Assembly (NCBI GenBank): GCA_949361645.1
Contig: OX442415.1
Location: forward strand, 11,015,071-11,079,070
Direction of reading: 5' to 3'
DNA from: Spongilla lacustris
Taxonomy: Eukaryota > Porifera > Demospongiae > Spongillida > Spongillidae
Length of the DNA: 64,000 nucleotides
Positions 1 through 64,000 of this stretch are shown in pieces (position 1 is the stretch's first letter; each line of letters starts with the position of its first letter). Under the pieces are notes generated by a model that saw nothing but the letters and a program-made list of their open reading frames with translations, was not told the origin of the DNA and did no database searches. Made by a program: the position numbers and the translations under genes.

Positions 1-1690
1 TTGTCTGTTGTGGGGTCAAATCCATGGTCTGATTTACACCCTGTACTTGTGATGAAATCCATGGTCCCATTTACACCCTGTACTTGTGTCTGTTGTGGGG
101 TCAAATCCATGGTCCCATTTACACCCTGTACTTGTTGTGTCTATTGTGGGATATACATGTTGTATGTGTCTGTTGTGGGATCAAATCCATGGTCCCATTT
201 ACACCCTGTACTTGTGTCTGTTGTGGGGTCAAATCCATGGTCCCATTAACACCCTGTACTTGAGTCTGTTTATGGTCAAATCCATGATCCCATTTACACC
301 CTGTACTTGAGTATGCTGTGGGGTCAAATCCATGGTCTCATTTACACCCTGTACTTGTGATGAAATCCATGGTCCCATTTACACCCTTTACTTTGTCTGT
401 TGTGGGTCAAACTCATGCTCCCATTTACACCCTGTACTTGAGTCTGTTTTAGGGTCAAACCTATGGTCCCATTTACACCCTGTACTTGAGTCTGTTTTAG
501 GGTCAAACCTATGGTCCCATTTACACCCTGTACTTGAGTTTATTTAGGGTCAATTCATTGGTCCCATTTACACCCTGTACTTTTGATCAAATCCATGGTC
601 CCATTTGCACTCTGTATTTGTGTCTGTTGTGGGGTAAATTCATTGGTCCCATTTACACCCTGTACTTGTGTCTGTTGTGGGTCAAACTCATGCTCCCATT
701 TACACCCTGTACTTGAGTCTGTTTTAAGATCAAATGCATGGTCCCATTTACACCCTGTACTTGTGTATGCTGTGGGGTCAAATCCATGGTTCCATTTACA
801 CCCTGTACTTAAATATGTTTTAGGGTCAAAACTATGGTCCCATTTACACCCTTTACGTGTGTCTGTTGTGGGGTCAAATTCATGGTCCCTTTTACACCTT
901 GTTCTTGTGTCTGTTGTGGGGTCAGAACCATGGTTCCATTTACATCCTGTACTTGTGATCAAATCCATGGTCTCATTTACACACTGTACTTGTGATCAAA
1001 TTCATGGTCCGATTTACACCTTGTACTTGTGATCAAATCCATGGTCCCATTTATACCCAGTCTGTACTTATGATCAAATCCATGGTCCCATTTACACCCT
1101 GTATTTGTGTATGTTGTGGGGTCAAATGCTTGGTCCCATTTACACCCTTGTACTTTTGTCTGTTGTGGGGTCAAACTCATGCTCGCATTTACACCTGTAC
1201 TTTTGTCTGTTGTGGGGTTAATCCATGGTCTGATTTACACCTTGTACTTGTGATCAAATCCATGGTCCCATCCTGTACTTGAGTACTCGTGTCTGTTGTG
1301 GGGTCAAACTCATGCTCCATTTACACCTTGTACTTTTGTCTGTTCTGGGGTCAAATCCATGGTCTGATTTACACCCTGTACTTGTAATCAAATATATGGT
1401 CCCATTTACACCCTGTACTTGTGTCTGTTGTGGGTCAAATCCATGGTCTGATTTACACCCCTTTTACTTGTGATCAAATCCATGGTCCCATTTACACCCT
1501 GTACTTTTGTCTGTTGTGGGGTCAAATCCTTGGTGCGATTTACACCCTGTACTTGTGTTCAAATCCATGATCCCATTTACACCTGTGCTTGTGTCTGTTG
1601 TGGGGCCAAATGAATGATCCCCGCATTTACACTCTGTATGTGTGTCTGTTGTGTGGTCAATGCATTGGTCCCATTTACACCCTGTATTGG
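1..1690 (+). repeat. ~48-bp satellite array
   Basis: Degenerate tandem repeats of a unit containing TTTACACCCTGTACTTG followed by TGTCTGTTGTGGGGTC and AAATCCATGGTCCCA, about 48 bp; a shorter ~37-bp form has GTGATC in place of the TGTCTGTTGTGGGG block. The array begins before the window. The TTTACACC and TCTGTTGTGG words also occur in the ~58-bp satellite at 12.3-17.1 kb and in the same order, so the two arrays may be distant relatives. Open frames across it are a by-product of the repeat and are not genes. Confidence 0.93.
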
Positions 1691-1891
1691 CCGAGGGTCG
1701 AATCAGGTCAGCTCCCTCACTTCATGCGGACAGAACCATTAATGCAAGTTAACTTAATAGCCCCACACTACATGTCCAGTTAGCACCAGTAGACTGCCAG
1801 CAAGGGAGCAACCAGGTACTAAAAAATCCTACAGGGTCATTGGGGGCTCCCACATTAATGCAGCTCTCACACTGGGCATGCCGCATTCGCC

Positions 1892-3721
1892 ACCATGTCC
1901 CTATATCTCCCACTACCTATCCTCCTCTACTGCAAGTTGTATCCGAGGCCCAGGCCATTCCTTACTCTATAGCACTCTCAGTCTCCACACAACCAGCCCT
2001 CCCACCCACCCACCCACCCACCCACCCATAAACACCCCTCTTACATATGGTGTAATCAGACTGCCAACAGGCCGGAGTGCTGCCAGCTGCCACATTAGCA
2101 GGATTGAATGGGGTCATCACAAAAGTAGACCCCAGCATGTGGAGTGGAACATTGAACTGGAGCCGGCCCCAAACACTGGGGCCAGCCACAATGGCCCCCC
2201 TATCCTAGCCTCACACAGTACTCCTCACTGCAAATGCAAATGAAGCTACTACCTGTGAAACCATTAACCCCCACACTACAACACTCTACAAATGGAGGCT
2301 GCTTCAGTCCATGGTGGTTCCATTTGTCCATTGCAAGCTGGTAGCTCCACTTGTAGTTGATGGTTCCCCTACCATTAAGTCCTCTACATACATGCCTACG
2401 TTTGTCTTTTCCCACATTTTGTGTTGTAGATCTGAACTACTGTAGACATGTACTTGTACATGTACAGAGTAAATTTTATCTGGTGTGGATGCATTTAGTG
2501 GTGAATATAGTTACCTGCCCTATCGGTACTGATTGCGGTGGGTCTGCACCCGTGGTTGGTTTATATGGACAACAGAGGGCGTTTTGCCCTGTACTGTACG
2601 AGTACGTAAGTGCCGTTTTGAATGTCACATAAATTGCATGCACAGTCACAGCTACAATGTACAATGTGGCACGATGAAGACATCAGAATTCACTACCACA
2701 CAAGTGGAGTTAGCCATCAACTACGTACTTGCGTATACCTATAGCTAGCCCTAGGCTGTTGTATATCTGCTAAAATGTATGTGCTAGTGTATATAGCGGC
2801 CGTGGGGCACAGGTGAAACTGGGTTACACTGGTAATGTCTAGATCTGTTGACATCTCTGACAGTGTAGGGTCTGCTAACTTCACTTGTGTGGTCATGAAT
2901 TCTGATGTCTTCATCGTGCCACATTGTAGCTGTGACTGTGCGTGCAATTTATGTGACATTCAAAACGGCACTTAGATCTACGTGTTTTGCTACTTGCGTG
3001 CAGTAGTTCCCAGTAGGGCAAAACGCCCTCTGTTGTCTATATAAACCAACCACGGGTGCAGACCCACCGCAATCAGTACCGATAGGGCAGGTAACCATAT
3101 TCACCACTAACAGCATCCACACTGATAAAATTTTACTCTGTACAAGTACATGTCTACAGTAGTTCAGATCTACAACACAAAATGTGTGAAGAGACAAACG
3201 TAGGCACGTATGTACACTCTACAAATGGAGGCTGCTTCAGTGGTGGTATTCCATTTGTCCAATGCGAGCTGGTAGCTCCACTTGTAGTTGATGGTTCCCC
3301 TACCATTAAGTCCTCTTGTAGTGTGGGGGTTAATGGTTTCACAGGTAGTGGCTTCATATGCATTTGCAGTGAGGAGCTGGTGTTAGTACTGTGTGGGGCT
3401 AGGATACGGGGCCATTGTGGCTGGCCCCAGTGTTTGGGGCCGGCTCCAGTTCAATGTTCCACTCCACATGCTGGGGTCTACTTTTGTGATGACCCCATTC
3501 AATCCTGGTAATGTGGCAGCTGGCAGCTCTCCGGCCTGTTGGCAGTCTGATTACACCATATGTACGAGGGGTGTTTAGGGGTGGGTGGGTGGGAGGGCTG
3601 GTTGTGTGGAGACTGAGAGTGCTACTGAGTAGGGGATGGCCTGGGCCTCAGATACAACTTGCAGTAAAGAATACAAATTGCAGTAAAGGAGGATAGGTAG
3701 TGGGAAATAGGGCCATGGGGG
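1892..3721. repeat. Large palindrome with ~830-bp arms
   Basis: The left arm (about 1892-2720) is repeated as its reverse complement in the right arm (about 2871-3721), with a ~150-bp unpaired centre. Matched blocks include CTACCTATCCTCCT near 1914 with its complement near 3690, the CCCACCCACCC tract near 2005 with GGGTGGGTGGG near 3580, and the ACGATGAAGACATCAGAATTC block near 2671 with its complement near 2905. Arms differ by small indels. Different satellite arrays flank the two sides. No convincing gene was seen in the arms. Confidence 0.9.
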
Positions 3722-5835
3722 CTTAACGACACATACATAAGGTGTAAGGAGATGACTCTTAACCACACAGACGTAAGGTGTACAGGTGACCCCTTAACGA
3801 CACATACATAAGGTGTACAGAGATGACTCTTAACCACACAGACGTACGGTGTACAGGTGACCCCTTAACGACACATACATAAGGTATACAGAGATGACTC
3901 TTAACCACACAGATGTAAGGTGCACAGGTGACTCTTTAACGACACATACAGGGATGACTCTTAACCACACAGACGTACGGTGTACAGGTGACCCCTTAAC
4001 GACACATACATAAGGTATACAGAGATGACTCTTAACCACACAGATGTAAGGTGTACAGGTGACCCCTTAACGACACATGCATAAGGTGTACAGAGATGTC
4101 TCGTAACGACAGAGACGTACGGTGTACAGGCGACCCCCTAACGACACATACATAACGTATACAGAGATGACTCTTAACGACAGAGACATACGGTGTACAG
4201 GTGACCCCTTAACAACACATACATAAGGTATACCAAGATGACTCTTAACCACACAGATGTAAGGTGTACAGGTGACCCCTTAACGACACATACATAAGGT
4301 GTACAGAGATGTCTCTTAACGACAGAGACGTACGGTGTACAGGTGACCCCTTAACGACACATACATAAGGTATACAGAGATGACTCTTAACGACAGAGAC
4401 GTACAGTGTACAGGTGACCCCTTAACGACACATACATAAGGTATACAGAGATGACTCTTAACCACACAGATGCAAGGTGTACAGGTGACCCCTTAACGAC
4501 ATATACATAAGGTGTACAGAGATGACTCTTAACCACACAGATGTAAGGTGCACAGGTGACTCTTTAACGACACATACAGAGATGAATCTTAACCACACAG
4601 ACGTACGGTGTACAGGTGACCCCTTAACGACACATACATAAGGTGTACAGAGATGACTCTTAACCACACAGACGTACGGTGTACAGGTGACCCCTTAATG
4701 ACACATACATAAGGCGTACAGAGATGACTCTTAACCACACAGACGTAAGGTGTACAGGTGACCCCCTAACGACACATACATAAGGTATATAGAGATGACT
4801 CTTAACCACACAGATGTAAGGTGTACAGGTGACCCCTTAACGACACATACATAGAGATGTCTCTTAACGACAGAGACGTACGGTGTACAGGCGACCCCCT
4901 AACGACACATACATAACGTATACAGAGATGACTCTTAACGACAGAGACGTACGGTGTACAGGTGACCCCTTAACAGCACATACATAAGGTATACCGAGAT
5001 GACTCTTAACCACACAGATGTAAGGTGTACAGGTGACCCCTTAACGACACATACATAAGGTGTACAGAGATGTCTCTTAACCACACAGATGTAAGGTGTA
5101 CAGGTGACCCCTTAACAACATATACATAAGGTGTACAGAGATGACTCTTAACCACACAGATGTAAGGTGCACAGGTGACTCTTTAACGACACATACAGAG
5201 ATGAATCTTAACCACACAAACGTAAGGTGTACAGGTGACCCCTTAACGACACATACATAAGGTGTACAGAGATGTCTCTTAACGACAGAGACGTACGGTG
5301 CACAGGTGACCTCTTAACGACACATACATAAGGTATACAGAGATGACTCTTAATGACAGAGACGTACGGTGTACAGGTGACCCCTTAACGACACATACAT
5401 AAGGTATACAGAGATGAATCTTAACCACACAGATGTAAGGTGCACAGGTGACCCCTTAACGACACATACAGAGATGAATCTTAACCACACAGACGTAAGG
5501 TGTACAGGTGACCCCTTAACGACACATACATAAGGTCTACAGAGATGTCTCTTAACGACAGAGACGTACGGTGTACAGGCGACCCCTTAACGACACATAC
5601 ATAAGGTATACAGAGATGACTCTTAACCACACAGATGTACGGTGTACAGGTGACCCCTTAATGAGACATACGTAAGGTGTACAGAGATGACTCTTAACCA
5701 CACAGACGTAAGGTGTACAGGTGACCCCTTAACGACACATACATAAGGTGTACAGAGATGACTCTTAACCACACAGACGTAAGGTGTACAGGTGACCCCT
5801 TAACGACACATACATAAGGTGTACAGAGATGACCC
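3721..5835. repeat. 72-bp satellite built of two 36-bp half-units
   Basis: About 29 copies of a dimer. One half-unit contains CTTAACGACACATACATAAG and GTGTACAGAGATGACT; the other contains CTTAACCACACAGACGTAAG and GTGTACAGGTGACCCC. The halves are clearly related, so the array is a higher-order repeat. Truncated units lacking TAAGGTGTACAG recur near 3945, 4575, 5195 and 5465. The array joins the right arm of the 1892-3721 palindrome with no spacer. Confidence 0.93.
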
Positions 5836-5907
5836 TTAATGACACAGAAGTATGATATATACATGTACTTCAGAGGTGACCTTAAATTACATAAAAAAGC
5901 ATGAATT

Positions 5908-5969
5908 TCACAATATGGTTCATTTGTCATGAGCCATGGTCTCACTTGTTGTGAGTATACAGTGCGGAT
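5908..5969 (-). repeat. Duplicate of the 3' end of transposase copy A
   Basis: The 62 bp here are nearly identical to 7314-7375, which hold the last codons, the stop codon and the 3' flank of the zinc-finger transposase pseudogene at 7333-9999. The stretch from the satellite to the gene therefore carries two copies of the gene tail, about 1.4 kb apart in the same orientation. Confidence 0.8.
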
Positions 5970-6505
5970 CCTTAGATACAAGTACATCTACAAGTAGTAC
6001 ATGCAGATCTCGGTCACCATCACAATCATCCAGTTCACCACATACCTCACATCATTCAACACGTGTGCATTCCTCTTCACTCAATCGCTCAAATCATACA
6101 ACACGTTCCTATTCACCTGGATCACCCCGCCACTCAACTCATCCAATACGTTCTTCACCATGTCACTCTACTTAGCAAACACGTTCAAGTCATTCAACAC
6201 ATCCATCTTCATGTTTTTCCTCACCATGCTCATCATCCCATTCCTCATACTCATACTTGCATCATTCCTATCAGCCAGAGCCACTGCCTGTAATGGTGAG
6301 GCCACCAGTAGCTGCAATAGTCCAGTTTCCACCAAGGATTCAGCTCCAGTCACCATCACAGTCATGGTCCCAGGCACCATTACCATGGACAGCTGGACCT
6401 ATGCCAGACACACTTGGGCAGGACAAGGACCATTCTGTTACCATTAATATGCGTACTAGAACTCTTTCAAAACATTTACATGTTCATGTGCTTGTACCCA
6501 TGTGA
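5936..6505 (+). pseudogene. His/Ser/Thr/Pro-rich low-complexity ORF, one stop
   Basis: Two stretches in the same frame are separated by a single TAG at 6173-6175. The first part is built of degenerate HST/RSS-type repeats (for example TSHHSTRVHSSSLNRSNHTT). The second moves through SSS/HSS runs into a proline- and glutamine-rich tail with SYQPEPLPVMVRPP and SQSWSQAPLPWTAGP, ending at TGA 6503-6505. No known domain is recognised. It sits between a satellite array and transposase copy A. A Pro/Gln/Trp-rich ORF with a similar YQP...P tail lies in the centre of the 18-kb foldback element (20134-20409), so this may be a second element-encoded protein. It could instead be a non-coding repeat that happens to be open. 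Confidence 0.4.
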
Positions 6506-6659
6506 TCACTTCTTTGTTATGATAATTTAGCTTCGCTAAGGTGTAACTTCTTGTGTAAATGTAACGTTTGTCAGAATGTTACCTCAATAGATTGTGAGGA
6601 CAAGCTGACAAACGAGTTCTTAAAAGAACTTTTGATTCAACATGATACACAGTTGCACT

Positions 6660-6975
6660 GTACATAGATTATCTGAGCAACAACCGACTTTTCTTCACGA
6701 GTGCACCAGAGCTACATGTACATGTATATCTGAGCAACAATCGACTTTTAACTTCACGGGTGCACCAGAGTTATCAAGCAACAAACGACTTTTCTTCACG
6801 AGTGCACCAGAGCTACATGTACATGTATATCTGAGCAACAATCGACTTTTAACTTCACGGGTGCACCAGAGTTATCACTTTGCAACAACCAACGTTTCTT
6901 CACGAGTGCACCAGAGCTACATGTACATGTACATGTATATCTGAGCAACAATCGACTTCTTCATGGGTGCACCAA
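6660..6975 (+). repeat. ~50-bp tandem repeats
   Basis: Six or so imperfect copies of a unit containing CTGAGCAACAATCGACTTTT, CTTCACGAGTGCACCAGAG and ACATGTACATGTA. Alternating TTCTTCACGAG and TTAACTTCACGGG variants give a ~100-bp dimer period. Noncoding. Confidence 0.85.
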
Positions 6976-7164
6976 ACATCTCTCTAGTAATCTGAGCAAT
7001 AACTAACTTATATTTGCAGAGGTGCATGCATCATGTTCTGTGTCTATTCAGGCAACTAAATTGCTAAGGTAACTCACAACCTGAGAGCTTCTCTAGCTTT
7101 AAGTGCTCTTAATGCTAGTATTAGACCTCCATTGATGTCAAGGAGTATGAACGTCCAGTTGCTG

Positions 7165-7275
7165 TTGTTGAACATCAGTTGGATCTATCTCCAAGATGTC
7201 TGGGTTCCTTGGGTAATTGTAGGACTTGCCAGGTACATGTAGCTTTGGGTGAAGGAAAATGGCCTCACTTCTACA
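7165..7275 (-). pseudogene. C-terminal fragment of a TIR-element transposase
   Basis: Translation of the minus strand gives AIFLHPKLHVPGKSYNYP then DILEIDPTDV. This matches the C-terminal part of the transposase at 34116-36689, which reads ATFLHPCIPATSFVYP then DILDIDPSDI. The spacing agrees. The fragment is isolated, beside the 3' end of a different transposase (7333), and is presumably all that remains of another copy of that family. Confidence 0.6.
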
Positions 7276-7332
7276 GATGAAATTGAAATGGTAATAATAC
7301 CATGAAATGCATCTCACAATATGGATCATTTG

Positions 7333-9999
7333 TCATGAGCCATGGTCTCTCTTCTTGTGAGTATACAGTGCGGATGAGCTGCCGTACTTATTGCCACACA
7401 CAAAACAGGAAAATGGCTTGTCAATTTCAGATTTTTTCCTACGCCTGCGCTTGGATGGATCCTGGCTTCCTACGTCAACACTGGCACTGTCCACCTTAGT
7501 GGCACCACTGTGTTCATCACCTGGAACAGCAGGCTGCTTGTGAGTCATCTTTTTGTGCAGGGACAGGGCCGAGCCACTGCCATACTTATTGCCACATACA
7601 GTGCACTGGTAGGCAAGGATCAGTTCAGACCTGGGTCTGCGTTTCCTCCTGCCAGAAACACAGCTATTGGCTTCGTCTTGCACTTCACTGTATGTGTCTT
7701 CTGCAGACTCATGACCCTCAACAGTACATGTAGGTGAGTGAGGAAAGGCAGTTGAAGGTCCAGGTTGGTCGTTTTCTGGTAGGGATGAAGCGTTGCCACA
7801 TGGATAGGAAGAGGTGGCCTCTGAGTTTGGTGGAGGTTTTGGACATACTTTGTCCCTTTTTTTGGGGTCACGAACATATTCCCTCACCCTTTCGTACAGG
7901 TACAGTGACCGCATCAGGGACAAACCACTGGGGTTAATAACAGGTGGCATCGATTGGCTCTGATAAGCCTCCTGTATGTCCTTTATGGCCACTCCAGCCC
8001 TCAGCATGCTCATCTCGGTGGGGTTTGTGTCCGATGGTAACATTTTCATTTTCATGACACCAGGGTGTTCTCGGTCAAACTCAAATGTGTGGTAGTGGCC
8101 TAGGCCAGCCAAAGGAGTAAACCACTGGCCCAAGAAGGTGTTCCAGTCATAGTACTGCCAGTTCTGGTACAGCTGTGGCACACAAGTGACATTCTGGCCA
8201 CAGTGTCGGACACAGTCAGCTAGGTCATCCATGTCATCTACATGGTCCTGCCGTCGGTAGTACTTCTTGAACAGGCCAAAGTAGGAATCGGGTCTGAACT
8301 TTGTGTGCCCAGGTAGCATGAAGTTCAGCTGTATGGCGTTATGTTGCCCAGTGATCACCCGCCAGGCCAGGTACCACATCATGGTGGTGTTCTTGTTCTG
8401 GCCCACACAGTTGTCAGCCTGAAGTGTTACACGCCTCTCTCCCAGTCCATGTAGGTGGAAGAATGCGTGCACCAGGCTGACCACTGGTCAGCACCCTTGC
8501 CGGCCTGCTCAGCCTCGTCAATTAAGAAGAACACCTGGCGGCACAGCGGCTCACAACACACACCAAACACCTGGACCTTGCGAGGTGTCCTGAAATAAAA
8601 AGTGCCCCTTTGTTGTGAGCTGTAGGGCAGTGACACCTGCTGGCAGTAGTCAAAGGAGTACTGCATCTGCATGTCCAGGTGGGCATGTGAGGTGAAGGGA
8701 GACATCAGAGCCCTGGATTCCAAGTGACCTAGGATCTGGTCACGCTCCTTCTGTCCCTTCCTTCCCCATTCCTTCTCAGCCTCCTCAATGTTTGCATTGT
8801 AGGCATCACGGAATGCCTTGGCCTTAATGAGGTGTTGGTTGTATTTGTCATTTATTGTTTTGCGCTGCTCGTCGGAAAGGCTGTGCCTCAAAGTGACCAA
8901 CATCTGGTCGCACAGATCGCTGCGTGCAGGTTGGATCTTGATGTTGAAGCAGTACCTGCGCCAGAGTCTAATAAATGACACGTACTTCACCACACGTGCA
9001 GCTGGAGGTGTAGGAGGAGCCGGAGGAACGTTGAGCAAGGTGTACTGCCGCTTCAGCCGAGTGGTCAATTTGTAAGGGCAAGGTTGCTGTGGTGCTGGTG
9101 TGGTCTTTGATATGCACTCCATGGCCTTGCAATACTCGGCGTACACAGACTTTAGTGTTTTGCCACTCTCCAGAACGTAGTCTCTGATCGTCCCTTGCAA
9201 TCGACCAGGGTCAGGGAGGGCATTTGTGGCAGCATAATTCTCAATAAATCTGACCACCATCCTTTTGTCCTCGCGAGAGAGGGCATTGTGAGGAGCCCTG
9301 CCACAGTTGCCATGGGGATGGGGCTCAACATCAGAGTCCAGAGCACACCTGCTGCTGCCAACGCTTCAATGTACGGTAACTTGTGCCAATGACGGCACAG
9401 AAAGCATCCCTGCAGACAGGACTGGACCAGTCAAGGCGATATTGGAATGTATTTCGAGAACCAGATTTGTTCCGAGTCACAGCAAGCATTCCATAAACAA
9501 CTGCCTTTCTGGTTTTCTTGTCCAATCTGGATAATGTGAGTGCTCGTCTTTTGGGCAAGTCACCGTACTTCAATAAGCAGCCGTCTTTGCAGCACCCTCC
9601 TTTAGTGAGGTAGGCATTCAGCATGCGACGTGGACGACACTGTCCCCGTGCTATTCTAGCTGGTACACCATCTGGGCCCTTGCTGACATCATCACCATCG
9701 CCATCACAGTCGCTTCCGCTATCACCATCACAGTCGCTTCCATCACAGTCCTTATCGCTATCACTTCCACCATCATCACTTCCACCATCATCACTTTCAC
9801 CATCACCGTCATCTCCGTCACTTTCACCATCATCGTTGATTCCATCTTCACAGACATCGCTATAAATGCCGTCGGAATCACCACTTCTATATTCACCGTC
9901 GCCATTGGCACCACCCTCCTCATCCACGTCCAAATTATCGTACCATTCGAACTCGTCCGCTGAATGATACACGACGAGCTCGTCGTCAGTTGTCGCCAT
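7333..9999 (-). pseudogene. Zinc-finger transposase-like protein, copy A, frameshifted
   Basis: A second copy of the gene at 25331-28006, running leftward from an ATG at 9999. It keeps the acidic D/G/S-rich N-terminus, the GGCCKDGC cysteine cluster, the ADNCVGQNKN core and two C-terminal C2H2 fingers (CTVCGNKYGSGSALSLHKK and CFVCGNKYGSSSALYTHKK). The reading frame breaks twice compared with copy C: an extra C near 9340 (after the WQQQVCS block) and a change near 8480 (after EAEQAGKGA). In-frame losses include three residues in the CDKCDQ motif. It is therefore unlikely to make full-length protein. Its 5' side leads into the same terminal sequence as the 18-kb foldback element, ending at 10577. 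Confidence 0.88.
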
Positions 10000-10577
10000 A
10001 TCGTTTAAATCTACACAGAAGATAACGAATAACAACTGTAAATACTACTTATTTTTTATACATTATCTCTGCTAATAGGCAAGACCTCACCGATAAATGC
10101 TTTGTAGGTGTGGCTAGGTTAACAAAGTCCCAACCCACAGGAAATAGTTGAATATTCATGTACTTCGGTGAATGGAAACGGTTCGCGCACATACAACGGC
10201 GCGATTCGAGCGGGAAACTTGTACCAACTTTGCGCCGCTGTATCTCAGTAACGGATGACATAAAAATTAACGAACAGAACAAATCAATAGGTATAGGACC
10301 CCTCTACCTACAAACGGAATTTGAAGCGATTTTATTACTCCTACAGAAAGTTATGGCGGGTTTGAACCCGGTGGGGTATCGAACGTTGCAGTACTGATAC
10401 GGAGCAAGTGCAAGACTCCAAAATGTATTTTACGATAGACAAATGCTATAGTATGAAGTGTTGAAAATAAGAAGTTGATACCTTTAACCGTTCGGAAGAT
10501 ATAGCGATTCAAACGAGAAGCATTTTTATAACATTTTATATATATAAACGAAGGGCCATTTTCGTGGAAACTGTCCC
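10000..10577 (-). repeat. Terminal region of transposase copy A element
   Basis: This ~580-bp segment between the copy A start codon and CTGTCCC at 10571-10577 is homologous to 10616-11208 (inverted) and 28007-28601. Shared blocks include CCATAACTTT, AACGTTCGATACCCC, ATAGCGATTCAAAC and GGAAACTGTCCC. It ends in an AT run directly facing the left end of the next element. Confidence 0.88.
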
Positions 10578-10615
10578 ATATATATATATATATATAATTA
10601 TATATATATATATAT
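10578..10615. repeat. (AT)n between two facing element ends
   Basis: About 38 bp of alternating AT separating CTGTCCC (end of element A) from GGGACAG (start of the 18-kb element). The same ATAT context flanks every terminus of this family in the window (28602-28625, 29442-29455, 53094-53096, 53915-53920), suggesting insertion into AT repeats or an ATAT target duplication. Confidence 0.85.
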
Positions 10616-11208
10616 GGGACAGTTTCCGACAAAATGGCCCTTCGTATATATATATAAAATGTTATAAAAATGCTTCTCTTCTGAATTGCTATATCTTCCG
10701 AACGGTTAACGCTATCAACTTCCAATTTTCAACACTTCATACTACACCATTTCCCTATGGCAAAATATATTTTGGAGTCTTGCACTTGCTCCGTGCCAGT
10801 ATTGCAACGTTCGATACCCCATCGGGTTCAAATCCGCCATAACTTTAGGTAGGAGTAATCAAATAGCCTCGAATTCGGTTTATAGGTAGAGGGGTCCTAT
10901 ACCTATCGATTTGTTCTGTTCGTTAATTTTTATGTCATCCGTTATGGAGATACAGCGGCGCAAAGTTGGTACAAGTTTCCCGCTCGAATCGCGCCGTTGC
11001 ATGTGCATGAACCGCTTCCATTCACCGAAGACATGAATATTCAACTATTTCCTGTGGGTTGGGACTTTATTAACCTAGCCACACCTACAAAGCAGGATAC
11101 GATTTATTTATCGATAAAAGACGGTGAGTATTGAAATCAGAATGTTTTTATACAATGTTGCCTATGATAGACAGTTGTTATTCGTTATCTTCTGTGTAGA
11201 TAAACGAT

Positions 11209-12150
11209 ATGGCGAAGTCTGACGACGAGCTCGTCGTGTATCATTCAGCGGACGAGTTTGAATGGTACGAAAATTTGGACGTGGATAGAGAACGGTGGTG
11301 ATGACGGTGGCACCAATGCCGATCGATGGAAGTTATGATTTCGATGGCAGTGTGGCCAGGACGTCACTTGTGTGCCACAGCTGTACCAGGACTGGCAGTA
11401 CCATGATTGAAACACCTTTTTGGGCCAGTGGTTTGGGCCTCTGGTTGGCTTTAGTTGCTACCACACATTTGAGTTTGACCGAGAACACCCTGGTGTCATG
11501 AAAATGAAGACCTTGCCATCGGACACAAACCCCACCGAGGTAACCATGCTGAGGGCTGGAGTGGCCATAAAGGACATACAGGAGGCTTATCAGAGCCAAG
11601 TGATGCCACCTGTTATTAGCCCCAATGGATTGTCCCTGATGCGGTCACTGTACCTGTATGAGAAGGTGAGGGAATACATTCGTGACCCAAGGAAGAGGGA
11701 AGGGTATGTCCAAAGCCTACACCAGGCACTGCTATCAACTCTTCCGAAACACCTGGAGTTCCAGACAGTGACCAACCAGGTCCTTCTAATGCCATTCCTG
11801 ACCCACCTACTGTGGAAGACCATGTTTCCAATAATACAAACAGTGCAATAAATGATGAAGATAAAGGCATTGTGTCTGGCAGGAGAAAACGCAACCCAGG
11901 TCTGAACTGATCTTTGCCTACCTGTGCACAGATTGTGACAAGAAGTATGCCAGTAGCTCGGCCCTGTCCCGGCACAAAAAGAACACAGCCAAGCAGCCTG
12001 CTATGTAGGGGGATGAACAAAGTAAAGCCACAGAGATGGTGGACATTTCCTGTGATGAACAAAGTAGCCAGGGTCCACCTAAGCGTACCCACAGGCCAAA
12101 GTCAGAAATTGATAGAAACTTTTCGTATTCCAAGTGTAGCTTGACTCACA
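11209..12150 (+). pseudogene. Zinc-finger transposase-like protein, copy B, internally deleted
   Basis: Starts like copy C (MAKSDDELVVYHSADEFEWY) and breaks after about 30 codons. At about 11346 it rejoins at the segment equivalent to residue ~605 of copy C (CGQDVTCVPQLYQDWQY), so roughly 1.6 kb including the DNCVGQNKN core is missing. The remainder includes TFEFDREHPGVMKMKTLPSD and EKVREYIRDPRKR, then frameshifts and decayed zinc fingers (CTDCDKKYASSSALSRHKK in a different frame). Non-functional as a transposase. An upstream GTGAGT (near 11124) and CTGTGTAG (near 11200) suggest a 5'-UTR intron, also present in copy C. Confidence 0.88.
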
Positions 12151-12289
12151 CCGCTTACATTAAGAAACAGTACATTGGTACATGTACATGACTAGCAAAC
12201 TGAAGATCCTGGATCCATGTCATGGTAAGGTGCACTTTGTATCTAAGTCTGTTATGTCAACCTCGTGTACAAAAATTCGTGTCACCACA

Positions 12290-15200
12290 CACATCTGTAC
12301 CAGTGTACCAGTGTACCAGTGTCACTATTTACACCGTGCACAGAGTCTGTTGTGGTGACATGTACCCAGTGTACCAGTGTCGCTATTTACACCGTGCACA
12401 GAGTCTGTTGTGGTGACATGTACATGTACCCAGTGTACCAGTGTCACTATTTACACTGTGCACAGAGTCTGTTGTGGTGACATGTACATGTACCCAGTGT
12501 ACCAGTGTCGCTATTTACACCGTGCACAGAGTCTGTTGTGGTGACATGTACATGTACCCAGTGTACCAGTGTCACTATTTACACTGTGCACAGAGTCTGT
12601 TGTGGTGACATGTACATGTACCCAGTGTACCAGTGTCACTATTTACACCGTGCACAGAGTCTGTTGTAGTGACATGTACCCAGTGTACCAGTGTACCAGT
12701 GTCACTATTTACACTGTGCACAGAGTCTGTTGTGGTGACATGTACATGTACCCAGTGTACCAGTGTCACTATTTACACCGTGCACAGAGTCTGTTGTAGT
12801 GACATGTACCCAGTGTACCAGTGTACCAGTGTCACTATTTACACTGTGCACAGAGTCTGTTGTGGTGACATGTACATGTACCCAGTGTACCAGTGTCACT
12901 ATTTACACCGTGCACAGAGTCTGTTGTAGTGACATGTACCCAGTGTACCAGTGTCGCTATTTACACCGTGCACAGAGTCTGTTGTGGTGACATGTACATG
13001 TACCCAGTGTACCAGTGTCACTATTTACACTGTGCACAGAGTCTGTTGTGGTGACATGTACATGTACCCAGTGTACCAGTGTCACTATTTACACCGTGCA
13101 CAGAGTCTGTTGTAGTGACATGTACCCAGTGTACCAGTGTACCAGTGTCACTATTTACACTGTGCACAGAGTCTGTTGTGGTGACATGTACATGTACCCA
13201 GTGTACCAGTGTCACTATTTACACCGTGCACAGAGTCTGTTGTAGTGACATGTACCCAGTGTACCAGTGTACCAGTGTCACTATTTACACTGTGCACAGA
13301 GTCTGTTGTGGTGACATGTACATGTACCCAGTGTACCAGTGTCACTATTTACACCGTGCACAGAGTCTGTTGTAGTGACATGTACCCAGTGTACCAGTGT
13401 ACCAGTGTCACTATTTACACTGTGCACAGAGTCTGTTGTGGTGACATGTACATGTACCCAGTGTACCAGTGTCACTATTTACACCGTGCACAGAGTCTGT
13501 TGTGGTGACATGTACCTGTGTACCAGTGTCACTATTTACACTGTGCACAGAGTCTGTTGTGGTGACATGTACCCAGTGTACCTGTGTACTAGTGTCACTA
13601 TTTACACTGTGCACAGAGTCTGTTGTGGTGACATGTACCAATGTACCAGTGTCACTATTTACACCGTGCATAGGGTCTGTTGTGGTGACATGTACCCAGT
13701 GTACCAGTGTACCAGTGTCACTATTCACACCGTGCACAGAGTCTGTTGTGGTGACATGTACCCAGTGTACCAGTGTCACTATTTACACCGTGCATAGAGT
13801 GTGTTGTGGTGTCATGTACCCAGTGTACCAGTGTCACTATTTACACTGGTCACAGAGTCTGTTGTGGTGACATGTACCCAGTGTACCAGTGTCACTATTT
13901 ACACCGTGCCCAGAGTCTGTTGTGGTGACATGTACCCAGTGTACCAGTGTCACTATTTACACCGTGCACAGAGTCTGTTGTGGTGACATGTACCCAGTGT
14001 ACCAGTGTCACTATTTACACCGTGCATAGAGTCTGTTGTGGTGTCATGTACCCAGTGTACCAGTGTCACTATTTACACTGGTCACAGAGTCTGTTGTGGT
14101 GACATGTACCCAGTGTACCAGTGTCACTATTTACACCGTGCACAGAGTCTGTTGTGGTGACATGTACCCAGTGTACCAGTGTACCAGTGTCACTATTCAC
14201 ACCGTGCACAGAGTCTGTTGTGGTGACATGTACCCAGTGTACCAGTGTCACTATTTACACCGTGCATAGAGTGTGTTGTGGTGTCATGTACCCAGTGTAC
14301 CAGTGTCACTATTTACACTGGTCACAGAGTCTGTTGTGGTGACATGTACCCAGTGTACCAGTGTCACTATTTACACCGTGCCCAGAGTCTGTTGTGGTGA
14401 CATGTACCCAGTGTACCAGTGTCACTATTTACACCGTGCACAGAGTCTGTTGTGGTGACATGTACCCAGTGTACCAGTGTCACTATTTACACCGTGCATA
14501 GAGTCTGTTGTGGTGTCATGTACCCAGTGTACCAGTGTCACTATTTACACTGGTCACAGAGTCTGTTGTGGTGACATGTACCCAGTGTACCAGTGTCACT
14601 ATTTACACCGTGCACAGAGTCTGTTGTGGTGATATGTACCCAGTGTACCTGTGTACTAGTGTCACTATTTACACCGTGCATAGAGTCTGTTGTGGTGATA
14701 TGTACCAGTGTACCAGTGTCACTATTTACACTGTGCACAGAGTCTGTTGTGGTGACATGTACCCAGTGTACCAGTGTCACTATTTACACTGTGCACAGAG
14801 TCTGTTGTGGTGACATGTACCCAGTGTACCAGTGTACCAGTGTCACTATTTACACTGTGCACAGAGTCTGTTGTGGTGACATGTACCCAGTGTACCAGTG
14901 TACCAGTGTCACTATTTACACTGTGCACAGAGTCTGTTGTGGTGACATGTACCCAGTGTACCAGTGTACTAGTGTCACTATTTACACCGTGCACAGAGTC
15001 TGTTGTGGTGACATGTACCCAGTGTACCAGTGTACTAGTTACACTATTTACACCGTGCACAGAGTCTGTTGTGGTGACATGTACCCAGTGTACCAGTGTA
15101 CTAGTGTCACTATTTACACTGTGCACAGAGTCTGTTGTGGTGACATGTACCCAGTGTACCAGTGTACTAGTGTCACTATTTACACCGTGCACAGAGTCTG

Positions 15201-17090
15201 TTGTGGTGACATGTACCCAGTGTACCAGTGTCACTATTTACACCGTGCATAGAGTCTGTTGTGGTGACATTTACCCAGTGTACCAGTGTACCAGTGTCAC
15301 TATTTACACCGTGCACAGAGTCTGTTGTGGTGACATGTACCCAGTGTACCAGTGTACCAGTGTCACTATTTACACCGTGCACAGAGTCTGTTGTGGTGAC
15401 ATGTACCCAGTGTACCAGTGTCACTATTTACACCGTGNNNNNNNNNNNNNNNNNNNNNNNNNNNNNNNNNNNNNNNNNNNNNNNNNNNNNNNNNNNNNNN
15501 NNNNNNNNNNNNNNNNNNNNNNNNNNNNNNNNNNNNNNNNNNNNNNNNNNNNNNNNNNNNNNNNNNNNNNNNNNNNNNNNNNNNNNNNNNNNNNNNNNNN
15601 NNNNNNNNNNNNNNNNNNNNNNNNNNNNNNNNNNNNNCAGTGTCACTATTCACACCGTGCACAGAGTCTGTTGTGGTGACATGTACCCAGTGTACCAGTG
15701 TCACTATTTACACCGTGCACAGAGTCTGTTGTGGTGACATGTACCCAGTGTACCAGTGTCACTATTCACACCGTGCACAGAGTCTGTTGTGGTGACATGT
15801 ACCCAGTGTACCAGTGTATCTGTTGTGGTGACATGTACCCAGTGTACCAGTGTCACTATTCACACCGTGCACAGAGTCTGTTGTGGTGACATGTACCGAG
15901 TGTACCAGTGTCACTATTTACACCGTGCACAGAGTCTGTTGTGGTGACATGTACCCAGTGTACCAGTGTCGCTATTTACACCGTGCATAGAGTCTGTTGT
16001 GGTGTCATGTACCCAGTGTACCAGTGTCACTATTTACACTGGTCACAGAGTCTGTTGTGGTGACATGTACCCAGTGTACCAGTGTCACTATTCACACCGT
16101 GCACAGAGTCTGTTGTGGTGACATGTACCCAGTGTACCAGTGTCACTATTCACACCGTGCACAGAGTCTGTTGTGGTGACATGTACCCAGTGTACCAGTG
16201 TCACTATTTACACCGTGCACAGAGTCTGTTGTGGTGACATGTACCCTGTGTACCAGTGTCACTATTTACACTGTGCACAGAGTCTGTTGTGGTGACATGT
16301 ACCCAGTGTACCAGTGTACCAGTGTCACTATTCACACCGTGCACAGAGTCTGTTGTGGTGACATGTTCCCAGTGTACTAGTGTACCAGTGTCACTATTTA
16401 CACCGTGCACAGAGTCTGTTGTGGTGACATGTACCCAGTGTACCAGTGTCACTATTCACACCGTGCACAGAGTCTGTTGTGGTGACATGTACCCAGTGTA
16501 CCAGTGTCACTATTTACACCGTGCACAGAGTCTGTTGTGGTGACATGTACCCTGTGTACCAGTGTCACTATTCACACCGTGCACCGAGTCTGTTGTGGTG
16601 ACATGTACCCAGTGTACCAGTGTCACTATTTACACCGTGCACAGAGTCTGTTGTGGTGACATGTACCCTGTGTACCAGTGTCACTATTTACACTGTGCAC
16701 AGAGTCTGTTGTGGTGACATGTACCCAGTGTACCAGTGTACCAGTGTCACTATTCACACCGTGCACAGAGTCTGTTGTGGTGACATGTACCCAGTGTACC
16801 AGTGTCACTATTTACACCGTGCACAGAGTCTGTTGTGGTGACATGTACCCAGTGTACCAGTGTCACTATTCACACCGTGCACAGAGTCTGTTGTGGTGAC
16901 ATGTACCCAGTGTACCAGTGTCACTATTCACACCGTGCACAGAGTCTGTTGTGGTGACATGTACCCAGTGTACCAGTGTCACTATTTACACCGTGCACAG
17001 AGTCTGTTGTGGTGACATGTACCCTGTGTACCAGTGTCACTATTCACACCGTGCACAGAGTCTGTTGTGGTGACATGTACCCAGTGTACA
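12290..17090 (+). repeat. ~58-bp satellite array with higher-order structure
   Basis: Unit of 58 bp containing CAGTGTCACTATTTACACCG, TGCACAGAGTCTGTTGTGG and TGACATGTACC. Variants gain 12 bp (an extra CAGTGTACCAGTG step) or 6 bp (an extra CATGTA). Exact higher-order repeats are visible: a 130-bp dimer between 12.6 and 13.5 kb, a 446-bp block repeated (12575 to 13021), a 472-bp block (13801 to 14273) and a 422-bp block (16198 to 16620). Because 58 is not a multiple of three the array gives open frames in all phases, which are not genes. It contains the assembly gap at 15438-15637. Confidence 0.96.
15438..15637. other. Assembly gap (200 N)
   Basis: Exactly 200 Ns inside the satellite, a conventional placeholder size. 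The true array length, and so the true length of the left arm, is unknown. Confidence 0.99.
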
Positions 17091-17968
17091 AGTGTACATG
17101 TGCATGTACCTGTGTCACTAGTTTGAAGTGACGACATGTTACATGTACCACAACAGACTTAGTGCACAGTGTGAACAGTAACACTGGTATATGTCACTCC
17201 AGTCCTCCCTCTTGTCCACTCCACTCCTCTGTCAGTGTCACCATTACATGTATTATTATCTGCTGGTTAAAGTTGTTCTTCATTTGTACTTGTACATGTG
17301 TATTCATCTGCAAATGAACTTAAAAGGTTCTTTTAAGAACTTCCACATGTGTGTGGAATTTACATGTACTATTACAAATGATGTCACCTTTGTTCTGCAC
17401 TACCTTGGTTCAGTTGGTTGACGACAATTGATTTGTCCATGCTACATGTACATATATGTCTCATAATGGTGCAGAGGTATAAGGTTTTGTTTTCTATCCT
17501 CCCATGTGTTTAACATGGCCTAAGAGTAATAAGGATTCCTTGGTTCACATTTGTTTACTTTGATAAGCTAATTAAGCACTGCATATCTTGATGAGCTACA
17601 CCCAGTCACTTACCCTGTGGTTGTATTGCACCAGCATCAAAGGAGTTTACATTTTCCTTAGGTTGTTTTTGTTGCATGAAATTCATTTTTACTACTCATG
17701 GCTAGACTATTGTTGAACGCATATTTAAAGAGGGATAGTACAATGTACATGTGTGTAGATAGAATGTATCTGATGCTCAATGTAATGATCTAAGGTAGTA
17801 GGTAAGGCTGCAATGACTTTAGCTAATGTAACTTAGTGTTTTTGTGATTTTTTTGTATTACATGTACAGTCATTTCAAGAGTACTGTCTTCACTATGCAT
17901 CCATCTTCACTGTATATATGTATATCTGAAGATCATTACTTTAAATCTGAATGGTTTATTATAATAAT

Positions 17969-18544
17969 TCACTTTGGTGCCATAATCCGTTCACATTCCT
18001 GTGTGTCAGGGAAACTTATGTCCCAAATGCGAGGGTCACTGTCTGGTGGTAGATGAAGATGTTTATGCCTGCACGTGCTTCTTATATGTTCCCTTGTATC
18101 CTTATGGATACCACCAACTCCACATGCAAACCACTGCATGGAATAAGTGTATACAATGTACATGTAACTCAAGAAATGCACCTTACTTTGTAGTCATGTG
18201 TACCACCTTTCGGTTTTCATCTTTTAATATGACCTCGTCTTCCAGATCCATCTCCTCCACTTTGGTCACCTCTGGGTCACATTCGTCATCACTGTCTGTG
18301 ACGAGCTCTTCTGGCGATCTGGCCTGCGTGGGACACTCACTATAGGAATACTGTACATAATGGTACAAAACTATATCAGTGACCTTTGGATGTACATGTA
18401 CATGTAAAGGTGTTGATTCCAGTACAGTTGTCTTAGTGACCAACATGCAGGATATCATGTGTATGCCAATTAAATGCTGTTTTTGTTACTTACCGACAAA
18501 ACAGCTGTTGCTTCCTTAGGCTTTGCACCGTGTATTGTTTCCAT
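17969..18544 (-). CDS. Small spliced acidic protein with Cys/His C-terminus
   Basis: I read three minus-strand exons. Exon 1 (18544-18494) begins at an ATG in a good context (AAAACATGG), encodes 17 residues (METIHGAKPKEATAVLS) and ends at a strong GTAAGT donor; a TTTTGTTTCTTGCATAG acceptor lies just upstream, so a 5'-UTR exon is likely. Exon 2 (18323-18207) follows a CCCACGCAG acceptor, is in phase and very acidic (PEELVTDSDDECDPEVTKVE). Exon 3 (18133-17969) follows TTCCATGCAG and encodes WFACGVGGIHKDTREHIRST then CRHKH, ending at TGA. The exon 2 donor is the weak point: GTGGTA keeps the frame, while a better GTAAGG 20 bp on would not. No family is recognised; the C..H..C..H..H spacing hints at metal binding. 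About 110 residues. Confidence 0.45.
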
Positions 18545-19491
18545 GTTTTGCCTATGCAAGAAACAAAATCCTATACATTTATTAAATATTAGTAAACTAA
18601 ACTGAGCAATAATTGGGCTATTTTATCCTCCAGCTCTCCGTTTCTGCTCTTCTCTTTGAGTAGATCTTTCTTGAGGGCTAACGTTCCGATTGATGATCCA
18701 AGAATACATGGGCATACACAATGTAAATCAACTTACTCTCGTTTTCATGTTCTGCCTGCTCAATTGCTATCAAAGGTGCAGTTTAACTTCATTTAGTGTA
18801 GCGAACACACACATAACGGACACAGCTAGCTAGCGCGCTTTAGAAATTAGTTCTTACGTCGGCGATAATTTCCGGATGCTCATAGGCCTATATAAATTCA
18901 GATTGCTGTCACTCTCTGCATGTAACTACCGTACATGTAATTGCCAGCCGGTAATACTTCAAATGGGAGCTTCGAATTCATCGTAAGACGTGCATGCAGT
19001 TTGTCTAAATTCAATTCGTATTAAACATGTACCTTTTATGTACATGTACATTTAGGAGTCAAACTCCTACCCCCTCTTCAAATGCAATGGAACGATCGAA
19101 TCAGAGCGATGCGACCGATCAAAGGTAATTTTGAAAAGTGTTTGATTTCCACACGCGTACGCTATTGCGATAGTAGAGCCAGGCATAGTTTTGCCCAGGC
19201 GTTGCGCTGTCATGCAGTTACAATAATGCCGGTATTCAGTTGCGATGCTGCAAAGAGTATATGTGCATCTTTTACTACTAGTCGGTCTCGAGCGCGACAA
19301 CGGCGTGGATGGGGAAGCCGCCGACGTCAAAGAGTAAGCGCACTTTCAATACCACGTACGCAATATAGAATGCATTGTTAATTTCGTGTTATTATCGACA
19401 GAGATTTAGGCGAAATCGGCGAACCGAGCACCCCTCCCAAGTTGAGCATGCAAACCAATAGCTTCATTATAATATAGGCTCTTTTCCTACT

Positions 19492-20130
19492 ATGATAACA
19501 GCATGTACAATGTACATGTACTTCCTCCCATGGCCCAGCCAGCGGTCCAAGCTCCTCTCTACCAGCGGTCCAAGCTACTCCCCAGCCTGTGGTCCAAGCT
19601 ATATGTACATGTACTACCCAGCCTGCAGTCCAAGCTACATGTACATGTACTACCCAGCCTGTAGTCCAAGCTACTACCCAGCCTGCAGTCCAAGCTACAT
19701 GTACATGTACTACCCAGCCTGCAGTCCAAGCTACATGTACATGTACTACCCAGCCTGCAGTCCAAGCTACATGTACATGTACTACCCAGCCTGCAGTCCA
19801 AGCTACATGTACATGTACTACCCAGCCTGTGGTCCAAGCTACTCCCTTGCCACTGGTCCAGGCTCCTCCCCTGCCGTCAAGCCTACCTCCTCCCCTGCCG
19901 TCAAGCCTACCTCCTCCCCTGCCGTCAGGCCTACCTCCTCCCCTGCCGTCAGGCCTACCTCCTCCCCTGCCGTCAAGCCTACCTCCTCCCCTGCCGTCAA
20001 GCCTACCTCCTCCCCTGCCGTCAAGCCTACCTCCTCCCCTGCTTGCAGGCCTACCTCTTCCCCTGCCGTCAGGCCTACCTCCTCCCCTGCCGTCAGGCCT
20101 ACATGTACCTTCTTTCCTACCACAAAGTAA
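19492..20130 (+). CDS. Proline-rich minisatellite ORF
   Basis: Contains two adjacent minisatellites whose units are multiples of three: a 36-bp unit (CTACATGTACATGTACTACC + CAGCCTGCAGTCCAAG; about 19605-19840) and a 24-bp unit (CCTACCTCCTCCCCTGCCGT + CAAG; about 19868-20110, roughly ten copies). The frame from 19492 reads YYPACSPSYMYM repeats then SSPAVKPT repeats. Other frames are also open because of the unit lengths, so coding is not proven. If coding, it would be a repetitive secreted or structural-type protein. Its place in the element centre matches no known transposase component. Confidence 0.3.
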   Translation: MITACTMYMYFLPWPSQRSKLLSTSGPSYSPACGPSYMYMYYPACSPSYMYMYYPACSPSYYPACSPSYMYMYYPACSPSYMYMYYPACSPSYMYMYYPACSPSYMYMYYPACGPSYSLATGPGSSPAVKPTSSPAVKPTSSPAVRPTSSPAVRPTSSPAVKPTSSPAVKPTSSPAVKPTSSPACRPTSSPAVRPTSSPAVRPTCTFFPTTK

Positions 20131-20133
20131 TAC

Positions 20134-20409
20134 ATGTACACAACATCCTCAATTTATGTTTCTAACGTGAATTTGTTGCCAGCAGGTAACTATCAGCCAC
20201 CACCATGGTGGACATATCCACCATGGTGGCTCTGTCAGCCCCAGAGTGCTCAGTCATGGAGATGCCAGACTGAATGGGAACAACCATGGAGTGAGCCTTT
20301 GACTCAGCCACAAAGGGGTGAGCAGCCAAGGAGAGGTTGGCGAAGGAGGAGGGGACCCAGAAGGTTGGATCAGCTCCAGAACATTGAAGACACACCCTTA
20401 AATACATAG
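20134..20409 (+). CDS. Pro/Gln/Trp/Arg-rich ORF in element centre
   Basis: The open frame reads NYQPPPWWTYPPWWLCQP, then WRCQTEWEQPWSEPLTQPQR and an arginine cluster GWRRRRGPRR, ending at TAG. A TTGTTGCCAGCAG acceptor-like site precedes the YQPPP segment, so it may be a 3' exon of the preceding repeat ORF. Nucleotide words CTATCAGCCA, CAGTCATGG and ACCATGGA are shared with the 6.3-kb ORF of the neighbouring element, in the same order. The function is unknown. Confidence 0.35.
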   Translation: MYTTSSIYVSNVNLLPAGNYQPPPWWTYPPWWLCQPQSAQSWRCQTEWEQPWSEPLTQPQRGEQPRRGWRRRRGPRRLDQLQNIEDTPLNT

Positions 20410-20936
20410 CAGTGACAAAAACATCTGCACATCTACATGTACTATTGATCCAGCCATTTCATATCTTATTGCTATAATATCACCCAGCAATAGCAATTTT
20501 GACAATTCTTTTCCATGGAGGATAAGTACATGTACACATAAGCTGGGAAAATTCATCAGAGTCACTTTTAAACATCCAACAATGTATGTACATGGTCCAA
20601 TATTATAGTATTCATAGAACTTAGGTTTCTCTACATCTATCCACAACAACCTCCCCCTATTGTTATCATCCAAAATTCATACCATCTCATGCATTTAAAA
20701 AAAACAACAATGCATGTCCTACATGTAGGTAATCCTAAGCATCCTATACACTTTTATACAGTGGTCTACAAACACATTACCCAAATCCATTTACATGTAT
20801 ACATTCTGTTCATTTGTAGTGCAGAATAAAGGTGACATCATTTGTAATTGTAAAATGCCACACAACTATGTGGCGAGTTCTTAGAAGAACCTTTTTTACA
20901 GAATCAACATGTACATGTATACCATAAAACAAAAAC

Positions 20937-23900
20937 ACCAGACTCTGTGCACGGTGTAAATAGTGACACTGGTACACTGGGTACATGTCACCACAACAGA
21001 CTCTATGCACGGTGTAAATAGTGACACTGGTACACTGGGTACATGTCACCACAACAGACTCTGTGCACGGTGTAAATAGTGACACTGGTACACTGGGTAC
21101 ATGTCACCACAACAGACTCTATGCACGGTGTAAATAGTGACACTGGTACACTGGGTACATGTCACCACAACAGACTCTGTGCACGGTGTAAATAGTGACA
21201 CTGGTACACTGGGTACATGTCACCACAACAGACTCTGTGCACGGTGTAAATAGTGACACTGGTACACTGGGTACATGTCACCACAACAGACTCTGTGCAC
21301 GGTGTAAATAGTGACACTGGTACACTGGGTACATGTCACCACAACAGACTCTGTGCACGGTGTAAATAGTGACACTGGTACACTGGGTACATGTCACCAC
21401 AACAGACTCTGTGCACGGTGTAAATAGTGACACTGGTACACTGGGTACATGTCACCACAACAGACTCTGTGCACGGTGTAAATAGTGACACTGGTACACT
21501 GGGTACATGTCACCACAACAGACTCTGTGCACGGTGTAAATAGTGACACTGGTACGCTGGGTACATGTCACCACAACAGACTCTGTGCACGGTGTAAATA
21601 GTGACACTGGTACACTGGGTACATGTCACCACAACAGACTCTGTGCACGGTGTAAATAGTGACACTGGTACGCTGGGTACATGTCACCACAACAGACTCT
21701 GTGCACGGTGTAAATAGTGACACTGGTACACTGGGTACATGTCACCACAACAGACTCTGTGCACGGTGTAAATAGTGACACTGGTACACTACATGGGTAC
21801 ATGTCACCACAACAGACTCTGTGCACGGTGTAAATAGTGAAACTGGTACACTGGGTACATGTCACCACAACAGACTGTGCACGGTGTAAATAGTGACACT
21901 GGTACACTGGGTACATGTCACCACAACAGACTCTGTGCACGGTGTAAATAGTGACACTGGTACACTGGGTACATGTCACCACAACAGACTCTGTGCATGG
22001 TGTAAATAGTGACACTGGTACACTGGGTACATGTCACCACAACAGACTCTGTGCACGGTGTAAATAGTGACACTGGTACACTGGGTACATGTCACCACAA
22101 CAGACTCTGTGCATGGTGTAAATAGTGACACTGGTACACTGGGTACATGTCACCACAACAGACTCTGTGCACGGTGTAAATAGTGACACTGGTACACTGG
22201 GTATATGTCACCACAACAGACTCTGTGCACGGTGTAAATAGTGACACTGGTACACTGGTACACTGAGTACATGTCACCACAACAGACTGTGTGCACGGTG
22301 TAAACAGTGACACTGGTACACTGGGTACATGTCACCACAACAGACTCTGTGCACGGTGTAAATAGTGACACTGGTACACTGGGTACATGTCACCACAACA
22401 GACTCTGTGCACGGTGTAAATAGTGACACTTGTACACTGGGTATATATCACCACAACAGACTCTGTGCACGGTGTAAATAGTGACACTAGTACACTGGGT
22501 ACATGAACATGTCACCACAACAGACTCTGTGCACAGTGTAAATAGTGACACTGGTACACTGGGTACATGTCACCACAACAGACTCTGTGCACGGTGTAAA
22601 TAGTGACACTGGTACACTGGGTACATGTACATGTACATGTCACCACAACAGACCCTGTGCACAGTGTAAATAGTGACACTGGTACACTGGGTACATGTCA
22701 CCACAACAGACTCTGTGCACGGTGTAAATAGTGACACTGGTACACTGGGTATATGTCACCACAACAGACTCTGTGCACGGTGTAAATAGTGAAACTGGTA
22801 CACTGGTACACTGGGTACATGTCACCACAACAGACTGTGTGCACGGTGTAAATAGTGACACTGGTACACTGGGTACATGTCACCACAACAGACTCTGTGC
22901 ACAGTGTAAATAGTGACACAGGTGCACTGGGTACATGTCACCACAACAGACTCTGTGCACGGTGTAAATAGTGACACAGGTACACTGGGTACATGTCACC
23001 ACAACAGACTCTGTGCACGGTGTAAATAGTGACACTGGTACACTGGGTACATGTCAGCACAACAGACTCTGTGCACGGTGTAAATAGTGACACTTGTACA
23101 CTGGGTATATATCACCACAACAGACTCTGTGCACGGTGTAAATAGTGACACTAGTACACTGGGTACATGAACATGTCACCACAACAGACTCTGTGCACAG
23201 TGTAAATAGTGACACTGGTACACTGGGTACATGTCACCACAACAGACTCTGTGCACGGTGTAAATAGTGACACTGGTACACTGGGTACATGTACATGTAC
23301 ATGTCACCACAACAGACTCTGTGCACGGTGTAAATAGTGACACTGGTACACTGGGTACATGTCACCACAACAGACTCTGTGCACGATGTAAATAGTGACA
23401 CTGGTACACTGGGTACATGTCACCACAACAGACTCTGTGCACGGTGTAAATAGTGACACTGGTACACTGGGTACATGTCACCACAACAGACTCTATGCAC
23501 GGTGTAAATAGTGACACTGGTACACTGGGTACATGTCACCACAACAGAATCTGTGACCAGTGTAAATAGTGACACTGGTACACTGGGTACATGTCACCAC
23601 AACAGACTGTGCACGGTGTAAATAGTGACACTGGTACACTGGGTACATGTCACCACAACAGACTCTGTGCACGGTGTAAATAGTGACACTGGTACACTGG
23701 GTACATGTCACCACAACAGACTCTATGCACGGTGTAAATAGTGACACTGGTACACTGGGTACATGTCACCACAACAGACTCTGTGACCAGTGTAAATAGT
23801 GACACTGGTACACTGGGTACATGTCACCACAACAGACTGTGCACGGTGTAAATAGTGACACTGGTACACTGGGTACATGTCACCACAACAGACTCTGTGC

Positions 23901-25205
23901 ATGGTGTAAATAGTGACACTGGTACACTGGGTACATGTCACCACAACAGACTCTGTGCACGGTGTAAATAGTGACACTGGTACACTGGTACACTGGGTAC
24001 ATGTCACCACAACAGACTCTGTGCACAGTGTAAATAGTGACACTGGTACACTGGTACACTGGGTACATGTCACCACAACAGACTCTATGCACGGTGTAAA
24101 TAGTGACACTGGTACACTGGTACACTAGGTACATGTCACCACAACAGACTCTGTGCACGGTGTAAATAGTGACACTGGTACACTGGGTACATGTCACCAC
24201 AACAGACTCTGTGCACGATGTAAATAGTGACACTGGTACACTGGTACACTCGGTACATGTCACCACAACAGACTCTGTGCACAGTGTAAATAGTGACACT
24301 GGTACACTGGTACACTAGGTACATGTCACCACAACAGACTCTGTGCACGGTGTAAATAGTGACACTGGTACACTGGGTACATGTACATGTACATGTCACC
24401 ACAACAGACTCTGTGCATGGTGTAAATAGTGACACTGGTACACTGGGTACATGTCACCACAACAGACTCTGTGCACGGTGTAAATAGTGACACTGGTACA
24501 CTGGGTACATGTCACCACAACAGACTGTGTGCAGGGTGTAAATAGTGACACTGGTACACTTTTACACTGGGTACATGTCACCACAACAGACTCTGTGCAC
24601 GGTGTAAATAGTGACACTGGTACACTGGGTACATGTCACCACAACAGACTCTATGCACGGTGTAAATAGTGACACTGGTACACTGGGTACATGTCACCAC
24701 AACAGATTCTGTGCACGGTGTAAATAGTGACACTGGTACACTGGGTACATGTCACCACAACAGACTGTGTGCAGGATGTAAATAGTGACACTGGTACACT
24801 TTTACACTGGGTACATGTCACCACAACAGACTCTGTGCACGGTGTAAATAGTGACACTGGTACACTGGGTACATGTCACCACAACAGACTCTGTGCACGG
24901 TGTAAATAGTGACACTGGTACACTGCAGCGTACATGTCACCACAACAGACTCTGTGCACAGTGTAAATAGTGACACTGGTACACTGGGTACATGTCACCA
25001 CAACAGACTCTGTGCACGGTGTAAATAGTGACACTGGTACACTGCAGCGTACATGTCACCACAACAGACTCTATGCACGGTGTAAATAGTGACACTGGTA
25101 CACTGGGTACATGTCACCACAACAGACTCTGTGCACAGTGTAAATAGTGACACTGGTACACTGGGACTCTGTGCACGGTGTAAATAGTGACACTGGTACA
25201 CTGGT
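20937..25205 (-). repeat. ~58-bp satellite array, inverted copy
   Basis: The same 58-bp satellite as at 12290-17090 but in reverse orientation (GTGCACGGTGTAAATAGTGA, CACTGGTACACTGGGTACAT, GTCACCACAACAGACTCT). A 548-bp higher-order block is repeated (22092 to 22640), and a 240-bp block carrying a TTTTACACTGGG variant is repeated (24487 to 24727). The opening part (20940-21800) is nearly uniform, indicating recent homogenisation. It ends beside transposase copy C, as its mirror image ends beside copy B. Confidence 0.96.
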
Positions 25206-25330
25206 GTACATGTGTGTGGTGACACCAATTTTTGAACATGGTGATGATGTAACAGATATAGAAACACAGAGCACCTCACCATGTGTGATGAACATGGATC
25301 CAGGAGGAGGAGGTCCCTTTAGATTGCTAG

Positions 25331-28006
25331 TCATGTACCATTGTGGGTGTGCTTAATGTGAGTATGCAATGCAGTTTGAGTGCCATATTTCAAGGGACAC
25401 TGGGAACAGGAAAACTTTCTATCAATTTCAGATTTTTTCCTACGCCTGCGCTTGCAGGGTGGACCCTGGCTTCCTTCGTCAACACTGGCATTGTCCGCCT
25501 TAGTGACATCACGGTGTTCATCACCTGGAACAGCAGGCTGCTTGTGAGCTGTGTTCTTTTTGTGCAGGGACAGGGCTGAGCTACTGGCATACTTATTGCC
25601 ACATACAGTGCACTGGAAGGCAAGGATTAGTTCAGACCTGGATCTGCGTTTCCTCCTGCCAGAAACACAGCTATTGCCTTCGTCTTGCATATCACTGTGA
25701 GTGTCATCTGCAGACTCCTGGCCCTCAACAGTAGGTGGGTCAGGAATGGCATTAGAAGGACCTGGTTGGTCACTGTCTGGAACTCCAGGTGTTTCGGAAG
25801 AGTTGATAGCAGTGCCTGGTGTAGGCTTTGGACATACCCTGTCCCTCTTCTTTGGGTCACGAATGTATTCCCTCACCTTCTCATACAGGTACAGTGACCG
25901 CATCAGGGACAATCCATTGGGGCTAATAACAGGTGGCATCACTTGGTTCTGATAAGCCTCCTGTATGTCCTTTATGGCCACTCCAGCCCTCAGCATGGTT
26001 ACCTCGGTGGGGTTTGTGTCCGATGGCAAGGTCTTCATTTTCATGACACCAGGGTGTTCTCGGTCAAACTCAAATGTATGGTAGCGGCCAAAGCCAACCA
26101 GAGGCCCAAACCACTGGCCCAAGAAGGCATTCCAGTCATGGTACTGCCAGTCCTGGTACAGTTGTGGCACACAAGTGACGTTCTGGCCACACTGCCGGAC
26201 ACAGTCAGCTAGGTCATCCATATCATCTACATGGTCCTGTCTTCGGTAGTACTTCTTGAACAGGCCAAAGTAGGAATCGGGTCGAAACTTTGTGTGCCCA
26301 GGTAGCATGAAGTTCAGCTGGATGGTGTCATGTTGTCCAGTGATCACCCGCCAGGCCAGGTACCACATCATGGTGGTGTTCTTGTTCTGGCCCACACAGT
26401 TGTCGGCCTGAAGTGTTACACGCCTCTCTCCCAGTCCATGTAGGTGGAAGAATGCATGCACCAGGCTGACCACCACCACAGCACCCTTGCCGGCCTGCTC
26501 AGCCTCATCAATTAGGAAGAACACCTGGCGGCACAGCGGCTCACAACACACACCAAACACCTGGACCTTGCGAGGTGTCCTGAAATAAAAAGTGCCCCTT
26601 TGTTGTGAGCTGTAGGGCAGTGACACCTGCTGGCAGTAGTCAAAGGAGTACTGCATCTGCATGTCCAGGTGCAGGGCTTGTGAGGTGAAGGGAACCATCA
26701 GGGCCCTGGATTCCAAGTGACCCAGGATCTGGTCACGCTCCTTCTGTCTCTTCCTTCCCCATTCCTTCTCAGCCTCCTCAATGTTTGCATTGTAGGCGTC
26801 ACGAAATGCCTTGGCCTTAATGAGGTGCTGGTTGTAATTGACATTTATTGTTTTGCGCTGCTCATCAGAAAGGCTGTGCCTCAAAGTGACCAACATCTGA
26901 TCACACTTGTCGCACAGATCGCTGCGTGCAGGTTGGATCTTGATGTTAGAACAGTATCTTCGCCACAGTCTAATAAATGACACGTACTTCACCACACGTG
27001 CAGCAGGGGGTGTTGGAGGAGCCGGAGGAACGTTGAGCAAGGTGTACTGCCGCTTCAGCTGACTGGTAAGTCGGTAAGGGCAAAGTTGCTGTGGTGCTGG
27101 TGTGCTCCTGGACAGGGACTCCATGGCCTTGCAATACTCGGCATACACAGACTTTAGTGTTTTGCCACTCTCCAGAACATAGTCTCTGATCGTCCCTTGC
27201 AAACGACCAGGGTCAGGGAGGGCATTTATGCCAGCATAGTTCTCTATAAATCTGACCACCATTGTCTTGTCCAAACGAGAGAGGGCATGGCGAGGAGCCC
27301 TGCCACAGTTACCATGGGGATGGGGCTCAACATCAGAGTCAGAGCACACCTGCTGCTGCCAGCGCTTCAATGTACGGTAACTTGTGCCAATGACGGCACA
27401 GAAAGCATCCCTGCAGACAGGACTAGACCAGTCAAGGCGATACTGGAATGTATTTCGAGAACCAGATTTGTTCCGAATCATAGCTAGCATTCCATAAATA
27501 ACAGCCTTTCTGGTTTTCTTGTCCAATCTGGATAATGTAAGTGCTCGTCTTTTGGGCAAGTCACCGTACTTCAATACACAGCTGTCTTTGCAGCACCCTC
27601 CTTTAGTGAGGTAGGCATTCAGCATGCGACAGGGGTGACACTGTCCCCGTGCTATTCTAGCTGGTACACCACCTGGGCCCTCGCTGACATCATCACCATC
27701 ACCATCACCATCACAGTCGCTTCCGCTATCACCATCACACTCGCTCCTGCTATCATCATCACTGCCCTTATCGCTATCACCTCCACCATCATCACTTTCA
27801 CCATCACCGTCATCTCCGTCGCTTTCACCATCGTTGATTCCACCTTCACAGACATCGCTATAAATGCCGTCGAAATCATCACTTCCATATTCACCGTCGC
27901 CATTGTCACCACCGTTCTCAATCTCCTCATCCACGTCCAAATTATCGTACCATTCGAACTCGTCCGCTGAATGATACACGACGAGCTCGTCGTCAGACTT
28001 CGCCAT
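25331..28006 (-). CDS. Intact 891-residue zinc-finger transposase-like protein
   Basis: Single open frame from ATG 28006 to a stop at 25331. Residues ~20-115 are an acidic D/G/S-rich tail. Residues ~123-143 hold a cysteine cluster (CHPC, GGCCKDSC). Residues ~190-225 include SSPVCRDAFCAVIGTSYRTL, a motif common in this family. A CDKC pair lies near 366. The core has LHLDMQMQYSFD (~446-456), QADNCVGQNKN (~533-543) and LPGHTKFRPDSYFGLFKKYY (~568-587), a plausible RNase-H-like acidic-residue core. Two C2H2 fingers close the protein (CTVCGNKYASSSALSLHKK; CSQCPLKYGTQTALHTHIKH). The layout resembles DUF7869-type proteins of invertebrate mobile elements, but that name is from memory. An upstream GTGAGT...CTGTGTAG pair suggests a 5'-UTR intron. 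It is the only intact copy here. Confidence 0.9.
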   Translation of the reverse strand: MAKSDDELVVYHSADEFEWYDNLDVDEEIENGGDNGDGEYGSDDFDGIYSDVCEGGINDGESDGDDGDGESDDGGGDSDKGSDDDSRSECDGDSGSDCDGDGDGDDVSEGPGGVPARIARGQCHPCRMLNAYLTKGGCCKDSCVLKYGDLPKRRALTLSRLDKKTRKAVIYGMLAMIRNKSGSRNTFQYRLDWSSPVCRDAFCAVIGTSYRTLKRWQQQVCSDSDVEPHPHGNCGRAPRHALSRLDKTMVVRFIENYAGINALPDPGRLQGTIRDYVLESGKTLKSVYAEYCKAMESLSRSTPAPQQLCPYRLTSQLKRQYTLLNVPPAPPTPPAARVVKYVSFIRLWRRYCSNIKIQPARSDLCDKCDQMLVTLRHSLSDEQRKTINVNYNQHLIKAKAFRDAYNANIEEAEKEWGRKRQKERDQILGHLESRALMVPFTSQALHLDMQMQYSFDYCQQVSLPYSSQQRGTFYFRTPRKVQVFGVCCEPLCRQVFFLIDEAEQAGKGAVVVVSLVHAFFHLHGLGERRVTLQADNCVGQNKNTTMMWYLAWRVITGQHDTIQLNFMLPGHTKFRPDSYFGLFKKYYRRQDHVDDMDDLADCVRQCGQNVTCVPQLYQDWQYHDWNAFLGQWFGPLVGFGRYHTFEFDREHPGVMKMKTLPSDTNPTEVTMLRAGVAIKDIQEAYQNQVMPPVISPNGLSLMRSLYLYEKVREYIRDPKKRDRVCPKPTPGTAINSSETPGVPDSDQPGPSNAIPDPPTVEGQESADDTHSDMQDEGNSCVSGRRKRRSRSELILAFQCTVCGNKYASSSALSLHKKNTAHKQPAVPGDEHRDVTKADNASVDEGSQGPPCKRRRRKKSEIDRKFSCSQCPLKYGTQTALHTHIKHTHNGT

Positions 28007-28601
28007 ATCGTTTATCTACACAGAAGATAACGAATAACAACTGTCTATCATAGGCAACATTGTATTAAAAACATTCTGATTTCAATACTCACCGTCTTTT
28101 GTCGATAAATAAATCGTATCCTGCTTTGTAGGTGTGGCTAGGTTAATAAAGTCCCAACCCACAGGAAATAGTTGAATATTCATGTACTTCGGTGAATGGA
28201 AGCGGTTCATGCACATGCAACGGCGCGATTCGAGCGGGAAACTTGTACCAACTTTGCGCCGCTGTATCTCCATAACGGATGACATAAAAATTAACGAACA
28301 GAACAAATCGATAGGTATAGGACCTCTGTACCTACAAACCGAATTTGAGGCGAATTGATTACTCCTACCTAAAGTTATGGCGGATTTGAGCCCGATGGGG
28401 TATCGAACGTTGCAATACTGGCACGGAGCAAGTGCAAGACTCCAAAATGTATTATACCATAGGGAAATGGTGTAGTATGAAGTGTTGAAAATAGGAAGTT
28501 GATAGCATTAACCGTTAGGAAGATATAGCAATTCAAAAGAGAAGCATTTTTATAACATTTTATATATATATACGAAGGGCCATTTTGTCGGAAACTGTCC
28601 C
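28007..28601 (-). repeat. Right terminal region of the 18-kb element
   Basis: Near-identical inverted partner of 10616-11208, running from the copy C start codon to CTGTCCC at 28595-28601. It includes the candidate 5'-UTR intron and presumably the promoter of copy C. Then (AT)n to 28625. Confidence 0.88.
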
Positions 28602-28625
28602 ATATATATATATATATATATATAT

Positions 28626-29441
28626 GGGACAGTATCCGCGAAAATTTCGTACGTTTTATATCATTATAAGATAATAGTGTTATAACGTTTGAATCGCTAT
28701 ATCTTCCGAACGGTAAACATTATTGACATCCTATTTTCAACACTTTATACTACACCATTTCTCTATGACAAAATACATTTTGGAGTCTTGCACTTGCTCC
28801 TTGTCAGCATTGCAACGTTCGATACCCCACCGGGTTCAAACCCGCCATAACTTTCGATAGGAGCAATCAAATCGCTTCAAATTCGGTTTGTAGGTAGAGA
28901 GGTCCTATACCTATCGATTTGTTCTGTTCGTTAATTTTTATATCATCCGTTATGGAGATACAGTTGAACAAACTACGTGCATTTTTTCCCGCTTGATTCG
29001 CGCCAATGATTTGGGCAAATCGCTTCTCGCTCAATGTATGGGGAGGCGGTGGTTATATCATTGGCGCGAATCAAGCGGGAAAACGCACACGTAGTTTGCT
29101 CAACTGTATCTCTGTAACGGATGGCATAAAAATTAACGAACAGAACAAGTAGATAGGTATAGGACCTCTCTACCTACAAACCGAATTTGAAGCGATTTGA
29201 TTGCTCCTATCGAAAGTTATGGTGGCTTTGAACCCGGTGGGGTATCGAACGTTGCAATGCTGGTACGGAGCAACTGCAAGACTCCAAAATGTATTTTGTC
29301 ATAGAGAAATGGTGTAGTATGAAGTGCTGAAAATAGAATGTCAATAACGCTTAACGTTCGGAAGATATAGTGATTCAAACGTTATTACACTATTGTTTTA
29401 TAATGTTATAAAACGTACGAAAGTTTCGCGGATACTGTCCC
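28626..29441. mobile_element. 816-bp foldback (MITE-like) derivative of the giant element
   Basis: Starts GGGACAGTATCCGCGAAAAT and ends with the reverse complement (ATTTTCGCGGATACTGTCCC-type). The whole length is a near-perfect inverted repeat with a short loop near 29010-29060 (GCTCAATGTATGGGGAGGCG). About 400 bp of each arm is homologous to the termini of the 18-kb element. It has no coding capacity, so it must depend on a transposase from elsewhere. It abuts the 18-kb element across an AT run. Confidence 0.92.
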
Positions 29442-29454
29442 ATATATATATATA

Positions 29455-29513
29455 TCATACTTAGACATGCATGGCTCATTCTCAAAGACTAAGCCATGCA
29501 TGTCTAAGTATGA
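29455..29513. repeat. 22-bp-arm hairpin made of 18S rRNA sequence
   Basis: TCATACTTAGACATGCATGG and AGCCATGCATGTCTAAGTATGA form perfect 22-bp arms (29455-29476 and 29492-29513) around a 15-base loop. The right arm is the start of the 18S-like segment below; the left arm is an inverted duplicate of it. Confidence 0.9.
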
Positions 29514-29797
29514 ACGGTTCATACAGTGAAACTGCTAATAGCTGATTAAATCAGTTATAGTTTATGTGATGGTTCCTAATTAACTGTGGTAATTTACATG
29601 CAGAAAGTCCCGACTTTGCGGAAGGGATGTATTTATTAGATCCAAAGCCAATGCGGGGGGCAACCTCCGGACCCTTGGTGATTCATGATAACTGCTCCAA
29701 TCGCATGGCCTCATGCCGGTGATGGTGCATTCAAATTTCTGCCCTATCAACTTTCGATGGTAGGGTAGTGGCCTACCATGGTTGTTGAAAGGGAAGG
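29480..29797 (+). pseudogene. 18S rRNA-derived fragment (5' domain)
   Basis: Matches the conserved 5' part of small-subunit rRNA in order: CTCAAAGACTAAGCCATGCA, GTGAAACTGCTAATAGCTGA, TTAAATCAGTTATAGTTTAT, AAAGTCCCGACTTTGCGGAA, GGGATGTATTTATTAGATCC, AATGCGGGGGGCAACCTCCG, TTTCTGCCCTATCAACTTTC, GATGGTAGGGTAGTGGCCTA and CCATGGTTGTTGAAAGGG. Small deletions (the TAGAGCTAATA step is lost) and substitutions at normally invariant positions mark it as a pseudogene. It begins about 40 nt into the rRNA and stops about 370 nt in. The basis is recognition from memory. Confidence 0.88.
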
Positions 29798-30114
29798 GGT
29801 GGTTTGAAAAATGTGGCAGTGCTTATACATGTACCTAGGTGTGAGTGATGTGTGAGCAACAGCATTGATGTGTGGGTTTACTTGTTGGGACACTGGGAAA
29901 TGTCCCTGTGTGTGCATACATTGCCCTCGAAAGCAGACCGAATTGGCTACACGTGCATGCCCAATAGACAGTCCTGTTGCAAGGGAAGGGGTGTATATGC
30001 AACATGCATGTACATGTAGTCAACCCACCCATATGCAGTGTGTACTTGCATGTATCCATATGCAATGTGTACATTTATATGCATATACATGTAATTTTAC
30101 CCATATGTATATGC
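29798..30114. other. ACATGT/CATATG-rich noncoding DNA
   Basis: No gene is visible. It contains several copies of ACATGTA and CATATGCA words and leads directly into the hAT target duplication. Confidence 0.6.
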
Positions 30115-30122
30115 AGTGTGTA

Positions 30123-33100
30123 CAGTGCCGGATTTAGGGGGGGGCAAACGGGGCGGCTGCCCAGGGCCCACGGCTTTTTGAGGGGGCCCCACCGTTCTCA
30201 TAATAATGATATTCATGTTTTTTTGGTTTATAATAACTCATACTAAAATTACTAATTAGTGTTAATTGAGCGAATTAACATGCATATGGAGCCGGAGCAA
30301 GAGACCGAGAATAGAAGTGCGCGAAGTGGAGCATCGAAACGAAAGAAGCGGAAAGAACAACTTGATGAATGGAATAAGCTACAAAGCAAACTGCCAAGGC
30401 TTTTGTCCTTTGGATTTCATGTTCAAAATGAGCCAAACCACAGTACCCTCCAGGGAGTCCAGGCTGGTAACCTCGAAACCGCAGTGGCAGAACATCAGTG
30501 CGTAGACGTAGTCGACAACGTGCATGACAGTATGAATGAAACTGAACCAAGTGCAACCATGCTGCCAACATCTTCTGATCCTTGTTCCAGCAGCCAATCG
30601 TCACGACCAAACGGACCAATCGATGAATGCGTACCAATTTCAATGCTGCAGGCGCCACTTGACGTATGCATTAGCGTTCATTCTTGTGATACTTCTTGTT
30701 CCAGCAGCCAATCATCACAATCATACTCCTTAGAAACTACAGCCACGGCCAACACTGTCAATGATCCAGCAAAGTGGACAGTTACTGATAACCTTCGAGA
30801 GTATTGGGCGCTGCATGGGCCCACAAGATGCCACAACAATGATGGAAGGTATACTGCTTCCAAAAGAAAGGATGCTGGTGGCCTAAGCCGTATGGTTACT
30901 GAGAATATGTTCAAACGTATTCTTCAAAATGGTGACACAGTGAGTAGAGAGTGGTTGATCTATTCCCCATCCATAGGATGCTTGTTCTGTTTCGTGTGCA
31001 AGCTATTTGGTAAAAGTAAATCTGCATTGGCTGATAAGGGATTTGATGACTGGAAGCATGCAGGTGTCAGACTGAGTGAACACGAGCACTCATCAGAACA
31101 TACATCTGCTATGCTTGCATTCTGTAGCAGAAGGAAGAATATTGAAAGAATTGACTCGTCTTTGCAAATTCAGTTTGATAATGAAGTGAAATATTGGCGC
31201 AATGTATTGAAGCGTGTTGTGCATGTAATCACTTTCCTATCTGAACGTGGACTCGCTTTCCGTGGGGACAATGAGATCTTTGGATCACAACACAATGGAA
31301 ATTATCTTGGAATTTTAGAACTTATTTCTAATTTTGATCCATTTCTGTCTGATCACATAGCTAGATTTGGAAATGCAGGAAGTGGGACTCCATCATATTT
31401 GTCTTCAACCATTTGCGAAGAAATAGTCCAACTAATGGGGAAGAAAGTATTGCATGTTATTCTTGAAGATATAAGGAAAGCAAAATATTTTTCTATAAGT
31501 ATTGATAGCACACCAGATTTGGCTTAAATTGACCAACTTACTATCATAATTCGTTTTGTTGACCTAAACGGAACACCAGTTGAACGCTTCTTAAGTTTCA
31601 TTCCCATCACCAGTCATACAGGGAGAAGTCTTGCTGATGTAGTTTTGTTGTTTTGTGAAGAACACAGTATTGATTTTTCTAACTGTAGAGGACAGTCTTA
31701 TGACAATGCATCAAATATGTCCGGAATATACAAAGGAGTGCAAACGTTGCTGAGCTCTGAAAATCCCCATGCAATATACATTCCTTGTGCTGGTCATTCT
31801 CTGAATTTAGTTGGAAACAAGGCAGCTGACTGCTGCATTGAAGCCATCTCATTTCTTGGTACTTTGACGGGAATCTATAACTTTTTTTCATCCTCCACTT
31901 ACAGGTGGGACATTTTGCACCAATATATAGGAAAGAAGGGAATTGTTGTAAAAAGGCTTTCTGATACCAGATGGTCTGCAAGGCATGATGCAACAAAGGC
32001 TTTTCAAAATGGGTATTTTGAAATACAGAATGCACTTGATGCTCTAAGTGACGATTCTGAGCACCAGCAGCCTGATGGCATGCATTTAGCTAAAGTATAT
32101 AGTGAAGGAATGGATCATTTAGAAACAGTATTATTAACGGATTTGTGGAATACAGTTCTAGAGAGGTTTAACAAAACCAATAAGTCTGTTCAAGCTGAAG
32201 AAATTGAACTTGGAACAGTTGTAACATTACTGGAGGCTTTGAGCACCTTTCTTATATCTCTTAGGTCTAAATTTGATGAGTTTGAAAGACGAGCAATAGA
32301 TGTAGCACATGTCAAAATATATAAAGATGTAAACCAGCGCAAAAGGCGACAAACAGCACAGCATCAGGACATCAATTCTACTACGCTGCATGGAAGGGAT
32401 AAATTTCGAGTAGAGACATTCTTCAGAATAATTGACACTTTGATTACAGAGTGTAAAGAAAGGACTGCTGCCTACTTAATAGTAAACTTACGATTTAGAT
32501 TCCTGACTGAATTTCATGACATGTCAGTGGCTGCAGTTGAAGAGGAATCAAAAGCCTTTGTGTCTATTTATGGGTCAGATATAGATGATTCTTTCCCAAA
32601 TGAAATGATGCATTTCATAGAATTTATTGGAAAAGAAAAAAACAATGCTCAGCAGATGCTAAGTACAATTTTGAAAACAAATGTGATCTCCACTTTTCCA
32701 AATGTCACAACTGCTTTGCGAATTTACCTTTCACTGATGTGCACCAACTGTTCTGGTGAAAGGTCATTCTCTCGATTGGCACTTTTAAAAAACAAATTAA
32801 GAACAACTATGAGCGAAGATCGTCTGAACTATCTTGCAATAATGAGTATAGAATCTGATATAACCAAACAACTAGATTATTCAGATGTGATAAATGAATT
32901 TGCTAATGCAAAGTCTAGGAAACGCTGTTTTCAGAAATAGATTACGTTCCTAAACTTCCTAATTTCCTATTGTGTGTGATACTACCAGTCCATTGCCTGC
33001 AAGTGTATGAAGTGTTTGTGTAATTGTTACATTAATTGTGTATTATTTCAGTATGCATGTCTGATGGGTTAAATAGTGGGGGGGGGGGGGGGGGGGGGCC

Positions 33101-33147
33101 ACCAAGTATAATTGCCCAGGGCCCACGACTGTCTAAATCCGGCGCTG
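30123..33147 (+). mobile_element. hAT transposon with 8-bp target duplication
   Basis: The termini are CAGTGCCGGATTTAG on the left and CTAAATCCGGCGCTG on the right, imperfect inverted repeats with the CAG start typical of hAT. The 8 bp AGTGTGTA flank both sides exactly (30115-30122 and 33148-33155). Both ends share a GCCCAGGGCCCACG subterminal block; a poly-G tract (about 33078-33098) lies near the right end. The single transposase frame fills the element. Confidence 0.95.
30259..32940 (+). pseudogene. hAT transposase (ZMYM1-like), single in-frame stop
   Basis: Two segments in one frame (30259-31527 and 31528-32940) are separated only by TAA at 31525-31527. The N-terminal ~170 residues are Ser-rich and of low complexity. 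A TTF-type zinc finger region follows (REYWALHGPTRCHNNDGRY, SIGCLFCFVCKLFGKSKSAL, HEHSSEHTSAM), then a DUF4371-like RNase-H region (SISIDSTPDLA; GQSYDNASNMSGIYKGVQ; CAGHSLNLVGNKAAD), and a C-terminal hAT dimerisation segment (CTNCSGERSFSRLALLKNKL). The stop falls just after the first catalytic aspartate region. Everything else is intact over about 893 codons, so decay is recent or the stop is an assembly or allelic variant. It moves DNA by cut-and-paste if functional. Confidence 0.92.
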
Positions 33148-34115
33148 AGTGTGTATGCAGGGTGTAGGTACCTATGCATTTACATGTACATTTACCCATA
33201 TGTGTATACATGTGCATATACATGTACATGTACAAGTAATTAGTGCTTTCTGCAGTCATATAGTGTACATACATGTACATGTGTATGTAGATTTTTATCC
33301 TGTAGTGCATCATTCTGCAGAAGAAGCCTGGGTCAATACACACTAAATTGTACCACCCTGAATGCATCATGCTCTCATATTGGCATACCACTTACATATA
33401 ATATACTCCCCTGTGATATTAACAAAATTCCCCTACACATGTATACTCTATGTTGATCTGTTCATATAATATGGCTTGCTGAATAATTAATTATTTTGGT
33501 GACCTTTGTCAATTGAAATAAGTGTAGTTTGAGTCCTGACATGCACAAGTTTGGGCCTTTAGCCCACAACAAAGTAGATTGTAGAGTGGCACCCATTGCA
33601 AGTAAACTTACTTTAATTAATGTTAATAGGTTAATGTTACTATGAATTTTTGATGAGTTTTGAAAGTAGCAAAAAATAACATCCTCCATTTCTCACCATT
33701 TTTTTTTAATACATAGCTGCTATTACCCTTAAGGCACTTAGCTTGACAGCTTTTGTGGGAAATTAACTACTGGACTGTAATACCAGTAAAATGACTAGTA
33801 GCCATTTTATTGCTTCTTGGTTTGGCTTTGTTAGTTGACATAGTCACTATGAGGTGTTAATGGATGTCATAACTGAGAACCCACACTTCCCAGGACTGTC
33901 TAAACAAAAGCTGCAGCAATGTCAAAGGGCCCTGTGCCTACTTGCAATCAATACATCACAATTATTGAATTGTTCGTAATGGACAATGCAACAGTAGTGG
34001 TGTCGTTTGTTACATGCGCCGGCCAGAAAGGGTCCTTTTGTCATTAATAAAGCCAGCGCTTAGTTGCGCAATGCTGGCTATCTATAAATGATTTCAAAGC
34101 AGCACGCTGTGTTCT

Positions 34116-36689
34116 ATGCAATCCTCGCTGATAATGCCATTTCCTCCTCGAAAACGCTGTTGCAACCCACTGAAGCGCCATGAAGTGACTCGAAAACGAG
34201 GTCTGAATCCTGTCTTATCTACACTTATGGCTCTACATCCATCCCTTGGTCTTACCTGCTCTCAATATCTTTGCACTGATTGTCGCAAAGAATTGATGGC
34301 AGACCGCCAGCAGCCTTCTTCATCCCAGCAAGAGCTCCAGCAGCCTTCTTCATCCCAGCAAGAGCTCCAGCAGCCTTCTTCATCCCAGCAAGAGCTCCAG
34401 CAGCCTTCTTCATCCCAGCAAGAGCTCCAGCAGCCTTCTTCATCCCAGCAAGAGCTCCAGCAGCCTTCTTCATCCCAGCAAGAGCTCCAGCAGCCTTCTT
34501 CATCCCAGCAAGAGCTCCAGCAGCCTTCTTAATCCCATGGTACCTGTGCACCCACCCTTTCTGTTGACAATGCTGGTAACATTGAAGGCATTTTCTGGAA
34601 TGAAGAAGACAGTATGCATTCACCTGAAAGTGAACAAACAAGTGGCTGGACTGAAGAAGAGTCATCTAATTCTGCTGGCCTATCACATGTGCTGCTGAAG
34701 CGTAAGACTGCACACACTGACAGAGGTGCTCAAGCAAAGAAGAGGAGAATGGATGATGGAACAAGGCCATGCACCACTGTCTCATTGAATGATGGAGAAG
34801 AGATTGTCCAACAGCTTAAGGAGAAGTTTAACTCCACAACAAGGAGTGAAAGGTTGAGAATTTTAACCATTCTTCCCAAGAGCTGGTCAAGGCGTAAAAT
34901 TGCAAAGGTCTTTGGTGTATCCAGGTACTTGGCAAGGAGGGCCAAAATGCTGGTAGCTGAGAAAGGTGTTTTGTCAAGCCCCAATCCCAAACTAGGCAGC
35001 CTGACACTTTCTGCACAAATGGAAGAAGAAGTTAAAAACTTCTATCTTTCTGATGATATAAGCAGGATCATGCCAGGCAAAAAGGACTTTGTTTCCGTTT
35101 TAGCAGCTGATGGAAAGAGGGAGCATAAGCAGAAGAGGTTACTTCTCTGCAACCTGAAGGAAGCTTGTAATGAATTTAAAGGACGCCATCCTGATATGAA
35201 GATAGGCTTCTCAAAGTTTGCTATGCTGCGACCGAAGGAGTGTATCCTGGCTGGAGCTGCTGGTACACATTCAGTGTGCGTCTGTACAATCCATCAGAAC
35301 ATCAAATTGATGATGGCTGGAGGCAAGATAGAGTCACTAACTGATGGATTATACAAGCACTACCGACACTGCCTTGCAGCGATGCAATGTAACCCGCCAA
35401 ACATAGACTGTCATTTTGGCAACTGCAATCAATGTCCTGGCACAGAACCACTCCACAAATCCCTGCAAGCTGCTTTTGATAAACACTCTATTGACACCGT
35501 GGAGTTCAAGCAGTGGACTTCCACAGACCGTGCCACTCTGGAAACAAGGGTGCTTCAAGTTGATGAGTTCGTGGACTGTTTCATCACCATGATGAAAAAG
35601 CTCGTTGTTCATGACTTTACTGCCAAAATGCAGTCAAGTTTCATGCAACAGAAGAAGGAGAGCCTGAAGGAGGGAGAATTTCTGGTGATTGCTGACTTCT
35701 CCGAAAACTTCAGTTTTGTTGTTCATGATGAAGTTCAGTCATTCCATTGGAACAACAGCTCTGCCACTGTCCACCCTTTTGTCTGCTATTACCGGGAGAA
35801 AGAAAATCTCAAGAGCCTCTGCTACATCATCATCTCTGAAAACACTCAGCATGACACCATTGCTGTACACTTATTTCAGGGAAAACTTGTGGAGTTTTTG
35901 TCCCAAAAATGTGGGGGGAAAAAGCCGCAGAAGATTTTCTACTTTTCTGATGGGTGTGCAGCCCAGTATAAAAACTGTAAAAATTTTACAAATCTGTGCT
36001 ACCATTTTCTGGACTTTGGGGTACATACAGAGTGGTACTTCTTCGCGACATCTCACGGGAAGTCTGCAGGGGACGGTGCTGGAGGAACCTTGAAGCGGCT
36101 AGCCACAAAAGCCAGTCTTCAGCGTCTCTACAAAGACCACATTCTAACAGCCGAACAGCTATATCTCTTTGCAGTTAGTGAAATAAAGGGAATGCACTTT
36201 GGCTTTGCAACACTGAGTGAACATGAGCAAGAAGCCGAAGTACTTGAAGATCGACTGAAAAGGAGCAGAACTGTTCCAGGGACACATCAGCTGCACAGTG
36301 TTGTTCCAGTTAGTACCACTGTGGTTGAAGTGAAGTCTTTTTCAAACAGTGCATCCCCAAGGAAAGAAAGGGTTGCATTGGGTCAAGCTTTTACACCTCT
36401 TCCATTTGGTGCAATTAGTGGGTATGTAACTGTGGCATACGATGGCTCCTGTTGGCTTGGCTGTGTGCTCAATGTGAATGAACATGAACATACCATCACA
36501 GCAACATTTCTCCATCCCTGTATCCCAGCTACATCATTTGTCTACCCTGACCAACAGGATATTTTGGACATAGATCCATCAGACATTCTGACTCGTGTCC
36601 AGCCGTCAACAGCTACTGGTAGAACCTACACTTTAACAAAGAAAGAGATGCAGGAAGCTTCCCGTGCTCTACAGACCTACCTTTCATAA
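34116..36689 (+). pseudogene. Transposase of TIR element, single nonsense mutation
   Basis: Two frames in the same phase (34116-34532 and 34614-36689) are separated by TAA at 34530-34532. The N-terminus has a cysteine-rich module (KRCCNPLKRH ... GLTCSQYLCTDCRKEL), then seven 10-residue QQPSSSQQEL repeats. The main part has a helix-turn-helix-like stretch (KIAKVFGVSRYLARRAK), a cysteine block (CHFGNCNQCPG), and acidic core motifs ADFSENFSFVVHDEVQSFHW, YFSDGCAAQYKNCKN and ATSHGKSAGDGAGGTLKRLA. The C-terminus carries FLHPCIPATSFVYP and DILDIDPSD. This looks like a DDE-type transposase family widespread in invertebrates, name uncertain. The stop arises where TCA in the last repeat is TAA. Otherwise about 857 codons are open. 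Confidence 0.9.
34310..34532 (+). repeat. 30-bp coding minisatellite (QQPSSSQQEL)n
   Basis: Seven essentially identical units of CAGCAGCCTTCTTCATCCCA + GCAAGAGCTC. They are in frame inside the transposase as a linker between the cysteine-rich N-terminus and the DNA-binding region. The last partial unit carries the TCA to TAA change. Confidence 0.95.
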
Positions 36690-37489
36690 ACCACATGCAT
36701 GCAGATACATTGTATTGCACAGTTTAGATTTTGTGGGTTCTCAGTTATGACATCCATTAACACCTCATAGTGACTATGTCAACTAACAAAGCCAAACCAA
36801 GAAGCAATAAAATGGCTACTAGTCATTTTACTGGTATTACAGTCCAGTAGTTAATTTCCCACAAAAGCTGTCAAGCTAAGTGCCTTAAGGGTAATAGCAG
36901 CTATGTATTAAAAAAAAATGGTGAGAAATGGAGGATGTTATTTTTTGCTACTTTCAAAACTCATCAAAAATTCATAGTAACATTAACCTATTAACATTAA
37001 TTAAAGTAAGTTTACTTGCAATGGGTGCCACTCTACAATCTACTTTGTTGTGGGCTAAAGGCCCAAACTTGTGCATGTCAGGACTCAAACTACACTTATT
37101 TCAATTGACAAAGGTCACCAAAATAATTAATTATTCAGCAAGCCATATTATATGAACAGATCAACATAGAGTATACATGTGTAGGGGAATTTTGTTGATA
37201 TCACAGGGGAGTATATTATATGTAAGTGGTATGCCAATATGAGAGCATGATGCATTCAGGGTGGTACAATTTAGTGTGTATTGACCCGCCTTCAACAAGT
37301 GTGCTGTACTGAATACATGTGTGCATGTACACATATGTATATGTATACATGTATATGCATATGTACATACATCATTATAACACATGTATGTGCTGCTGTT
37401 CTTGTGTGCAGATTTGCTACATTACATGTACATGTACATGTATATTGTACATGTATATGGGATCTCTGCCACCAATCATCTTCTGGTCT

Positions 37490-38530
37490 CCAAGTACTGG
37501 AAGGAGATGAGCTGAGGAGAGGCTGCACAATGAGCTGGTGGACCTGAGAGGCAACATACGTGTCTTGTGTTCTGAGGACAGAGAGGGTACCCAGGCAGAT
37601 GTGGTGGTCCTTTCCGACAGGGACAATGATGGTGTTATGAAGGTTTTGACATAAAAGTTGTTTGACTCCCAAGTCAAGTTAGTCGACACAGATAGAGGTA
37701 CATTGTACATGTACATGTTGTGTAATTGTATGGATTTAAATAGAAACATACTCTTTTGCATGACAATATACTACTACATGTAATTTAACTGCCTAAATTC
37801 TAAATACTAGTTGGCACTCCATTGTTCCATGTCTTTACTCAACATTGATGGGTGTTTTCAGAAGTAAAGATCTGGTTGTGTCTTGTATGGATGGCTTCAA
37901 TGTTAACATTTTTGCTTATGACCAGACTGGATACGTTCACAATGGAGGTAAGTATCATGTTAAATTGCATGACAAGTATTAAAAGGCTGTTTATACATAT
38001 ACATGTATATATACTGTAAGCTTATATTTATAGTACATGTACATGTATGGTGCATGCACATTTACATGCAGTTTTAAAACCTTGCAGGCTGAATATAAAT
38101 ATTGTACGTCAGACTTTTTTTTAGTGAGTACAATTGCAGCATGGTGCATTTATTTACATGTAGATTCATTGCATCTACATGTACATTGTATCTACATGTA
38201 GATGCTAATTGCTTTGCATCCTCATAAACCCTCTCTCATCTCCCTCTCCACTCTAATCCCTCTCCTTCCCCCTTCCTTCCCTTACAATGTAGTGAACAGT
38301 GGACTACCCTGCGGGCCATGCTTGAGCTGTTCCACATCACTGAAGAGTGCAGTGATAACTGTCAATACACTGTTGTGGTGTCAGTCCTTGAGATGTACAA
38401 TGAGATAGTGAGGGGTCTGCTGTCCCTTCAGCACACAGAGAAGATGGAGATCAAGCTAGGAACTATATGCCGGGAGTGTCACAAGTCCAGGTGACCTGCC
38501 AGAAGTCAAACAGGTGTTTTTGGTGGTTTA
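37490..38530 (+). pseudogene. Kinesin-14 (KIFC-type) motor remnant
   Basis: Three exon-like segments keep kinesin motor motifs in order. The first (about 37500-37700) reads ERLHNELVDLRGNIRVLC, the neck-to-motor junction of minus-end kinesins, then LFDSQVKLVD. The second (about 37860-37948) reads DLVVSCMDGFNVNIFAYDQT ending at GTAAGT; it aligns with the DGYNVCIFAYGQTGSGKT region, but the P-loop GKT is gone (DQTGYVHNGG). The third (about 38293-38520) reads EECSDNCQYTVVVSVLEMYN then MPGVSQVQV in a shifted frame. There is an in-frame TAA after VMKVLT, a frameshift near 37510 and another near 38470. Splice sites survive although the protein is dead. Confidence 0.85.
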
Positions 38531-38862
38531 CTTATGTATATGTAATGGCCTTCTCCTTATACATGTACGTGTACTGTTGGCATTCTGTTGGCCTTCTCCC
38601 TATAGGTCTACTGTTGGCTTTCTCCTATACTGTTAGCTGTTGGCCTTCATGCCTAACCTCTACCACAAAACCCACAAGGGCATCCTGGTTAAATGAATAC
38701 AATCAAAGCATCTTGTGAGCTCTGTAGGATTTGATTGGCAGGTAGCTGTGCAGTAAACCAGGTACCAAGAACCCCACAGAAGATGGGTATGGAGTAGACA
38801 TGCGGTGGAGTGAATATATGGCAGATACCTGTGCATGTATGATGGATTTCTAAGGTGAGGAA

Positions 38863-39001
38863 GGTGTGTGTGTGCGTGTGCATGTGTGTGTGTGTGCATG
38901 TGTGTGTGTGTGTGTGTGTGCATGTGTGTGTGTGTGTGTGTGTGCGTGTGCATGTGTGTGTGTGTGTGTGTGTTTGTGTGTGTTTGTGTAGGTGTGTGTG
39001 C
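38863..39001. repeat. (TG)n microsatellite
   Basis: Long TG run interrupted by CGTG, CATG and TTTG. Open frames rich in Cys/Val or His/Thr here are artefacts. Confidence 0.98.
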
Positions 39002-39345
39002 TTTGCATGTGGGTATATTGAGGGTTGGCATTTGATGCTGTGGTTTTAGTTCCGTTTGTGTGTGCTTAAAGGATAGGTTTGCAGCTACATGTACATATGT
39101 ACATGTGTATTGGATTTATATGGACTTCTTGTACCATCTGGTTTGTTAGTGTGAGTGTATTTGTGTGAGTGTTACTGTTGGCCTTCTAGAACCATATCCC
39201 TGACTCTTATGTTGGCCTTGGTCCGTGACCTCTACCACAAAACCCACAAGTGCAGTCCAATGTGTACACAACCATTGTCTGAGATAAAATGAATACAATC
39301 AAATCATCTTGTTAGCTGTGTATACTTTTGATTGGCTGATAGCAA

Positions 39346-40145
39346 TGCAGTATGCAGTAAACCAAGCTATGCAGTAAACCAAGCTATGCAGTAAACCAAG
39401 CTATGCAATAAACCAAGCTATGCAGTAAACCAAGCTATGCAGTAAACCAGCTACACATGTTTGAGTGGACACTACTACATGTAGACACGACAGTGGAGTG
39501 AACCTATGGCAGATACATGTACATGTGCATGTAGGTTGTAGTTCTAAGGACTACTACTACTTGTGAGGGAGGGGCTTGTACCGTCTGTGTGCATGTGCCT
39601 CAGGGTTAGTCTTGCAGCTACATGTACATGTATGTTGGATTCTACTTGAGGGAGGGGCATGTACCATCATGTGTGTGTATGTGTGTGTGAGTGTGTATGT
39701 TTGTGTGTTTGTGTCCGTGCGTGTGATTAGATTAGCTTTGCATGCAAGTAGCTGCAAACCTAACCTGTAAGCACACACAAATAGAACTAAAACTACAGCA
39801 TCAAATGCCAACCCTCAGGTGTATTGGATTTATATGGACTACTTGTACTATCTGGTGTGTTTGTGTGAGTGTATTTGTGTGAGGCCTTCTAGAACCATAT
39901 CACACTGGATGTTGGCCTTGGTCCGTGACCTCTACTACAAAACCCACAAGGGCAGTCCAATGTGTACACAACCATTGTCCTAGTAAAATGAATACAATCA
40001 AATCACTTGTCAGCTGTGTACACAATGCAGTAAACCAGCTATGCATGCAGTAAACCAAGCTGTGCAGTAAACCAAGCTATGCAGTAAACCAAGCTATGCA
40101 GTAAACCAAGCTATGCAGTAAACCAAGCTATGCATTATAAACCAG
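39346..40145 (+). repeat. 17-bp minisatellite in two blocks
   Basis: The unit ATGCAGTAAACCAAGCT is repeated about six times at 39346-39450 and again at about 40024-40145, one block in each copy of the segmental duplication. The DNA between the blocks is the duplicated segment itself. Confidence 0.93.
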
Positions 40146-40436
40146 CTACGTGTACATGTACATGTACATGTTTGAGTGGACACTACTACATGTAGACACG
40201 ACAGTGGAGTGAACCTATGGCAGATACATGTACATGTGCATGTATGTTGTACTTCTAAGGACTAATACTACTTGTGAGGGAGGGGCTTGTACTGTCTGGT
40301 GTGTTTGTGTGTGTAAATGTGTGTTTTTGTGTGTATGTGTGTGTGCACATGCGCATGTGCCTAAGGGTTAGTCTTGCAGCTACTGTACATGTACATGTAT
40401 GTTGAATTCTACTTATGAGGGAGGGGCTTGTACCAT

Positions 40437-40471
<35 letters not shown>

Positions 40472-41052
40472 CAGTGGCAATGACTGTGGTTATCTTATCT
40501 CACATCAGCTAAACCTCTTAGTCATGTATGTACATGTACTGTAGGCACAAGCACTGATACATACATTGTATATAATGGAAAAGCTTGCATGCACTCTTAC
40601 AGCTGCTCCCCTATATACCCCAGCAGGACCGGGAGTGAGGCATAGGTCAATTGTACCCACACAAACTGGAAATCCTGGATCCATCACTGAAATTAAATGT
40701 ACTCTTGCCAGGATCAGCTGAACAGGATGCCATTACCATGAAGGAGTCACCCCTCAAACACTTCCAAATTCTGATGCCACACCCCTAGTTCTTCTTAACT
40801 GCTGCAAAATGACTGTATGTGTACACTGTTAGAAATGACAACCTTATGCATTATCGCACATTGCACATTAGTTTTTGTATCAGTCCCTACACCATCATCT
40901 TTTATTGAAATGCTTGATCCTTGCACCCACAACGTACATGTAATATGTGCTTCTTTACTCATTGTTACATATACACAATGTATGTGATTACAGATGACAT
41001 GTATAATGTGACCATGATACATTGAAGGGGTTCATCCTGTTGCCTGGTACTA

Positions 41053-42010
41053 TCAAGGATGCAATTTCATCTTCTTTGTTCCATCTGGTTTGGTTTTGTA
41101 TTGATATTTACATCTCTTCCATTCTGATCCATTGCCAAGTCTTTCTTTTGTAAGAAATATGTCTCTGGCAGGGTCCCGTAAGCTTACATCAATTTTTGCA
41201 TCATCATTTAGCTTCTCAACAGCTATATACATGTACAGTACACATACAGGTACAATACTATGTCAGTGTACAATCATATTCACTAACCTTGGCAGCTAAA
41301 CTGCTTCACATTTCCGTTGTCTTTGATCATGGCAGGAATGTGCTTAGCCAAGATGTGCATTTTTTCTTCATATCCTTCAAACGTTTTGAACATAGCAAGA
41401 AAAGATTGTATCGACTCTTCAGCCTATAGTAGATCAACTTGTGAATGTGCATAACCATTTACAAAAATATTTACCTCGGTCTGAAGTGACTCAGCATCAG
41501 GACTCCAGCTTGACACCTGCTGGTGTATGTTTTCAAAGTCCTACATTACACAGTTCCATATACAGAATTGCTTCAAAGTACAGTGTCGGCATACATGTAT
41601 GCAGCAGTGCTTTACCCTTCACAGCGTACTACATGTAACTGCATTATTGGGGGAAGTGGTGTGTCCAAATGGGGTGGTAACTGTGCTAGAAGCTATTTCC
41701 TGTTGTTTCCTCTAAGAGACGTTCAGTTAAAACCAAGATTATCTTCCTGAAAGACAGGCCAAAATGTCTGATAGTGTCAATGAGTTTGCTTCATTACAGG
41801 TCCTGATACTGGATAAGTGAATCCTGCTTTAGCATCGATCTGTCTCATTTGGAACATCAAGTTGTGTATCAGCACATCGAAGGTCCTAAGCAGATGATGT
41901 AGTTCATCAGGTACATGTAGGACTTATTTCAGAGGAATGTTCAGTAGTGGCTTGCACTTCACACTTACTCTTTGACCTTGCACATCTATTAATAGTTCTT
42001 TCTTCAGCAT
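41053..42010 (-). CDS. Multi-exon minus-strand gene of unknown family
   Basis: Exons join in phase. The terminal exon (41222-41053) follows a TATATAG acceptor and reads VEKLNDDAKIDVSLRDPARD, IFLTKERLGNGSEWKRCKY to a TGA. The exon before (41423-41288) starts after CTACTATAG and reads ESIQSFLAMFKTFEGYEEKM then HILAKHIPAMIKDNGNVKQF and ends at GTTAGT. Before that, 41519-41475 reads QVSSWSPDAESLQTE, ending at GTAAAT. Further up (to 41798, donor GTAATG) is DELHHLLRTFDVLIHNLMFQ. Upstream of that the same frame meets TAA at 41926-41924, after a frame from 42010 reading LKKELLIDVQGQRVSVKCKP. So either there is an intron there or the gene is broken. The VEKLNDDAK segment resembles a module I associate with element-encoded invertebrate proteins, but only loosely. 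Confidence 0.5.
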
Positions 42011-43270
42011 CTTTTGATATATATTCCATTTTATACAGTGTATGTACAAGTTAGTGAGCGTTTCATGCAATTAACAAATATACCTGTCTTCTGAATGTAC
42101 AATGCACCAAATTTGAAACCTATTTTATCATTACAAAAACGGCTGTAATGTATTATAAACTGTAATTAATATAATGCATCTCAACTTAGTGCATCCTGCT
42201 AGCTCCATTGGCATGTGTTTCTGCATATGTAATACATGTGTGTATTTATTATCCACGAAAGAATGCAATGCTTTTGAATGAATACAATTCCTTAATTGGA
42301 TTATCAATCTAAATCAATTTATGAATATAGAATAACCAAATACGAAGCACATTTATTTATTATCTTTAACACAGTTAAAAAAATAGCCTGCAATTAATTA
42401 ATTTGACACAGCAATGTATGACAACTTTTAATTACAAAATTATTATAGCTGTGAAGAAAGTTTGAAATGGCATTTTGCTAGTTAATATTCAAAACAACAA
42501 ATCAAACTTGAAAATCCTAAAAGGCCACAACAATTTTAATGAACTTTTTAATGACTCACCAATGATGTTTTGAGTTCATTTAATAATGGAGTAATTAGTT
42601 ATGGTTATTAAAATTAGTCATCCCAAATAGCTTCAACCACTATAACTTAAAAGCAAATTATGATTTTACATATCTATGAATTCAGTAACTTGAAATCAGT
42701 GCTGTTCCACCACATAATCAAATCTAACCTTAGTTATTAGTAGGTTATTAAAATCAATTATCTCTAACCATATTCTCAAATAACGTTGATAATAGAGGGC
42801 TTTGAATATGATGGTTTTAATACAATTACATAACCACTTAAAATAATTGGAGCCTAACTACTGCAATATATATTTTAAAAATCAAGCAGTTCAATCCTGA
42901 GTTATAGCAGAGATCATATGATCTCTGGTATTAGGCTGTATATTAAATTCATACATGGCAGCAAGTGCCAAGTACATATGTTCAGTATAGAGGTACATGT
43001 AAATTTGTGGAGGGGTTAAATCTAAATATGCCAGTCAACCTTCTGTGAAGAATAGTCCACTTCAGTGAATACAAAATATCATGTGCAAGACATTTCAACT
43101 CCAAGAATTATTATCAACTGCCTCCAACTGTTTTTTCAGTCCCTTTTAGCCATTTCCCCTCACACCAAGTCCAGCAAATTAACTCCTCCTATAGCTAGTA
43201 CCTCCTCGTATTGGCATAGGTTTAAGAGTTGAACGTTACATATATATACACCCCTGTAATAACAAACTTG
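42011..43270. other. AT-rich noncoding stretch
   Basis: Strongly AT-rich with many TTAATTA and TTATTAAAA words and no open frame of note. GCAGAGATCATATGATCTCT near 42908 is a short perfect palindrome. I see no element termini here. Confidence 0.6.
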
Positions 43271-43430
43271 GTTAATTATTGTTGCATGTGTGTGCAATGT
43301 GTTCAATTGTAATGCAGCTTTGCATTAAAGTAAATAAGGGATATAATTGTGGGTGGAGTACTTATGCTTATGATTTAGGCAATTTCACTCCCCTTGCTGG
43401 CTGGGCGGGAGGGCCGGGTTACGGGTATCC

Positions 43431-43510
43431 TCACCCCCCCCCCCCCCCCACCCCCCATGATGACAATTAAAATGTTTGGCCCCCCCCCCTCACACACACA
43501 CACACACACT
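43431..43510. repeat. Poly-C and (CA)n tracts
   Basis: C-runs at about 43433-43456 and 43480-43488, then (CA) to 43509. On the minus strand this reads (TG)n then poly-G, a low-complexity end like those seen on several elements in this window. Confidence 0.95.
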
Positions 43511-43599
43511 TTTAAACTCCTTCCTACGCCGCTGGATTTGACATCGCGTCATATTACGCGGTATGTTGTGGTCGGGATTTTACTATCGACGTACAATAT

Positions 43600-44600
43600 A
43601 TATATGTATAGGCGTGGCTGCATGTAACATCAAACCGCCCCTACCTAACCATCTGCACGTCGGTCAAATATTGTCAAATCCCCTACTAATCCCGGCATCG
43701 CCCGTACGGGGCAAATTCCAAGCGTACCTGCAATCTAATTGATGCCGCCAGTATGCATCCATGTTTGCCTAGGCTTGTTTCCCAACAGATAGGGTCTGGA
43801 AACGAGACTAGAGCTGATGTGCCACGTACCTTTCAACCTAAGTGGCGGATCCATCATCCAACCAGAGATTCTATATATAATCTCTGATCCAACCATCGGC
43901 ATCAGTACCCGAATATCAAGAGGTATCAGCAATGCCAAATAAACACTCGCTGAATCTCAGAGTCAAAACTCGCGATCGAGCTGCAATTAGGTTTGTGCCT
44001 TTCATAGTCGATCGATATAACGCCCACAAAGATAGCGGAATATTTATTGGGCACGAGGCCAATTGGGCGTGGTTCTTCCTCCCCAGCACTTGAGTTATGT
44101 ACGTATGATGATAGAATTTTATTTTTCTGTCTGGGTACGAGATAGGTTCATCATTTGAGATGCGCACGTGATGATGATCAGTGCAAATGTACGCAGATCT
44201 TAGTGCATGAATAGAAAATTCAGAGGAACCGGCAATTATCATAGCAAAAATCTGAAAAATACTCGATAATTATTTCCATAGATTCAAGATTTGGGGACAC
44301 GTCGGGCAAATCCCTTACCACATTAAATACAGCAGATATGTGAGCTGGAATATAGTAATTAGGTATCAATTTCAATGTCATCAAGTCAAAAGCAGAAAAA
44401 TCAAGGGAACCGACAGGAAGGGGCTACAAATTTTGAACAAATCATGACAATTCGTACCATGTCCTATATCTTATAGAACTAGTCGGGCAAATCTTCAAAT
44501 GCATAAGATTGAAGCAGAACATGGGATTTTCTTGAGTTTTCCATACAATCTCCTATACTGCCCATTGCGGTTAGTTGTACATACCGCTAATTCCCGTGAC
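43600..44600. other. Noncoding region with isolated element ends
   Basis: GTCTGG.AACGAGACTA at about 43794-43811 and GTCTGGGTACGAGA at about 44129 resemble the right end of the TAGTCTCG foldback family (see 54927-55047). Their left partners were not found. GTGGCGGATCC near 43841 resembles hAT-type MITE ends, and AACGCCCACAA near 44019 is shared with the hairpin at 45817-45895. No gene was recognised. Confidence 0.5.
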
Positions 44601-44620
44601 CGCACATTTCTCCATATGCA

Positions 44621-44691
<71 letters not shown>
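44621..44691. repeat. (CA)n microsatellite
   Basis: About 35 uninterrupted CA units. Confidence 0.99.
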
Positions 44692-44695
<4 letters not shown>

Positions 44696-45725
44696 TGACT
44701 CATACCCCCCCCACCCCCCCAAGACTAGGATAATAACTCCCCCCAGGTCATGATTTATATCATTACATGGATATCGAACATACCCCCCAGGACACAAATT
44801 TATGTCATCAGTAGGGGTGTACACTTATTTACTGGAATAGCCCAATGGGCAAATGCTACGCATGTTTGTTTAGGTCTATATATGTTGGAGAAGAGGGTGC
44901 TGAGTCGATTTATTCAAAGTGAAGCAAATGCAATGCATTGTTAAAGACCATTAATTCTGTTTTTTTTAGAGATAAGAGCCACAATTGGTTGCTGCCATTC
45001 CCCCTCCAACGAGGAGACAAAAGCTAACACAATCCAGTACCACAGATATGTAAAGCTCCATTGGGCTATCTATGGCATGTGACAATACGTTCTGAAACCA
45101 ATTTTAAATAGTAGCAATTCTGTTAGATTAATACATATACCGATGCATGCATTATCCGTACCGACCGTACGTAGGCCTACATTACGAAGAAAATGGCCGA
45201 TTTCAAGAGGCTTTAAAACCATTTCAGAAAATTCGTTAGCACTAGCTTTTACTAAAAACAAATAGGACATTCTACTTACTTTATCACAATAGTTGTTTTT
45301 TGCTCAGTTCTTGTGACCGAGCGTCAGTATCGTTTATTAAATCCACGAGGTCACCGTTCCCCGCAAGGAGTACCTTTGCTTTCGAGCGCAAAAACCAACG
45401 TTTCATATAATAAGGCAATTTGATTTTTGCTATATAAAAGGATCAATGGTGCTTGTAACTTGTGGTGCAGCGTTAAACTGCTTACTACATTTCTTGTACG
45501 TTCTACACAGCACATTCCTAAGGACATCGGTTGTCAAGTCCGTTGCTATGGGGCTTCGAAACCATTTCAAAATTTCTGGGCGTAGGGCCTAATTTCCACG
45601 CGTTCAATGAGAGCAGACAGCCGTGCGGATAAAGTTCTGCAAGCGCAGCGGCCAATCAGTAATATCCACCATTGCAGATTTGCAGGGCCGTAGCATCGAT
45701 AAAACTGAACCGGTCCGGCCACAGT
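44692..45725. other. Noncoding region
   Basis: C-rich tracts at about 44705-44750. GTAGGGGTGTACACTTA...TACTGGAATAGC near 44811 resembles ATAGGGGTGTACTGTTAGATAATGGAATAGC near 49806, so both may be ends of one repeat family. Nothing coding was recognised. Confidence 0.5.
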
Positions 45726-45729
45726 GGAA

Positions 45730-45775
45730 ATGAATATGCATGCAGAAAGTCCCGGGGAGATGCGGAAGGGGTATA
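45730..45775 (+). pseudogene. Possible second 18S rRNA-derived scrap
   Basis: CATGCAGAAAGTCCCG is identical to 29597-29612 of the 18S-derived fragment and is followed, after a diverged step, by GCGGAAGGG as in rRNA. Only about 45 bp are alignable. Confidence 0.4.
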
Positions 45776-45816
45776 ACCTACAGAAACTATACACAAAACG
45801 TAAAGTGCGTGTATTA

Positions 45817-45895
45817 TGGTATATATATTGTGGGCGTTATCGTTATTGCTATGAGTCGTAGGAAACAATAACGCCCACAATACATATATACCACC
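45817..45895. repeat. Short hairpin element
   Basis: GGTATATATATTGTGGGCGT on the left pairs with a complementary ACGCCCACAATACATATATACC-type arm on the right, with a ~27-base loop. It is probably a small foldback element. Confidence 0.8.
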
Positions 45896-46162
45896 GTACC
45901 ATTATGATGGGTCCATGCGCGTGAATTATTAATGCTTTTAACTTGGCTCTGGACGGTACTTTAGCTTTAACGCGTACTGTATACGTTCTCGTGAGCTGCC
46001 AAAGTCATTCAAGCACGAGACGATTGCAGGTTAATCGTTGTCGATCGTTTCCAATACGCAATAATGATCATAATCATTAATAATGTCAAATGTTTCAGGT
46101 TAAAACATAGATATTAGAGGTAAGCTATTGAGATCGGGATATACGCTTCCACTACCCCCCTT

Positions 46163-46200
46163 CCTTCTCAAAAAGGGCGGGGGGGGGGGGGGGGGGGGCG
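46163..46200. repeat. Poly-G tract
   Basis: AAAAAGGGCGGG followed by a run of G to 46198. Could form a G-quadruplex and is prone to sequencing error. Confidence 0.9.
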
Positions 46201-46240
46201 GCGCATAAGCCACGTGTATAGTTGTTGAAGTGAGAGAGCC

Positions 46241-46468
46241 AGCTCGCATGGATATCAGTATTGTCGAGGATTACTTTGTAAGAATCAATATCCTAAGGGC
46301 ATTTCGAAGGGAGAGAAGGACAATCTAAGGCGCAAATGCAAAAACTTCAAGTTCGACTGGGGAGTGCTCTATTTCAGAAGAGTGAAGAAAGGAGTTGAGG
46401 AGGAAGGGTGGAATAAAAAAAGACGCATTCTCGACTCCGACGAGTCATGTCATGCTGCATGGGATTGA
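46241..46468 (+). pseudogene. Integrase-like (H2C2-type) N-terminal remnant
   Basis: In frame 2 the sequence reads NQYPKGISKGEKDNLRRKCK then NFKFDWGVLYFRRVKKG, GWNKKRRILDSDESCHAAWD and a stop. This resembles the segment that enters the integrase zinc-binding domain in Ginger-type transposons and related integrases (YPxG..K..K..LRRK.K.F....G.LY...., RRILxSCH). The HxxH..CxxC part and the catalytic core are missing downstream. The remnant is short and isolated, so this is a family-level guess from motif order. Confidence 0.45.
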
Positions 46469-47112
46469 AAAGTATATATTCAGTACGATAATTGTATACC
46501 TATCTGTATGTGTACGTGTAGGAAGCAACTTAGGTAGAGATAAAACCATTCAAAAAAATATCCATGCATACAGTCGTTTCTTCTGGAAAAATATATATGA
46601 CGACTGATACTGGAATATTTGTACAACACTGCGACAAGAGCCAGAGATCCAGGGTTGCCGCGATATATCGCGGTTAAAGGCGTTTCTTCACTTGCAACCG
46701 CAATCCGGATTGATCCGGATTCTAATTAGTTTCATCGACCAAATCGAGTCGATGCGGTTAGGGCGTGCCGATACTGATGATTAATGGCCGCTGTCACGAG
46801 CCCGCTGGGAATGGCATGCATTTGCTTAGCGGCGTACATATATGGAGCTACGCAAAAGTCACCTTAGAAAAAGGGGACACGTGTTACATGTATACCATTA
46901 CTACCTCCGTTAGAGTCCTTAACCTGTGCGCGTTTACGTCTCGTATAATATATATGGATCAAGCATGCTTTTTGTATTTCTGCAATAGGTTTTTCATCAG
47001 ACTTCAGGACACACTGCTCCCACATACGTTCATATATGTGATTTGAATAACTCTTTCTTATTTAATTTTAGTAAAAACAGTGGGTTATTCCAAAGCGGAA
47101 GACAACACCTAG
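46469..47112. other. Noncoding region with a hAT-like end
   Basis: CAGGGTTGCCGCGATATATC at about 46654 resembles the CAGTGTTGCCGCGAT terminus of the nested hAT element (48784-55336). It may be one end of a related element whose partner was not found. A TTTCTTATTTAATTTTAG acceptor-like site lies at about 47052-47069. Confidence 0.45.
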
Positions 47113-47244
47113 ATGAGGTTAATTTTTCATGGAGTCCCAACTGATGATCAGCTGGATGACATTGCACATCACGACAGTGTGTTTGACTACGCAGGACTAC
47201 CAGCAGTTGATGAAGCACCAGCACCACCAGGCACCAGTCCCTAA
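47113..47244 (+). CDS. Short ORF, possible terminal exon
   Basis: Reads MRLIFHGVPTDDQLDDIAHH then DSVFDYAGLPAVDEAPAPPG and TSP, stop TAA 47242-47244. Composition is protein-like (acidic then Pro/Ala-rich). An acceptor-like site lies at 47069, with a stop between it and the ATG in this frame. I do not recognise it. Confidence 0.3.
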   Translation: MRLIFHGVPTDDQLDDIAHHDSVFDYAGLPAVDEAPAPPGTSP

Positions 47245-47526
47245 TACCGACAGTACTCAGCAATAACTGGAATATTATAGCTTAACATCGATATCACCGC
47301 TTGATTTTATAGTGTATTGCAGCCATTTCAAATGTACATATTTGAACTAAAACTTGTCGGTAAATTACATATAGTAATCGCGCGCGAGTACGTACTATTA
47401 CATGTAGTAGTGTGCAATACTAGAATGCGTAGAATTAACTGAACATGTTAATGTCGCGTGCCCTACCAAGCTGTCAACACATGGGAACAATATGTCATTG
47501 TGTAACAGGATATAGACAAGACTGTA

Positions 47527-48318
47527 TAGTCTCGTCCCCAGGCCCTGTTTTTTATAAGTTGCGGGGGGCGAAAAACAGGGCCTGGCAGGGTCCTAGCGCG
47601 CATGCGCTAGCCATTACCAGTATCGCCTACTGTTGTAATTTTCGTTTGTAAACCTTTCCGTACACCATCTCGTTCTCAGCGTAAACTCTTCCTCGTCCCA
47701 GACTGTCGTATATGTAGACATAGATATTAATATCTATGATGTAGAGTTTCGTACGTCGACTTAATACCCTTGCTCGTTCTTACCTCTCTACGATTGGTAC
47801 GTGTAGCCTCGGTAGGCTGGCCACCTCACGCTACTTGCCACCTTTAACCGAAGCCACAATGCTGACAACCTACTTGTACTCTCGTGGTGCGCACTCATTT
47901 GAAATACCCAACACTTGGCACAAAGGCCTTGTCCGTCGATACCTCGTCACCGATAGTTTTCCAAATGTAGGGTAGTTCCAATGAGTGCGCACCACGAGAG
48001 TACAAATAGGTTGTCAGCATTGTGGCTTCGGCTAAAGATGACAAGTAGCGTGAGGTGGCCAGCCTACACGTACCAATCGTAGAGGTGATCCAAGGAGCAG
48101 GGGTAGTAAGTCGAGTCGACGTAAGAAACTCTGACTGTCTGGGACGAGGAAGAGTTTACGCTGAGAACGAGATATAGTGTACGGAAAGGTTTACAAACAA
48201 CAGTATGCAATTATCAAGCGTTTGGTAATGGCTAGCGCATGCGCGCTAGGACCCTGCCAGTGCCCTGTTTTTCGCCCCCGCAACATATAAAAAAAAACAG
48301 GGCCTGGGGACGAGGCTA
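47527..48318. mobile_element. 792-bp foldback element, TAGTCTCG family
   Basis: Starts TAGTCTCGTCCCCAGGCCCT and ends with AGGGCCTGGGGACGAGGCTA. The inverted arms run about 370 bp and include GCGCGCATGCGCTAGCCATT and CTCAGCGTAAACTCTTCCTC with their complements. Flanks AAGACTGTA and CTGTCTGTA share six of nine positions, a possible decayed 9-bp target duplication. No coding capacity. Confidence 0.88.
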
Positions 48319-48984
48319 CTGTCTGTACAAATTAAACTGCATCGTCCCGATATGTCATTCCTCGCGATGCCGTACCAGGTTGTATTACAATGATGTACCG
48401 TTATAATTATGTGATAATACACGGGCCTGTACCGACGTGAAAACATTTCGTTGTGTACCGCGCGGTTACTTCACCGCGGTTTAACTGAGTATGCAATATT
48501 TCACGGAGTACGACTGAATGCGGTGATCACATTAAATAAGGAATACAGAGAGCAATAATCAAGTCTCCTGCAGCGAATAATTGACCTTGCTTTAGTCTAG
48601 AAGCTTGGAGTTCTGATGGTGTGCTTACGTGCCATACATCTTTGCTTTGATATGCTATTAATTTGGCAACAGTAAATGCACTTTCTGAAGGAGCGGTTAT
48701 AATTGAATCAGGAATGTTAAATAATATTTATATAGCCATATAAAGTATTTTACGTTCCTTCCACCACATATACATGTAAGTGGCAGTGTTGCCGCGATCC
48801 GAAAACGATCTCGGGATCGTCGATGCATATCCTGTATCGCATCCGGTATCGATAATCGGCGATGTTTATAATTATGTATCATCGAGGCTCGACGATACCT
48901 CTTTATTCATAACGACACTCACTAATTTTACTTAATTTAATGTCGGAAGGGAGTGTGGACTGTGGATAGTGAGTGTTGTACATG

Positions 48985-49560
48985 TAGCAGTACGACCACA
49001 AGGAATGCGCAAAGCTGGGTGTGGAAGCACTTCACAATAGAACGGCAGCCTGCTGCGAAGGAAAGATTCCCTCCCGCCAAGTGTAAACTGTGTCATAAAG
49101 TTGTGTCACGTGCCCACGGAACAACCCATCCAAAAGCTTGCTGTAAGTCGTCAAAGTAGTTCGCTGTTATTCCTTCTTGGTGATGTGTGATGCACGATTT
49201 TTCAAGCCAGAACTTTCAAAGCCTCTCATAGGCAGCCCCGAGATATGTTTTGGCTTGCCAACTAACTTAAGCGAGGAAAGCATAAAGGAAGCAAATGACC
49301 TATTAGTGAATGCCATTGTGTGGGGTATTTTCAACAGTTTATTCAAAAAATCTCACGCACGAGGTTCTTGTACTGCCACACAGAATTGAAACCGCTAAAT
49401 ATGAGGAGGTGAAAGACCTGATAGGTTCATCAGTTATTGAACTGATTCTAATAATAATTACTACCCAAAGGTGCAGCTAAAGAAAAGTCTTGCACAGGCA
49501 TCTTCAGTAACCATCACAACAGATGGAGCCACAATGAAGAACACAGGTGATTCCTACATA
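48985..49560 (+). pseudogene. BED-finger hAT transposase remnant
   Basis: One stretch reads SWVWKHFTIERQPAAKERFP then PAKCKLCHKVVSRAHGTTHP and a stop, matching a BED zinc finger (W..F, C..C, H). Further on, SLAQASSVTITTDGATMKNT corresponds to the first catalytic aspartate region of hAT transposases. The frames between are broken, and the coding sequence is cut by a G-rich insertion at about 49598. A short later piece around 49945-50870, split by the 49991-50811 element, may continue it. Confidence 0.75.
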
Positions 49561-49597
49561 CAATGTAGCTAACACTGGCCATTGGTAGTGTACAGTG

Positions 49598-49740
49598 TGT
49601 GTGTGGGGGGGGGAGGGGGGTGAAGCAAAATAGAAGCTTGTCCGGGGGTGGGGGGGGGGGGGGGGGGGGGGGGGAGGGGGGCAGGCATTTACAAGTCTGT
49701 CCCAGGGGACATAATAAATGCTTGTGCAGTGGTGCTTAAC

Positions 49741-49784
<44 letters not shown>
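49598..49784. repeat. Poly-G-rich insertion
   Basis: G-runs at about 49601-49617, 49644-49681 and 49743-49782 around a short unique core (CATTTACAAGTCTGTCCCAG). It interrupts the hAT remnant. Strong G-quadruplex potential; base calls and lengths are doubtful here. Confidence 0.85.
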
Positions 49785-49785
<1 letters not shown>

Positions 49786-49990
49786 TTTGCAATTATTGTC
49801 ATCCATAGGGGTGTACTGTTAGATAATGGAATAGCACGACAGCTATTACCTGCTCTGCATGGTTGTTTATGTTAACAGCCTGCAACTCCATTATACCAAT
49901 TTTTATACACTTTGTACTGTTCTTCAATTCAGTCTAGCTGCAGTTCACACATGTGCATGGCACTGTTTGTCTTAACCGGTCACATCTAAG

Positions 49991-50811
49991 CAGTGATGCC
50001 GCGGCCAGCACGGACCGTCCGTGACCGTATTCATTTGACGGTTTTTGACGGCCGACCGTGACCGTGACCGGGAAGCTTACCGATCACGTGATTAAACCGT
50101 GAAAAATAATTGGCCGTCAAATTTATTTGCTGGCCGTCCGTGGCCGTCAGAACTTTTGACGGTCCATTAAGCCTATCACGTCACTAGCGTCACGTGCAGT
50201 GGATTATAGTTCCATAGCCACGTGTTGGTGACAGTCGGGTGGGTTTGCTGCAGACTTCACCGCGCTATCAGGTGGCTTATCCTCAAAGGTTCTTGGAAAG
50301 ACGACATTTGCCTATTTACGTTGTCCCCCTCGCCATGACATAGTCTCGTCCCCAGCCTGATAAATATGCATCCGCTGCTGCCGAATGTGAGTCTGGGGAC
50401 GCGACTTGCCATGATTATGCGTTATCGCGTGGATTCCACGTGCGAGCGAGTTTTCTCCCAGTTGAGACTCATTGTGAAGATGGAGGATAGATCCAGCCAG
50501 GATTGAATCTGTTCTCTTTCTCAGCTGCAATAAAACCTTTAGTTAATTGAATCTGTTCTTTCACACTTGTTTTGCTATGCCCATGCATACCGTTCATGAA
50601 CCATTTCTATTGATACGTGCATGCCAAACTTCTATAGCATAAATAATGACCGTCCGTGACCGTATTAAAATTTTGACGGTTGACGGCCAGCCGTGTACGT
50701 GACCGTATTGAAATCATACGGTCCATATTTGACCGTGAACGTGACCGTCTATATCCAAACGGCCAGCCGTGAACGTGACCGGATTGTCAAAAGCTGGCCG
50801 CGGCATCACTG
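49991..50811. mobile_element. 821-bp non-autonomous hAT element with GACCGT repeats
   Basis: Termini CAGTGATGCCGCGGCCAGC and its exact complement; target duplication CATCTAAG on both sides (49983-49990 and 50812-50819). Both subterminal regions are packed with CCGTGACCGT / GACGGCC words, which look like arrays of transposase-binding sites. No transposase inside. A smaller foldback (50341-50407) has inserted into it. Confidence 0.95.
50341..50407. mobile_element. 67-bp TAGTCTCG miniature element
   Basis: TAGTCTCGTCCCCAG at the left and CTGGGGACGCGACTT at the right. Flanks GCCATGACA and GCCATGATT match at seven of nine positions, consistent with a 9-bp target duplication. It is the smallest family member seen here. 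Confidence 0.75.
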
Positions 50812-50998
50812 CATCTAAGTGGACAAAATGCAACTACAACTGAGCTGTGGAAACAATTTGAAGATGCAGCAGGTATGTACATAGATTGCTGCACATTTGA
50901 AATAATGGATCCATGTCTTCAGATTGAATTAGTCACCCGCTACCGTGTCCATCCTGGCATCATCAGGCTAATCCACAGGGCTACAATCACTGCTTGTG

Positions 50999-51290
50999 TA
51001 CATCAGGGGCGGACGGAGGAATTCGGAGAGAGGGGTGTCCAATACGAATTTGATGAAGGGGCGGGGCAGGAGATGATGGTTCCTTAGGGGTCTGGGGCTG
51101 AGCCCCAGAATTTTTTTTGTATCACAAGGCTAGGAGTGTTAGTATCGAAAAGATTAATTAGCCACGCCGATAGTGAATTACTTAACGGTATATGTCCATA
51201 TACGTGCGTCCCCATGCACACATCAATGACATCATATGTATCGGGGTCTGGGGAGGAGCCCCAGAAGCTGGAGCATTTCATACTATTAGC
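50999..51290 (+). repeat. Repeat with GGCGGA end and GGGGTCTGGGG motif
   Basis: CAGGGGCGGACGGAGGAATT followed by AGGGGTCTGGGGCTGAGCCC, and again GGGGTCTGGGGAGGAGCCCC at 51242. The same blocks occur at 52937 and 61098. The CAG.GGCGGA start is typical of hAT-type MITE ends. The right terminus was not found. Confidence 0.55.
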
Positions 51291-52782
51291 GATCTCGAAG
51301 TCGAAATCGTTTAATAATTGGCAGATGCTGGACTTTAATGTATTAAAACAACGTATTTAGTGCTTTCAAACAGGCTTGGCCTATTAGATTTCTACACTTT
51401 AATTGCTGCTTACTATATAGGAACTAACTTATCATGAAGCGAAAACAAAATACTAACTATTAAGTAACATTTTTGGTTACTATACAAAGGGAGTTTCTCA
51501 TTCTCGTGCACAACTGACCATGCTAAAGAACTCCATTATTCACATGACTTCTCTAATGCACCACGTACATGTTAATCACTTGGAACAGGAATTTATATCC
51601 CACACCATGCATGATCAATGAAGCACATCATGCTAAAAGGGTTGAGAATTGCTAGCCAGTTTATTCCCTTCCCCCCCCCCCCCCCCCCCCCCACCACACA
51701 CACTCCTACCCACTACCCCTTCACCAATAAAAAGGGTTGCTTGTTGGCAATATGTGACAGGGTATATGTAATATGGAACACTGAAATGTGCTTGGGCTTA
51801 TACTGCCCTATATGTAATCAAGCTACACGAAGGTATAGATTTGAATACCAGAATACATACTGCCTATAACACACACGTAATTTAAATAGCTTTCTATAAC
51901 TGAGTCAGGGCGCGCAAAATCAGTCAAAGCATACACATAGAGTTAACAAATTAGGATGATCATGATGTATAACGCCATAACGTACAATTGCTGGTGCATG
52001 CATGATGCGACAATCTTCTTGCCTTGTGGGTGGATCCAAGCCTGTCAGGTCAGGGTTTGACCTGCCAGGCCAAGTGGACAGTACGGCCGACCTGTCAGGC
52101 CGTGTTGGCCTTTGGCAACCCTGATCCAGCCTTTTGCAAAATATGTAAACTAGTCTGGCGGGCCTTACTACCGCGTATGGTCAATCATATCTTTAAGAAT
52201 ATTACGTTACTGATTCCGATTCAAGGCAAATAAAATTCTATTTGGTGAGTATAAGGTCCTATACATTTACGTTTCGGTTCGATTGCATGCATACTGGTGT
52301 ATGGGGTGACGAAATCGCTTCAAAGCATACGGTACTATACATGTAATTGCATTTATATGTGCGCGATGTGGGCTAATTATATTCATCAATGGTTCCAAGG
52401 GGGGTGTCCGGACACCCTGGACTCCCCCCCTGTATCCGCCTCTGTACATGTACGTCAGTACAAATCTTAAGAAGAATTCATTTCATCCGTATTTTTATTG
52501 CAATGCAAGTTAGTTGCAGAGTCGAATCGTATCTATCAATGTCAAGCAAAACAGCAATATGGTCCCTTTTTGTGTCTTTGTGTTCTTAATATGTTTTTTA
52601 CATTTTTTAAATATCTTTTTTACCCAGTTTTGTGATGTACTGCATGCATGCAATCTAGGTGCATGCATATTAATTGATATCTTCACCACAAGGTTGTTTT
52701 AGCTGCAGACTTCAACCTGTGAAAGGTAACATTAAGCTGGAAACTGCCCAAAACGTGGTAGTGACAATCTTTTACCATGGTT
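51291..52782. other. Noncoding interior of the nested hAT
   Basis: Contains a poly-C tract (51671-51692). A CCTGTCAGG/GGCCGACCTG-rich segment at 52035-52128 ends in GGCAACCCTG, like the CAGGGTTGCCGAAGGCC end at 56182. An isolated element end CCTGTATCCGCCTCTG lies at about 52430-52445. No gene was recognised. Confidence 0.5.
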
Positions 52783-53096
52783 GTTACCATGGGCGTCCCT
52801 AGCATTTCTGGAAGGGGAGGGGCCAGGATGAAGGCGAGGGGCGCCGATGGGCGGTGCTTCCCCGGGGAGGGTGGGGGAGGGGGGCACCCTTCCCGCCCAG
52901 CTAGGGGGTATGGGGGAGCGCTGCAAGCTCCCCCATAGGGGTCTGGGGCGGAGCCCCAGAAGCCAACGCTTTTTGCGGTGAAAGACTCCGAAAACTGCTC
53001 AAAAAAGGCATCCAGGAGCTAGGACTTTTACAGACTAAAGTAGCACCTATTTTATTTATACGTGTATACAATGCAAGAATAAAGCAGAAATAATAT

Positions 53097-53914
53097 GGGA
53101 CAGTTTCCGCGAAAATGTCCGAGTTTTATAACATTATAATCTTATAAAAATGCTTCTTGTTTGAGTCGCTATATCTTCCGAACGCTAAACGGTATCGAAT
53201 TTCTATTTTCAAAAGTTCATACTACACCATTTCGCTATGATAAATTACATTTTGGAGTATTGCACTTGCTCCATGCCAGTATTGCAACGTTCGATACCCG
53301 ACCGGGTTCAAACCCGTCATAACTTTGGGTAGGAGTAATCAAATCGCTTCAAATTTGGTTTGTAGGTACAGAGGTCCTATACCTATCGATTTGTACTGTT
53401 CGCTAATTTTTATGCCATCCGTTACGGAGATACAGTTGAACAAACTACGTGCACTTTTTCCCGCTCGTTTCGCGCCTATGATATAACAACCGCCTCCCCA
53501 TACATTGAGCGGGACGCGATTTGCCAAAATCATTGGCACGAATCGAGCGGGATAAAGTGGACGTAGTTTGTTCAACTGTATCTCCGTAACGGATGGCATA
53601 AAAATTAACGAACAGAACAAATCGATAAGTATAGGACCTCTATACCTACAAACCGAATTTGAAGCGATTTGATTACTCCTACCTAAAGTTATGGCGGGTT
53701 TGAACCTGGTCGGGTATCGAACGTTGCAATACTGGCATGGAGCAAGTGCAAGACTCCAAAATGTAATTTATCATAGAAAAATGGTGTAATATGAACTTTC
53801 GAAAATAGGAAGTTGATAGCGTTTAGCGTTCGGAAGATATAGCGATTCAAACAAGAAGTATTTTTATAAGATTATAATGTTATAAAACTCGGACATTTTC
53901 GCGGAAACTGTCCC
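53097..53914. mobile_element. 818-bp foldback (MITE-like) derivative of the giant element
   Basis: Starts GGGACAGTTTCCGCGAAAAT and ends with its complement, and is an inverted repeat throughout. It has the same AACGTTCGATACCC, TATACCTATCGATTTGT and loop words (CGCCTCCCCATACATTGAGC) as the copy at 28626-29441. ATAT lies on each side. The loop is in the opposite orientation relative to the other copy. Confidence 0.92.
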
Positions 53915-54222
53915 ATATATTATCTCTAAATAAAGTTACAACAGTAATTGATTGGTAGCTGGACGCTGGAAATTTGAATGCTATAGCAATTGCCAAACTG
54001 AATTACTTTTCGATCTCCTCAGAACAGGTATTTTTCCATAACCAATATAATGTCATGTTAGATAGTTGGGAGTATCAGTTTATAGAGCGTTCGCACTTTT
54101 AATATGCTTGTTTTAAGTTAAAATAAGAACAGTGATTAAGCTCAGCTTCTATATGTTCGACGCCCCGATCTTTTTGTATTCATACTTATAATTGACTCTC
54201 CCCCTCCCCTCCCTTCAGTCTT

Positions 54223-54341
54223 CCTTTCTAGCGCGGCATGGCTTCGTGTCCGCGCACCGGTACGCAAAAATAAATATAATATTCAAGCATTATGTTGCGT
54301 CTACCGGTGCATAGACACAAAACAGTGCCGTGCTAGAAAGG
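54223..54341. repeat. 119-bp hairpin
   Basis: CCTTTCTAGCGCGGCATGGC on the left pairs imperfectly with GTGCCGTGCTAGAAAGG on the right, with CACCGGTACGCAA / TTGCGTCTACCGGTG in the inner arm. It is probably another small foldback element. Confidence 0.75.
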
Positions 54342-54349
54342 GGGTGGGG

Positions 54350-54420
54350 TGGGGGAGGGGGCGCCATAAAGCGGGGGGGGGGGGGCCATATGGCGGGGAG
54401 GGGGGGGGCATCTGCCCCAA
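54350..54420. repeat. G-rich low-complexity tract
   Basis: Several G-runs (about 54341-54360, 54374-54384 and 54396-54410). Confidence 0.85.
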
Positions 54421-54926
54421 ATGCCCCCCCTATGCGGACGCCACTGGTTACAACCTTGTTAATAACGTTGTAACGACCATGCATGTAACAAGCTTATAAC
54501 AACCATGCACACAAGGCTGCCACAAGGTTGTCACCAGCTTGCCATTTTTACTTGCATGGGTTTGTATGTGCATATGTGTACATGTGCACATAGTACTGAT
54601 AGACCATTTAAAAAAAACCTCTGATGTGGTGGACAACACATTGAGCTGCATACACACATGTTGCTGTTCTGGCTCGCAAGTATCTAGCCATTCCAGCCTC
54701 ATCAGCACCATCCGAGCGTGTTTAGTTGTTTACTCAACCACAAAGAAGAAAAAAAGATGGCGGATTTTGCCCTCCCATCTTCACCAAGTCTTATTCTTAC
54801 GACACAATCGTGCAATTTTAGCACACTTGTGCGACCTTTTGTAAGTCACAAAATTTCATCATAAGAGATCAATATTAAAAACTCGTTTATTTCTGGTATA
54901 CGCGTGGTCTGTACGCGCGTGCACTT

Positions 54927-55047
54927 TAGTCTCGTACCCAGACCCTGATTACCACAGCTGCGGATGGATTACATCACGTGACTCTACCACGTAGCGGTGA
55001 TGTAATCCATCCGCAGCTGTGGTAATCATGGTCTGGGTACGAGACTA
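54927..55047. mobile_element. 121-bp TAGTCTCG hairpin element
   Basis: TAGTCTCGTACCCAGACCCT and its complement form the ends. The arms extend almost to the centre (CACAGCTGCGGATGGATTAC). Flanks CGTGCACTT and GGTGCACTT match at eight of nine positions. The 9-bp duplication with long inverted arms suggests a Mutator-like (MULE) miniature element. Confidence 0.9.
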
Positions 55048-55344
55048 GGTGCACTTTGTATGGTTCAAAGAAGCCATGCATTTATACAGCATTTGCAACA
55101 GATACAGTTCCAGTGCAATCATTTATAAGCTTACTGCTTAGTGTTTACTAGACAAATTCCTTACACTGCTATTGTCACTGCCCTATGTAGCCATTTTTTA
55201 TTAGATCGTCGATTAGGCTCGTAGATCGACGATATAATGAGTATGAATATTCGTCGATATAATGACTCGACGATGCATACTAATTGCGATCCATTAATTC
55301 GTAATCGACGATATAATTAGAATCGCGGCAACACTGGTAAGTGG

Positions 55345-56565
55345 GTAAGCTTTTCTAAAGCCTGCATGTTTCGTCTTCTTTCATATATACTTATCAAGTT
55401 TTTTTATTATGTATTTGCACCCATCAAAACATCTCTTCAGCGTACAACCCTCAGACAAATGGCTTAATTGAAGCAAGTCTTATAAAGTTGTGAACAGCAG
55501 CTAAGACGACCGGGAAGGAATGACTACGAGCGTTGCCATTTTATTACGCAAAGGTCCGCGAACGTGACACAATGTATTTTAGTAATGTAGGTCTGAAATA
55601 ATGAATGTATAAATACTTTTACTCATTTTATGCTTCATATCCGACATTATCAATATATCTCGACTGGTAGAATAATTGTAATAATATAATTATATATATA
55701 ATTATATAGCCTAATGTACGTTGGAATTTTTGTGGTTTACTAGCTGATTCTATCAGGAAGCATGTTACATGTATGAAGTGCACGTGTCGGGGCACATTAA
55801 AAAAAAATTCGATTCCAGCTATACGTATACCGTATTTGGATAGCGGTGCCGGCAACTGGCAAATACATGTACTTATACAACCAAGTGTAAGTGAAACTGC
55901 CTCACGCAAAACGGCTTAGAAACATTCTCCTCCTCGTTCCTTCCGGATATCATCAGTCCGTTCAAGGTAATGTATAGAAATAAAATCATTATGTGAAGTA
56001 AAAGAAACCATACATCCTGGTATATATATACTGCAATTAACGTTCAGTAAATCCATAACACATACCATATTTGCAGAGGCCTGACTCGACAACAGGACAT
56101 GTATGCATGTTTGCCCTTTCCGTAAGAAACATCCCTTCCAATGTACAAACTACCATGTCAGTTATATCATATTATGAAGCAGGGTTGCCGAAGGCCAACC
56201 CGGCCTGGCCTGTCAGGCCGACCTTTCAGGCCGGACCATCCGGCCGGCCTTTCATGCAGGCCAGACCCGGATTGCCAAGTACTCATCTCGCAAGCTTAGA
56301 AATTCTTGGAATGAGTTGTGCAATATCCACTATGCAAGGGGATCTATAGGAAAAGTAGCATTCACTTGTCGTATCTCAGGAACTAAAAGCCAAGCATCAA
56401 ATTCATCTTTATCCCTGCAGTGACATGTCATAAATGTACATACAAATACAGGTTAGAACTGATGAATGCACTTGCTTGTACTAGAGGGCAGGTACACAAT
56501 GTCACACTGCAGCTGGTGACAGACTGGCACTGACTAAGGCAACCCAATGTAAAAAAAACGAAGGA
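55345..56565. other. Noncoding stretch
   Basis: No gene was recognised. CAGGGTTGCCGAAGGCC near 56182, followed by GGCCTG/CAGGCCGGCC-rich DNA to about 56275, looks like an end or a short copy of a hAT-type MITE related to 52035-52128. A TATATATAATTATATA tract lies near 55690. Confidence 0.5.
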
Positions 56566-56566
56566 A

Positions 56567-56855
56567 ACAAGATATAAAAAACATTCTCTCTGAGAAAGTT
56601 GGTGGTATATAGGATTTGAAGGCAATGGTGGTGTAAAAAGGAATGGAACAAGGGATCAACGATGATACGAAATTTTTTTAACAGTCCTATATTTAGCAAC
56701 GTAAAATGTACGTACTACAAAAATGCTAAATATAGAATTGTTAAAAAAAATTCGTATCATTGTTGATCCCTTGTTCCCTTCCTTTTTACACCACCATTGC
56801 CTTCAAATCCTATATACCATTAACTTTCTCAGAGAGAATGTTTTTTATATCTTGT
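56567..56855. mobile_element. 289-bp near-perfect foldback element
   Basis: ACAAGATATAAAAAACATTC at the left and its exact complement at the right; the arms continue through CTCTCTGAGAAAGTT and GGATTTGAAGGCAATGGTGG to a short loop near 56700-56725. It lies about 130 bp upstream of the 56988 first exon. No coding capacity. Confidence 0.92.
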
Positions 56856-56987
56856 GTAACTTAATAGTCGTCCAAGGCTATGCCTAATACAGTTTGACAA
56901 ATTAAAACCTTTGAGCGAGAATTTATTTCGCGACGGTATGCAAGTTAAGATAAAAAGAGGCGCGATATAAAAAACATCGGCCTACGG

Positions 56988-57803
56988 ATGGACGTAATCT
57001 GTGTACTACTGGCGGCACTACTGTTCCACGTGACACCATCAAGGTCCACCGATGGTGAGTGTATATCTGTGTGCAAAGCTCGTATCTCATCGTGCGCTAT
57101 GCCAGTAAAAGTTCACAACGAGCGAAAGGATACGTATGTATCGGAACCTAAGACTAAGTTAGTACGTAGGTCGTCCTAGCCGGCTATCATACTGATAGTT
57201 ATTAACGTAGACACGTAACAAAAGGCGTATAATTAGAACCACCTGACAGCATTTACGGTTCAACTCAAATATATTGCACTATCTCATTATTAAAAAGTTC
57301 ACCCACAAGTCCAACATCCAAAACTTGCACGTCTTGAGACCATTTGTAACTATTCTAAACGCATGTCCCAGCGCGTAACATATTCCTTCACTCATAAATT
57401 AAAGCGCTCTCCTAATGGCGTTAAAAATACCACTCTTTGTATCGTCTTCCCTTGTGAGTTAATTGGTCACAAAAGACACTTAAATAGAAAATTCAGTCCT
57501 ATTCAATTAAGAACATGGTGCCACTCTTCCTGCCCCTCACACTTCATGAATAATGCGTACTATACCCTCTACATATATGGAATTCCACTACAAAATGCCG
57601 ATTAGCGGATTTCTCCAGGCTGGGTGTGAGGACGGGTGCAAACTTTACATAGTGATAGTCTATTGGTTGCATTTGACATCAATGTACCAATGGAGCAGGA
57701 GGAGATGCACCCACAGCCCACAAATATTCTTTGTGCCACAAGGAGAATCAATACAAGTGCCAAAGTGTGGCCATACAACTGAACCACATGCACTGTAAAT
57801 AAA
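56988..57803 (+). CDS. Secreted-protein gene 1: signal-peptide exon and probable 3' exon
   Basis: Exon 1 (56988-57054) encodes MDVICVLLAALLFHVTPSRS-TD, a classical signal peptide (short N-region, Leu/Ala core), and ends in phase 1 at a consensus donor (GATG|GTGAGT). It is a paralogue of the exon at 59078, including about 30 bp upstream and 70 bp of intron. A candidate terminal exon (57631-57782) joins in phase after GGTGTGAG and reads VQTLHSDSLLVAFDINVP, then TNILCATRRINTSAKVWPYN and a stop, with AATAAA at 57798. That acceptor is weak. An alternative, TTTCTCCAG at 57618, is a better acceptor but is out of phase with exon 1. No domain is recognised in the 3' exon. Exon 1 is well supported; the rest is tentative. 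Confidence 0.5.
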
Positions 57804-57846
57804 CAAGTTCTACGTCAAACCAAATTTGGTTTACACTGTGTATACG

Positions 57847-57991
57847 TAGTCAACACGTAAACCAAATTTTGGGCCGGGTTGAAATAGCAACCAATCTTAT
57901 TGTAGTTGTTAATTGCAGTGTATTGAATTGGTTGCACTATAATTAATTTGGTTGCTATTTTTAACCAAAAATTCGTTTCACGTGTTGACTA
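57847..57991. repeat. 145-bp inverted-repeat element
   Basis: TAGTCAACACGTAAACCAAA at the left and CGTGTTGACTA at the right; inner arms share AACCAAAATT and GGTTGCTATTT words. No clear target duplication. It lies just 3' of the gene 1 poly-A signal. Confidence 0.8.
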
Positions 57992-58009
57992 ATGGCATGG
58001 TACATGTAG

Positions 58010-58197
58010 CTTAGTTCCATGGGGCGATGAAGCATGTCTACAGAATAGCATAGCAAGTCATATGCAAGTCATATGCATAAAACTATGTGCGTGTGCATGC
58101 ATAAAGCTATGTGTGTGCATGCACACACATAGCTTTATGCATATGGCTTGCACTATGCTATTCTGTAGACATGCTACATCAACCCATAGAACTAAGC
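58010..58197. repeat. 188-bp hairpin
   Basis: GCTTAGTTCCATGGGGCGAT pairs with its near complement ending ACTAAGC. Inner arms GCATGTCTACAGAATAGCAT and complement are perfect, and the loop is made of CATGCATAAAGCTATGTGTG and its complement, so the structure is palindromic to the centre. Confidence 0.9.
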
Positions 58198-59077
58198 AAC
58201 CACGCCATGCTGATGTTTGCAATGGCTGTCTTACAGTCATAATGGATTCATGTCACTGTATGACTCATTAGTAAGTACAACAGTCTTAAGCCGGTTTGAG
58301 CTCAAACAGCCTAGAACTTGTAATTCAGTTGCTTGGTGACATAATGGTGCATTCAATTTGTGCATCTTGCATTGTGGCTCCATCTACCTACAACACACAC
58401 TGTACCACTGCATGTGCATGGTCAGCACAACAAGCCACAGTTAATTAATGATAGCAGCAAAGGTTTTACATCAACTTCTTCAAAACAGCAGTATACATGT
58501 ACAGTACAACTATACCAAGGAGCAGTATAAGCACATACAATGTTACAGTTTCTGTATCGAACTAACGACACATCTTTAACTCGTATGTGCATGGATAATG
58601 CAGACACACGAGCAGCCATCAGCTAGCTGAGTATATATGGAGCAGGAAGTGTCGCAAGGGGTGGTAGCAATAGAGCTGTTCAGCCTTAGTACAGAAAGCT
58701 ATGTGATTCTTGAGCTGCATGAATATTTCAATCCTTAAACAGAAAAGACAAAGGGCATTTACTTAAGTCTGCAGGAATCAGAAAAAGAAGCAGGGAACGT
58801 TCACATATAATATTGACCCATTCCATCTCATCACGCACTATCCCATACTAGCATAGATGTACGAAAGTAAGACCGTTACACTTGGTGTCACCATGCTCCT
58901 CCCTACTTTGGGGTGCAATTTGTGTTCCCTGTATAAACCGGTAAATGGATGCATGCATATTAAATTCGCCTTTTATGGCCGGTCGGGTAAATGGGAAGGA
59001 CGTTTTTTTAATTAAAAAAATTAAGTGTCCTTGGTATAGCAAAGATAAAAGAGGCAAGATAAGACAGCGGCCTACTG
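58198..59077. other. Intergenic stretch upstream of gene 2
   Basis: No coding sequence was recognised. The ~30 bp before the 59078 ATG (GATAAAAGAGGCAAGAT...CGGCCTACTG) match the region before the 56988 ATG and probably contain the shared core promoter/5' UTR. Confidence 0.5.
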
Positions 59078-62000
59078 ATGGAAGTAATCGTTGTACTACT
59101 GGCACTACTGTTCCACGTGACGCCGTCAAGGTCCACCGATGGTGAGTGTATATCTGTGTGCAAAGCACGTTTCTCATCGTGCGCTATAGCATGCTCCCTC
59201 ACACACTAATTCAATCGCTGGTTTCATTGTGCGTCAGTACCAATGAAGTTCGCAACGAGCGAAAGGAGACGTATCAGAACCTACGTTGTCGTTAGTAGGT
59301 TCTATGTAGTTGGGCGTGGCCCGACCTTCGAGCTTAGTCGGTAAGGTCGGGTTGCAAGCCTATACATGTACCATGGTTTGTTCTGGAGTGTTATATAATA
59401 TCTTTGTGGTGCCGTGAACATTGAAGGTCTGGCCATGCCCGACTAGGTTCTATGAGGTCTCGTGAATACGATTACTAAAACACCATTGCCTGTGTACCAC
59501 ACGTGTATTGGACTTCAGCGAGAATAGAGCCGATACTTACAATGTAGAAATAATCCACTGAAGCGCTTCAGAGGGCACGCACACCACCATTATAGAGCAG
59601 TAAAAAGGTGTGGAATAAGATACCAAAGGTTTAATTAGGGATGTTGGACTGATCATATTTACAGACACCAATTACGTAAAAAATATAATTACGGAAATTG
59701 CACATTCATTGATTTATAAATCACATATCTACACTTAGCAATTTCAGGTAGGTAAATTGTCTGTAATATTTATAAATTATAATGTAAAATTTCCGTAATC
59801 AAGTTTCTTGTTTACTTAATTGGTGTCTACAAATCCTACATCACCAATTCTATTTTAATTAAATTTTAATATCTTGTATATGGTAGGGTGTGGAGTGCAT
59901 GAAGCAACATAACGTATATGTGGGATGATGGCAGAGTGACGTGTAGAGGATTGGAATTTTTGTGGTTGACGTCGTAATTGGTTGCATCAGGGAGTACGTT
60001 ACTACGATTTGATAAGTGAGTATCCTAGGACAGAGCTTCGGTAGGATAGGGGACCCCTAACGTTAATACATGTGCAGGCATTTTCAGCTAGAGAGGCCAA
60101 ATATTGCGGTATAAGCGTGACTGTTCTAGCAGTATGTATAAAATGATGGAAAATGTAAATTGATAAGAAGGGAAGAAGTATGGAACTGAAAAAAACGCAA
60201 ACTTCGACGAAAGCATGTGTTTTATTTCAGATTCGATGAGAATTGGGCGCATACTGTATAAAAACTCAGGTTTATATTGCTACACTCAGCAAATGCATTA
60301 AATTATATCGATGTCTTTTATCTGTGTAGCACAAATTCAAATGTGGCTTGAAGCAGGCTTTTTGTGCTCACAAGGGGACACAGGATGCACAAAACTGCTA
60401 CACCCAAAATTATAATAGACAAAGTTCAGTACTGTACAGGGTGTTTCTCAATCAAGGAAAATTGTTTATAAATTAATCACAAGCAGAAATTTTGCTAAAT
60501 GCTCTAATAACGCAAGCTTAAATGTTTGATGTAAACAAATTACATATTAACAGCATTTTCAAACATAAAATGTACAGTTAAATTTAAATAGTTTAAGCTA
60601 CGAGAGTCCGGGCTCTCATGATGGACCTGGTCAAGGTGAGGTTAAGTTTGCTGAATATCTCGAAGAAAAGGCTGTTCTTAGATTTGGATGAGCCAAGGGT
60701 CAATAAGAAGGAAAATGTGATAGGTCTCGACTGCCAGAAGGATACAGGGGTCGTTACACCACTATGCTTGCTTTCTTCTGGTGCATGCTTGATTCAGAGA
60801 GGGGTAATGACACATTGAAATCAAAGGCAGCAAATCTGCTAGCAATCCACTCACGAACCAAAACATCGGCTTGGCAAGATTGTGACCCATCAGGTTATCA
60901 GGGTGGTACGAACTTCAATCTGGACACCAAGATGTGCCTGGTGACATAAATCACATCCCATAGTGGATTATGACGTGTGACCACATCTTCACCCTTCCAG
61001 GGGCGGATACAGGATTTGGGAGCGAGGGGGGGAAAGTTATAGCGGCAAGGGACACGCCCACCCCAGCAAGGGGGTATGGGGGAGCGCTGTAAGCTCCCCC
61101 ATCGGGGTCTGGGGCGGAGCTCCAGCCGCTTTGCAACTTTCGCACTTTTTAAGTCACAAAACACAGCATAATTGCATAGTAACATGACAAGAATTACTGA
61201 CTTCTACTATTTTAACCGGTCCTATCTACATATGCATATGCATGCATGCTTACATTCATGTAATTACTATATACTGCCATATAAACGCCGTACTAGATCA
61301 AATCGCATGCACTCGCGCGCATGCGTGGATTGCAAAAATGAAAAAATGCCTCATGTCATACATGTAGTCATAGATACAGGTTAAATGCTTTACTCATCAT
61401 ACAAAGGTCTGAATAGGCGTCTTGGATTTGCTCTAACAAAACGTTCAATACTCATTTCAGGATGTAATTTGTATGCATTTTAATGCGAGTGATTGCTAGG
61501 CGTTCTTCGCCCATTCTATTTCTCAACGACGTTTTGAGCCTCCGAAGAACAGGGAAAAAACGTTCCGCTTCTGAACTTGTAACTGGAAATATACACCCAT
61601 GCAGTACTTAAATTTAAAGAACTTGAATGCCGGTTTGGGAAAATGTCGGGGTCTGCATGCGTGTAGCAATTAACTAAGGTTTCAGGTGGACTAGATGTTT
61701 CCATTTTTCTCCTCCAATAAAGAACCCAGTGATCCAGTGAGGGCAGTGAGGAGTATGATGGAAGGTCATTTTCGTAAAATGCAAACAGTTTATATAATCC
61801 AGTGCACATTTGATAGCTATTCTGGGCAGCAAGGACAGTATTGCTGTATATATATAGGAATATCACGAGAGTTTGACAACTATTAAATAATGCAATGACA
61901 AGAATTCGATGTGGGCTACACGTTATATTAACTTACCTAGTCTGCTTGTGTATACATCTTGGAAATTCGACTTTCGAAACTCTATAGGCATGCAGATTTT

Positions 62001-63509
62001 TACTTCATCACTGACTGCATGTATTACAAAATTTTATACTCACCGATAAAACAGAGAGAAATTGCTAAGATCAGTCTGGCTAAGATGACTGACAAGTAAT
62101 CCGACAACAGCAAAGCACGCACACTAGAGGTCTTTCCTGTCCTCTTTGTCCCAACACAGCATTAGATCCCCTGGATCACTCTGCTGTTTGTTACATGTAC
62201 GAAGGCAGAGGCGGATCCAGGGAGGGGGGGGGGAAACTAGGGAATCCCCCCGCTGGACCGTCCATAATAATATTCATTCACTACACTGTAGACTCCATTA
62301 CATAATCAATTCGTATGTGTTGATTAGTTATGCAATGGATCGTGGCATCCGTTAGGCGCTAGCCGGTTCTATATCCTTTGATAAAGGCATTATTGTCCCT
62401 TTTGTTATCGACGTCATATTATAGCGCCAGACAAAGACCCTTTCTCAAAAGCTGTATTATTTTATACGTCTCAGTTCAGTGTGCTTTGTTATCCACTCCT
62501 ACCACCACCTTTAGCCTACACGAATATCATAGGGGTCAAGGTTCAAACCCAGTTCAGTTGGGGCTGATGCCGAGAGGAGGCAGGCCTTGTTAGCAGGGGA
62601 TGAAGAATCTAAGAGAGTCCTAAACTTCTGTATGTCAATTTTGGAAGGCAGCATCTTTTGAGGTATGGGTGCATTTAGAATAGAGGCAATGATTAACTAA
62701 AATCAGATAACGAATTAATAATTCCCAATAACACCTAATTAAACTGTTTAGAGGCACCTAAAAGTTCCAACATGTTCTTGAATTTTAATAATATCAACTT
62801 GGCTGAATTTATTAATAAATTCAAACCACTAAATCAAGATACAAATGGTCCCTAAATCAAGTACATTGCGAAAATCAAGATTTCTATTTTGAGAATAACT
62901 TCTAAATGGAAGTAGTTAATTAAAAACGGTTTGCATCTTTTAACTAACCAACCACCCTACAATTATAATTTATTTCACCAGCATGTCATCTTTTGCAGTT
63001 AGAACTTTCAACAACAATTACCAGTTAATTATCTGGTTGTGGTTAATTCATCAACAATTTTCCTTGATTGAGAAACACCCTGTCAGTATATTTCATTAAT
63101 GCATGGTTATCAAAACTTATACCATAATGTATTTGATGTAGGACAAATAATATTGTTCTCAAGATCTTAGGGAAAAGGGAAATCGAATAACTGTATATGG
63201 CTTAGTGCTTTGTGCACAATGTATTGCAATCTTACCTGATAACACCACTCGTGCAGTTGTGTGCAGACCATTAAATGACACCACCTGGGGTCTTAAATGG
63301 CCCCCCACTGCTGCCAATTCTACATCATCTCAGCCTTGTCCTGGGGGGCCCAGTGTTGTGACAGGTGAGAAGCCTACACATATGAATGCCATGTGAAAAT
63401 CATGCTCCATTCAGGACAGGCTGTACGTGTGTGCACTCCTGATGGAGAATGGAGCAACACAAATGTGACACAGTGCAGCAGCTATGCATTCATGAATCTT
63501 AAAAACCAG
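59078..63509 (+). CDS. Adhesion-GPCR-like gene 2, N-terminal exons (partial)
   Basis: Exon 1 (59078-59141) encodes a signal peptide, MEVIVVLLALLFHVTPSRST-D, ending in phase 1 at G|GTGAGT. Exon 2 (63257-63364) follows ACCACTCGTGCAG, begins in the matching phase and reads VCRPLNDTTWGLKWPPTAAN then STSSQPCPGGPSVVT. A 50-bp intron (63365-63414, GTGAGA...CATTCAG) follows. Exon 3 (63415-63509) reads GQAVRVCTPDGEWSNTNVTQ then CSSYAFMNLKNQ, ending at GTAGGC. Together exons 2-3 match the hormone-receptor motif of family B/adhesion GPCRs (C...W.LKWP.T..N....CP......A.R.C...G.W....T.C). The GAIN and seven-helix regions would lie beyond the window. The 4.1-kb first intron holds mobile-element remnants. 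The exon 1 to exon 2 join is inferred from phase only; other exons may lie between. Confidence 0.6.
59307..59445. mobile_element. 139-bp foldback with perfect 9-bp duplication
   Basis: TAGTTGGGCGTGGCCCGACC at the left and GGTCTGGCCATGCCCGACTA at the right; GGTTCTATG flanks both sides exactly (59298-59306 and 59446-59454). This is the signature of a Mutator-like miniature element. It lies in the first intron of gene 2. Confidence 0.93.
59663..59828. repeat. 166-bp AT-rich foldback
   Basis: AGACACCAATTACGTAAAAA pairs with the complement ending TTAATTGGTGTCT; inner arms share AATTACGGAAATT. It is a probable miniature element. Confidence 0.85.
60998..61145 (+). repeat. GGCGGATACAGG repeat with hairpin
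   Basis: CAGGGGCGGATACAGGATTT then GGGGGAGC-GCTGTAA-GCTCCCCC (hairpin, about 61078-61100) and GGGGTCTGGGGCGGAGC. Matches the segment at 52865-52962. This is probably the 3' end of the hAT element whose transposase tail is at 61390-61866. Confidence 0.65.
61390..61866 (-). pseudogene. hAT transposase C-terminal remnant
   Basis: The minus strand reads YKLFAFYENDLPSYSSL, then SPPETLVNC and, in the next frame, PVTSSEAERFFPVLRRLKTS followed by LRNRMGEERLAITRIKMH. A further shifted frame ends IERFVRANPRRLFRPLYDE and a stop. This is the hAT C-terminal dimerisation region (PVTS.EaERsFS.LrRLKt.LR..M...RL). At least two frameshifts are present. Only the last ~160 codons survive. It differs from the hAT at 30123, so it is a separate lineage. 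Confidence 0.85.
62208..62260 (+). repeat. GGCGGATCCAGGG element end
   Basis: CAGAGGCGGATCCAGGGAGG plus a poly-G run and AATCCCCCCGCTGGACC. Typical of a hAT-type MITE terminus; the partner was not found. Confidence 0.5.
62261..63256. other. Noncoding, AT-rich
   Basis: No gene was recognised. The stretch 62690-63050 is AT-rich with TTAATTA words and leads into the right inverted end at 63082. It lies within the inferred first intron of gene 2. Confidence 0.5.
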
Positions 63510-64000
63510 GTAGGCATCAATTTGGAAATGGCACCGTAGTGTATATAGTGTAACCCATACTTTAGGTTATTATGTGTTTTGTATGCTTTAATAATTATAG
63601 TTATTATTGTAATTATCATTAAAATATTTACAAATGCAGTACATATACGACCATGCACACAACTACCCCCTAACCCTCAAGCAGGTCTGCCATTGTTGTG
63701 GCTCCCGTATTAGAACATGCAATAAAAGCACGGGCATTGCCTCAAACTAAGAGTAGACTTAGCTTGCCGTAAATGGAACTCAGCATGGTAACATTATGCA
63801 TACATTCTAATTGTCAAGTTAAGCTATTAGACCAAAGTAAAAATTTACCAGCATCACTTTCGCATGCTGCAAATGTTGTATTATCCAAACAATGATGTAA
63901 ACTGCGCTGTATAACAGCTGTATGTTGATACCAAAGTGAATGGTAAATAACCCACATTGTAAATGCATATGTGTGAGTGAACACACGTCTTTATATTCAG
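63510..64000. other. Intron of gene 2, ending at an acceptor-like site
   Basis: Begins with GTAGGC. The last bases of the window are TCTTTATATTCAG, a good acceptor, so the next exon may start at the first base beyond the window. Confidence 0.5.

Follow-up and report, generated by a model that had tools for sequence, protein, structure and literature searches.

A probable recently active foldback-type DNA transposon with mirrored satellite arrays in Spongilla lacustris

The window analysed here is a stretch of 64,000 nucleotides from the Spongilla lacustris genome (C1:11015071-11079070; C1 has 31,127,168 bases, and the genome searched comprises 248,560,934 bases in 51 contigs). Positions 10616 to 28601 of the window are occupied by a single mobile element of about 18 kb, with tips GGGACAGTTTCC starting at 10616 and GGAAACTGTCCC ending at 28601, both of which lie in AT repeats and are exact to the base. 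A second related element, named element A, adjoins it directly on the left, and a short palindromic derivative abuts it on the right. The features of these elements are as follows, in window positions.

1-10577, minus strand: right part of element A (whole element by its tips C1:11012764-11025647, 12.9 kb)
1-1687: 48-bp array of element A
about 1690-3721: palindromic centre of element A
3722-5852: 71-bp array of element A, in opposite orientation
7333-10044: broken DUF7869 gene of element A, whose tip is at 10577
10612-10615, no strand: left target duplication ATAT, 4 bp, in AT repeat (flank match, 14/14 copies)
10616-11208, plus strand: left terminal inverted repeat, 593 bp (genome search and repeat alignment)
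11209-12290, plus strand: left-arm transposase gene remnant with internal deletion, frame broken (constant length, 10/10 copies)
12291-17104 (repeats 12304-17097), plus strand: left satellite array, 58-bp unit, about 4.8 kb
17105-20925, no strand: centre, 3,821 bp (0 differences, 10 copies)
20926-25210 (repeats 20935-25165), minus strand: right satellite array, 58-bp unit inverted, about 4.3 kb
25331-28006, minus strand: transposase gene, intact, 891 aa
28008-28601, minus strand: right terminal inverted repeat, 594 bp (genome search and repeat alignment)
28602-28605, no strand: right target duplication ATAT, 4 bp
28626-29441, no strand: short palindromic derivative with related termini and without an array, abutting the main element across an AT run
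53097-53914, no strand: second short palindromic derivative with related termini and without an array

The left and right terminal inverted repeats (TIRs) are identical in 577 of 595 alignment columns (97%), and their outermost 65 bases match perfectly. The original prediction, of a single unit at this position with both termini in AT repeats and with the same 58-bp satellite in opposite orientation on its two sides, is borne out to the base, and in one reference copy the left and right satellite consensus sequences are identical. It had further placed a transposase-like gene reading inward in each arm. This is true of the right arm, which has the intact gene, but the left-arm copy has lost internal sequence and its reading frame is broken; it retains about 30 codons from the start of the gene and broken pieces of the C-terminal third. 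With only a dead remnant of the gene on the left, the mirror symmetry of the arms is partial. The centre contains 24-36-bp tandem repeats and no convincing gene (five ORFs were tested against Pfam, none matching at the curated cut-off), and no RNA gene was found in the element at the Rfam gathering threshold. An assembly gap of 200 N interrupts the left array of the window copy (15438-15637); the N count is zero in the nine other copies that were read at full length.

We searched the genome with separate parts of the element, scoring the best 38-40 candidates per query, so that the resulting counts are lower bounds. The left terminus was recovered at 99-100% identity in 35 of 40 scored places. 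The right terminus and the gene segment that is missing from the left arm were each recovered at 100% in 38 of 40 places and at 99% in the other two. The centre was found at full length and about 100% identity in 35 of 38 places, the remaining three being partial or 98% identical. The same order had been expected at other loci, and it was found both by coordinates, with left tip, gene and right tip correctly ordered and oriented around 29 of the 38 scored centres, and by sequence, with terminus, remnant, satellite, centre, satellite, gene and terminus following one another in 10 of 10 full copies read. Each of the nine other centres either has no partner among the best-scored matches or sits in a rearranged copy. 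The 29 complete copies measure 17.6-23.0 kb each and 550 kb in total, and have 22 distinct lengths, with five copies sharing a length of 18,020 bp. Similarly, 29 of 30 left-end loci that were read reach the satellite, differing at 0-2 positions along 2,093 bp, the exception (L015) being a deletion derivative. An identical 891-aa protein is encoded in 57 contigs of a protein collection.

The flanks of the copies carry a target site duplication (TSD) of 4 bp in all 14 copies for which both flanks were read (13 ATAT and one AATT). Four base pairs is the sole TSD length that fits all 14; taken singly, 13 of them also fit 2 bp, which the copy on contig C12 alone excludes. An (AT)n run of at least 6 stands at the end of 22 of 30 left flanks, compared with 0.2% of random positions, and inspection by eye places the lone AATT site in the middle of an AT-rich palindrome. 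Empty sites without the entire unit had been named as expected support, and contig C5 has one, for the copy at C5:839400-857107. This site, 6 kb away at C5:832955-833254 and within a local duplication, matches the joined 150-bp flanks plus one ATAT in 300 of 300 bases (100%). A second empty-site search, for the C12 copy across the genome, returned just that copy's own two flanks and one partial match of 72%. The element is thus inserted as one piece of 17.6-23 kb, with an AT-palindromic 4-bp TSD and mostly in (AT)n-rich sites.

These observations bear on two trivial accounts of the locus. Two independent insertions could have come to lie head to head, with a satellite between them by chance, and family elements do adjoin one another at AT repeats: positions 1-29441 hold three in a row (element A, then the main element, then a short derivative), and 10 of 30 left flanks have a family-like tip just across the AT run. 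However, the whole order recurs on many contigs around a constant centre, the outer ends carry matching 4-bp duplications and the empty site lacks the entire unit, so we reject this account as extremely improbable. That the arrangement results from collapsed or copied contigs is also very improbable. Nine further copies are free of N, one copy's flanks are contiguous in an independent empty site, the same protein occurs in the many contigs of the protein collection, and 25 of 30 left flanks have no partner with which they share a long stretch. These facts outweigh the gap in the window array, the near-perfect identity of the copies, the short contigs of the published assembly (N50 0.3 Mb in the excerpted report, PMC12141999) and the 850-1,460 bp that five of 30 left flanks share at 99% or more, stretches which are themselves family repeats.

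The element combines inverted termini with a target duplication, as is characteristic of cut-and-paste transposons, and its long TIRs, internal tandem repeats and middle domain are those of foldback elements. We consider it, with a probability of roughly 0.8, to be a complete and recently active cut-and-paste DNA transposon of the foldback type. It has spread very recently, as dozens of almost identical copies.

The 891-aa product matches the domain DUF7869 (PF25273) with 58 bits, against a Pfam gathering cut-off of 26, and its gene is intact in nine of the 10 copies read. The protein has an acidic N-terminus, a predicted RNase H-like core with candidate catalytic residues D456, D535 and D577, and C2H2 zinc fingers. 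Its structure model is of modest confidence (mean pLDDT 61); a Foldseek search of the model against the PDB gave no match at E≤0.001, a PDB sequence search gave nothing of weight, and no NCBIfam match reached its cut-off. Among the Pfam matches there is no THAP domain, nor is there a MULE transposase domain or PHD finger, a missing match being weak evidence. Homologues of the transposase include ones named from Ephydatia muelleri, and insertion sequences of bacteria (Thiomargarita, a Legionellales MAG, Desulfocicer and others) encode members of the same Pfam family. At five of nine bacterial loci, a candidate element measures about 2.05-2.12 kb and has both inverted repeats and G-rich tips, while the other four have weaker repeats or other lengths. 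On visual inspection, a 4-bp AT duplication is present at the bacterial loci L059 (AATT) and L068 (ATTT), and no clear 4-bp duplication was found at the ends in the other seven. These bacterial elements differ from the sponge element in being about nine times smaller, with TIRs of about 40 bp and no satellite seen. Among viral contigs, 76 stretches matched the search pattern and none encodes a relative. A literature search found no paper naming 'DUF7869'; through the present element, this functionally uncharacterised Pfam domain becomes connected with a mobile element whose relatives extend from bacteria to sponges.

The original prediction had also taken this layout to be unknown among described families, which was too strong, as excerpts of published descriptions already make clear. 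The Drosophila virilis element Tetris has long inverted repeats composed of a flanking domain, inner tandem repeats of variable number and a middle domain (PMC4079207), the TIRs of Galileo hold tandem repeats (PMC3573991), within which binding sites of the transposase domain have been identified (PMC3688188), and the MULE Rehavkus has a minisatellite before its 3′ TIR (PMC6446971). The foldback elements Tetris, FB and Galileo thus resemble the sponge element in having tandem repeats in their inverted-repeat arms. In contrast to the sponge element, which is 18-23 kb long, with arrays of about 3.7-6.5 kb of a 58-bp unit, a 4-bp TSD and a DUF7869 gene between tip and array, Tetris is described with repeats of about 220 bp, TIRs of at most 1.7 kb, an 8-9-bp TSD and no conserved ORF. 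Galileo is described as a member of the P superfamily with TIRs of up to about 1.26 kb, its longest-TIR copies lacking a transposase ORF. Rehavkus has a PHD finger and a minisatellite on one side, whereas the sponge element has C2H2 fingers and arrays on both sides. The mismatch in TSD length leads us to reject membership in either Galileo/P (7 bp; PMC3573991) or Rehavkus/MULE (9 bp; PMC6446971).

In TSD and protein length the element resembles Sola2-type elements as published, a likeness of description on which we do not assign it to that group. Those of Dictyostelium fasciculatum encode a putative transposase of 888 aa and have AT-rich 4-bp TSDs (AWWT), and Sola2 chimeras of Polysphondylium pallidum have the TSDs ATAT, AAAT and ATTT (PMC3627910). 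They differ in having TIRs of 12-21 bp, and the excerpted description mentions no arrays (PMC3627910). Insertion into microsatellites is likewise described for two plant elements, MuTAnT (PMC4486113) and SaTar, the latter forming side-by-side, non-nested arrays of elements (PMC5907723), but both are Mutator-like. Relative to the foldbacks compared here, as excerpted, the sponge element is set apart by its size, by the intact transposase gene within an arm, by the family of its transposase and by how young its copies are. New here are therefore the intact gene inside one arm, the DUF7869 transposase and the very large arrays; foldback arms with tandem repeats were already known. A literature search by titles and abstract openings found no description of this sponge element.

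The satellite arrays are the one part of the element that varies greatly between copies. Over the non-array parts (1,675 + 3,821 + 3,391 bp), 10 copies have 0-1 differences from the window copy, except for one copy with a 1,030-bp gene insertion. In one reference copy, the arrays comprise 35 monomers of exactly 58 bp on the left and 47 on the right, with the same consensus, and monomer identity is 0.966 within the left array, 0.973 within the right and 0.968 between arms. When arrays were compared with those of the reference copy, 17 of 18 comparisons contained no point mismatch and the remaining one contained a single mismatch; four of the 18 were identical and 13 had one or two indels of 8-1,746 bp, while the window copy's left array differs at the N gap alone. 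Indels with almost no point mismatch imply that blocks of the arrays change far faster than point mutations accumulate, subject to assembly error, since the short contigs and the gap in the window array mean that some array-length differences could be erroneous. Seven array insertions are at least 58 bp long: four of them equal the adjacent block (three exactly, one at 99.6%), a fifth reproduces without change a block from another part of the array, and the last two are of a more complex kind. Despite these changes, at least 3.6 kb of array per arm is kept in all 10 copies read.

Several copies or ends have irregular structures. A 35-kb copy (C24:4556307-4591235) has two centres in the same orientation, 12.1 kb apart, between one left and one right end, and looks like a duplication of array-centre-array. 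A 1,030-bp insertion whose ends resemble an inverted repeat lies within the transposase gene of the copy at C1:9022453-9043175 (L048-L050). At both C3:837883-837892 and C3:884257-884266, two right ends in opposite orientation abut 8 bp apart; these places are about 46 kb from each other and have in common a left flank of just 47 bp at 89% beside the tip.

Element A represents a second subfamily with mirrored arrays. Over 3.7 kb of gene and terminus, its DNA and that of the main element are about 88% identical, and the gene copy in the window is frame-broken. Its centre has arms of 826 and 849 bp that are 81% identical. In all 11 scored copies, including that of the window, the 48-bp array, centre and 71-bp array are continuous, eight of these copies matching the whole query and three matching from base 23-25. 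A search with the centre gave 33 places that match along the full query, or almost so, at 92-100%, one place at 86% and otherwise partial matches (best 40 of 895 candidates). Right ends and gene segments matched in 40 of 40 scored places each, at 96-100% and 95-100%, respectively. One element A copy of 23.3 kb (C13:1899832-1923134) has gene segments on either side of one centre, and may represent either one palindrome with a gene in each half or a pair of elements.

The repeat units of the two subfamilies are partly related. The alignment score of the 48-bp and 58-bp units in the same orientation was reached by 2 of 1000 dinucleotide shuffles, and that of the 48-bp unit with the reversed 71-bp unit by 5 of 1000. 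The 58-bp and 71-bp units are not significantly similar by this measure (257/1000 direct, 220/1000 reversed). Mononucleotide shuffles gave 0/500 and 6/500 for the two orientations of this pair, and because both orientations score, a kept orientation is not established for it. A core common to all three units, which mononucleotide shuffles had indicated, was accordingly dropped, dinucleotide shuffles leaving the 58-48 pair and the 48-reversed 71 pair. The satellite core scores 42 in the 48-bp array of element A, where shuffles reached 24-31; in the 71-bp array it scores 31, equal to the null maximum of 31 and so not above shuffles. Leaving aside the main element's own arrays and that 48-bp array, the core has one good match, a degenerate unit in inverted orientation where the centre borders the left array (score 58, near 17125). 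No match above shuffles was found in the TIRs or the short derivatives, which argues against the arrays being extra terminal binding sites, and the idea that the unit is a copy of a terminal binding site was rejected on this result.

The short derivatives are palindromic and about 820 bp long, and sequences like them lie next to several left ends. With up to 2 mismatches allowed, the tip pattern has 1,069 occurrences in the genome, compared with 0 for a reversed control. The short forms have multiplied despite lacking arrays, which are therefore dispensable for them. As for the neighbourhoods of the long copies, L008, L027 and L028, on different contigs, have a common left neighbour of 1.45 kb (at least 99%) that ends in a related terminus, and the left flank of L011 is about 93% like it; such shared neighbours may reflect a shared insertion preference or joint movement. 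L003 (C6) and L005 (C5) have the same approximately 75 bp directly before the left tip and different flanks beyond it, and this stretch may be a shared repeat or flank that was carried along.

We propose a mechanism by which the element could move and change. The transposase, with its predicted RNase H-like core, would cut at the GGGACAG tips and would recognise the outer 380 bp or so, the part common to the short derivatives, using its C2H2 fingers for DNA binding. One arm may have been duplicated in inverted orientation to give the two-armed form, and internal deletion would later have led to the decay of the left gene. The arrays could gain and lose blocks by out-of-register copying in the repair of excision gaps, or by unequal exchange, and sequence exchange between the arms is suggested by the fact that left and right monomers are as alike between arms as within them.

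What the arrays do for the element, if anything, is a separate question. They may be passengers, minisatellites with a single origin in an ancestral arm that have since grown and shrunk through slippage and gap repair and contribute nothing to transposition, a reading to which we give somewhat less than an even chance. It agrees with the multiplication of derivatives that lack arrays, with array lengths that are highly unstable while nearly all else is constant, with units that differ between subfamilies and, in element A, between arms (48 and 71 bp), and with a unit that has no above-shuffle similarity to the termini. It sits less easily with the persistence of mirrored arrays in two subfamilies that are about 12% apart in gene and terminus, with the relatedness of the 48- and 58-bp units in the same orientation and the resemblance of the 48-bp unit to the reversed 71-bp unit, or with the minimum of array that every copy read retains in each arm. 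The recurrence of mirrored arrays, with partly related units, in the second subfamily makes us lean slightly, at about even odds, towards some helping role of the arrays in the long element. The most plausible such role would be that of additional sites for transposase binding or end pairing, which has been proposed for Galileo. A stronger version of this helping role appears doubtful to us. In that version, the mirrored arrays would be a functional, inherited organ of an autonomous DUF7869 lineage, which loads or pairs transposase to join ends that are 18-23 kb apart, and which is re-copied out of register by transposition, its length recording the history of each copy.

The family makes such proposed roles of tandem repeats in transposon arms testable. 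With at least 29 copies of the full layout, nearly invariant non-array sequence in the 10 copies read and clean array blocks, array turnover can be counted directly. Near-identical copies that differ mainly in array length are a clean natural experiment on how a repeat-armed transposon moves and changes.

The window also contains other repeats. A different DNA transposon at 33330-37287 has 556-bp inverted repeats that are 99.8% identical, tips GGGTCAATACA, a 4-bp flanking repeat GCCT and a 718-aa ORF (34533-36689), with about eight 30-bp repeats just before the ORF. The D..C..Q.KN and H.K..D motifs of this ORF align with the DUF7869 core at a level that is not significant (hhalign, E 0.17), and as judged from sequence this transposon is at most a distant cousin of the DUF7869 elements. 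A hAT-like transposase (Dimer_Tnp_hAT, DUF4371) lies at 30256-32940, in two open frames of one register with a stop between them. Finally, a palindrome of 792 bp at 47527-48318, about 75% self-complementary, is a short foldback-like repeat.
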